The notes under the pieces are model-generated. The model had not been told where the DNA came from. It worked only from the letters and a program-made list of their open reading frames with translations, and ran no database searches. Below, one piece after another: positions 1 to 34,872 of a stretch of 34,872 nucleotides of DNA. A program made the position numbers and the translations under genes. Each line of letters starts with the position of its first letter. The stretch's first letter is position 1. Source of the stretch: a virus; the IMG/VR virus record IMGVR_UViG_3300046836_000226, positions 1 through 34,872 of that record. One strand, given 5' to 3'.

Positions 1-1
1 C

Positions 2-331
2 ATCAACCACGGCACGAAGAACACGCTGCTCCAGTCCAGCACGTTCGCCGCGCCCTACATCGGTGACATCGCCAGCGAGAACCTGCTGTACACGGGCACG
101 CTCCCGCAGCAGATCCTCAACCTGGACGTGATGGTCTCCCGCCAGGTCCCGGCGGGCAACGCGATCATCATGCAGCGCAACCGCGCAGGCTTCTTCGCGG
201 ACGAGCTGCCGTTCATGGCTGGCCCGCTGTACCGCGACGAGCCGCGCAAGACCTGGCGCTCCGACACCCAGCGCGCAGCCGCCATCGGCCTGGACCAGCC
301 GCTGGCGATCGTGCTCCTGAGCGGAGTCTGA
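2..331 (+). CDS. Major capsid protein, C-terminal part (5' end outside window)
   Basis: The reading frame is open from the first bases and ends with TGA at 329-331, leaving about 109 C-terminal residues. They include a segment with PQQILNLDVMVSRQVPAGNA and end in LAIVLLSGV. The position, directly before small virion proteins and head-tail connectors in a late operon, fits the major capsid protein of an HK97-fold siphovirus, and the order capsid, connectors, tail tube, chaperones, tape measure is the usual one. The assignment rests mainly on gene order; no motif in this fragment is diagnostic. It could instead be another head protein. Confidence 0.55.
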   Translation: MNHGTKNTLLQSSTFAAPYIGDIASENLLYTGTLPQQILNLDVMVSRQVPAGNAIIMQRNRAGFFADELPFMAGPLYRDEPRKTWRSDTQRAAAIGLDQPLAIVLLSGV

Positions 332-957
332 TGCCAGCACAGCGACCAGCCGCAGGCCGTCTCCCCGAGCCGCCGCAGACGTTCGCGGCGGCATCGGAGC
401 AGACGCCGCTGTCCCAGGCCGAGCTGGAGCAGATGAACCAGCTCCTGGCGCGGGCCAGCCAGGCGCAGACGCCATCGAACCGTCCGGGTGACCCGTACAT
501 CGCGGTGATCAACCTGAACGTGCCGAGACGCGGCACCGACCCGCTGCGGGGCTCGGACCTGGTGATGGCGGGCGATACGGTCAACCTCACGCCCGAGGAA
601 GCGGCTGGCTACCTGCGGTGCGGGCCTGGCGACGGACGCCGGATACCGGTGATCCGCCCGGCCAGCGGGCCGAAGTCCACCAGCGAGGCACAGCAGCGGG
701 TGCCGCCACGCGCGGTGTCCGGCCAGGTGCGCGCTCCGTCCATCCCGCCGCCGGGCACGGACCTGCCGATGCCCGATCCGGTCGGCGCATCGGCGGTGCT
801 CCAGCAGGAGACCATCCCGGAGGCCAGCGAGCCGCAGCCGGGCAGCGAGAACTGGGACGGGCAGCCCGGCGCTGGCGGGACGTACGTCAGCGCGGAGGAC
901 ATCCTGCCGCCGCGCACCGCAGCCCGGCAGCGCCAGGCCCAGCAGGTCGGAGGGTAA
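331..957 (+). CDS. Proline-rich hypothetical virion-region protein (208 aa)
   Basis: The ATG at 331 shares one base with the TGA of the upstream gene, so the two are probably translationally coupled. The N-terminal third is Ala/Gln/Pro-rich and probably disordered. A more structured core at about residues 50-105 contains DPYIAVINLNVPRRG and a VNLTPEEAAGYLR stretch. The C-terminal half is again Pro/Gln/Gly-rich. I do not recognise the family. The place just after the capsid gene suggests a head accessory or scaffold-like role, which is inference. The next gene begins after 3 bases and has its own GGAGGG ribosome binding site inside the end of this gene. Confidence 0.7.
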   Translation: MPAQRPAAGRLPEPPQTFAAASEQTPLSQAELEQMNQLLARASQAQTPSNRPGDPYIAVINLNVPRRGTDPLRGSDLVMAGDTVNLTPEEAAGYLRCGPGDGRRIPVIRPASGPKSTSEAQQRVPPRAVSGQVRAPSIPPPGTDLPMPDPVGASAVLQQETIPEASEPQPGSENWDGQPGAGGTYVSAEDILPPRTAARQRQAQQVGG

Positions 958-960
958 CCC

Positions 961-1374
961 ATGCCGCCAGCGCCACTGGTCCCCGCCAACGTCTACGCCC
1001 CGTGCCCGCGCTGCAACACGCTGCGGACGCTGATCGGCACGGGCGTGGCCTACCTGTGCGGCGGGTGCGAGTGGCCGTTCGCGGCGACGGCGGTTGCCCC
1101 GACCGGGACCGGCACGGCTGCGGTCACCACGGCATCGGTGGCGATCACCGTGGCCAGCGGCGGCGCGAGCTTCACCGGGGGCATGTGGCTGCTGTACGAC
1201 ACGGCGGCTAACGCCGAGATCCTGCGGGTCACCGCCACCGGCACCGCCACGAACATCCCGGTGGCGAAGTTCGCCAGGGCGCACAGCGGCGGCGCGACGT
1301 TCGGCAAGCTCCAGCTCACCCCGACCTACGTCGGCATCGAGCGGGTGCCCAACGCACCGGCCTGGGGGTTCTGA
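961..1374 (+). CDS. Zinc-ribbon-like small virion-region protein (137 aa)
   Basis: Residues 14-42 contain two Cys pairs, CPRC and CGGC, separated by about 18 residues, a layout typical of a small zinc ribbon. The rest is Thr/Ala/Val/Gly-rich with alternating hydrophobic residues and looks like a beta-sandwich, with an AEILRVTATGTATNIPVAKF segment of a kind seen in phage decoration or fibre domains. The function is unknown. It lies between the capsid and connector genes, so a head-surface protein is plausible. The ATG follows a GGAGGG ribosome binding site. The stop shares a base with the next start (TGATG). Confidence 0.7.
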   Translation: MPPAPLVPANVYAPCPRCNTLRTLIGTGVAYLCGGCEWPFAATAVAPTGTGTAAVTTASVAITVASGGASFTGGMWLLYDTAANAEILRVTATGTATNIPVAKFARAHSGGATFGKLQLTPTYVGIERVPNAPAWGF

Positions 1375-1646
1375 TGGCGCTGAACCGCTATGTTCTCACC
1401 GCGACCGTAACCGTCGCGCCCGGCACCGCCGCGACCGTTGTCGCCGGGGAGCCGGGCACCGGGGGCGCGTCCGGGTTCGGCGGCGCTCCCACCACCGGGG
1501 GACCGCTGATGCCGTCCACCTTGATCAAGGGCACGCCGATCATCCTGGACCCCGCCAGCGCGATGTACACCGCGATCGGGGCTGGCAACCTCCGGGCCTA
1601 CGTGCCAGGCCAGGACGATGTGGGCCACGCGGCCCTGGGCAACTAG
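1374..1646 (+). CDS. Small hypothetical head-region protein (90 aa)
   Basis: The ATG at 1374 overlaps the preceding TGA by one base. The N-terminus (NRYVLTATVTVAPGT) alternates hydrophobic and polar residues and is predicted to be beta-strand. A Gly/Ala/Pro-rich linker at residues 25-45 leads to a second segment with LIKGTPIILDPASAMYTAIG. There is no Cys, signal peptide or membrane segment. I do not recognise a family. Together with its neighbours it forms a set of small beta-rich proteins, possibly head decoration proteins (inference). It ends with TAG directly before a GGAGG ribosome binding site of the next gene. Confidence 0.65.
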   Translation: MALNRYVLTATVTVAPGTAATVVAGEPGTGGASGFGGAPTTGGPLMPSTLIKGTPIILDPASAMYTAIGAGNLRAYVPGQDDVGHAALGN

Positions 1647-1655
1647 GAGGACATC

Positions 1656-2015
1656 ATGGCTGTCGTAACACCGGCTATACCGGCCTCTACCGTCCCGGTA
1701 GTGAACAACACCGGCCAGTGGGTCAACTGCGCGATCGTCGGCGGCACCATGACCAACGTGAGCATCAACGGGGTGACGGCTGGCGCTGGCGCTGGCAACT
1801 ACGCGCTGCCGCCCGGAGCCTCGCTCACCATGACCTACTCCGTCGTGCCCACCTCGATGACCTGGACCACGGCCCAGCCCACCAGCTACAACCCCGGCTA
1901 CTCGGGCTACAACACGCTGGCCGAAGGGCCTGGGTACAACCCGCTGACGCTGATGCTGTACCCGTCGCACGCCGAGGCAGGGTTCGCCGGGTGGGCAGCG
2001 GGGGTGAGCAACTGA
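1656..2015 (+). CDS. Small beta-rich hypothetical head-region protein (119 aa)
   Basis: A GGAGG motif five bases before the ATG makes this one of the best translation starts in the region, which suggests high expression. Residues 10-75 are rich in Val, Thr, Asn and Gly (VVNNTGQWVNCAIVGG, ALPPGASLTMTYSVVPTSM), typical of beta-sandwich virion proteins. The C-terminal third is Tyr/Gly/Pro-rich (YNPGYSGYNTLAEG). Function is not recognised. High expression and position favour a head decoration or spike protein, but no homology is claimed. Its TGA overlaps the next ATG. Confidence 0.65.
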   Translation: MAVVTPAIPASTVPVVNNTGQWVNCAIVGGTMTNVSINGVTAGAGAGNYALPPGASLTMTYSVVPTSMTWTTAQPTSYNPGYSGYNTLAEGPGYNPLTLMLYPSHAEAGFAGWAAGVSN

Positions 2016-2218
2016 TGGCCGCCAGCCCGCGTGTCGTTGCCGTTGACACCCCGGTGACCTGGGACGGGTACACGACCCTGGTCCTGCGGGGCACCATCGT
2101 GGACATCCCGCCCGGCTCGGCGCTGGAGACCGCCTACGGCACCGGCAACCTGGTCTCGATCGGCCCGACCAGTGCCCAGGTGCTGTCTGGCGATACCGAA
2201 CCGCTGGCGGCGAGCTGA
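2015..2218 (+). CDS. Small hypothetical protein (67 aa)
   Basis: This short frame starts at an ATG overlapping the upstream TGA and ends in a TGA overlapping the next ATG, so it is bracketed by coupled starts. The sequence is beta-like: AVDTPVTWDGYTTLVLRGTI, then a segment with VDIPPGSALETAYGTGNL. I see no motif of known function. Its existence is supported by the perfect tiling of the overlapping starts and by the absence of any other frame that fills the gap. It may be a small head or connector accessory protein. Confidence 0.6.
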   Translation: MAASPRVVAVDTPVTWDGYTTLVLRGTIVDIPPGSALETAYGTGNLVSIGPTSAQVLSGDTEPLAAS

Positions 2219-2424
2219 TGGCCGCGCCAGGCCAGCCTGGCTACCCTGGCTACGTTACCCGGTCGCCGTGGTTCGTCTTCCGGCTGCTGTGCCTGGTCGC
2301 TGCTGTCTGCCTGTTCATCGCCGCGCTTGAGTTCTCGGCCATCCTGCACGGCGGGACCGGTCTCGGCTGGGCCTGGGCGGCTGGCGGCGTCTCGGCGTTC
2401 TTCCTGGGCTGGGCGGCACCATGA
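2218..2424 (+). CDS. Small two-helix membrane protein (68 aa)
   Basis: Two hydrophobic segments are visible, about residues 19-40 (FRLLCLVAAVCLFIAALEF) and 46-66 (LGWAWAAGGVSAFFLGWAA), joined by a short Gly-rich turn. The N-terminus is short, Pro/Gly-rich and has one Arg. The size and two-helix layout resemble class II holins and many unrelated small phage membrane proteins. Its location inside the head operon, away from any endolysin, argues against a confident holin call. Start and stop overlap both neighbours by one or four bases. Confidence 0.6.
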   Translation: MAAPGQPGYPGYVTRSPWFVFRLLCLVAAVCLFIAALEFSAILHGGTGLGWAWAAGGVSAFFLGWAAP

Positions 2425-2978
2425 CCACTCCCCTGCCCACCGGCCCGGTGTACGCCTCGATAGATGACCTGCGCCTGTGGCTGGACGGTACCGACTCCGG
2501 GACCGGCACGCCGTCCCAGCTCAGCGATGACCAGCTCTCGCTGTGCCTGTACTCGGCGTCGAACCGGGTCAGCGTCTACGCGGGCGGCATCTACGACGGC
2601 AGCTCGGACGTGGCCGACCCGCCGCCCATCTTCCATGACCTCACGCTCGACCTGGCCGCGTTCTTTGCCTGGAGGACGTATCTCAAGGGCAAGACCATGG
2701 CCAGCGATCACCCGGTCTTCGTGGCATACCAGAATGCCACCCAGATGCTCAACGACGTCCGCGAGAACAAGATCGACCTGGACGTCGCCGTGGCCGGAAG
2801 CGGTGCACCCGGCCTGTCTGACAGGGCGCACTCCATCAACCGCATCCCGCCCATCTTTACCCACGCGGACAGCAACACCCGCATCGGCATGGATGGCGTC
2901 CTGGAGGCTGACACCTCGGCCGGGCTGTACTCCCGAGGCCAGTCCTGGTGGGGCGCGGGAGAGGCATACCAGGGGTGA
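2421..2978 (+). CDS. Head-to-tail connector (gp6-like adaptor), 185 aa
   Basis: The N-terminus reads YASIDDLRLWLDG, then LSDDQLSLCLYSASNRVSVY, the pattern of the helical head-tail adaptor family (HK97 gp6 / SPP1 gp15 type): a short helix, an acidic loop, then a helix of small residues. These proteins form a ring under the portal and prepare it for tail joining. A later helix (LTLDLAAFFAWRTYLKG) also fits. The C-terminus is longer than in minimal members. The ATG overlaps the previous stop (ATGA). The following genes up to the tail terminator complete the usual connector cluster. Family assignment is from pattern and position. Confidence 0.6.
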   Translation: MTTPLPTGPVYASIDDLRLWLDGTDSGTGTPSQLSDDQLSLCLYSASNRVSVYAGGIYDGSSDVADPPPIFHDLTLDLAAFFAWRTYLKGKTMASDHPVFVAYQNATQMLNDVRENKIDLDVAVAGSGAPGLSDRAHSINRIPPIFTHADSNTRIGMDGVLEADTSAGLYSRGQSWWGAGEAYQG

Positions 2979-2979
2979 G

Positions 2980-3480
2980 ATGGAGACCTTCAGTGCACGG
3001 ATAGCCGAGCTGCGCCGGATGACCGGCGCACCCGAGCGCCTGCGCGGAACGGTCACGGTGGACCAGGTTTACGCCCACTACCAGCACGAGCACCTGGAGT
3101 TCCGGCACCCGCGCGGCGGCCGGGCGCTCTACCTCCAGGCCCCGTTCTACGACCACTACCGCGAGTACCTGGAGCAGTACGCCCGTGACGTGCTGGATGA
3201 CGGCGGGCACCGGGCGCTGGCGCGCTCGATGGAGCACCTGAGCGACAAGGTAGAGACCGAGGCTCCGGTGGAGTTCGCGGACCTGCGGCGCTCCGGGCAC
3301 CCCGAGGTGCACCAGGGCCTGCATACCGTCTACGACCGCCAGCCCAAGCAGCACCGGCTGAGCGAGGAAGAGCTGCGGATCAAGGCCCGGCTGCGGCACC
3401 TGCCGCCTGAGCTGATCGGCTGGATCTGGTGGCACGTCATGCACCACCAGAAGCCGCCGCCGCATCTGCGGGGGCGCTGA
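2980..3480 (+). CDS. Hypothetical connector-region protein (166 aa)
   Basis: The ATG at 2980 is one base after the preceding TGA. The protein is charged and helical, with many His, Arg and Glu residues. Segments include VDQVYAHYQHEHLEFRHPRG, a Tyr-rich stretch (FYDHYREYLEQYARDVL) and HTVYDRQPKQHRLSEEELR. The C-terminus is His/Pro-rich. I do not recognise the fold. It occupies the slot between the adaptor and the tail terminator, where the head-completion stopper or an HK97 gp10-like protein is normally encoded, so one of these roles is likely but not shown. The next start overlaps by one base. Confidence 0.6.
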   Translation: METFSARIAELRRMTGAPERLRGTVTVDQVYAHYQHEHLEFRHPRGGRALYLQAPFYDHYREYLEQYARDVLDDGGHRALARSMEHLSDKVETEAPVEFADLRRSGHPEVHQGLHTVYDRQPKQHRLSEEELRIKARLRHLPPELIGWIWWHVMHHQKPPPHLRGR

Positions 3481-3902
3481 TGACCACGCCGACCGTAGCC
3501 GTGACCCAGGTCGTGATCGACCTGCTGACCGGGCTGGGCTGGGACGGGACGCAGGAGCTGGGCTACCCGCTGTACCCCGGCATCGAGATCCTGACCGAGC
3601 CCGACCGCGCGGTGTTCATCACCGCGACCGGCGGGCCGGGCTACACCACGGAGGAAATGGCTACCGATGCCTGGTCCTTCCAGGCCCGCGTGCGCGGTCC
3701 CACTGATGAGACGTACGAGCCCGAGGTCATGGCGCTGCGCCTGGACCAGATGCTGCTGCGTGCCCCGTACCCGCTCTACGTGGACGGCGTACGGCTCCTG
3801 GCCGCGAACCGGGCCGGGAGCCCGCCAGCGCCGCTGCCGCTGGACCCGAACGACCTGCGGCACGAGTTCACCTGTTCCTACATCGTGATAGCTGGAGTGT
3901 GA
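3480..3902 (+). CDS. Tail terminator-like protein (140 aa)
   Basis: The start at 3480 overlaps the upstream TGA. The protein begins with VAVTQVVIDLLTGLGWDG and continues with YPGIEILTEPDRAVFITATGG, then a mixed alpha/beta core (DAWSFQARVRG, ALRLDQMLLRAPYPLYVDGVRL). It ends in HEFTCSYIVIAGV. Length, alternation and position before the tail tube fit the tail terminator/minor capsid family, which caps the tail tube and joins it to the head. Family assignment is by pattern and gene order and has not been checked by search. Confidence 0.6.
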   Translation: MTTPTVAVTQVVIDLLTGLGWDGTQELGYPLYPGIEILTEPDRAVFITATGGPGYTTEEMATDAWSFQARVRGPTDETYEPEVMALRLDQMLLRAPYPLYVDGVRLLAANRAGSPPAPLPLDPNDLRHEFTCSYIVIAGV

Positions 3903-3903
3903 G

Positions 3904-4383
3904 ATGGCAGCCGGACCCCGCGTGACCCTTCAGCCGATACCGCTGAACCTCAACCCGCTGACCGGCCTGTGGGTAGTCGCCACCACGCCCGGCTACGACC
4001 TGGGCAGCCCGAGCGCGATCACCGCGTGGAGCACCACGCTCGGCGTGCAGATCCCGAACAACGGCCAGGTCATCCTCGGCTACGCCTGCGGGGCGACACC
4101 GGCTGGCGCGTGGCAGGCGCTAGTCGGGGACCTGGTGGGCGGCACCGGCTCGGTCCTGCCCGCCACCAGCATCACCGGGACCATCGGTGCCAACACGGCG
4201 GGCTGGCTGGGGCCGTGGTCACCGGCCACCTACAATCAGCAGGCCCCGCTCCAGGTCACGTACGCGGGCGCGATCAACACCCAGGCGCTCACCGCAGCCG
4301 CGCAGGGCTGCGTGGTCGTGGACTTCACCACGACCACGACGCTGGCAGTGCGGGCCTACAGCCTCATCCCGATCCAGCCGTAG
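3904..4383 (+). CDS. Beta-rich hypothetical virion protein (159 aa)
   Basis: A GGAG sequence overlaps the end of the preceding gene and precedes this ATG by about six bases. The sequence is rich in Thr, Gly, Ala and Val with long alternating stretches (GQVILGYACGATPAGAWQAL, GCVVVDFTTTTTLAVRAYSL) and looks all-beta. There are two Cys but no motif. It could be a second tail tube-like or a decoration protein, since it lies between terminator and tube. It stops at TAG inside a TAGGAGGAAG sequence that also supplies the next ribosome binding site. Confidence 0.6.
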   Translation: MAAGPRVTLQPIPLNLNPLTGLWVVATTPGYDLGSPSAITAWSTTLGVQIPNNGQVILGYACGATPAGAWQALVGDLVGGTGSVLPATSITGTIGANTAGWLGPWSPATYNQQAPLQVTYAGAINTQALTAAAQGCVVVDFTTTTTLAVRAYSLIPIQP

Positions 4384-4396
4384 GAGGAAGCCGGAC

Positions 4397-4702
4397 ATGA
4401 CAGTGCCATCAGATGCGGTGACAGAGGTCATTCCCGCTGTCCCGGCTGCGGATGAGCCAGCGCCGCCAGCGAAAGACCTGTCGTCCACGGCGGCGGGCCT
4501 GGAGGCCGAGCTTGCCAAGATCCGGGCGCAGGCAGCCGGTGAGGACACGGTGCGCCTGAAGGTCGAGGACCCCTTCGTGGGGTTCGCGCTCGGGCACATC
4601 AACGTGGGCTCTGAGTACACCGATATCCCGGCTCACGCGGTCGCCGCCATCATGGAGGGCGCGGCTAACTCGGGCGTCACCATCACGCAGGAAGAAGGCT
4701 AA
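4397..4702 (+). CDS. Small hypothetical protein before the tail tube (101 aa)
   Basis: AGGAGGAAG lies 7-8 bases before the ATG at 4397. The first 30 residues are Pro/Ala/acidic and probably disordered. A helix follows (AAGLEAELAKIRAQAAGED), then a compact segment with VEDPFVGFALGHINVGSEY and an Ala-rich C-terminal helix. No family is recognised. Position suggests a small tail or head-tail junction protein. A longer reading of this frame starting further upstream would overlap the preceding gene and lacks a ribosome binding site, so the shorter form was chosen. Confidence 0.6.
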   Translation: MTVPSDAVTEVIPAVPAADEPAPPAKDLSSTAAGLEAELAKIRAQAAGEDTVRLKVEDPFVGFALGHINVGSEYTDIPAHAVAAIMEGAANSGVTITQEEG

Positions 4703-4705
4703 GCC

Positions 4706-5314
4706 ATGGCTGGTCCGCCCCTTGTCTACTCCGCGCCGAACTACACGACGACCAACGTCCTGTACGGGGTCGGCATCTTGTTCACCGCGACTGTCGGCAC
4801 GGCGGTGCCGAGCGACCAGAACCTGGGCGTGGCCTCGGCCTGGACAGGGCTCGGCTGGGCGTACGTCGGGGCCACCGAGGCTGGCGTCACCGTCACCTTC
4901 AACCCGACCACCCAAGACCTGAACATCGAGGAACAGCCGACACCGGTCGCGGTCGTGGTCGGCACCGCCACCCTCCAGGTGACGTGCAGCCTCTCGGAAG
5001 AGACGCTGTTCAACGTCAACCTGTCCTGGGGCAACGGCGGCTCGATCGCGGTTACCCCGGCAGGTGCTGGCCAGCCTGGTAAGTCGATGCTCACGCTGAG
5101 CACCAACTTCCAGCAGATGGCCTGCGCCCTGGTCGGCCGTAACCAGCTCGGTTACGCTCGGGTCCTCAACATCCCGCAGGTCATGAGCGCGGGCCAGGTG
5201 CAGACGGCATACCGGCGGGCGGCTCAGCAGCGGCTGTACCCGCTCACGCTGAACACCATCTGCCCGTTCAACCAGATCACCTGGACCGACCTCACGGCCA
5301 TCGCTACCAGCTAG
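4706..5314 (+). CDS. Major tail (tube) protein, 202 aa
   Basis: This is the expected tail tube gene: it sits directly before the overlapping chaperone frames and the tape measure gene. The core contains WAYVGATEAGVTVTFNPTTQ followed by LNIEEQPTPV, which matches the pattern of siphovirus tube subunits in actinophages (a strand pair, an acidic strand, then an xQxxxPV turn). Further strands follow (VVVGTATLQVTCSLSEETLF), and the C-terminus has YRRAAQQRLYPLTLNTICPF. About 200 residues is normal for the family. Subunits stack as rings to form the tube around the tape measure protein. Confidence 0.75.
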   Translation: MAGPPLVYSAPNYTTTNVLYGVGILFTATVGTAVPSDQNLGVASAWTGLGWAYVGATEAGVTVTFNPTTQDLNIEEQPTPVAVVVGTATLQVTCSLSEETLFNVNLSWGNGGSIAVTPAGAGQPGKSMLTLSTNFQQMACALVGRNQLGYARVLNIPQVMSAGQVQTAYRRAAQQRLYPLTLNTICPFNQITWTDLTAIATS

Positions 5315-5322
5315 GAGGTCGA

Positions 5323-5754
5323 ATGGCAGGCTTTGAGGCCCAGGGCGTCGTAGAGGCGCTCGACTGGGATTTCAATCCGTACGTCGCGGCCAGGGGTACC
5401 ATCCCCGAGCCCACCGACAACCAGATCGCGGCGTTCCTGACCGGGGTCAAGGCCACCATCAAGGAGGTGGAGGCCGATCTTCCCGAGGGCATCACGGAGA
5501 GCGACCCGGCCGCGCTCCTGGCGATGATGGAGGATCTCGACCCGGCCAAGACCATCGAGCAGATCGGCAAGATGGCCGAGATCTACTCGGCGCTGTGCTC
5601 GGGTACCCCGACCGTCGAGCAGATCATGGCGCTGCCGATGCGGGTCCGCAACATCTTCTTCGCGTGGCTCCAGGCCGAGGTCATGTCCCCGGAAGCCGCG
5701 AGTCCAGGTGGGAACGGGCAGGTAACGAAGCTGCCCACCGCACGCGGCGCGTAA
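5323..5754 (+). CDS. Tail assembly chaperone, upstream frame (G-like), 143 aa
   Basis: A GGAGG motif lies five bases before the ATG. The protein is acidic and mostly helical (VKATIKEVEADLPEGI, LLAMMEDLDPAKTIEQIG), and ends with a Gly/Ala-rich tail. In siphoviruses the gene between tube and tape measure encodes the G chaperone, part of which is extended into a G-T fusion by ribosomal frameshifting; both coat the tape measure protein before tube assembly. Here a second open frame (-1) overlaps its 3' half, as expected. Identification rests on position, size, composition and the overlapping frame. Confidence 0.75.
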   Translation: MAGFEAQGVVEALDWDFNPYVAARGTIPEPTDNQIAAFLTGVKATIKEVEADLPEGITESDPAALLAMMEDLDPAKTIEQIGKMAEIYSALCSGTPTVEQIMALPMRVRNIFFAWLQAEVMSPEAASPGGNGQVTKLPTARGA

Positions 5755-6041
5755 TCCTCTACACCGTCAAGCGCTACCTGGACTTGCTGCCAGGCCAATG
5801 GGATGAGCTGAGCTGGGATATCCAGAGGGCTTACCTGGAGGGACTGGCCGAGGATGAGTCGGTCCCGTTCTCCTGGAAGGAGGGCGGCGGCGAGCCAGGC
5901 GAGATGACACCCGGCGTGGCGGGTCCGCAGATCCGCGAGGGCGTGGACATGGGCCAGAAGGTGTTCGACCTGACGGCATTCAGGGCCGAGCTGGAAGCCG
6001 GGCGGGCCAGGCAGGCGGAAGGAGGCGAGCCTGGTGTTTGA
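5323..6041 (+). CDS. Predicted tail assembly chaperone fusion (GT-like) made by -1 frameshift
   Basis: The frame -1 relative to the upstream chaperone is open through the end of that gene and continues to 6041. Its unique part encodes VILYTVKRYLDLLPGQWDEL, then acidic residues and VFDLTAFRAELEAGRARQAE. No well-placed start codon with a ribosome binding site precedes this part, so expression as a fusion of about 239 residues is the likely route. The 3' end overlaps the tape measure start by eight bases. The shift could occur anywhere before the stop of the first frame at 5752-5754; no canonical slippery heptamer is present. Confidence 0.6.
5709..5715 (+). other. Candidate -1 frameshift site (TGGGAAC), weak
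   Basis: In the upstream frame these bases read T GGG AAC. Slipping back by one gives TGG GAA, with a single mismatch for the first tRNA but two for the second, so it is only an approximation to the X XXY YYZ rule. It is the closest heptamer I found in the overlap, 37 bases before the stop of the first frame. An alternative is a single-tRNA slip at a CCG codon after C, near 5604-5612 or 5686-5691. The exact site is uncertain. Confidence 0.25.
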
Positions 6042-9000
6042 TGCCGGTGCGATCCAGGCTCACCTCGATGTAGACCTGGCCGCGTTCAACCGCAAGCTCG
6101 ATGAGGCCGAGGCGCGGGTCAAGCGGTTCGAGGACGATCACCGCGAGCTGAAGATCACGCCCGTCATCGACCAGAGCGAGATGAGCCGTGCCCGGCAGGA
6201 GTTCAGCCGGTTCGACCAGCAGCTCACGCGGGACGCGATCCAGCGCTCACGCGGCTCGCAGGGCTCGGTGCTCGGCGGGCTGTTCGGCGGGAAATCGCTC
6301 CGCACCGCCGAAGGCGGCAGCGGCGGCAGGGCTGGCGTCAGCGGCCTGACGGCAGCCAGCCTGCTTGCGGGCATCGGGCGCGGCGGCGGGCCTGGCATCC
6401 TCGGCATCAGCGCACGGAACGCCGCGATCGTCGGCGGCGGCGGCATCCTGGCCGGGGCACTGCCAGCCGCAGCCGCGCTCGGCGGCGCGCTCGGCGTCGG
6501 CGCGGTCGGCGCGGGCGTTATCGGCCTCGGGGCCAAGACCCTGATCGGGACCAAGAAGGACCCCGGCCAGCTCTACGGCGCGGCTCAGCCGGTCGGCCAG
6601 GCGTTCGAGTCCACCATGAAGGCGGCTGCCCAGCCGCTGGTCGCGCCGCTGCGGACGGCGTTCGCTGAGATCCCGAAGATGCTGCATGATCTCCTGCCCG
6701 ATCTCAAGCAGCTCTTCGCCTCGGCTGGCACCCTGATCCAGCCGCTCCTGCACGGCATCAACGACCTGGCGCACATGGTCTTGCCAGGGCTGTCGGCAGC
6801 CCTGCGGGCGGTAGCCCCGCTGCTGCGCCCCATTCTCGACGGGTTCGGCCAGCTCATCGCCGGAATCCTGCCCGGCCTGGTCTCGCTGCTGCGGGCGGCT
6901 GCCCCCGTCATCACCGTGATTGCGGAGGTGCTCGGCACGCTGGGCCGCGACCTGGGCTCCATGCTGTCCGATTTCGCTCCCGTGCTGAAGCAGAGCGCCG
7001 TCATATTCAAAGCCTTGTTCGATGTGGTCGGTGCTCTGCTGCCAATTATCGGACAGCTTGCCGCAATCTTTGCACGAGCACTGGCACCGATCGTGTCCGA
7101 GTTCGCCAAGATCCTCGTGGCGCTGATGCCGACCCTGATCATCGTCGGCAAGGTGATCGCTGACCTGGCGGGCGCGGTCATCCTGGACCTGGTAGCCGCC
7201 TTCAAGGCCATCGCTGACGTCATCATCGGCATCTCGCCAGCCCTATCCACTTTTGCGAAGGCGTTTTCGCAGGTCTTCACGGTCCTCGAAAACAGCGGCG
7301 TGTTCGCCGTGATCGCGTCGGCGCTGGAGGCCGTCTCCAAGCCGCTGGCCACCATGATCAGCCAGATCCTGGTCGGGCTGACCCCGCTGCTGCCGCCGCT
7401 GATCAAGTTCCTGGGCCAGGTCACGACCGTGCTGGCCAAGGGGCTGGCGTCGGCCATCATCGCCCTGCTGCCGCCGCTGACCACGCTGGCCATGACCGTG
7501 ATCCAGGCCCTGGTCGAGCTGCTGCCGATCCTGCTGCCGCTGTTCACCGGGCTGGTCAACCTGCTGACACCGGTCTTCGTGCGGGTCATCCAGGATCTTG
7601 CCCTCGCCCTGTCCGCCGTCATCCGGGCGGTCCCGGCCTCGGTGCTGCGCGATATCGCGCTCGGGTTCCTGGCCATCTGGGCGGCCATCAAGATCGGCGG
7701 GCTGATCGCCTCGGTCTCCAACCCGGTCACGCTGATCGCCATCGCCGTGGGCCTGCTGATCGTCGGCATCGTGGAGCTGGCCAAGCACTGGAACCAGGTG
7801 TGGACCAACGTCAAGAACTGGGCCAAGGATGCCTGGGAGTTCCTGACTCACGGCTGGGGCCAGTTCCTGATGCCGGGACTGACCCTGATCCGGCTCGCTG
7901 TCGAGTTCGTGCGGACCCACTGGCGCGATGCCTGGCAGAACATGAAGGACATCGGCCACAACTTCTACACCTGGCTCTGGTCGGACTTCGGGGCCAAGAT
8001 CGTGCACTTCATCACGGTGACCCTGCCGAACGCCTGGTCGAGCGCGGTGGACTCGATCCGGCGGCTCTGGGGCAAGGTCGAGGACGTCGTGAAGGCCCCG
8101 GTCAAGTTCGTGATTGACAACGTGCTCGACGGCCTGATCAGCGTCTTTGACACCATTACCGGCGCGATCGGCCTGGGCAGCGTGCACATCAACCAGGTGC
8201 ACCCGTTCGGGCTGGCGGCTGGCGGCCGGATCACGGCTGGCACCGGCCCGGTCGCTGATGACGTGCTGATCCGGGCGTCCAAGGACGAGACCGTGGTCTC
8301 GGCGGCCGACAGCAAGACGCTGGCCCCGATCTTCGCCTGGCTGGGCATCCCCGGCTACCAGACCGGCGGCCGGGTCGGGCAGCCTCCGTCCATATCGGCA
8401 GCCCAGGCCCGGTTCGGGACCAGCGTCAGCCCGACCGGCGGCAGCCCGATCCCCGGCGGCGGGATCATCCACAACGTCACCCATGCGGTCGGCCAGGCCG
8501 CTGCCACAGTCGGCCACGCCATCGCCGGGATCGCGGGCAAGGCCATCGACGTCGGCAAGATGGGCCTGGCTTTCGTCACCGGCAACCGGAAGGCGTTCGA
8601 GAACGCCTTCGCGGACCTGCTGGGCCTGGGCACGGGCGGCGCAGCCGGGATCGTGGCCAAGATCCTGACCCAGATCCCGAAGAAGATGGTCACGGACCTC
8701 GTGAACTGGATCATGGGCAAGTCCGCCACGATGGGCAGCGGCGGCGAGATCGCCAAGTACGCCGCAAGCTTCCTGGGCAAGATACCCTATGTGTGGGGTG
8801 GGACTGCTGTTCCTGGTGGGGCAGACTGTTCAGGATTTGTCCAAGCGATCTATGAGCACTTCGGTATTGCTGCGCCCCGTACCTCCGAAGCGCAGGGCTC
8901 ATGGGTCAAGCGTGGTCCTCCCACTACCGGTGGCCTGGCCTTTTACCACAGTCCGGCTGGGGGAGCCGACCCTGGGCATGTCGCTATCGTGCGCAACGCG

Positions 9001-9738
9001 CTCCAGGTGATCAGCCAGGGCGGCGGCATGGGTCCGCAGCTCATGAATATCCACGCGATGCCGCTGTTGTGGACCGGCGTCCCGCCCGGCGGGCTGGGCG
9101 GTGCCAAGGGCGGCCACGGCGGCGTCCCCGCCAATGCCGGTGCGATGGCCGCCTACTTCGCTAGCCACGGCTTCACCCGCAACGCCATCGCCGGGCTGCT
9201 GGGCAACATCGAGCAGGAGTCCGGCGGCGATCCGATGGCCGGGACCAACCCGCCAGGCCGGGGCCTGATCCAGATCCTGGGCGACCCCGGCGGGTCGCTG
9301 GCCCAGGAGCTGGCCCGGACCATGGTCTACATCGCCCAGAACGGGTCCGTCGCGGACATCAACGCGCACGCCGGGACGCCCACTGAGGCCGCCGTCTACT
9401 TCAGCGACAAGTACGAGCGGCCCGGCAACCCGATGATCCAGAACCGCATCGCAGGCGCGAACGCCTCCTACGCGGCCGGGTACGCCAAGGGCGGGGTGAT
9501 CCGCGAGCCCATCATCGGCTTCGGCGGCTCGGGCCGGGTGTACACCTTCGGGGAGAACGGCGCGGAGTACGTGACGCCAGCCGGTCCTGGCGGGGGTCCG
9601 CCGGGCGGGGCGATGATAGGGAACGTGCACATCCAGCTTCCCGAGGGGCAGACCGTGGCCCGTGCGCTGAGCGAGCTGACCTACTGGCTGAAGGTCGCCC
9701 AGCAGCAGGGCTTCGCGGGGGTGCTCCCCGGTGGCTGA
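6034..9738 (+). CDS. Tape measure protein with NlpC/P60 and lysozyme-like domains (1234 aa)
   Basis: It starts at GTG 6034, overlapping the chaperone frame by eight bases. Residues 1-75 are a charged coiled coil (FNRKLDEAEARVKRFEDD). From 85 to about 660 there are long Ala/Gly/Leu/Val-rich hydrophobic helices typical of tape measure proteins, which set tail length and enter the host envelope. At about 910-1000 is an NlpC/P60-type peptidase with an ADCSGF motif (Cys 932) and DPGHVAIV (His 982). At about 1035-1150 is a phage tail lysozyme-like domain with LLGNIEQESGGDPM (Glu 1060 and 1062). The peptidase stretch uses more T-ending codons than its surroundings. The C-terminus overlaps the next gene by eight bases. 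Confidence 0.92.
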   Translation: MFDAGAIQAHLDVDLAAFNRKLDEAEARVKRFEDDHRELKITPVIDQSEMSRARQEFSRFDQQLTRDAIQRSRGSQGSVLGGLFGGKSLRTAEGGSGGRAGVSGLTAASLLAGIGRGGGPGILGISARNAAIVGGGGILAGALPAAAALGGALGVGAVGAGVIGLGAKTLIGTKKDPGQLYGAAQPVGQAFESTMKAAAQPLVAPLRTAFAEIPKMLHDLLPDLKQLFASAGTLIQPLLHGINDLAHMVLPGLSAALRAVAPLLRPILDGFGQLIAGILPGLVSLLRAAAPVITVIAEVLGTLGRDLGSMLSDFAPVLKQSAVIFKALFDVVGALLPIIGQLAAIFARALAPIVSEFAKILVALMPTLIIVGKVIADLAGAVILDLVAAFKAIADVIIGISPALSTFAKAFSQVFTVLENSGVFAVIASALEAVSKPLATMISQILVGLTPLLPPLIKFLGQVTTVLAKGLASAIIALLPPLTTLAMTVIQALVELLPILLPLFTGLVNLLTPVFVRVIQDLALALSAVIRAVPASVLRDIALGFLAIWAAIKIGGLIASVSNPVTLIAIAVGLLIVGIVELAKHWNQVWTNVKNWAKDAWEFLTHGWGQFLMPGLTLIRLAVEFVRTHWRDAWQNMKDIGHNFYTWLWSDFGAKIVHFITVTLPNAWSSAVDSIRRLWGKVEDVVKAPVKFVIDNVLDGLISVFDTITGAIGLGSVHINQVHPFGLAAGGRITAGTGPVADDVLIRASKDETVVSAADSKTLAPIFAWLGIPGYQTGGRVGQPPSISAAQARFGTSVSPTGGSPIPGGGIIHNVTHAVGQAAATVGHAIAGIAGKAIDVGKMGLAFVTGNRKAFENAFADLLGLGTGGAAGIVAKILTQIPKKMVTDLVNWIMGKSATMGSGGEIAKYAASFLGKIPYVWGGTAVPGGADCSGFVQAIYEHFGIAAPRTSEAQGSWVKRGPPTTGGLAFYHSPAGGADPGHVAIVRNALQVISQGGGMGPQLMNIHAMPLLWTGVPPGGLGGAKGGHGGVPANAGAMAAYFASHGFTRNAIAGLLGNIEQESGGDPMAGTNPPGRGLIQILGDPGGSLAQELARTMVYIAQNGSVADINAHAGTPTEAAVYFSDKYERPGNPMIQNRIAGANASYAAGYAKGGVIREPIIGFGGSGRVYTFGENGAEYVTPAGPGGGPPGGAMIGNVHIQLPEGQTVARALSELTYWLKVAQQQGFAGVLPGG

Positions 9739-10651
9739 CCCGACGCTGGCGACCGGCCAGTACTCGATCGGCCGCGAGGGCGGCCCCGGCTTCGTCTACG
9801 GGCGCGGGGCCAGCTCGATCCAGATCCAGCGGACGGACACCGACACCGGCTCGCTGGTGGTCCAGGACCAGGCGGTCACCGGGCACGACGGCCTGCTGTT
9901 CGGCATCGACACGATGCCCGGCATGGTGATCACCCAGACCGGCTTCGTGCTGACCTCGCCAGCCCAGGGGGCGCTGGCCATGGACGCCTACAGCGCCCTG
10001 GCCGGTGCCTGGAACGATCCCAGTGTGCGGCTGGCGGACAACGCGGTGCAGGTGCTGCGCGGCTACTACCCCGGCAGCAGCGTGGTCCGGCGCACCTACG
10101 GGCGCGGGCGCAAGATCGCCCCGGTGTACGGCACGGTCTACCAGGGCGTGGTGCCGTTCACCAGCCAGTTCCAGAGCGCCGACACTATCTGGTACTCCGA
10201 CACCCCCACCGTGCTGAACCTGACCCAGCGGCCGAGCTTCCTGGGCACGTTCACGCCGCCGATGATCCCGCCCTACCAGCTCAGCGCCTCCAACATCTTC
10301 CAGCAGAGCGCGATCGTCAACATCGGCTCGCTGCCGACCTGGCCGGTGATCGTCTTCACCGGGCCGATCAGCTATCCGGGGCTGAGCTACGTCAACACGC
10401 CGGTCTCGGTCGGGTACAACGGCATCCTGAAGGCTACCGACGTGCTGACCATCGACACCCGGCCGTGGGCGCGGACGGCGATGCTGGGTAATGCCAGCGT
10501 GGCCGGTGCGCTCACCGGCAGCGCCATGATCAGCATGCAAGCACAGCCAGGATCAACCGTCGTGAAGTTCACCGGGCAGGACAGCACCGGCCAGGCCACC
10601 TGCGTGATCACCTGGCGGAACGCCACCCTGGCGATCGGAGGAAGCGCGTGA
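9731..10651 (+). CDS. Distal tail protein-like minor tail protein (306 aa)
   Basis: The GTG at 9731 overlaps the tape measure stop. The gene directly after the tape measure usually encodes the distal tail (Dit) ring, the base of the tail tip. This protein has the expected beta-rich make-up: an N-terminal YSIGREGGPGFVYGRGASSI, a middle with VRRTYGRGRKIAPVYGTVYQ and FQSADTIWYSDTPTVLNL, and a C-terminal half with WPVIVFTGPISYPGL and ATDVLTIDTRPW, the pattern of Dit/siphovirus tail component proteins in actinophages. The length of about 300 residues is normal. It overlaps the next gene by four bases. Confidence 0.7.
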   Translation: MADPTLATGQYSIGREGGPGFVYGRGASSIQIQRTDTDTGSLVVQDQAVTGHDGLLFGIDTMPGMVITQTGFVLTSPAQGALAMDAYSALAGAWNDPSVRLADNAVQVLRGYYPGSSVVRRTYGRGRKIAPVYGTVYQGVVPFTSQFQSADTIWYSDTPTVLNLTQRPSFLGTFTPPMIPPYQLSASNIFQQSAIVNIGSLPTWPVIVFTGPISYPGLSYVNTPVSVGYNGILKATDVLTIDTRPWARTAMLGNASVAGALTGSAMISMQAQPGSTVVKFTGQDSTGQATCVITWRNATLAIGGSA

Positions 10652-11610
10652 CCTTCCAGAGCGCCGTCTACGCGGTTGACGGCAACGCCGAGAGCGGCAA
10701 CTTCCTGCGGCTGATGCTCCAGTCCTCCACCGCCGGGGCGCAGGGCGTGATCGGCGCGACGGACCTGCTGGTCACCGCCACCGGCCCGGCTACCGCCGGG
10801 ATCGTGATCGCGGGCGGGGCCTGCATCGTGCTCGGCGTCGAGACGCCTTACCAGGGCAGCTACTACGGCTACAACGTCGGCAACGACACCAGCCTGACCA
10901 TCGGGGCCACGGCTGGCTCGGCCCGCTCGGACCTGGTGGTGGTCCGGGCCGAGGACCCCACCTGGTCAGGATCTCCGTGGGGCGGGCCTGCCTCGGGGCA
11001 GATCCTGTTTCCCCGCGTGATCTCCGGTGTCTCATCGAGCGCCACCACCATGCCCGGCGGGCAGTCCGGCATCCCGCTGTGCCGGATCGACATGCCGCCG
11101 TCCGTCAGCGTGGTGCAGGCGGCCTACATCCACGACCTGCGCAACGTCGCCCAGCCGCAGCGGGTCATGCAGGTGATCGGCGCGCAGGACACCACGGTCA
11201 GGAACTGGACCGTGGGTACGGCTGGCGTGGCCTGGCCGCCCGGCGCGAACTGGCAGATCCCGGTCCCGAGCTGGGCCACGATCATGCAGGTCAACTGGCA
11301 GATCAACGACGCGCTGTGGCAGTCCGGCTGGGCGCGCGGCTACGTCAACCCGTTCTTCGGGACCTCGGTCGGGGCACCCAACCTGGTCATGCCGCAGACC
11401 CTGGTCTCGATCCCCACCGCCACCGGCCCGTACCGGCACAGCATCGCCGGGGGCTTCTCGATTGCCGTCCCGCCCGGCCTGCGCGGCACCACCCAGACCC
11501 TGCAATTCAAGCAGGTCACCGATGGCACCCAGGTAGGCATCCTGTCCGTCGATGAGGGCAGCTCCTATGCCGTCGTCTATGAGTTCCAGCAGATCGCCGC
11601 CCTGGCGTAA
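10648..11610 (+). CDS. Minor tail protein (320 aa)
   Basis: The start is GTG at 10648 after GGAGGAAGC, overlapping the Dit-like gene by four bases. The protein is Gly/Ser/Val-rich and beta-like. Its N-terminal half contains SAVYAVDGNAESGNFLRLML and a segment with LGVETPYQGSYYG and SARSDLVVVRAEDP; the latter type of sequence is common in actinophage minor tail proteins that precede the tail tip. The middle has IPLCRIDMPPSVSVVQAAYI followed by DLRNVA. The C-terminus (GSSYAVVYEFQQIAALA) is again beta. It probably forms part of the tail tip or baseplate. No enzyme motif is seen. Confidence 0.65.
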   Translation: MTFQSAVYAVDGNAESGNFLRLMLQSSTAGAQGVIGATDLLVTATGPATAGIVIAGGACIVLGVETPYQGSYYGYNVGNDTSLTIGATAGSARSDLVVVRAEDPTWSGSPWGGPASGQILFPRVISGVSSSATTMPGGQSGIPLCRIDMPPSVSVVQAAYIHDLRNVAQPQRVMQVIGAQDTTVRNWTVGTAGVAWPPGANWQIPVPSWATIMQVNWQINDALWQSGWARGYVNPFFGTSVGAPNLVMPQTLVSIPTATGPYRHSIAGGFSIAVPPGLRGTTQTLQFKQVTDGTQVGILSVDEGSSYAVVYEFQQIAALA

Positions 11611-11618
11611 GGAGAGAC

Positions 11619-12326
11619 ATGACACATCCCGATTTCGCATCGGCGTCCGAGCGGCTGACCGTGGGCGTCGAGCTGAGCCTTCAGGACTTCGTGCGGGTCA
11701 GCACGTCGTTCAACGTGAAACGTTACGACGCGGACATGACCGACTACGCGATGAAGCAGATCGGCTACGGGGACTGGCTCCCGCCGCTGACCTGGCGCGG
11801 CCTGACTCCCGACGAGTTCGCCAGCGTCGGCATCGGGCCGTACGACGAAACCCAGCAGGATGACTGCAACCTGGTCACCCAGGCTGGCTGGGTGGTGCTC
11901 CTGGGCGGCGTGGCGGGTACCTCGATCACCAACAAGTTCAGCGCCACGCAGGGCCGGATCGGCGTCGGCACGGGCGCGACCGCCGCCGCTTACGCCAACA
12001 CGACACTGGTCGGGGACACGGGCGGCGGCTCGACCACGAGCTACTTCCAGCTCGTTTCCGGCGCACCGGCCATCGCCACCGGCTCATCGCCTCCTACCCT
12101 GACGCTCACCGCGAGTTTCGCGGGCGGCAACGCCAACTTCGCCTGGGCTGAGTTCGGCTCGGACAACTGGAACGCCTCGGGCGTGACGGCTACCGGCCTG
12201 GGTGCCAACGAGGTCTTCTTCAACCGGGGAGTCAGCGCCCAGGGCACCAAGGCGGCCGGGCAGACCTGGACCGCCACCGAGACCATCAGCTTCGGATTCC
12301 CATCGGGGTCCGGCACCGTTAGCTGA
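11619..12326 (+). CDS. Minor tail protein, hypothetical (235 aa)
   Basis: TAAGGAGAGAC gives a ribosome binding site before the ATG at 11619. The N-terminal 100 residues are mixed (LTVGVELSLQDFVRVSTSFN, WLPPLTWRGLTPDEF). From about residue 100 the sequence is Thr/Ala/Gly-rich and beta-like (IGVGTGATAAAYANTTLVGD, NANFAWAEFGSDNW), similar in style to receptor-binding or structural tail domains. It ends in TISFGFPSGSGTVS. No family is identified with confidence. It belongs to a block of tail genes with overlapping stops and starts. Confidence 0.65.
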   Translation: MTHPDFASASERLTVGVELSLQDFVRVSTSFNVKRYDADMTDYAMKQIGYGDWLPPLTWRGLTPDEFASVGIGPYDETQQDDCNLVTQAGWVVLLGGVAGTSITNKFSATQGRIGVGTGATAAAYANTTLVGDTGGGSTTSYFQLVSGAPAIATGSSPPTLTLTASFAGGNANFAWAEFGSDNWNASGVTATGLGANEVFFNRGVSAQGTKAAGQTWTATETISFGFPSGSGTVS

Positions 12327-12913
12327 TGTCCAACTACAAGCCAGCCGGAACCGAGCTGAAGTACGCCAGCTACGCGCTGGCCACCACCTCGGTCCCGACT
12401 GCCGCTGCCGTCACCGTCACAGCCGGGCAGCCGCCGATCATCATCCCGGCCGGGTACTTCTCCGACACCGGGGACTGGGCCAGCTCGGCGCGGCTGGTCA
12501 TGGGCGGGCTGATGAGTACCGCCGCCACCATCCCGACCTGGAACTGGGGCATATACGCGGCGGTCGCCACCACCAGTGCCCCGGCGTTCGCCACCACGCT
12601 GGCGCTCGCCACCACCGGGGCGGCAGCCCCGCCGGGCGTGGTCACCAACGTGCCGTGGTGGCTGATCGTTGACATCGGGCTGCGCACTCTCGGGCTCGGC
12701 GCGGCCAGCACCCTGGTGTGCTGGGGCATGATCCAGTCCACGGCGGTCAACGCGGCCGGTGAGCTGACCTTCCCCGGCACCGGGGCCTACACCCCGCCAT
12801 CGACGTACGACGCCAGCCAGGGCTATGTGCTGTGGCCCGGCCTGACGCTGAGCGCGGCCACGGCTGGCAACACGATCACTACCCAGTACGCCAAGCTCTA
12901 CCTGGAGAACTGA
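12326..12913 (+). CDS. Minor tail protein, hypothetical (195 aa)
   Basis: The ATG shares a base with the upstream TGA. The sequence is Ala/Thr/Val/Pro-rich. It contains IIIPAGYFSDTGDWASSARL, several Trp residues (TWNWGIYAAV, VPWWLIVDIGLRTLGLG) and ends in TQYAKLYLEN. The make-up suggests a jelly-roll or beta-sandwich capable of surface exposure. No membrane segment is convincing. It is likely to be a tail tip component because its neighbours on both sides are. The family is not recognised. Confidence 0.6.
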   Translation: MSNYKPAGTELKYASYALATTSVPTAAAVTVTAGQPPIIIPAGYFSDTGDWASSARLVMGGLMSTAATIPTWNWGIYAAVATTSAPAFATTLALATTGAAAPPGVVTNVPWWLIVDIGLRTLGLGAASTLVCWGMIQSTAVNAAGELTFPGTGAYTPPSTYDASQGYVLWPGLTLSAATAGNTITTQYAKLYLEN

Positions 12914-12939
12914 GGGCCTTGCCCCGGAGGTGAGGCCCA

Positions 12940-15873
12940 GTGGCTGTCGGATTCGACGCCGTAGGTCCGTCTGCCGCCGGGGCCAGCAGCGCTGCCAGCC
13001 CGCTTACCTTCGCGCACACCTGCGGCGCAACCGCCACCGCGCTGTACGTCGGCGTGGCGCTTGGCCATTCCTCGGGCATCGCTGACAACACCTACACGCT
13101 GACAGCCACTTACAACGGCGTGGCGATGACGGCGATGAGCGCCGGGCAGTCCGCCAGCGGCAGCGCGCTCACCGGCAATAACGGGTTTGCCAAGGTCTTC
13201 AGGATGGCCAGCCCGCCGACCGGCTCGGCTCTCAACGTGGTGGTCACCGCGTCCGGGACCTCGATCAGCTCAATCTGCGCCGGGTCGATATCGGTCACCG
13301 GGTCGGGCAACGAGAGCGCGCTGGCCGTGGGCTTCAGTGCCTCCAGCGTCACCAGCGGCAGCATTGCCGTGCCGTCCACCACTGCCGGGAACCTGTGCCT
13401 GGCGTGTATCGCCACCGGGTCCGGCGGCGAGACGTGGACCGCCGGGACATCGCGCTACAAGAACGACCACGACACCAGCACCGGAGCTGGTAACGTCGCG
13501 GCGGCAACGCTGGCCTCGCCGGGAGGCACCGGCACGCTGAGCTGGAACCAGACCAGCGACGACTACGGCGTCATCGCGTTCGAGATCCTGGCCGCAACGG
13601 GAGGTGCTGCCGGGCCGCTCGCGCAGCCGCCGCAGCGCAGGCAGCGGCGCGGCACCCGTAAGGTCCGCCAGGTCCAGGTCCCGCTGCCGGTTGACGCGGG
13701 GGCCGCACCGGTCCCGGTAAGCCAGGCCGACGTCGCGGGCGCGGTGGACCAGGTAGCGGTGAGCGCTGCTGTTCCGGCGGCCGATACCGCAGCCGCAGCC
13801 GATACGCTCGGGGTTGCCGCAGCGGCGGCGATAGGCGACGTCGCTGCTGCGGCCGATCAGGTAGCGGTGAGCGTTGCCGTCCCGCTCCCGGATGCAGCCG
13901 GGGCTGCCGAGCAGCAAGCAGTAGTTGCCGCCGTCCCGCTGGCCGAGCGCGCGGCTGCGGTCGAGCAGCTCACGGCCAGCGTCACGGCCGGGCTGGCGGA
14001 CACGGCGGGCGCAGCCGATCAGCAGGCGGTGAGTGCTGCTGTTCCGGTGGGCGACGTCGCCGCTGCTGCCGACGCCATCTCCGTGGTGGCCAGTGCCGCC
14101 ATCGCCCAGGCCGACGCTGCCGGGGCCACGGAGGCGCTGAGCGCCACCGTAACTGCTCCTGCGGGTGATGCCGCAGGAGCCGTGGACGCGCTGTCTGTGG
14201 CCGTCTCAGTGGCTCTGCCCGAGACGGCCGGGGCATCGGACACGGTGAACCTCACCGCAGCCATCGCCCTGCCCGATCAGGCTGCGGCTACCGAATCACA
14301 GGTTATCGGCACCCGCCAGGCGGATACTGCTGGAGCGGCCGATGCCCTGGCCGTCACCGTCACCGTATCGCTGGCAGATGCCGCTGGCGCGGTCGAGTCC
14401 CAGGCAATCGGGATTGGCTACGCTGAAGCCGCCGCCTCAGCCGACTCGCTGTCCGTGGCTGCGAGTTCGACCTCCGCAGACACGGCTGGCGCGACTGAGG
14501 CGGTATCCGTCAGCGCGGCTGTCCCGGCAGCCGATGTGGCAGCCGCTGCTGATTCGATCAGCGTGGTCGTGGGCGCGCTCGCGCAGCTCGGTGACGTTGC
14601 GGCCGGGTCTGACCAGATAGCGGTCACGGCCAGCGTCCCCCTGACTGAGGCTGGAGCGTCAGCCGAAGCGCTGGGCGTGACCGCCGCAGTCAGCCTACCG
14701 GAGGCCGCTGGGGCGGTCGATGCGATCTCGGTGCAAGTCGGGGCGCTGGCTGCCCTGCCCGACGTGGCGGGAGCCAGGGACCAGGTAGCGGTCACAGCGT
14801 CCGTGCCCGTCGCGGACGCAGCCGGGGCAGCAGATCAGCTTGCCGTGACCGCTGCTGCGAGCGTAACGGACGCGGCTGGCGCTACCGACGCAATCAGCGT
14901 GGTGGTCGGCGGCCAGGCCGTGAGCCTGGCCGACGTCGCGGGGGGAGCCGACCAGCTCACGGCGGCGGTCACGGCGCAGCCAGCGGACGCGGCGGCGTCG
15001 GCTGACGCGCTGGTGGTCAGCGCTACGTCCCCGCTGGCGGAAATTGCCGGGGCGGCTGACTCGCTGGGCGTGACCGCCGGGCTCAGCCTAGCCGAGGGCG
15101 CGGGCGCGGTCGAGGCCCTGTCCGTGGTCATCAGCCAGTCCGTGCCGCAGGCCGATATCGCGGCAGCCCGTGATGCCATCTCGGTGGTCGTGAGCGTGCC
15201 GCTGGCCGACCGCGCGGCGGCGGGCGAGGCACTGACCCTCGCGGCGGCTGTGGCCTTCTCAGACATTGCCAGCGCCACTGACCGGTTCGCGGTCATCAGC
15301 TCCGAGGCGCGTACCGGCACGGTCGCCTGGGCCGCGTACGGGGAGCCAGCCAGGTGGCTGGCCGTCCTGGAGAAGCAGCGCTGGGAAGCTGAGCAGGGCG
15401 GCGCACGTTGGCTCGCGGAGCCTGACGAGGCACGATGGGACACAGAACCTGAGCAAGCCAGGTGGAGGGCGCAGATGGGCCGCACGCGATGGACAGCCCA
15501 GCCCGAGCCGGGCAGGTGGGAGGCTACCTTGCAGACATTCAGCCCGATCTCATCAACCAGCCCGGAGTTCGTCAACATCCGGTGGACATCGGACCTGGAC
15601 GGCACCACGATCGACCCGACCCTTACTCCGCTGACCTGCCAGTACGCGCTGCCGGTCAGTTCGGGTGATCCGGCTCACCCGGCAGCAGCAGGCACCTGGT
15701 ACACCGGGGCCTGGCTCGCGGGCGGCACCGGCAAGGGCTACGTGGAGCAGTGCATCGTCGGGCCGGGCACCAGCGGACCCACGCTGACGGCTGGCAAGTA
15801 CGACGTCTGGGGCGAGGTGCTCGGCACGCCCGAGGCACCGAAGAAGTTCGTCGGGGTCCTGACGGTTTACTGA
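12940..15873 (+). CDS. Repeat-rich minor tail protein (977 aa)
   Basis: GTG at 12940 follows a GGAGG. Residues 1-225 form a beta-rich domain (TYTLTATYNGVAMTAM, YGVIAFEILAATGG). After a basic linker (QRRQRRGTRKVRQ), residues 262-788 are about 29 tandem copies of an 18-residue unit with core ADAAGAADQLAV. Residues 805-860 hold seven Arg-Trp pairs spaced exactly nine residues apart. The last 110 residues look like an Ig-like domain (PEFVNIRWTSDLDG, GKYDVWGEVLGTPE). The layout suggests a long flexible stalk with end domains, used at the tail tip for host contact. The TGA overlaps the next start. Confidence 0.75.
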   Translation: MAVGFDAVGPSAAGASSAASPLTFAHTCGATATALYVGVALGHSSGIADNTYTLTATYNGVAMTAMSAGQSASGSALTGNNGFAKVFRMASPPTGSALNVVVTASGTSISSICAGSISVTGSGNESALAVGFSASSVTSGSIAVPSTTAGNLCLACIATGSGGETWTAGTSRYKNDHDTSTGAGNVAAATLASPGGTGTLSWNQTSDDYGVIAFEILAATGGAAGPLAQPPQRRQRRGTRKVRQVQVPLPVDAGAAPVPVSQADVAGAVDQVAVSAAVPAADTAAAADTLGVAAAAAIGDVAAAADQVAVSVAVPLPDAAGAAEQQAVVAAVPLAERAAAVEQLTASVTAGLADTAGAADQQAVSAAVPVGDVAAAADAISVVASAAIAQADAAGATEALSATVTAPAGDAAGAVDALSVAVSVALPETAGASDTVNLTAAIALPDQAAATESQVIGTRQADTAGAADALAVTVTVSLADAAGAVESQAIGIGYAEAAASADSLSVAASSTSADTAGATEAVSVSAAVPAADVAAAADSISVVVGALAQLGDVAAGSDQIAVTASVPLTEAGASAEALGVTAAVSLPEAAGAVDAISVQVGALAALPDVAGARDQVAVTASVPVADAAGAADQLAVTAAASVTDAAGATDAISVVVGGQAVSLADVAGGADQLTAAVTAQPADAAASADALVVSATSPLAEIAGAADSLGVTAGLSLAEGAGAVEALSVVISQSVPQADIAAARDAISVVVSVPLADRAAAGEALTLAAAVAFSDIASATDRFAVISSEARTGTVAWAAYGEPARWLAVLEKQRWEAEQGGARWLAEPDEARWDTEPEQARWRAQMGRTRWTAQPEPGRWEATLQTFSPISSTSPEFVNIRWTSDLDGTTIDPTLTPLTCQYALPVSSGDPAHPAAAGTWYTGAWLAGGTGKGYVEQCIVGPGTSGPTLTAGKYDVWGEVLGTPEAPKKFVGVLTVY
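13726..15300 (+). repeat. Array of about 29 degenerate 54-base units coding Ala/Asp-rich repeats
   Basis: Each unit encodes about 18 residues with the core pattern acidic, x, Ala, Gly/Ala, Ala, x, acidic, x, hydrophobic, x, Val, followed by a hydrophobic strand of 6-10 residues. DNA copies are diverged at third positions, so the array is old or under amino-acid selection. Some units are longer by 2-4 residues. It forms the middle of the minor tail protein and continues in the following gene. Confidence 0.8.
15352..15519 (+). repeat. Seven RW pairs with exact nine-residue spacing
   Basis: Arg-Trp occurs at residues 805, 814, 823, 832, 841, 850 and 859 of the repeat-rich tail protein. The pairs are joined by seven-residue linkers rich in Glu, Ala, Gln and Pro, such as DTEPEQA and TAQPEPG. 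The DNA is a 27-base tandem array with AGGTGG, CGCTGG, CGTTGG or CGATGG cores. Confidence 0.85.
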
Positions 15874-17672
15874 TGACCACACCGCAGCTCCCGGACAGGG
15901 CAGGCGCGACCGATAAGGTTGCCGTCAGCACCGCCGTGCCCGAGGCCGATACCGGGGCTGCCACCGAAGACCTGGCCGTCAGCATCAGCGTCTCGCCAGC
16001 CCTGCCCGAGACGGCGGGCGCGGTGGACACCCTGTCGGTGCGGATCGGCTCAGCTCCCGCGCAGGTGCCCGGCACCGCGATCCGGCCCGCCAGCCCGGCC
16101 TTCATCCGCAGCCAGATGCCCCGGATGCACGTCCAGAACCTGCTGACCGGGGCCTGGTGGCACCGCGACGTGCAGGGCGTGCTCAACCCTTCCATCACCT
16201 GGGCGCTGAACGCGGCCGATACCTTCACCTGCGCCCTGGCCCCGCCCAGGCCCGACATGATGGACGCCAGCGGGAACGCGCTGCTGCTGGAGTGGCGCGA
16301 TGCGGTCTACCTGGAGGAAGCCGACGAGGTGAAGTTCGGCGGCATCGTCACCAGCTCGCAGATATCCGGGCCGCAGTGGCAGATGACCGCCACCGGCTTC
16401 GCCGGGTACGCCAACGGCATCATCTACGAGGGGCCGAACGTCACCCGGACCAACATCGACGCCCTGGACGCGGTGCGGCTGATCTGGGACTGGATACAAT
16501 CCCAGCCCGGCGGGAACATCGGCCTGGAGCTGGGCTCGGCCAAGGCCGGTTACCTGATCGGTGCTCAGATACCGCCCGGCGCGCAGACCGTCACCACCAA
16601 GAAGGCGAACGCCGGGGACACCAGCATCTGGATCGCTAGCGCCCCGCTGTTCACTGCCAAGGAGACCATCTCCGTCGCGGGCTACCCGTACACCATCAGC
16701 TCGATCGTGCTGAGCACCGGAGGCGTGCCCACCGGCCAGGTCAAGCTGACCACGGGCCTGGGCGAGCCGCACAACGCGGGCGACCCGGTAGCCCAGACCT
16801 CGCCGGTCTACACCACGCTGTCCCGTCCCGCCGCGTCCGGGGCGAACAACGTCTGGCTGACGGACAGCATGGCCTACGCCAACGGGGAGAGCATCCTGAT
16901 CGGCGGCGATATGTACACCATCAACCAGGTGGTGACCGGTACCTTCGGCCAGATCACGCTGACCACGAATACCCGCAAGGCATACGGCAAGGGCATCCAG
17001 GTGGTCCAGGTCCGCACCGTGACCCCATGGCAGATGCTCTGGTACAACAGCACCGACTGCGGGTCCGAGATCAGCTCCATCGCCCAGGAAGCCCTCATGG
17101 ACTGGCGCGAGCGGCACTACTGGGCGGACAGGACCAAGGGCACGATCCGGCACCAGCTCAACTTCGGCGTCCCCCGGCTCGGCGGGCGGCTGACCGGCCT
17201 GCGGTTCGCTGAAGGCGAGAACATCATCCAGGCGGCGTCAGTGAGCCGTGACGGGTCCAAGTACGCCAACGACATCATCGGGCTCGGCGCGGGCCAGGGC
17301 TCGGCGCAGATCCGCACCCAGGCGGTCAACACGAACACCGGGCGGCTGCGGCGCAGTGCCGTCTACTCCGACCAGACGATCTACACCACGGCCCGGCTGG
17401 CGGTCAAGGCCACCAAGGTACTCAAGGCGATGGAGAACATCGACACGGTGAGCCAGATCGTGGTCAAGAACCACCCCAACGCGCCGTTCGGGAGCTTCAG
17501 TCCCGGTGACGACATCCCGGTGATGCTCGCCAGCGGCTGGCGGAACACGGTGATCTGGAGCCGGATCATCTCGATGACCCAGGACCCCACCACCGACCTG
17601 ATGACGCTGGCGCTGGCCCGGTCGGACAGCTTCACCTACCAGGCCGAGACCGGGCAGGCAGGGACGCTATGA
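15873..17672 (+). CDS. Minor tail protein, tail-hub (Tal)-like (599 aa)
   Basis: ATG 15873 shares a base with the preceding TGA. Residues 1-58 carry three copies of the Ala/Asp repeat found in the upstream protein. The rest resembles the tail-associated hub proteins of siphoviruses: HVQNLLTGAWWHRDVQGVL, then ALLLEWRDAVYLEEADEVKF and FGGIVTSSQISGP, similar to the gp27-like hub fold. A C-terminal part has RTVTPWQMLWYNSTDCGSEI and ARLAVKATKVLKAMENIDTV. It ends in DPTTDLMTLALARSDSF, a common end for such minor tail proteins. It probably closes the tube at the tip. No peptidase motif is evident. Confidence 0.65.
   Translation: MTTPQLPDRAGATDKVAVSTAVPEADTGAATEDLAVSISVSPALPETAGAVDTLSVRIGSAPAQVPGTAIRPASPAFIRSQMPRMHVQNLLTGAWWHRDVQGVLNPSITWALNAADTFTCALAPPRPDMMDASGNALLLEWRDAVYLEEADEVKFGGIVTSSQISGPQWQMTATGFAGYANGIIYEGPNVTRTNIDALDAVRLIWDWIQSQPGGNIGLELGSAKAGYLIGAQIPPGAQTVTTKKANAGDTSIWIASAPLFTAKETISVAGYPYTISSIVLSTGGVPTGQVKLTTGLGEPHNAGDPVAQTSPVYTTLSRPAASGANNVWLTDSMAYANGESILIGGDMYTINQVVTGTFGQITLTTNTRKAYGKGIQVVQVRTVTPWQMLWYNSTDCGSEISSIAQEALMDWRERHYWADRTKGTIRHQLNFGVPRLGGRLTGLRFAEGENIIQAASVSRDGSKYANDIIGLGAGQGSAQIRTQAVNTNTGRLRRSAVYSDQTIYTTARLAVKATKVLKAMENIDTVSQIVVKNHPNAPFGSFSPGDDIPVMLASGWRNTVIWSRIISMTQDPTTDLMTLALARSDSFTYQAETGQAGTL
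15891..16050 (+). repeat. Three copies of the Ala/Asp-rich unit at the next gene's N-terminus
   Basis: The units read PDRAGATDKVAV, ADTGAATEDLAV and PETAGAVDTLSV, matching the upstream array in core, spacing and following strand. They start six codons into the new gene, about 590 bases beyond the end of the main array. Confidence 0.8.
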
Positions 17673-20600
17673 CAGTGAACGGGTACAGCCCGGCGGTCAG
17701 CCAGCTCGGTGAGCAGATCAAGCAGATGCAGGCCCGCATCCAGCAGCTCGAACGCAGCCAGCGGTCCAGCTACAACCTGGCCAACAGCTCGATCGACGGC
17801 GGCGCGCTGCTGGTCAACGATGACCAGGGCAACACCCGGCAGGTCATCGGCAGCCAGCCGGACGGCACCGTGACCATAGTCGAGGTCGGCGCGAATCCGC
17901 CGCTGACGCCGAGCGTGCCTATCGTGGCCGCGCAGATCGGCGGGCTGATCGTCGGCTGGGACGGGCTGCTGGGCGGTGCCGCGCCGCTGGCCGACTTCCT
18001 GTGGACCGAGGTGCACGTCAGCACGGTGTCCGCCTTTGTCCCGGACAGCACCACGCTGAAGCGGACCATGCAGGCCGGTGGCGTGGTTACCGTGGCCGGG
18101 CTGGACCCGAGCGTGGTCTATTACGCGGTGCTGGTCGGCGTCAACCGCTCGCGCACCAGCTCGCCGCCGTCCGCGCAGTCCTCCGGGCAGCCGCTGTCCA
18201 CGGCCCAGACGCTCACCCCCGGCTCGATCACGCCCGGCTTGCTGAGCTTCACCGCCGGGGGCACCACGGTCAGCGTCGGCGGCTCGGCCCCGGTCAGCCC
18301 GCAGGTCAACGACCTGTGGTTCAACACCGCCGCCGGGGGCCAGCTCACCCAGTGGAACGGGACCACCTGGACCGCCTACCAGTACGGCACCCAGGCGCTG
18401 GCAGCCGGGGCGATCACCACGCCGCTGATCGCGGCGGGCGCGGTCACCGCCGCGCAGATCCTGGCCGGGACGATCACCGCGACCCAGATCCAGGCGGGCA
18501 CGATCACCGCCAGCCTGCTCCAGACCGGCATCGTGGTGGCGAACATCGTGGACGGCACGGTGGTCACCGGCACGACGATCCAGAACAGCGCCACCAACCC
18601 GCGCACCTCGATCAACCCGGACGGCTCGATCTCGATCACCAACGCGGCCGGGACCGTGGTCTTCAAGATCGGCCCGGACGGCACGATCTTCTGGTACGAC
18701 CAGACCGGTCACCTGCTGATGGAGCTGACCCCCACCGGCACCCAGGCCATCTACGCCTCGCAGACTGCCCCGGCCATCACCGACTTTGAGCCGCCGTCCG
18801 CGCCAGCGGTGCTGTTCAGCTCCAACTCGGCCTCCGCGTTCGGGTCCTACCTGACCGGGGTCGGCCAGGCCACCCAGCAGGGCTGGGCGATCACCGTGGT
18901 GGCCTCGGCGGCTGGCACGACCGCCGCGACCGGCGTCACCGACTCCCAGGGCAACACGTACACGCTGGTGCAGAGCAACACCACGGTCGCGCCGTACCAG
19001 CAGGTCTTCCAGGCGGTCAACGCCAACGCGCTGAGCACCAGCGACACGATCACGGTGGCTTACGCCGCATCGAATACGCAGCAGAAGAACATCATCGCGC
19101 TGGGCACCGCGTTCGTGCCGACCGTGACCCCGCTCGACTTCAGCGCGCAGGCCACCGGCACCAGCACCGCGCCGAGCGTAACCGGTACGCCGGGCTTCTA
19201 CGGGGACTCGCTGCTGTTCATCGCCTCGTGGGCCACGGCTGGCGGGGCCGGTACCGTGCCGGACGGCTGGCAGCAGGCCATCTCGAACAACGTCTCCGGG
19301 CAGCAGTGGACGCAGGTCTGGTACTCCACCAACATCCCCGGTTCCGGTTCGGTCACCGCTTCGGCCACCATCACCTCGGCTGCGTGGGCTGGCGTGCTGC
19401 TCGGCTACAAGGACGCCTCGCTGTCGCCGCTGAGCACTGCTCCCACATCGACCGCCGCCAGCCTGTCCGCGTCCACGCTGTGGGCCGACAACGGCACGTT
19501 CAGCGCCAGGGTCACCAAGGTGGGCACGGCCACGTCGTGGGGTATCGCCTACCCTCCGTTCCCGGTGCAGCCCGGCACCTACATCGCCAGCCGCATCGTG
19601 ATCGGCACGCTGAACATCGCGCTGAACGCGGTCGAGATCGGCTTCACCTACTGGTCCGGGCCGAACGGCACGGGCACCAACCTGGGCAACTCGTTCATCA
19701 CGCCCGGAGCGCTGGGCTTCAATGCCTTCTGGTCGTGGGTCATCTACAACTCGTTTGTGCCGCCGACCGCGCAGAGCGCGACCTTCTACGTTATGGAGCG
19801 CCAGGCCGATACGGCGGGCCAGTGGTTCCTGGTGGACGGGCAATCCGTGCCCGGCGGGCTGGCCTACTCCAACAGCCCGATCGCCACCACGGACGCGCTG
19901 AGCAACCCGATCCCGCAGGGCATCAACTTCGTCGGGCTGCCGCAGCTCACCGACGTGTTCGGGATCACCGACCCGTACCTGGGCAACAAGCTCGCCAACA
20001 TCGACGGAGCGGGCAACATCACCGGGCAGGTCGTCTCGGGTGTCAGTGACCTGCTGCTCCAGGGCCAGTCACTGACCAATGACGTCCTGCCGAACTATGC
20101 CCTGGGTGTCGTCGCCCGTGGCTGGACCCCTTCCGGCGGCTGGCCGTCAACCCCGGTCGGCACCACGAACACGTCCATCCTGGAGCTGGACCAGACTCTC
20201 TCGGCCGGGCGCGGTTACCGGATCTCCGTCATCCCGACCGACTTCATCCCGACCAACGCGGCCACCCAGTACGTGATGCAGCTCCGGGCCACCACCGATG
20301 GCAGCACGCCGGGCACTTCATCTTCCGTGCTGCGGCAGTCGGTCATCGCGTGCTCCAACGCCAACCTGAACCATATGACCCCGGTCTGCGAGTACATCCC
20401 CGGCAACCTCGCGGTCGATACGCTGTACCGGCTGCTGGTGACGGCCAACGTGCAGGCCGGGACCTTCCAGTACCAGGGCTCGCTGGAGCTGCGCATTGAG
20501 GATCTGGGCAACTGGCTCGCGGCGCAGTTCGGCAACAACGGCGTGTCCCTGGGCACCGGGACCGGCGGCGGCACCACGGTCCAGAACTACACCGAGACCT

Positions 20601-21082
20601 TCCTTCCGTCGCACACCTACTCCTACGATCAGTACGGGCTGAAGACCAGCAACGGCTCGATGTACCAGGGCTGCTACTCGGGGAACAACTACGACGATCA
20701 CTCCTGGATCGTCTGGGCGAACGGCAGCCGGGGCAACAGCCTGTCCACGGTGCTGAACTACACCGTGCAGTCCGTCAAGCTGCGGCTGCTCAACCTGCAC
20801 TCCTGGTACAACTCCGGGATGACCGTGAGCCTGCGCTACGGGAACCCCGGCTCGCCGGGCGGCACGGGCAACATCAGCGGCGAGCTGACCAACTGGCACA
20901 TCAATGAGGGCCAGCTACTGTCGCACACGCTCGCCTCGGCGGACTGGTCGGCGTGGAAGACCGCCGGGCGGTGGACGGTGCTGAAAGCCGGGAACCTGTC
21001 CCTGGACCGCTACGGCTACTTCTACGGCGGTGGCGGCTCGCCTAGCTCAATGCCGCAGCTCACCGTCTCGTACTCGCACTAA
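17669..21082 (+). CDS. Tail fibre / receptor-binding-type minor tail protein (1137 aa)
   Basis: ATG 17669 overlaps the upstream stop by four bases. Residues 8-38 are a coiled coil (VSQLGEQIKQMQARIQQLER), a typical trimer-forming start. About 110-180 resembles an FN3 domain (VVTVAGLDPSVVYYAVLVGV). Residues 240-300 contain decapeptide-like repeats (AGAIT, AGTITATQIQ), as found in central fibre and gpJ-like proteins. Then come GPDGTIFWYDQTGHLLMEL and several beta domains; residues 580-760 look carbohydrate-binding-like. The C-terminal 160 residues are Tyr/Ser/Gly-rich and are a candidate receptor-binding head. It is the largest tail tip gene after the tape measure. Confidence 0.7.
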   Translation: MTVNGYSPAVSQLGEQIKQMQARIQQLERSQRSSYNLANSSIDGGALLVNDDQGNTRQVIGSQPDGTVTIVEVGANPPLTPSVPIVAAQIGGLIVGWDGLLGGAAPLADFLWTEVHVSTVSAFVPDSTTLKRTMQAGGVVTVAGLDPSVVYYAVLVGVNRSRTSSPPSAQSSGQPLSTAQTLTPGSITPGLLSFTAGGTTVSVGGSAPVSPQVNDLWFNTAAGGQLTQWNGTTWTAYQYGTQALAAGAITTPLIAAGAVTAAQILAGTITATQIQAGTITASLLQTGIVVANIVDGTVVTGTTIQNSATNPRTSINPDGSISITNAAGTVVFKIGPDGTIFWYDQTGHLLMELTPTGTQAIYASQTAPAITDFEPPSAPAVLFSSNSASAFGSYLTGVGQATQQGWAITVVASAAGTTAATGVTDSQGNTYTLVQSNTTVAPYQQVFQAVNANALSTSDTITVAYAASNTQQKNIIALGTAFVPTVTPLDFSAQATGTSTAPSVTGTPGFYGDSLLFIASWATAGGAGTVPDGWQQAISNNVSGQQWTQVWYSTNIPGSGSVTASATITSAAWAGVLLGYKDASLSPLSTAPTSTAASLSASTLWADNGTFSARVTKVGTATSWGIAYPPFPVQPGTYIASRIVIGTLNIALNAVEIGFTYWSGPNGTGTNLGNSFITPGALGFNAFWSWVIYNSFVPPTAQSATFYVMERQADTAGQWFLVDGQSVPGGLAYSNSPIATTDALSNPIPQGINFVGLPQLTDVFGITDPYLGNKLANIDGAGNITGQVVSGVSDLLLQGQSLTNDVLPNYALGVVARGWTPSGGWPSTPVGTTNTSILELDQTLSAGRGYRISVIPTDFIPTNAATQYVMQLRATTDGSTPGTSSSVLRQSVIACSNANLNHMTPVCEYIPGNLAVDTLYRLLVTANVQAGTFQYQGSLELRIEDLGNWLAAQFGNNGVSLGTGTGGGTTVQNYTETFLPSHTYSYDQYGLKTSNGSMYQGCYSGNNYDDHSWIVWANGSRGNSLSTVLNYTVQSVKLRLLNLHSWYNSGMTVSLRYGNPGSPGGTGNISGELTNWHINEGQLLSHTLASADWSAWKTAGRWTVLKAGNLSLDRYGYFYGGGGSPSSMPQLTVSYSH

Positions 21083-21091
21083 GGAGATCCC

Positions 21092-21364
21092 ATGGCCGTC
21101 CTGACCAGCCTGAACGTGGACGTGCTCTACAACCAGAGCGGTGCCGACCTGTTCGCCGCCTTCGCGCTGCGGAACATCAACACGGGTGACACGCTCGACC
21201 TGAGCGTGACCGGGGTCCAGCCCGTCTTCCAGGTGATCAGGAAGGCGGTGGTCATGTCGAACGGGTCGAACATGGCCGCGATCTGCGTCGTGGCCGGGAC
21301 GGTGATCACGATGCCAGCCGGGCTGGCATCCGCCAGTGCCTACCTGTCGGTAACCGGCTGCTGA
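21092..21364 (+). CDS. Small hypothetical virion protein (90 aa)
   Basis: TAAGGAGATCCC places a good ribosome binding site before ATG 21092. The protein is beta-like throughout (MAVLTSLNVDVLYNQSG, LFAAFALRNINTGDTLDLSV) with a hydrophobic C-terminal half (AAICVVAGTVITMPAGLASA). It could be a small tail or fibre accessory protein. The hydrophobic part is too rich in strand formers and too short for a confident membrane segment. The stop is TGA at 21362-21364. Confidence 0.65.
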   Translation: MAVLTSLNVDVLYNQSGADLFAAFALRNINTGDTLDLSVTGVQPVFQVIRKAVVMSNGSNMAAICVVAGTVITMPAGLASASAYLSVTGC

Positions 21365-21379
21365 GTTAGGCTGAGCCCC

Positions 21380-21670
21380 ATGCCCCGACCCTCCAGATTC
21401 CGCCTGCCCGCGCCGCCGCACACCTGCGAGTACCGCGAGGCGGTGGCCCGCGTGCAGATCGACCTGGAGCAGGCCCAGGCCCTGCACGGCAGGAACGTCA
21501 TGGTGAGCGCCGCCAAGGTGCTCGACCTGCTGAACCCGCGCGGGATGTGGAAGTACATCGACGCGGCCACCGAGCCGATGAGCAAGGTGGGCGAGGACAC
21601 CGAAGACCTGGACCCGATCACCGGCTGCAAGTCCGCCGCCGCGCCGGTACGCGAAAGGCCCGCCAGCTAG
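21380..21670 (+). CDS. Small hypothetical protein, last gene of the + operon (96 aa)
   Basis: ATG 21380 has only a weak upstream ribosome binding site (TTAGGCTGAG). The first 15 residues are basic and Pro-rich. A helix follows (YREAVARVQIDLEQAQAL), then VSAAKVLDLLNPRGMWKYID, and a disordered acidic end. It does not look like a virion beta protein and the function is unknown. Its TAG stop lies in the loop of the hairpin that probably ends the operon. Confidence 0.55.
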   Translation: MPRPSRFRLPAPPHTCEYREAVARVQIDLEQAQALHGRNVMVSAAKVLDLLNPRGMWKYIDAATEPMSKVGEDTEDLDPITGCKSAAAPVRERPAS

Positions 21671-21685
21671 CGGCTGGCGAGCCTT
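21655..21685. terminator. Hairpin between convergent operons
   Basis: Arms AAGGC-C-CGCCAGC and GCTGGCG-A-GCCTT pair as 5 bp plus 7 bp with one C/A mismatch, around a five-base loop TAGCG. The loop contains the stop codon of the last + gene. The - strand gene ends at 21705, so the hairpin sits between two converging units and can act on both transcripts. There is no long T run, which is common for actinobacterial terminators. Confidence 0.65.
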
Positions 21686-21704
21686 GGGCGTGAGCTGGGC
21701 TAGC

Positions 21705-22427
21705 TCAGTGGTTCAGCCCGGTGATGTTGCCATCGGCACGGAGCTGGCCATCGCCATTCCAGGCGCTGTCGCTCCAGTGCTGCTTGAAGCCGTGCACGGG
21801 CACGATGACCCGCTTGCCGTTGACGACCTTCACGATGTACTTGGTGAAGGGCACGGCCTGGTAGTTGTAGCCGTAGCCGGACTCGCTGACACCGCTGAAC
21901 GTGGTGCCAGCCGGGAACGCCAGCTCGGGCCAGGTGCTCGACGGGTAGGCGCTGTTGATCGCGCCGCGCAGAGCGGTGGGGACTAGCCCGTTGTGGGCCT
22001 TGGCCGAGGCGTAGAACACGCCGAACTGGCCGAAGCCGGACATGGGACCGGAGACCTGGACGGGCTTGAGAACGCGGCCCGCGTTGTGCCCGCCCTGGTT
22101 CGGGGTGAGCTGGCCGGGGAGATCCCGGAAGCTGCCCTGGTCCTGGAGCTGGGCGTTGTAGATGTACGGCGTGGTGGCCAGCGCCGGGTTGGCCGCGATC
22201 TGAGCCGGGGTGACCTTGCCCAGGTAGTTGACGGTCAGGGTGCGGGTGAAGGAGTCCTTCGCCCAGACGCCGCCGCCGCCGCCGTCATCGCGGTTGGAGA
22301 TGTGGGTCACTGCCGTGACCGGGTGGCGAACCGCCGCGCTGGCGTTCGATGCTAGCGCCGTGGCGGGGACACCGGCTGCGATGGTCGCAGCGGCTAGCCA
22401 GCCGAGGGCGCGAGTGGTCTTGCGCAT
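21705..22427 (-). CDS. Secreted hypothetical protein (240 aa)
   Basis: The start ATG at 22427 is chosen because it begins a clear signal peptide: MRKTTRALGWLAAATIAAGV, with basic residues at 2, 3 and 6, a hydrophobic core at 8-20 and possible AxA cleavage sites after residue 26 or 31. GAGGAAG lies upstream. No Cys follows the core, so it is not a lipoprotein. The mature part has a Gly-rich turn (DDGGGGGVW), TRTLTVNYLGKVTPAQI and VPFTKYIVKVVNGKRVIVPV. I do not recognise a family. It is the last gene before the convergent hairpin and has its own promoter-like element at 22480-22511. Action at the host surface is inference. Confidence 0.75.
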   Translation of the reverse strand: MRKTTRALGWLAAATIAAGVPATALASNASAAVRHPVTAVTHISNRDDGGGGGVWAKDSFTRTLTVNYLGKVTPAQIAANPALATTPYIYNAQLQDQGSFRDLPGQLTPNQGGHNAGRVLKPVQVSGPMSGFGQFGVFYASAKAHNGLVPTALRGAINSAYPSSTWPELAFPAGTTFSGVSESGYGYNYQAVPFTKYIVKVVNGKRVIVPVHGFKQHWSDSAWNGDGQLRADGNITGLNH

Positions 22428-22454
22428 GGTCTTGTTTTCTTCTTCCTCATCGTT

Positions 22455-22476
22455 GCGGGCTCGGTGCGAGCCCTGC
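22455..22476 (-). other. 5' leader hairpin of the secreted-protein gene
   Basis: GGGCTCG pairs with CGAGCCC around a three-base loop. An outer GC pair of bases continues the stem past one bulged base. It starts a few bases downstream of the promoter-like element at 22480-22511 and ends before the ribosome binding site, so it would form at or near the 5' end of the mRNA. Confidence 0.5.
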
Positions 22477-22479
22477 GGT

Positions 22480-22511
22480 GGTGTAAACACCGCTCGTGGC
22501 GGGCCTATTCC
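22480..22511 (-). promoter_or_regulatory. Bipartite GGAATA-N15-GTGTTTACACC element, copy 1
   Basis: On the - strand GGAATA is followed by exactly 15 bases and GTGTTTACACC. The second half is the dyad GGTGT-AA-ACACC. The spacing equals GGAAT-N18-GTT, the consensus of SigR/SigH-type ECF promoters. It lies 53 bases upstream of the secreted-protein start. Confidence 0.7.
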
Positions 22512-22520
22512 CGCCAGGTC

Positions 22521-22736
22521 TTAGTGCAGGTCCGCGTGGAAGTACCAGAAGTACCCGTAGCGGATCACGCGGACGTCCCGCATGGTCGAGCTGGTCACCC
22601 AGAGCGTGACGGCGGCGATCAGCACGGAGCTGATCAGCAGCACCGCCTGGACCGGAATCCAGAACAGGACCAGCAGCGGCAGGACCAGGGCGAACCAGGC
22701 CAGCCCGTGGGCCAGCCTGCGGTTCTCGTACCTCAT
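22521..22736 (-). CDS. Small two-helix membrane protein (71 aa)
   Basis: The ATG at 22736 overlaps the upstream stop (ATGA). Two hydrophobic segments are visible at about residues 11-28 (GLAWFALVLPLLVLFWIPV) and 30-48 (AVLLISSVLIAAVTLWV). The N-terminus is basic (RYENRR) and a C-terminal tail of about 22 residues is aromatic and basic (VIRYGYFWYFHADLH). By the positive-inside rule the N-terminus would be cytoplasmic. The size would fit a holin or an envelope-modifying early protein, but there is no endolysin nearby. It is the third gene of the unit starting at 23328. Confidence 0.65.
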   Translation of the reverse strand: MRYENRRLAHGLAWFALVLPLLVLFWIPVQAVLLISSVLIAAVTLWVTSSTMRDVRVIRYGYFWYFHADLH

Positions 22737-23047
22737 GACTGCGCCTCCGGTAGGGGCTTGAAGCCCCAGAACACGCGGTGCCTGTTCTTCAGCTCGACCG
22801 GGATGGCCGGGAGTCCGCGCGTGGTGCCGCGTCCCTTCGTCCACCGGATGGTCCGGTAGTCGATGTCGTAGACGGACATCTTCTCCAGGTTGTAGCGGGT
22901 CGGCCCGTAGAAGTTGCCGGGCTCGTACCCGTCGCCGCCCTGGCCGATTGCTGCGAAGTCCAGCACCGGGTAGGCGACCTCGCCGCCTACCTTGCTGATC
23001 ACGGTGCCGGTCTCGGCCTCTATGCCGTAGGTGATGATCTTGTTCAT
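22733..23047 (-). CDS. Hypothetical early protein (104 aa)
   Basis: ATG 23047 overlaps the stop codon of the preceding gene by one base and its own stop overlaps the next ATG. The sequence starts MNKIITYGIEAETGTVISKV and holds many aromatic residues (YEPGNFYGPTRYNLEKM), with an Arg/Lys-rich middle (RTIRWTKGRGTTRG). It is probably a small soluble alpha/beta protein. No known motif is seen. Confidence 0.65.
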   Translation of the reverse strand: MNKIITYGIEAETGTVISKVGGEVAYPVLDFAAIGQGGDGYEPGNFYGPTRYNLEKMSVYDIDYRTIRWTKGRGTTRGLPAIPVELKNRHRVFWGFKPLPEAQS

Positions 23048-23328
23048 CAGCCCGCCTGCCCTGATGCCATGAAGTACCTGGTGAGCGCTTCCGGGTCGAG
23101 CTGGAGCATGCGCTCCCCGGTGTCGCCGCTGTAGGTGTTGAGCGCCTCGTAGGCGATCATCTCGTGAAGCGGCTGGCCGGGATGCCAGGTGCCCGAGACA
23201 CTGACCTCGACGTACTGCCCGCCGTGATAGACGGCGGCGACGTCCCGGTCCCGGTGGTAGCTGTAGGCGTACCGCCCGCTGTCCGGGTCGGTGGCCCATC
23301 CGTACTCGAAATCTGAAATCTGTGGCAT
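23047..23328 (-). CDS. Hypothetical early protein (93 aa)
   Basis: The ATG at 23328 is preceded by GATGAGGAAG, a strong ribosome binding site six bases upstream, so a longer in-frame reading through the promoter region is rejected. The protein is acidic and Tyr-rich (FEYGWATDPDSGRYAYSYHR), with GQYVEVSVSGTWHPGQPLHE and YEALNTYSGDTGERMLQLDP. Function is unknown. It heads a three-gene unit (93, 104 and 71 residues) controlled by the element at 23428-23459. Confidence 0.7.
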   Translation of the reverse strand: MPQISDFEYGWATDPDSGRYAYSYHRDRDVAAVYHGGQYVEVSVSGTWHPGQPLHEMIAYEALNTYSGDTGERMLQLDPEALTRYFMASGQAG

Positions 23329-23347
23329 TGCTTCCTCATCGTCTGGG

Positions 23348-23413
23348 GCGCGGGGCCGGTCACCTGTCGTTGCGCCCAGGTCCGTGCTGGGGTCGTGATG
23401 ACCGGTCCCGCGC
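23348..23413 (-). other. Long leader hairpin upstream of the 93-aa gene
   Basis: Two 15-base arms (GCGCGGG-x-CCGGTCA and its complement) pair with a single mismatch and enclose a 36-base inner region that has its own short CCCAG/CTGGG stem. The structure starts about 15 bases after the promoter-like element and ends 20 bases before the start codon. It may protect the mRNA end or act in regulation. Confidence 0.5.
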
Positions 23414-23427
23414 TTTTGTCTTACACT

Positions 23428-23459
23428 GGTGTAAACACTCCAGCTCAGGCTTTTATTCC
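23428..23459 (-). promoter_or_regulatory. Bipartite GGAATA-N15-GTGTTTACACC element, copy 2
   Basis: The GGAATA part lies inside the last codons of the upstream 47-residue gene, and the GTGTTTACACC part lies just past its stop. The geometry is identical to the other five copies. The next gene starts 100 bases downstream. Confidence 0.7.
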
Positions 23460-23588
23460 GCCCCAGAACCAGCTCACCGGGCAACTGATCTGCTCGTACC
23501 GCGAGTCACCTGGCGACACCGGCAGTACGCTCTGCCAGTAGTACCGGCCCGCCGCCTGGCCGGTGAACCGGTACCGTGTGCGCTTCAT
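23445..23588 (-). CDS. Small hypothetical protein (47 aa)
   Basis: ATG 23588 overlaps the preceding TGA by three bases. The protein is basic and aromatic: MKRTRYRFTGQAAGRYYWQS, then a stretch ending in CPVSWFWGGIKA. It is short, but the overlap with the upstream stop and the way its end forms part of the regulatory element support a real gene. Function is unknown. Confidence 0.55.
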   Translation of the reverse strand: MKRTRYRFTGQAAGRYYWQSVLPVSPGDSRYEQISCPVSWFWGGIKA

Positions 23589-24604
23589 CGCGCCAGCTTG
23601 TACAGGATGTCCGCCGAGCGCAGCGGCAGGCCGTCCGGTCCCTTGATGTAAGGGCGGACCCAGGTCTCGGTCCTGCCGTCGCTGAACGTGCCGTCGTGCG
23701 GGGCCTTGCGGTAGTGGCCGCGCACCAGCCAGGAGCAGGTCCAGTCGATGTGCCGGGGCGTGGCGCTGGGCTTGTCGGCCGCGCTCCGTTCCGGGCGGCG
23801 CAGCGTGATCACCCGGACCAGCTTGTGCTTCAGGTTCGCGGCGCGCTTGGCTCCCTGGCGGCCGGGCAGCTCGGTGCGGCTGGCGGTGATCGCCATCCCC
23901 ATGAGTATCCACAGCATGTGGACGTGCCAGTGCTCCTTCAGGCTGGTGTATACCTGGCCGGTGATCGGGATGGTGGCCTGGCCCATCAGGTGCAGCGGAC
24001 GCGGCCGGACGTCGGGATCGTTGTTGTAGCCCCACTCGCGCAGCCGGATGGCTGGCATGGAGCCGACGAAGCTGGACTCGGGATTCCAGCCGATCCGCAC
24101 GGTCATCTCCGGGACCAGAGCCCAGCTCACCGCGTGCATCAGCAGCGGCTCCATGTCCTCGGTGTCCTCGATCGACGGGCGCGGGATGGGCTTGTCCAGC
24201 CACATGAAGCCATAGCGGGCTGGCAGGTCTTCGCGCTGGATCGCGCCGATGGTCGGGTTGGCCGCAGCCAGCGCCTCGGCCAGGTCCACCATCTCGGCGG
24301 TCACCTGGTAGGTGGTCGCGCCGAACAGGTCACTGCCGAGCGATGCCAGCCAGGGGTCCAGGTCTTTCATGGAGGTGGACGGGTGCAGGTGGCTGGCAGC
24401 CCACTGCGGCGTGTCGCCCACGTCCCGCACCGCGTAGTCCTTCAGGCCCTCGCGGAACCACGGGTCCGGGTGGGACAGGGACCGCTGGAGGTCAGCGTGC
24501 ATGTCCAGCACGTCGGTGGCGCTCAGCGTGCGCGGGCAGACCTGGCCGAAGCCCCGTGCGTCGATGTCTGCCCGCGTGACCGGCTCATAGTGCTGGCTGC
24601 TCAT
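23585..24604 (-). CDS. Actinophage conserved hypothetical protein (339 aa)
   Basis: ATG 24604 follows AAGGAG by about ten bases; the frame is open further upstream but lacks a good start there. The N-terminal 250 residues are mixed alpha/beta (LPARYGFMWLDKPIPRP, HWHVHMLWILMGMAITASR). The C-terminus carries the pattern HIDWTCSWLVRGHYRK, then TWVRPYIKGPDGLPL and ILYKLAR, which I associate with a protein seen in many actinobacterial phages and genomes. Its function is not established. It lies at the end of a ten-gene unit, directly after the HNH gene. Confidence 0.65.
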   Translation of the reverse strand: MSSQHYEPVTRADIDARGFGQVCPRTLSATDVLDMHADLQRSLSHPDPWFREGLKDYAVRDVGDTPQWAASHLHPSTSMKDLDPWLASLGSDLFGATTYQVTAEMVDLAEALAAANPTIGAIQREDLPARYGFMWLDKPIPRPSIEDTEDMEPLLMHAVSWALVPEMTVRIGWNPESSFVGSMPAIRLREWGYNNDPDVRPRPLHLMGQATIPITGQVYTSLKEHWHVHMLWILMGMAITASRTELPGRQGAKRAANLKHKLVRVITLRRPERSAADKPSATPRHIDWTCSWLVRGHYRKAPHDGTFSDGRTETWVRPYIKGPDGLPLRSADILYKLAR

Positions 24605-24945
24605 CGTCGTGGCTCCTTCTTCCTGGTCCAGCCGGTTATCCCTCTCGCTGAACCTCCTACGGTGATCGCGCGCCAGGGGCTCCATGCGGGCCTGTCGTCG
24701 GCTGGATCTTGCTGCATCATCCTCACTGCCGCGTCGAATCTGTTGTGGCACCGCCTGCACATCTGTGCATAATCAGCGGTGTCGTGGTATCTGCCCGTCA
24801 AGTTCGCCCACTCGTAGTAGCGGTGCTCACACCCCCACACACAGCTCGTTGCCTTCCCTCGCTGCCGGTAGATGCGTCCGTGCCTGGCGATATATCCAGC
24901 ACGATCTCCCCGCCAGTTGGGGTTGTTCTCACGGACGCGGTTCAC
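24601..24945 (-). CDS. HNH endonuclease-like protein (114 aa)
   Basis: The GTG start at 24945 overlaps the end of the preceding gene by 17 bases. Residues 35-71 contain Cys 35, Cys 39, a YYEWANLTGRYHDTADY segment and CRRCHNRFD (Cys 63, Cys 66, His 67, Asp 71). This is the compact HNH layout of phage homing endonucleases: a zinc site from two Cys pairs and an EWAN...DY...LCxxCHxxxD pattern. The basic N-terminus (NWRGDRAGYIARHGRIYRQR) resembles the DNA-contact part of these enzymes. It could be a mobile free-standing nuclease gene. The ribosome binding site is weak. Confidence 0.75.
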   Translation of the reverse strand: MNRVRENNPNWRGDRAGYIARHGRIYRQRGKATSCVWGCEHRYYEWANLTGRYHDTADYAQMCRRCHNRFDAAVRMMQQDPADDRPAWSPWRAITVGGSARGITGWTRKKEPRR

Positions 24946-25243
24946 GTCGGCACGTCGCTATCAAGACATATCGCCAGTTGATGTCAGTCCTGGTGTCCGG
25001 CAGCCGGTCGGGCGGGTAGGTCATCTCAAGCTGGGCGGCTGGCGAGCCGAAGCTGGCGATCTTGCACAGCCCTATGCCGGGGTGACCCAGGTCGTGGTTC
25101 TCGTAGACCGCAGCGCCGTCGCCACGGGCCAGCCAGCGCTGGATCAGCGCCCATGCCTCGTCGTGCTGGGCCTGGTCCTCGTCGTACTTGTCATCGACGT
25201 AGACCCGTAGCTGGTCCTCGGTCCATTCAGGTGTTACCGGCAT
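24929..25243 (-). CDS. Hypothetical early protein (104 aa)
   Basis: ATG 25243 follows AGGAGCACACG. The protein is acidic at the N-terminus (WTEDQLRVYVDDKYDEDQAQ), then WALIQRWLARGDGAAVYEN and a beta-like end with LCKIASFGSPAAQLEMTYPP and WRYVLIATCRREPRP. No family is recognised. Its 3' end overlaps the HNH start and its 5' end overlaps the 42-residue gene by 17 bases. Confidence 0.65.
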   Translation of the reverse strand: MPVTPEWTEDQLRVYVDDKYDEDQAQHDEAWALIQRWLARGDGAAVYENHDLGHPGIGLCKIASFGSPAAQLEMTYPPDRLPDTRTDINWRYVLIATCRREPRP

Positions 25244-25355
25244 CGTGTGCTCCTATGTGCGCCAGCTCGGTGTCGGCCAGCGACTTGTCGTGGGTCAGCT
25301 CGGCGTCTGCCAGCCGGTCCCAGTCGGTCAGGACGTCCTCGGACTCAGGGCACAT
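25227..25355 (-). CDS. Small acidic protein (42 aa)
   Basis: ATG 25355 follows GGGAG by eight bases and overlaps the preceding gene by 11 bases; its end overlaps the next by 17. The sequence MCPESEDVLTDWDRLADAEL contains an internal near-repeat, LADAELTHDKS and LADTELAHIGA. It is probably one amphipathic helix. Supported by its tiling between neighbours and its start signal, it remains a modest call. Confidence 0.45.
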   Translation of the reverse strand: MCPESEDVLTDWDRLADAELTHDKSLADTELAHIGAHDAGNT

Positions 25356-25554
25356 CGTGCATCTCCCAGGTCCGGGCGAACTCGTACATGGTGGGGAACT
25401 GCTGCTCAGCGGCCTTGTAGCGGTCCACCGAGCGGTAGTAGTCGTGCAGGAAGACGGTGACCATCTGCTCACCGCGCTTGCTCTCCACGCCAGCGAACTG
25501 GCCCTGGTCGAGTAGCGCGGTGAAGGCCAGGCTGCGGTCGATCGGGTTGCCCAT
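25345..25554 (-). CDS. Hypothetical early protein (69 aa)
   Basis: GGAGGAAG lies five bases before ATG 25554, which overlaps the preceding TGA (TGATG). A GTG 15 bases upstream was rejected because it falls on the ribosome binding site. The protein is helical: SLAFTALLDQGQFAGVESKR, then MVTVFLHDYYRSVDRYKAAE, ending MYEFARTWEMHDVP. Function is unknown. Confidence 0.65.
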   Translation of the reverse strand: MGNPIDRSLAFTALLDQGQFAGVESKRGEQMVTVFLHDYYRSVDRYKAAEQQFPTMYEFARTWEMHDVP

Positions 25555-25763
25555 CAGTACTTCCTCCACTCGATCTCGAACCCGCGATCATCCCTGGCCA
25601 TGCGGGCGGCCATCCGGCGGCTGGAGGCGAAGTAGACAGCGATCGTGCCCTTCACCGCCAGGGCGTTGGGCTGGCTCTTGGACCAGCCCAGGATCTCGAC
25701 GGTCTTGCCGTCGCCGGTCACCGGCCGGATACCGACGCTGTACCAGCGGTAAGTGGCGCTCAT
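25554..25763 (-). CDS. Hypothetical early protein (69 aa)
   Basis: ATG 25763 overlaps the upstream stop (ATGA). The protein is small and basic with a beta-like first half (ATYRWYSVGIRPVTGDGK, TVEILGWSKSQPNALAVKG) and a helical, Arg-rich second half (YFASSRRMAARMARDDRG), ending IEWRKY. The charge pattern would suit nucleic-acid or protein binding, which is inference. Confidence 0.65.
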   Translation of the reverse strand: MSATYRWYSVGIRPVTGDGKTVEILGWSKSQPNALAVKGTIAVYFASSRRMAARMARDDRGFEIEWRKY

Positions 25764-26185
25764 GGCCGGTCCTCCGGGACGTGGCTGTGCGCGTCCTCGA
25801 CGTCGCACAGCCCGCACAGGCCGAAGATCGCGCGCAGCAGCCGCAGCTCCGGGTCGGACGGGTCGGCTGGCGGGCAGCACGACGCATCGTGCTCGCCGTG
25901 GCCGTGCTCCGGGTTGGTGCAGTAGGACTTGCCGCTTGCTGATCCGGGTGGCTGCCAGGTGGCCGGGGCGGGGTCCTCCACGCCGGTCACGATGAACTGG
26001 GAGGCCCACCCGGCGGCGTCCTTGACGGGGCGGTAGCGGGCGGCCAGGAGCATCCCGGCGCGGAGTATCGCGTCATCCTCGGTCTGCGCCATCACCTTGC
26101 ACGAGCTGGTGTGCCCGTTAGTGCTGCGCTTGTAGCTGACGGTGAACTCGCGGATCTGGTGGCGCGGGTGGCCCTGGGTGCTCAT
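25760..26185 (-). CDS. Cys/His-rich hypothetical protein (141 aa)
   Basis: ATG 26185 overlaps the preceding stop. The first 70 residues look like a small alpha/beta domain (REFTVSYKRSTNGHTSSCKV, AILRAGMLLAARYRPVKD). The C-terminal part carries CTNPEHGHGEHDASCCPP and later CGLCDVEDAHSH, a run of Cys and His that may bind metal. No known family is recognised. It is the third gene of the unit that starts at 26834. Confidence 0.65.
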   Translation of the reverse strand: MSTQGHPRHQIREFTVSYKRSTNGHTSSCKVMAQTEDDAILRAGMLLAARYRPVKDAAGWASQFIVTGVEDPAPATWQPPGSASGKSYCTNPEHGHGEHDASCCPPADPSDPELRLLRAIFGLCGLCDVEDAHSHVPEDRP

Positions 26186-26424
26186 GGGAGCATCGCCTTC
26201 AGCTCGGCCTTGATCCGCGTGGCGTCCGGCCCGCGCCAGTACCTGGCGTTGGACAGGAAGTACATCACGATGTCGTCGCCGGGCTCGTTGTAGAACTTGT
26301 CCTCGACGGTGGCCAGGTGCCGCATCGCGTCGATGTAGGGCACCGCGCCGAAGTACGGCTTGCGCCAGGTCTTGGTGATCTCGTCCGCGATCTTATGCAG
26401 CGGACGGGGCTCGGTGGTGGTCAT
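26182..26424 (-). CDS. Hypothetical early protein (80 aa)
   Basis: ATG 26424 overlaps the upstream stop. A longer in-frame start is rejected because it lies in the preceding gene and lacks a ribosome binding site. The protein is mostly helical: PLHKIADEITKTWRKPYFGA, YIDAMRHLATVEDKFYNEPG and DIVMYFLSNARYWRGPDATR. The TWRKPYFGAVPYIDAM segment is a pattern I associate with small actinophage proteins of unknown function. Confidence 0.65.
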   Translation of the reverse strand: MTTTEPRPLHKIADEITKTWRKPYFGAVPYIDAMRHLATVEDKFYNEPGDDIVMYFLSNARYWRGPDATRIKAELKAMLP

Positions 26425-26834
26425 GACTTCACTTCCTCGGCCCAGATCAGGCCGCTGGCCAGGCGCGGGATGACGTAATCGTCCAGCGTCCACCCGGCGT
26501 TGTCATGGCCCTCGATGAAGACGTATTCCGCCGTCACCTCGGCCACCTTGTAGTTGGCGGGCAGGTAGTTCGCTGCGACCTCGCCGGTCGGCCCGCCGAT
26601 CTTGCTGCGGGCAATCCGTGCCCGGCGCAGCGGGACGGTGCTGAGCACCTGGTAGCTCTCGACCTCGGCCTGCGCCTCGCCCTCTTCCAGCACGCCCTCG
26701 TACAGCGCCCAGGCGGGACGGTGGTCAGCGCCGAAGCTCACCCGGTCGCCGTTCTCGGCGGTGCCGGTGAAGACGATGATCGTGCCCTCATCGCGGACAT
26801 GGATCAGGTCTTCCTTCAGTATCGTGATCTGCAT
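26421..26834 (-). CDS. Hypothetical early protein (137 aa)
   Basis: ATG 26834 follows GGAGAGACAACG. The protein starts MQITILKEDLIHVRDEGTII and has a beta-rich acidic core (VFTGTAENGDRVSFGADHRP, EVESYQVLSTVPLRRARIAR), with an end WTLDDYVIPRLASGLIWAEE. Its first codons (ATGCAGAT) match those of the vWA gene at 31866. It heads the longest unit of the region, ten genes down to 23445. Function is unknown. Confidence 0.7.
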   Translation of the reverse strand: MQITILKEDLIHVRDEGTIIVFTGTAENGDRVSFGADHRPAWALYEGVLEEGEAQAEVESYQVLSTVPLRRARIARSKIGGPTGEVAANYLPANYKVAEVTAEYVFIEGHDNAGWTLDDYVIPRLASGLIWAEEVKS

Positions 26835-26859
26835 CGTTGTCTCTCCAGGAGCCTGAAGA

Positions 26860-26880
26860 GGGGCCGGGCCTTCCGGCCCC
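26860..26880 (-). other. Leader hairpin of the 137-aa gene
   Basis: GGGGCCGG pairs with CCGGCCCC around a five-base loop. It lies between the promoter-like element and the ribosome binding site. A second palindrome, CTTGA-G-TCAAG, lies between hairpin and promoter. Both are unique to this copy of the leader. Confidence 0.5.
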
Positions 26881-26904
26881 CTTGACTCAAGCATCCCTTT
26901 CAAT

Positions 26905-26936
26905 GGTGTAAACACCGCAGGCCGGGGTGTTATTCC
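26905..26936 (-). promoter_or_regulatory. Bipartite GGAATA-N15-GTGTTTACACC element, copy 3
   Basis: GGAATA overlaps the last codon and stop (GAA TAA) of the upstream 185-residue gene. Spacing is again 15 bases, and the 12-base core TGGTGTAAACAC (+ strand) is unchanged. It would drive the ten-gene unit from 26834. Confidence 0.7.
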
Positions 26937-27487
26937 CCGGTGTACGGGATGACGGGAAGGCCGAAGCCGTGCTGCTGCTCGATGGCGCGCAGCTCGTGCT
27001 CGGGCGTGCCCAGCTCGCGGGCCTTGTCGTGCAGCTTCAGCGCGTCAGACTCTAGCTGGCGCACGCGGGCCTTGGCCTTCACGATCTCAGCGAGCGTGTC
27101 GGCGTAGTCGTGGGGAGCGTCTGCCCGCTCGCGCTCGCCGGTCAGCCGGTCGCGCTCGGCGCGGCACGGCTTCTCGTCGCGGCACACCCAGGTCGGGTAG
27201 CTGAGCTGGCTGCGGCCGGGCTGGCGCTTCAGCGTGCCGAACGGGAAGTGCCGCCCGCAGATGAAGCAGTGGGTGCGCTCGGCCGCGAGCCTGGCCGTCT
27301 TGAGATTAGCGAAGCCGCTGCGCTCCTGGGCAGCCTCGGCGTTGGCCTCGGGGTACGCGGTCAGGTTCCACTGGCGGCCCTTGGCGGCGCGGTCGTTGCG
27401 CCATACGTCGTAGACCCAGAAGCCGTGCCGGGCCACGTAGTGGCCATCGGGCTGGCGCTTCCAGGTGAAGGTTTGCGTGCTGTTCAT
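26930..27487 (-). CDS. Cys-pair hypothetical protein with coiled coil (185 aa)
   Basis: ATG 27487 is used instead of the in-frame TTG six bases upstream because GGAG is correctly spaced for the ATG. Residues 1-45 hold an aromatic beta segment (FTWKRQPDGHYVARHGFWVY). Residues 70-110 contain THCFICGRHF and WVCRDEKPC, a likely zinc site. Residues 115-165 form a charged helix (LAEIVKAKARVRQLESDALK), probably a coiled coil. A zinc-binding early protein of unknown function; DNA contact is possible. It is the second gene of a two-gene unit. Confidence 0.7.
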   Translation of the reverse strand: MNSTQTFTWKRQPDGHYVARHGFWVYDVWRNDRAAKGRQWNLTAYPEANAEAAQERSGFANLKTARLAAERTHCFICGRHFPFGTLKRQPGRSQLSYPTWVCRDEKPCRAERDRLTGERERADAPHDYADTLAEIVKAKARVRQLESDALKLHDKARELGTPEHELRAIEQQHGFGLPVIPYTGE

Positions 27488-27489
27488 CG

Positions 27490-27660
27490 TCAAGACTCCA
27501 TGATCTTCTCGGCGGTCTCCTGGTAGGAGAGGCCGGGGATGTAGAGGTCCAGCTTGATCAGGGCCTCGGTCAGGTCTTCGGCGTCGATCGTGCGCGGCGG
27601 CGTCCAGTTGGCCATCGCAGCGGCGATCTCAGCGGAGTTGGGCTTCTTCGTGTCGTTCAT
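27490..27660 (-). CDS. Small hypothetical protein, probably leaderless mRNA (56 aa)
   Basis: ATG 27660 lies two bases after the 3' A of the conserved GTGTTTACACCA. If that element is the -10 region, transcription would begin at or near this ATG. The protein is helical: MNDTKKPNSAEIAAAMANW, then IDAEDLTEALIKLDLYIPG and SYQETAEKIMES. Function is unknown. An in-frame extension upstream would read through the regulatory element and is rejected. Confidence 0.65.
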   Translation of the reverse strand: MNDTKKPNSAEIAAAMANWTPPRTIDAEDLTEALIKLDLYIPGLSYQETAEKIMES

Positions 27661-27663
27661 ACT

Positions 27664-27695
27664 GGTGTAAACACTCCAGGTCAGGTGGTTATTCC
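27664..27695 (-). promoter_or_regulatory. Bipartite GGAATA-N15-GTGTTTACACC element, copy 4 (adjacent to ATG)
   Basis: The geometry is the same as in the other copies, but the start codon of the next gene begins three bases beyond the element. GGAATA again overlaps the GAA TAA end of the upstream gene. No leader hairpin is possible here. Confidence 0.7.
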
Positions 27696-28123
27696 GTGAC
27701 AACTGGCTTGCTCGTGCGAGCCCTCACCTTGACCACTTTGCCGATCGTGGAGACCGCCTTGTCCGAAGGAGCCTCGATTTCGCGCTTGCCGTGCTCGGCG
27801 GCCTCGGCCCCGCTGGCGAACAGCGGCACGTCGGTGGTGTAGTCCACGCACGCCTGCACGTCAACGTCGGGGTCCAGCCGTGAGGCCATCCGCAGCGCCA
27901 GCGTGTCGTAGTTGCTGAGCGCCGCCCAGCCCGCGCAGATGGACTTGTCCGGGTCGTTGTGGCACAGGAACGCGCCGAGCGCCCCGGCCATCGCCTGCTC
28001 GCCCGTATCGCCGTCGTAGGCGGGCAGCTTGTCGTACTCCGACTCGGCCCACACGCCGGACGGCACGTCGAGCCGGTACGGGCAGGACGCGCAGGGGCTC
28101 TTGCGCGGCTTGAGCTTAGGCAC
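27689..28123 (-). CDS. DUF6283-family protein (144 aa)
   Basis: The GTG start at 28123 overlaps the preceding stop. The N-terminus reads KSPCASCPYRLDVPSGVW, followed by ESEYDKLPAYDGDTGEQAM, FLCHNDPDKSICAGW and later a single Cys. This Cys pattern (CxxCPYR...CHxx...CAGW) is what I know as DUF6283, frequent in actinobacterial phages, with conserved Cys suggesting a metal site. The molecular function is not known. The C-terminal 40 residues are basic and variable. Confidence 0.75.
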   Translation of the reverse strand: MPKLKPRKSPCASCPYRLDVPSGVWAESEYDKLPAYDGDTGEQAMAGALGAFLCHNDPDKSICAGWAALSNYDTLALRMASRLDPDVDVQACVDYTTDVPLFASGAEAAEHGKREIEAPSDKAVSTIGKVVKVRARTSKPVVTE

Positions 28124-28352
28124 TGTCCACCGCCTTCAGCGGCGGCGGCTTGAGGTTCAGCACGACCCGCACCTCATCGTTGTGGTCGGCCATCAGCTCG
28201 ACCAGGGCGCGCTTAGCGGTCAGCAGCGCCTCGTTGCGCTCGCGCAGGGCGTCGGGGCGGTCACGCAGCTCGTTGCCGCTCCAGACCGCGTGCATCCGCA
28301 TCGCCCTGATGACCGTGCGGTTCAGCTCACGGCGCTTGGTCGGGCTCAGCAT
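28116..28352 (-). CDS. Hypothetical early protein (78 aa)
   Basis: ATG 28352 lies inside the end of the upstream gene (26-base overlap). The protein is basic at the start (SPTKRRELNRTVIRAMRMHA) and helical (RERNEALLTAKRALVELMAD), with a short end. It may bind nucleic acid, but no motif is recognised. Its stop overlaps the DUF6283 gene start by eight bases. Confidence 0.6.
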   Translation of the reverse strand: MLSPTKRRELNRTVIRAMRMHAVWSGNELRDRPDALRERNEALLTAKRALVELMADHNDEVRVVLNLKPPPLKAVDSA

Positions 28353-28563
28353 AGGGTGTCTCCTTCAGGGTGCCGAGATCCACCAGGGCGGACAGCTCGG
28401 CTATGGTGCGGGGGTTGCGCCCGCCTGGTCCTTGGTAGTGAGGCGGGGTGTACAGCACCTGGAAGCCATGGCGGCGGACCCGGTACGCGGAGGGCTGGCC
28501 ATCGGCGTATCCGATGGCCTGCACCTCCACGCTGCCCGGCCCGTACAGGACGGGCTGGCTCAT
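28327..28563 (-). CDS. Hypothetical early protein (78 aa)
   Basis: The ATG at 28563 is adjacent to the preceding TAG. The sequence is beta-like at first (VLYGPGSVEVQAIGYADGQP, YRVRRHGFQVLYTPPHYQG) and then a short helix (TIAELSALVDLGTLK). It could be a small nucleic-acid-binding fold. No family is recognised. Confidence 0.6.
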   Translation of the reverse strand: MSQPVLYGPGSVEVQAIGYADGQPSAYRVRRHGFQVLYTPPHYQGPGGRNPRTIAELSALVDLGTLKETPYAEPDQAP

Positions 28564-29001
28564 CTAGTCCTCCAGGCCCAGGAGCTGCATCAGGCCAGCA
28601 GCGCTGGTAGCCGCTGGCTTCCGGGCTGGCTCCTTCCGCTGGTCCCACGCGCGGTTGCCCGCGTTGGTGTGGGGGTGCAGCGGTGCGTGCCAGGACCCGT
28701 CCGGCTGGCGGACCTTCAGGAACTCGCGGTTCTCGTGCATGTCGTTGTCGGCCGCGCACTTCAGCACCTCGGCCAGCAGGTCCGTCTCGTCCATGTCGCG
28801 GACGTTGACCAGCCGCTGCTGACCGTAGATGGTGATCTGCCTGCGGCAGACCCCATCAGGGTCCGGGTAGCTGGTGTCCACCGTGCGGATGATGAAGCTC
28901 AGCTCCACCAGCCCGCTGGCGGTGTAGACCTCGGCGGTGGGCTGCCAGCCCGGCTTGAAGGCCAGGCCCTCAACGAACCGCACTGCCTCGGTGACGTTCA
29001 T
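28564..29001 (-). CDS. Hypothetical early protein (145 aa)
   Basis: ATG 29001 overlaps the preceding TGA (ATGA). The protein has a beta/alpha core (AEVYTASGLVELSFIIRTVD, VCRRQITIYGQQRLVNVRDM), an acidic helix (TDLLAEVLKCAADNDMHENR), then FLKVRQPDGSWHAPLHPHTN and a basic linker, ending GLMQLLGLED. The HENREFLxV...PHTN pattern recalls proteins I have seen in mycobacterial and Streptomyces phages, without a known function. Confidence 0.65.
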   Translation of the reverse strand: MNVTEAVRFVEGLAFKPGWQPTAEVYTASGLVELSFIIRTVDTSYPDPDGVCRRQITIYGQQRLVNVRDMDETDLLAEVLKCAADNDMHENREFLKVRQPDGSWHAPLHPHTNAGNRAWDQRKEPARKPAATSAAGLMQLLGLED

Positions 29002-29216
29002 GCCGTCACCGTCCATGCCTGGCCCATGGCCAGGGCGAGCAGGTCGAGCTGGAGATCGGTGCAGCGCCAGCACAGGCGCTCGCGCGGCGTCCAGGGGATC
29101 AGCTCCCCTGCCTCTTCCCCGCACCCGGTGCACCGGCCAGCGGCCACCGTGCGCTCGCAGCTCGCGGCGTGATCTTCCACGGCGTCATACTGCGCCCTGG
29201 CTTCGGTTATCGTCAT
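28998..29216 (-). CDS. Small zinc-ribbon-like protein (72 aa)
   Basis: ATG 29216 follows GGACAACGATACAG; the ribosome binding site is weak (GCAGGA). Residues 20-52 hold CERTVAAGRCTGCG and, after about 20 residues, LCWRC, giving a four-Cys zinc ribbon. The C-terminus is a helix (DLQLDLLALAMGQAW). Such small treble-clef or ribbon proteins are common in early phage operons. It heads a five-gene unit ending at 27689. Confidence 0.65.
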   Translation of the reverse strand: MTITEARAQYDAVEDHAASCERTVAAGRCTGCGEEAGELIPWTPRERLCWRCTDLQLDLLALAMGQAWTVTA

Positions 29217-29239
29217 CTGTATCGTTGTCCTGCCGTTCG

Positions 29240-29258
29240 GGGCCTCCTTGCGAGGCCC
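29240..29258 (-). other. Leader hairpin of the 72-aa gene
   Basis: GGGCCTC pairs with GAGGCCC around a five-base loop. It starts six bases after the conserved ACACCA of the promoter-like element, so it would be at the 5' end of the transcript. Confidence 0.5.
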
Positions 29259-29264
29259 TACGTT

Positions 29265-29296
29265 GGTGTAAACACTCCAGGTCCGGGGTCTATTCC
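29265..29296 (-). promoter_or_regulatory. Bipartite GGAATA-N15-GTGTTTACACC element, copy 5
   Basis: GGAATA overlaps the GAA TAG end of the HTH-like gene. Spacing is 15 bases. After ACACCA come ACG and TAGGGC, a continuation shared with copy 6. Confidence 0.7.
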
Positions 29297-29595
29297 CGGC
29301 TACCTAGCTGTCGCCAGCCGTTACCGTAGCGGGCTGGCACCCCGTGCGTGGTCCAGGTCAGCACCTGGCTGTAGTCAAAGTGGCGGCTCGGCCGGTTGAG
29401 CGGCGCGTCAGGTACCCCGCGCACCTCGCGCGGGAACACCTGCCCGGCCGCGTTCTTCGTCTCCCGTTTCCACCACTCATACACCCGCTGGCGGGTGATC
29501 GTCTCCCCGTAATGCGCGCTGAGCAGCTCAGCCAGCTTGGTAAACGAGACAGCCGAGCGCCACGCCGCTTCGGGCTTGACCCCGGCCTCTTGCAT
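29290..29595 (-). CDS. HTH-like DNA-binding protein (101 aa)
   Basis: ATG 29595 follows TAGGAGGCGGTT, a strong ribosome binding site. Residues 17-48 (FTKLAELLSAHYGETITRQR, then VYEWWKRE) have the shape of a helix-turn-helix: a helix, a turn with an inserted GETIT, and a second helix with VYEWW. This is common in small regulators or excisionase-like proteins of actinophages. The C-terminal half is basic with RHFDYSQVLTWTTHG, a likely contact or dimer segment. It could regulate the surrounding elements, which is inference. It is a single-gene unit between two hairpin leaders. Confidence 0.65.
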   Translation of the reverse strand: MQEAGVKPEAAWRSAVSFTKLAELLSAHYGETITRQRVYEWWKRETKNAAGQVFPREVRGVPDAPLNRPSRHFDYSQVLTWTTHGVPARYGNGWRQLGSRE

Positions 29596-29616
29596 AACCG
29601 CCTCCTAACGGCCCGA

Positions 29617-29642
29617 GGGCCAGGCGGCGTACCGCCTGGCCC
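29617..29642 (-). other. Strong 11-bp hairpin between DUF932 and HTH genes
   Basis: GGGCCAGGCGG pairs perfectly with CCGCCTGGCCC around the tetraloop CGTA. It follows the DUF932 stop by 23 bases and precedes the HTH ribosome binding site by about 8 bases. It could be a terminator for the first gene or, by analogy with the other leaders, a 5' hairpin for the second. Confidence 0.6.
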
Positions 29643-29644
29643 CC

Positions 29645-29652
29645 TGGTGTAA
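29645..29652 (-). promoter_or_regulatory. Degenerate half copy of the repeated element (TTACACCA)
   Basis: On the - strand TTACACCA is present, followed within four bases by the hairpin at 29617-29642, as in the full copies. The GGAATA part is absent at the expected distance. It may be a remnant, or an operator half without promoter function. Confidence 0.4.
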
Positions 29653-29665
29653 TCAGCCTACTAGA

Positions 29666-30688
29666 TCAGGCTGCGAGCACCAGGTTGAGCTGGTCGAGGG
29701 TGGCAGCGTCCAGCTTCTCGAACTCGCCGGTCACCATCTTGGTCATGTTCCGCTCGGCGCGGCCTGCGCCCTTCACGGTCTGGATGTGGTGCGCGTGGGT
29801 GTTGACTGCCTGGAGTACTCCGAACGCGGTGTTGGCCCACGGGGCTACCCGCATGTCGTTGTCCCACAGGTTGGTCAGCTCATCGCGCCGGTTGTCCCAG
29901 TTGGTCTGCCCACGGCCCTTGTCCTCCGGGCGCTCGCCCAGGTGGGCCTTCAGGAACTCGTCCCACTGGGTGTCGCTGACGGCGGTCGAGGTGAGCTTGT
30001 CCACCTCGGCGGCGAAGTCGTCGCCCGCCTGGTAGATGATGTCCAGCTTGGCGCGGACGTCACCGATGTTGGCGTTGGAGTACTTGCTGTGCCGGGTCTT
30101 GACCTTCAGGGCGTTGCCCTCGGCCAGGCCCGCAGCCAGGGTGTTGTCACACACCACGAGCTGGATACCGCGCTGGTGCGTGGTGCTCAGCGATCCGTCG
30201 AGCGAGTCGGCGGCCAGGAAGAACGGCCGGTACTTGACGCCCTGCGGCGTGTCCAGCGTCTCGGGCAGCTCGAACTGCACCCAGGCGAGCTTGCCGCCCT
30301 TCAGCAGTCCGGCTGAGCTTGCGCCGACGTCGGAGTCCATGACGTCCTGGCTGAGCTTGACCAGCCACTCGCGGTAGCTGTGCGGCGTGAAGCCATCGGT
30401 GAACTCACCGAGGCGGAAGCCGGTGTGCGGGTGGATCAGGGTGATCCGGTCCTGCCAGGTGGTCTTCCGTGTCTTGCCATCGGCGTCGGTCCAGGTGGAC
30501 TCGGACGTGCCGATCGCGGGCTCCCAGTCGAACAGGCGGCGGTTGATGTCGGCCACCGGGATCTCGCCGGGATAGTGGTTGGGCTCTGCGCCCTGCGCGC
30601 TCTCGCGGTAGTGCCATGCCTTGTCGCGCTTGTCGGTGAAGCCGATCAGGGTGTACCTGTTCAGCCACTCGCTGGTTTCCTGTGACAT
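29666..30688 (-). CDS. DUF932 / phage-plasmid-like protein (340 aa)
   Basis: ATG 30688 follows GATGAGGAA. The middle contains GVKYRPFFLAADSLDGSLST, then QLVVCDNTLAAGL, the RP..L....DG....VVCxNTL signature of the DUF932 family (TIGR03299, phage/plasmid-like protein). The N-terminal half has EIPVADINRRLFDWEPA and ITLIHPHTGFRLGEF, also typical of the family. The C-terminal helical part (NTAFGVLQAVNTHAHHIQTV, AERNMTKMVTGEFEKLD) fits too. About 340 residues is normal. Members occur in phages and plasmids near recombination genes; their precise role is unknown. The element at 30750-30781 lies upstream. Confidence 0.85.
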   Translation of the reverse strand: MSQETSEWLNRYTLIGFTDKRDKAWHYRESAQGAEPNHYPGEIPVADINRRLFDWEPAIGTSESTWTDADGKTRKTTWQDRITLIHPHTGFRLGEFTDGFTPHSYREWLVKLSQDVMDSDVGASSAGLLKGGKLAWVQFELPETLDTPQGVKYRPFFLAADSLDGSLSTTHQRGIQLVVCDNTLAAGLAEGNALKVKTRHSKYSNANIGDVRAKLDIIYQAGDDFAAEVDKLTSTAVSDTQWDEFLKAHLGERPEDKGRGQTNWDNRRDELTNLWDNDMRVAPWANTAFGVLQAVNTHAHHIQTVKGAGRAERNMTKMVTGEFEKLDAATLDQLNLVLAA

Positions 30689-30706
30689 TTCCTCATCGTC
30701 TCTGTC

Positions 30707-30718
30707 GGGTCTGACATT
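30707..30718 (-). repeat. 12-base element AATGTCAGACCC, copy 1
   Basis: The same 12 bases recur at 33964-33975, at the end of the nuclease gene. Here the element lies in the leader of the DUF932 gene. It could be an operator or chance; two copies in about 3.3 kb. Confidence 0.3.
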
Positions 30719-30725
30719 TTGATCC

Positions 30726-30743
30726 GGGCTGCTGTTGCGGCCC
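30726..30743 (-). other. Leader hairpin (imperfect) of the DUF932 gene
   Basis: GGGCCGC faces GCAGCCC with one C/A mismatch on the transcribed strand and a four-base loop. The position relative to the promoter-like element equals that at 29240-29258. Confidence 0.4.
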
Positions 30744-30749
30744 TACGAT

Positions 30750-30781
30750 GGTGTAAACACCCCAGCCCACGGATCTATTCC
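30750..30781 (-). promoter_or_regulatory. Bipartite GGAATA-N15-GTGTTTACACC element, copy 6
   Basis: This is the only copy whose GGAATA lies fully outside a gene end, which shows that the motif is conserved independently of coding. Spacing is 15 bases, and the following TCG-TAGGGC matches copy 5. It lies upstream of the DUF932 gene. Confidence 0.75.
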
Positions 30782-31074
30782 AGACATGCCGGTGCCCGGC
30801 CCCCGATTGATCCCGTGAATCTCGCAGGGGCCGGGCAGCGCCAGCCGTTACGGCCGACGCCCCCGCAGGTTGTGCCTAGTCGGGGACCAGCACCCCCTGA
30901 TTACATCGGGGCCGGTATCCCTCGCGCATTCAGAGAGCCTGCGGGGCAGCTAAGTGACCGGCTGGCGACCGGGTGACAACCGCTAGCTGGTAGTGCGTGT
31001 GCGGTCCCGTGGAGCAACCGTTCGGCTCTATCAAGCGGTATGTTTCAGTCAGCCTCGCTACAGCCGGTCACGTT
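30782..31074. other. Non-coding gap of about 290 bases with inverted repeats
   Basis: No reading frame with a start signal fills this gap. An 11-bp perfect inverted repeat (TGCCCGGCCCC at 30793-30803 and its complement at 30827-30837, 23-base loop) lies 12 bases upstream of promoter-like copy 6 and may terminate the upstream transcript. A second short palindrome (GCCGT-T-ACGGC) is at 30844-30854. The rest is GC-rich with no tRNA pattern. It could be a terminator region, an RNA gene or a replication site. Confidence 0.45.
30793..30837 (-). terminator. Possible terminator before the DUF932 promoter
   Basis: The 11-bp perfect stem with its 23-base loop stands between the end of the vWA gene (31075) and the promoter-like element at 30750-30781. 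No T run follows. The loop is long for a typical terminator. Confidence 0.4.
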
Positions 31075-31866
31075 CTATGCGGCGGTGGGCACCACCGCGA
31101 CGGCCATGTCCTCGGCCACCTCGGCCGGGTTGGTCACGCCCTCGAAATAGTAGGCGTGTATCCACGGGTGGGTCTTGGCCAGATCGACGTACTGCTGGTA
31201 AGCAGCCTTGCCGCCGCCGCCGGGCTCGCCCAGGATGGCAACCGCCCACACCTCATCCCAGTCGCCGTGGGAGCCGTAGCCCTCGTCCGTGACGGTGGCC
31301 TGGGCGAGGTAGCGCTGGAACTTCGGCGCGTCGTTGAGCTTGCCGTCCGTCCACATCACGCGGGCGCGCACCGGCCGCTCGTCGCGCGGGTCGTCGCGGA
31401 ACTCGCCCATGAAGTGGTCATCGCCCGCCAGGATCGCGGTCATGGCCTCGGTGCCGCCGCGCGGCAGCCCGTCGCTGCCGAAGTACCTGGTGGCGAACGC
31501 GGTCATCTTCTCATCGAAATTGGAGCTGTTCAGGTCCCCGTCATCGTCGCCGTCACCGATCGGCAGGAAGGCGTTGCTGAAGGGGTAGCAGTAGACGCCG
31601 CCCTTGTCATCATCGCCCCCGGCCTGCTCGGCTGCGGCCTGGGAGTCCAGCACCTCGAACGGCACGATGAAGCCGCGCACGGCCTCGATCTGGACGGACC
31701 AGGTGTTGACGGCTGGCAGGCTGCTCCAGGCCCAGCCCTCGGACTCGGAGCAGTCCAGGTACATCTCGGGCTCGACCTCGCGCGTGCCGGTGTTGAGCGG
31801 CACGATGGTCTCGCGCCGGGTCCGGTCCTCGGTCCCGGTGGGGACCTCGGTTCGGGTTATCTGCAT
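31075..31866 (-). CDS. von Willebrand A-type (vWA) domain protein (263 aa)
   Basis: ATG 31866 follows GAAGGAAGAACG. Residues 38-42 (DCSES) match the DxSxS of a metal-ion adhesion site (MIDAS). Thr 139 in GGTEAMTAIL and Asp 174 in RARVMWTDGKLND fit the remaining MIDAS positions, and the strand order MYLDCSES, FIVPFEVLD, RARVMWTDG and VWAVAILG is that of a vWA fold. An acidic insert (AGGDDDKGG, GDGDDDGD) lies between. vWA proteins bind partner proteins through a Mg ion; in bacteria they often work with AAA ATPases, and a Sak4-like ATPase lies two genes upstream, but no partner is shown. Confidence 0.7.
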   Translation of the reverse strand: MQITRTEVPTGTEDRTRRETIVPLNTGTREVEPEMYLDCSESEGWAWSSLPAVNTWSVQIEAVRGFIVPFEVLDSQAAAEQAGGDDDKGGVYCYPFSNAFLPIGDGDDDGDLNSSNFDEKMTAFATRYFGSDGLPRGGTEAMTAILAGDDHFMGEFRDDPRDERPVRARVMWTDGKLNDAPKFQRYLAQATVTDEGYGSHGDWDEVWAVAILGEPGGGGKAAYQQYVDLAKTHPWIHAYYFEGVTNPAEVAEDMAVAVVPTAA

Positions 31867-31906
31867 CGTTCTTCCTTCTGTTGTGTTGGGATGGCTGTCA
31901 GTTGGT

Positions 31907-33103
31907 CTACTGCTGCGGCTGGCCGCCCGCCCAGCCCGGAGCCTGCGGCGGACCCTGCTCGCCGCCCTGCTGCGGCTGCTGGCCCTGCGGAGCGTAGCCC
32001 TGCTGCTGGCCGGGCATGCCGTTCGGGTTTGCCCACGGCTGCTGCTGCGGTGGCTGCTGCTGGCCCATCTGCTGAGCGGCCTGCTGCTCGTGCTGCGGGT
32101 TGACGCCGGGCTGCCACGCCTGGCCGCCCTGGGTGAACTGCTGCGCACCCGGTGCGCCGGGGTTCGGCTGCTGGGCGTACGGCGGGACGTTCGGGTCATA
32201 ACCCTGCGGCGGCTGCTGGTAGCCAGCAGGCGGTCCCTGCTGCTGCTGCTGCTGCTGACCGTAGCCGGGCGGCGGACCCTGCTGGGGCTGGCCCTGGTAA
32301 CCGGGCGGCGGGCCTTGCTGCTGCTGCTGCCCGAAGCCCTGGCCGTAGCCCTGGCCTTCGAACTGCGGCTGCTGCTGCTGCGGCTGCCACGGCTGCGGGG
32401 CACCGCCGGGCTGCGGGGCCTGCTGCGGCGGGGCCTGCCACTGCTGGCCCTGCGGCGGGGCGAAGCCCTGCGGCTGCTGCTGCTGGGCGATCTGCGGCAT
32501 CTGGGTCGGGGCTCCGGGCGGCGGCGGCTGGATGTCGCGCACCTTGTTCCGGGTGACGCCCTCGTACTCGTCGTGAATGAGCTGGAGCAGGACCGGGTGG
32601 CCGACCATGGCCTGGCCCACCTGCTGCTCGTTCCAGCCGAGCTGCCACCATCCCTGCTGGCCGTACGGCGGCGGCACCGGGATGCCCATCGCCGCGAGCT
32701 GCCGGAACATCCGGCCCATGCCCTCGGGGTTGTCCTCGCCCTTGTTGGTCTTCGGGCTGACCGCCATGGTCATGACCTGCTTCATGCCAGGCCGGGGACC
32801 GCTGGTCAGGATGAACGTGATCGTCCAGGCCCCCTTGCTGCCGTCCTTGGTCCGGTCCCAGTCCGACGCCTTGACGATCGCGGTGTACAGACCGGCATCA
32901 ACGAGCTGGCCAACGGTGTGGTCGGCCTGGCCGTACAGCGTGTTCCAGTCGTAGCCGCCAGCGCTGCCGCCCATCGGCTGGCCGCCCTGGAACGGCGTGA
33001 AGCCGCCTTGCTGCTGAGCGTACGGGTCGCCCTGGGGTGGCTGCTGCCAGCCGCCCTGACCCGGCGGCGGTCCCTGCTGAGGCGGTCCTTGCGGATATCC
33101 CAT
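31907..33103 (-). CDS. Probable ssDNA-binding protein with Gln/Pro/Gly-rich tails (398 aa)
   Basis: ATG 33103 follows AGGAAGG. Residues 1-50 are Gly/Pro/Gln-rich. Residues 51-195 form a domain with DHTVGQLVDAGLYTAIVKAS, GAWTITFILTSGPRPG and GRMFRQLAAMGI, the layout of DUF669-type or other OB-like proteins encoded beside Sak4 recombinases. The remaining 200 residues are a disordered tail, Gln-rich with GPPPGY and PPQ repeats and a run of seven Gln. Actinobacterial SSB proteins also carry long Gly/Pro/Gln tails. Binding to ssDNA is inferred from position and pattern. Confidence 0.6.
   Translation of the reverse strand: MGYPQGPPQQGPPPGQGGWQQPPQGDPYAQQQGGFTPFQGGQPMGGSAGGYDWNTLYGQADHTVGQLVDAGLYTAIVKASDWDRTKDGSKGAWTITFILTSGPRPGMKQVMTMAVSPKTNKGEDNPEGMGRMFRQLAAMGIPVPPPYGQQGWWQLGWNEQQVGQAMVGHPVLLQLIHDEYEGVTRNKVRDIQPPPPGAPTQMPQIAQQQQPQGFAPPQGQQWQAPPQQAPQPGGAPQPWQPQQQQPQFEGQGYGQGFGQQQQQGPPPGYQGQPQQGPPPGYGQQQQQQQGPPAGYQQPPQGYDPNVPPYAQQPNPGAPGAQQFTQGGQAWQPGVNPQHEQQAAQQMGQQQPPQQQPWANPNGMPGQQQGYAPQGQQPQQGGEQGPPQAPGWAGGQPQQ
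32237..32257 (-). repeat. CAG triplet run (seven units)
   Basis: Seven consecutive CAG codons on the - strand encode a Gln run. Shorter CAG runs occur on both sides (about 32310-32330, 32370-32382, 32478-32490). Such tracts may change length by slippage. Confidence 0.8.
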
Positions 33104-33109
33104 CGTTCT

Positions 33110-33925
33110 CTACCTTCCTGCCAAGACTTGACTCAGCATGGATTCCATCGTGTAGCCATCGCGGCCGGGATAGGCGATCGGGAGCGAGTACGGCAGCCTG
33201 CCGCCGATCCGCTCGCCGGTCTCGTACTGAGGGTGCGGGCCGATCAGGAGCTGCCTGCTCTGGTCGGGCATCGCGCCGAGGTAGCCGAGCACGTCAACGT
33301 AGTAGGGCAGGAAGTCGCCCACCTGGCCCTGGACCAGCGGACGCCACCGGCCGGTGCGCCCGTCCATGTGCACCCCGGCCACGAAGGTCAGCGTCCAGAT
33401 GGGATGCACCGGATGGGTCACCAGGTCGCGCCATTGCCGGGTCACCCAGGACACCCGGCGCAGCAGCACGCCCCAGTCATCGCGCTCGATCTTCTTCCAG
33501 CCGACCCGCTCGTCAATGATCCGCTGCTGCATCTCGGTGACGCTATCCACGCTGACCGAGTTGAACGGGTGCTGGCCGCTGGCCAGGATGCGGTACGTCA
33601 GGTCGATCGTGGATATGTCCCTGGTCAGCACCACGCAGGTGTCCCAGGTGCCGTCCGGCCGGGGGATCGGCTCGGTCATCGGATTCCAGTACCGCTTGCG
33701 GCTGGGCGTCCAGAAGCTGGTGCCCTCGATGTCCAGGATCAGGCGCGGTACCGGCCCCGAGTCGGCCAGCGATGACTTGCCCGCCTTGGCGAAGCCGTAG
33801 ACCAGCGCGGAGATGCCCTGGACGCGGCGCTGGGGCTGCGGCTGGCGAAGCTCGGGGTACTGCTGCGGTGCGGCAGCCCGGAGATCAGGGCGCACGGGTT
33901 GCTGCGCATAAGGCTGAATCGTCAT
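33110..33925 (-). CDS. Sak4-like RecA-fold ATPase (271 aa)
   Basis: ATG 33925 follows GGAAAGGTAACG. Residues 44-51 (GFAKAGKS) are a Walker A motif (GxxxxGKS). RLILDIEG (61-68) fits the strand with an acidic residue that follows it in Sak4 proteins, and FNSVSVDSVTEMQQRI fits Walker B and its following helix. Phage Sak4 proteins are small RecA-like ATPases that help single-strand annealing with their own SSB. Here the SSB-like gene lies directly downstream (6-base gap) and a RecB-like nuclease upstream. The first 35 residues are Pro/Gln-rich. Confidence 0.75.
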   Translation of the reverse strand: MTIQPYAQQPVRPDLRAAAPQQYPELRQPQPQRRVQGISALVYGFAKAGKSSLADSGPVPRLILDIEGTSFWTPSRKRYWNPMTEPIPRPDGTWDTCVVLTRDISTIDLTYRILASGQHPFNSVSVDSVTEMQQRIIDERVGWKKIERDDWGVLLRRVSWVTRQWRDLVTHPVHPIWTLTFVAGVHMDGRTGRWRPLVQGQVGDFLPYYVDVLGYLGAMPDQSRQLLIGPHPQYETGERIGGRLPYSLPIAYPGRDGYTMESMLSQVLAGR

Positions 33926-33963
33926 CGTTACCTTTCCGGTGTCCTCACCCTATCAGAGCACAG

Positions 33964-33975
33964 GGGTCTGACATT
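33964..33975 (-). repeat. 12-base element AATGTCAGACCC, copy 2
   Basis: It overlaps the stop codon of the nuclease gene and matches 30707-30718 exactly. A TGATAGGGT sequence lies about 12 bases downstream on the - strand and could serve as a -10 region for the Sak4-like gene; this is uncertain. Confidence 0.3.
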
Positions 33976-34872
33976 ACTGCTTGGCGAGCATCTGCCGGAC
34001 TTCCGCCAGCGGGTCGCGCTCGTAGTAGCTGTAGGGGTCTTCCTGCCGGAAATGACCGGAACGTACCAATGATCCCACCCAGTCAGACCCGTCATCCATC
34101 AGCGGGCAGAGCTGCACGAACGGGCACCGCCAGCTACAGTCCGTCTCGATCGGCGTGGGGGCCAGGTGCAGGAGCTGGTAGTGGTTGAGCAGCGTCAGGT
34201 CAGCCTTGCCGCCGTTCTCGGCGTAGATCCAGTCCAGGTGCCGCCGGGTCTCCATGATCTGCTGGGCCAGCCCGGTGACCTTCAGCAGCGTGGACCCGAT
34301 GTTGACCTCGGTGTACCGGAACGGGTCACGCTGGTAGTAGGGCGGCTTGGACCGGTCGGTGCGCTTGACCCGGCGCAGCGTGTTGACCATGCCGCCGAGC
34401 ACGCGCGGCCCGCCCGGCTTGCCGCTGGCCAGCTTCTGGATCAGCGAGTAGAACCGGAACTGCGGGCTGAGCGCCAGGATCTCGTGCCGCTCGAACGAGG
34501 CGGCGGTCTTGTCATCCACGAAGCTCAGCAGGCCGGTCTGCTCATCGAGGATCACCCGGTCCAGCTTGGCGCGCAGGTCCACGCCCTCCACGCCGGGCAG
34601 CGGCACGGTCACCGCCGCCTCGGTGGCGATCACGGCCAGGCCCGCGTCCGCGCCGGTCGCGGCTGTCCACTCGATGTAGCCCTCGACCATGGCGCTGGCC
34701 AGGTCGCGCTCCTTGATCAGCTCGGCCTCATTGTCGGGGAACTGCTCCAGCGCGATCTTGTACAGCAGGTGCAGCACCGTCAGCGGGTCCAGGCCGTAGC
34801 CGTACATGCCCTCCAGCGCCGCGTGGATGCGGATGCCCAGGATGCGGCTGCCGGTCACCTCGTCAGCGTCGG
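33974..34872 (-). CDS. RecB/Cas4-type PD-(D/E)XK nuclease, partial (5' end outside window)
   Basis: The frame stays open to the window edge, so the start is outside. The visible 299 residues include ILGIRIHAALEGMYGYG (N-terminal helix with the His of RecB-like nucleases), LRAKLDRVILDEQTG and LLSFVDDKTAA (the Asp and Asp-x-Lys active site), FRFYSLIQ after ALSPQ (the QxxxY motif), and a C-terminal ETDCSWRCPFVQLCPLMDD. The three Cys match the distal part of the Cas4/AddB-like iron-sulfur site, whose first Cys would lie upstream. In phages such nucleases process DNA ends for the Sak4/SSB pair encoded next. Confidence 0.8.
   Translation of the reverse strand, partial: DADEVTGSRILGIRIHAALEGMYGYGLDPLTVLHLLYKIALEQFPDNEAELIKERDLASAMVEGYIEWTAATGADAGLAVIATEAAVTVPLPGVEGVDLRAKLDRVILDEQTGLLSFVDDKTAASFERHEILALSPQFRFYSLIQKLASGKPGGPRVLGGMVNTLRRVKRTDRSKPPYYQRDPFRYTEVNIGSTLLKVTGLAQQIMETRRHLDWIYAENGGKADLTLLNHYQLLHLAPTPIETDCSWRCPFVQLCPLMDDGSDWVGSLVRSGHFRQEDPYSYYERDPLAEVRQMLAKQ

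Follow-up and report, generated by a model that had tools for sequence, protein, structure and literature searches.

Putative ECF-type promoters with a SigR/SigH signature in uncultured soil viruses of actinobacteria without a detectable sigma factor gene

Phages usually begin transcription with the housekeeping sigma factor of the host and later bring or modify factors of their own. The window analyzed here (the whole stretch of 34,872 nucleotides from IMG/VR record IMGVR_UViG_3300046836_000226) is a piece of a circular phage of ~81.7 kb (G015), and it raises the question of which factor reads a bipartite element that recurs along one of its strands. The element GGAATA-N15-GTGTTTACACCA has exactly six matches in the window, none with a mismatch and each on the - strand; no extra match appeared when 3 mismatches were allowed (shuffle mean 0.01). 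The six copies reported in the preliminary description are therefore exact, although its start coordinates were one too high, and the fixed 15-base spacer of varying sequence was borne out in 6/6 copies, the boxes being constant. Each copy lies 3–99 bases before a same-strand gene (6/6); that these positions are starts of transcription units, as had also been proposed, is an inference without RNA data. The elements, with their predicted start points, and the neighboring features are as follows.

30749–30781, - strand: putative ECF-type promoter 1 (GGAATA 30776–30781; GTT 30756–30758; predicted +1 G 30746)
29666–30688, - strand: gene after promoter 1, DUF932-domain protein (340 aa; PF06067, 6e-34)
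29290–29595: gene for an HTH-like protein beside the promoters (101 aa)
29264–29296, - strand: putative ECF-type promoter 2 (GTT 29271–29273; predicted +1 G 29261), overlapping the end of the upstream gene
29240–29258, - strand: example of a GC-rich stem-loop (GGGCCTCGCAAGGAGGCCC), located where the leader is predicted to begin
28998–29216, - strand: first gene after promoter 2; gene 28564–29016 comes next
27663–27695, - strand: putative ECF-type promoter 3 (GTT 27670–27672; predicted +1 A 27660)
27490–27660, - strand: gene of promoter 3 (56 aa), its ATG at the predicted +1; predicted leaderless mRNA
26904–26936, - strand: putative ECF-type promoter 4 (GTT 26911–26913; predicted +1 G 26901)
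26421–26834, - strand: first gene after promoter 4; a series of small genes comes next, down to 23585
23427–23459, - strand: putative ECF-type promoter 5 (GTT 23434–23436; predicted +1 G 23424)
23047–23328, - strand: first gene after promoter 5; 22733–23047 and 22521–22736 come next
22479–22511, - strand: putative ECF-type promoter 6 (GTT 22486–22488; predicted +1 G 22476)
21705–22427, - strand: gene after promoter 6 (240 aa; N-terminal signal peptide; no match in Pfam or PHROG)

Read as a promoter, the element would have GGAATA as its -35 box and the GTT inside GTGTTTACACCA as its -10 box, and RNA would start at a purine ten bases past GTT. The six promoters would start transcription anew along a block of small non-structural genes that all run in one direction, with the DUF932 gene first; orthologues of promoter 1 are present in G015, G023 and G016.

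Related phages were collected via the terminase, and 16 related contigs entered the spacing count. Upstream of their genes, non-coding GGAAY-Nk-GTT gave 41 matches at k = 18 and 0–6 at all other values of k from 12 to 25; 36 sites remained at k = 18 once those common to the window and G015 were dropped. These non-redundant sites were chosen by GGAAY and GTT, and their consensus is GGAA(T31/C5)(A24/G10)-N16-(T29/C6)-GTT-(T/G)-A26-(C/T)-A27. The -35 box is thus GGAAT at 31/36 and GGAAC at 5/36 sites (GGAAT at 6/6 in the window), while the base preceding GTT, which was not selected for, is T at 29/36 and C at 6/36. The longer pattern GGAAY-N18-GTTNAYA, expected 0–0.03 times per genome, occurs 7 times each in G015 and G023, 6 times in G000, 5 times in G028, 3 times each in G016, G027 and G037, and twice each in G033 and G035. 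One further contig carries 4 copies of the GTGTTGATAGAAGT form. The bases past GTT depend on the clade (TTTACACCA, TTGATAGAAGT or TTGACAA), and the phage clades share only GGAAY, the 18-base spacer and GTT; GGAAY-N18-GTT is therefore the conserved part, and the proposed match to an ECF promoter held in the relatives. Within any one clade, nine post-GTT bases are nearly invariant. Cultured actinophages gave five stray single matches in 22 whole genomes (10 + 12), and the sequences preceding the DUF932 genes in Trogglehumper, Madraxi and Guey18 showed no similar promoter. Single matches to the long pattern in other IMG/VR records were regarded as probably due to chance.

The predicted +1 is a purine at 33/38 sites, and in two copies a start codon lies exactly at this position: the ATG at 27660 in the window and the GTG of a lipoprotein gene at 77885 in G023. 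By these leaderless starts, +1 would fall ten bases past GTT, within the 6–10 bases that had been expected, although no RNA has been mapped. Early phage promoters of the sigma-70 type likewise let the host polymerase start phage genes, but the studied sites differ from them in that TANNNT at the sigma-70 spacing, 16–18 bases past a TTGACA-like -35 box, was found at 0/38. A sigma-70 reading with TTTACA/TTGACA as the -35 box was rejected, as none of the 38 sites has a -10 box at the right spacing and a leaderless message has no space for one.

A leader stem-loop of at least 5 bp was seen at 17/38 sites, compared with 3.5 in shuffles; promoters 1 and 6 have similar stems downstream, different in sequence from GGGCCTCGCAAGGAGGCCC. 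Because such a stem-loop is also present in 28% of other upstream stretches, we regard it only as a side feature.

The phage core GGAAY-N18-GTT equals the published consensus of SigR/SigH, that is, GGAAT-N18-GTT for SigR (PMC2375139, PMC9205884) and gGGAAta ... t/cGTTgaa for SigH of Corynebacterium glutamicum (PMC10012870). Promoters of this class tolerate GGAAN in the -35 box and spacers of 17–19 bases, and t or c usually precedes their GTT. The likeness to promoters of SigR (Streptomyces) and SigH (Corynebacterium, Mycobacterium) comprises the -35 box GGAAT(A), the 18-base spacer, the -10 box (t/c)GTT followed by g/t-A, and a start about ten bases past GTT, which in the phages is only predicted. 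The phage elements differ in that they precede non-structural phage genes, with sigma dependence inferred, and in that their post-GTT bases are nearly invariant within a clade. No precedent for the use of a host ECF sigma factor by a phage was found in the open-access literature. Actinophages do possess repeated regulatory elements, such as the stoperators of mycobacteriophages and start-associated sequences, which are also short, invariant, one-direction repeats near gene starts; the studied element, however, has two parts set at an exact promoter spacing, and leaderless start codons coincide with +1.

The phages carry actinobacterial markers, namely Lsr2-like genes and an Rpf-type transglycosylase (PF06737), while the nearest DUF932 genes are in actinophages. 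These genes point to an actinobacterial host, the species of which was not identified; a terminase search of prokaryote genomes gave only distant matches, one in a Chloroflexi and one in an alphaproteobacterial MAG. The SigR-RsrA system occurs throughout actinomycetes (PMC5472188).

The window contains no sigma gene, as previously described, nor was one detected in the complete G015 genome. Profile (HMM) searches for sigma families found none above the cut-off in any phage; Sigma70_r2 had no match even at E<=10, and the matches to Sigma70_r4/TIGR02937 were short HTH segments, below the cut-off, in non-sigma proteins. A sigma-like match at 51737–51985 of G015 covers no more than an HTH, and the 330-aa protein that contains it matches ArsR/HTH profiles better; those in G027, G028, G031, G036 and G037 are short HTH matches that stay below the cut-off; the candidate proteins of G027, G028 and G031 were inspected and are not sigma factors. 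No sigma matches were found among 58 other proteins. The cluster of gene 28564–29016 (150 aa) is present in 7/7 large promoter-bearing genomes and in 0/6 without promoters; this only protein exclusive to promoter-bearing genomes was considered as a phage sigma factor and does not resemble one.

Because the phage has no recognisable sigma gene, the most likely reader would be the host RNA polymerase with a SigR/SigH-type (thiol-stress) ECF sigma. That this holoenzyme reads the six core promoters as one actinobacteriophage regulon is, in our judgment, probable, though far from certain. The promoter class is well supported by sequence, which also establishes the element, its exact spacing and direction, and its conservation across divergent phages that lack a recognisable sigma gene; sigma identity, promoter activity and stress coupling are all inferred, without RNA data. 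The nearly invariant nine post-GTT bases exceed the known need of SigR/SigH, a hint that some further or other factor may read them. The promoters could still be read by a phage sigma that escaped recognition or by a different ECF sigma of the host, or overlap the site of a phage regulator.

A phage-encoded factor sharing the SigR/SigH specificity, as the preliminary description had allowed, received no support from the HMM searches but is not excluded. Phage sigma factors can be very divergent, gp47 of phage 7-11 having ~15% identity to gp36 of phi32 (PMC8948821), and a very divergent one could escape such searches; many phage genes have no known function, and the invariant clade-specific bases past GTT would also suit a dedicated factor. 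The precedent is the regulon of gp47, an ECF-like sigma of the phiEco32-like group, in which a set of phage genes likewise has bipartite promoters of ECF style; yet phage 7-11 encodes its own sigma and has GTAAtg-16-aCTA promoters at late genes (PMC8948821), whereas the studied phages show no detected sigma gene, host stress-sigma specificity and non-structural genes. Since an independent phage sigma would not need the host specificity GGAAY-N18-GTT, and neither the sub-cut-off HTH matches nor the sole promoter-exclusive protein is sigma-like, we find this explanation rather unlikely. Another host ECF sigma with overlapping specificity (e.g., SigE-type, GGAAC-N17-18-cGTT), or several of them, could read the promoters: the SigE and SigH regulons overlap, both factors read GGAAC with cGTT (PMC10012870), and GGAAC and cGTT occur at 5/36 and 6/36 sites. 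However, GGAAT dominates, and sigma-E of C. glutamicum reads GGAAC only (PMC10012870), so that the GGAAT sites of the window would be SigH-only in that species; this reading is unlikely.

The 12 invariant bases of GTGTTTACACCA form a near-palindrome (GGTGT-TT-ACACC) and might instead be the operator of a phage DNA-binding protein laid over an ECF promoter, with the regulon under dual control. A palindromic variant, GGTGTTGACACC, occurs at the arm-start promoter of G015 (50813), with a close form in G023 (56619); the HTH-like protein is encoded beside the promoters; and four one-mismatch copies of the 12-mer have no GGAAY at the right place (G015 58725, G023 41934 and 59700, G016 1233). Nevertheless, the window has no copy within one mismatch that lacks GGAATA (beyond the six elements, a search at <=2 mismatches found one copy, at 29645, with 2), the near-palindrome is confined to one clade, the equivalent bases of other clades (GTTGATAGAAGT) are non-palindromic while the promoter core is kept, and the HTH-like family is also found in genomes without promoters, which leaves the operator quite improbable. 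Phages commonly contain fixed repeats of other kinds, but a packaging, recombination or terminator-type repeat is hard to reconcile with a constant direction just upstream of genes, an exact 18-base spacing kept between divergent phages and start codons at +1, and we consider it highly improbable.

Overall, this family of uncultured soil viruses of actinobacteria carries sets of putative promoters with the SigR/SigH oxidative-stress signature and no detectable sigma factor of its own. Under the preferred reading, with a host SigR/SigH-type sigma, phage expression would draw on, and increase with, the disulfide-stress response of the host; this suggests, without showing it, a viral gene block switched on by host stress-response machinery. 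If true, this would couple phage development to the cellular redox state and would account for standard promoter scans finding nothing in the region. Only tentatively, and with slightly more doubt than belief, we propose that a soil actinophage lineage has wired a non-structural gene block to the thiol-stress sigma of its host (SigR/SigH-RsrA), so that the success or timing of infection would answer to oxidative or antibiotic stress, with infection itself possibly releasing SigR from its anti-sigma factor.

Pattern searching of the window recovered exactly six copies of GGAATA-N15-GTGTTTACACCA, all on the minus strand, where shuffles predict 0.01, and no extra copy appeared with up to three mismatches allowed. 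The six elements of the preliminary description were thus correctly observed and placed, except that each of its start coordinates was one base too high; they are numbered here from promoter 1 (30749–30781) down to promoter 6 (22479–22511). As had been described, neither box varies while the 15-base spacers do, so recent duplication of a longer segment does not account for the copies. According to our gene calls, every copy lies 3–99 bases before a gene on the same strand:

29666–30688, minus strand: DUF932 gene (PF06067) behind promoter 1 (gene call and Pfam)
28998–29216, minus strand: first gene behind promoter 2 (gene call)
27490–27660, minus strand: gene for 56 aa behind promoter 3 (gene call)
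26421–26834, minus strand: first gene behind promoter 4 (gene call)
23047–23328, minus strand: first gene behind promoter 5 (gene call)
21705–22427, minus strand (ATG at 22427): 240-aa protein with a signal peptide, predicted to be secreted, behind promoter 6; no Pfam or PHROG match

Because several elements begin within the tail of the gene before them, each one probably starts a separate transcription unit within a block of genes that all run the same way. The earlier statement that they always precede a unit start therefore holds for the genes and is only probable for the units.

The window, an IMG/VR record of 34,872 bases, is 97–99% identical to the uncultured viral contig G015 (81,691 bases). 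G015 has a 127-bp terminal repeat and was treated on that ground as a complete, circularised genome. The proposed motif search over the whole genome found the same six copies in G015 and a diverged seventh at 50813, where the rightward non-structural arm starts. The more distant relatives G023 (80.6 kb) and G016 (83.8 kb) have their own copies. The arm running in the direction of the promoters also encodes a PD-(D/E)XK nuclease, an AAA ATPase and, in G015, DNA polymerase A; the structural genes run in the opposite direction, without clear copies. The divergent region between the arms (G015 50760–50918; G023 around 56619–56651) contains a promoter variant, GGAATG-N15-GTGTTGACACC(G/A), and the near-palindrome GGTGTTGACACC, which GTAAACAC adjoins in G015; it is a candidate switch or operator region.

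Relatives were located by their large terminase, and 16 contigs, including the window, were read whole. GGAAY-Nk-GTT was counted only if the site was mostly non-coding and a same-strand gene followed. At k = 18 there were 41 matches (36 without those common to the window and G015); k = 12, 13, 14, 15, 16 and 17 gave 1, 2, 1, 1, 3 and 2, k = 19 gave 6, and k = 20–25 gave 0–3 each. The stricter GGAAY-N18-GTTNAYA occurred in 2–7 copies in nine contigs and once in G032 (expected 0–0.03), and was absent from G034, G036, G031, G030, G038 and G029. The bases following GTT vary by clade: TTTACACCA in the window group, GTTGATAGAAGT in G028, G037 and another contig (four copies), GTTGACAA in G027, GTTATAC or GTTAGAC in G032, and GTTTACA in G033 and G035. 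Judged by sequence comparison, the core conserved across clades is a −35 GGAAY, the 18-base distance and GTT.

This retention supports the earlier proposal of an ECF sigma promoter. The SigR consensus is GGAAT-N18-GTT, as quoted in PMC2375139 and PMC9205884, and that of Corynebacterium glutamicum SigH is gGGAAta and t/cGTTgaa, while sigma-E needs GGAAC (PMC10012870). Among the 36 non-redundant sites, GGAA is followed by T31/C5 and then A24/G10; GTT is preceded by T29/C6 and followed by T16/G12, A26, C23/T7 and A27. The phage sites thus agree with SigR/SigH promoters also at unsearched positions (the A that follows GGAAT, the t/c preceding GTT and the A in second place behind it), which provides independent support for this promoter type.

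With +1 set as the tenth base after GTT, 33 of 38 sites have a purine there. The ATG of the 56-aa gene falls exactly at the predicted +1 of promoter 3 (27660), and in G023 a gene for a predicted lipoprotein has its GTG at the corresponding base; leaderless mRNAs are common in actinobacteria. For comparison with the 240-aa protein behind promoter 6, its relative G023 has this predicted leaderless lipoprotein nearby, under a promoter of the same type. The leader often begins with a GC-rich stem (at least 5 bp at 17 of 38 sites vs. 3.5 in shuffles), also present in 28% of other upstream stretches. A sigma-70 reading of the TTGACA-like stretch was rejected, with TANNNT at the sigma-70 distance in 0 of 38 sites.

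Several observations concern the surroundings. Directly upstream of promoter 1, a long non-coding stretch (30782–31074, minus strand) has a predicted folding energy of −152.6 kcal/mol, well below that of shuffles (z −5.1). It has counterparts at G015 65345–65649 and G023 71281–71443, CCCCGCAGGCTCTCTGAATGCGCG...GCACAACCTGCGGGG being common to the window and G023, and strong hairpins occupy the matching position in other relatives. No Rfam family matched, and only two IMG/VR contigs carry its exact motif; it may represent a structured RNA or an array of U-less terminators. A 101-aa excisionase/MerR-like HTH family (29290–29595, minus strand) is encoded next to the promoters in most relatives, and two genomes without them have it as well. 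At 31907–33103 (minus strand), a 398-aa protein without a Pfam match has an SSB-like start and a very long Q/P/G-rich tail. Tandem-like protein-coding repeats at 13735–16050 (period of about 54 bases; 12 copies of 68 nt at ≥60%) sit in the large structural genes 12940–15873 and 15873–17672.

The absence of a sigma gene from the window, noted earlier, extends to complete G015 as far as Pfam, PHROG and profile searches can recognise one. In the phages searched, no protein scored above cut-off with TIGR02937, Sigma70_r4_2 or Sigma70_r2, the weak hits being short HTH matches in proteins that, where read, were not sigma factors; nor did a sigma turn up when 58 other proteins encoded by G015 or the window were scanned with Pfam and PHROG. 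Sigma factors of phages can diverge strongly, as shown by the ECF-like sigma of phage 7-11 with ~15% identity to its relatives (PMC8948821). Only one protein cluster, of 150 aa, is shared by the seven large genomes that carry the promoters and absent from the six that lack the class; the two shorter contigs with promoters, G033 and G035, do not have it either, and it was rejected as a phage sigma for lack of any resemblance. Since a complete genome without a recognisable sigma carries promoters matching a host consensus, the simplest reading, albeit an inference, is that the phage uses a SigR/SigH-type sigma of its host; this identity of the sigma and a link to thiol stress are both likely, though without proof. 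Within a clade, the nine bases after GTT are near-invariant, beyond the known needs of SigR/SigH, and an additional phage DNA-binding protein may possibly act there.

The host is indicated by a probable Lsr2-like (xenogeneic silencer-like) gene at G015 59196–59660, assigned from its sequence once a batch scan had given hits to the Lsr2 family, by the phage-encoded Rpf-type transglycosylase domain PF06737, and by the DUF932 protein, whose closest relatives are in Rhodococcus, Gordonia, Microbacterium and Mycobacterium phages. These genomic features point to an actinobacterium; its species was not identified, a terminase search in prokaryote genomes giving only two distant matches.

Five single matches were found in 22 cultured actinophages searched whole, compared with 33 in 15 relatives using the same pattern (none in the reversed control), so the class appears, as far as tested, restricted to this uncultured lineage. 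The open-access literature, most subscription papers not being covered, yielded no description of a host ECF stress sigma driving phage genes. Overall, the reading as ECF promoters is well supported by comparison; the promoter type is already known, and what appears to be new is a phage regulon built on it with no phage sigma detectable.
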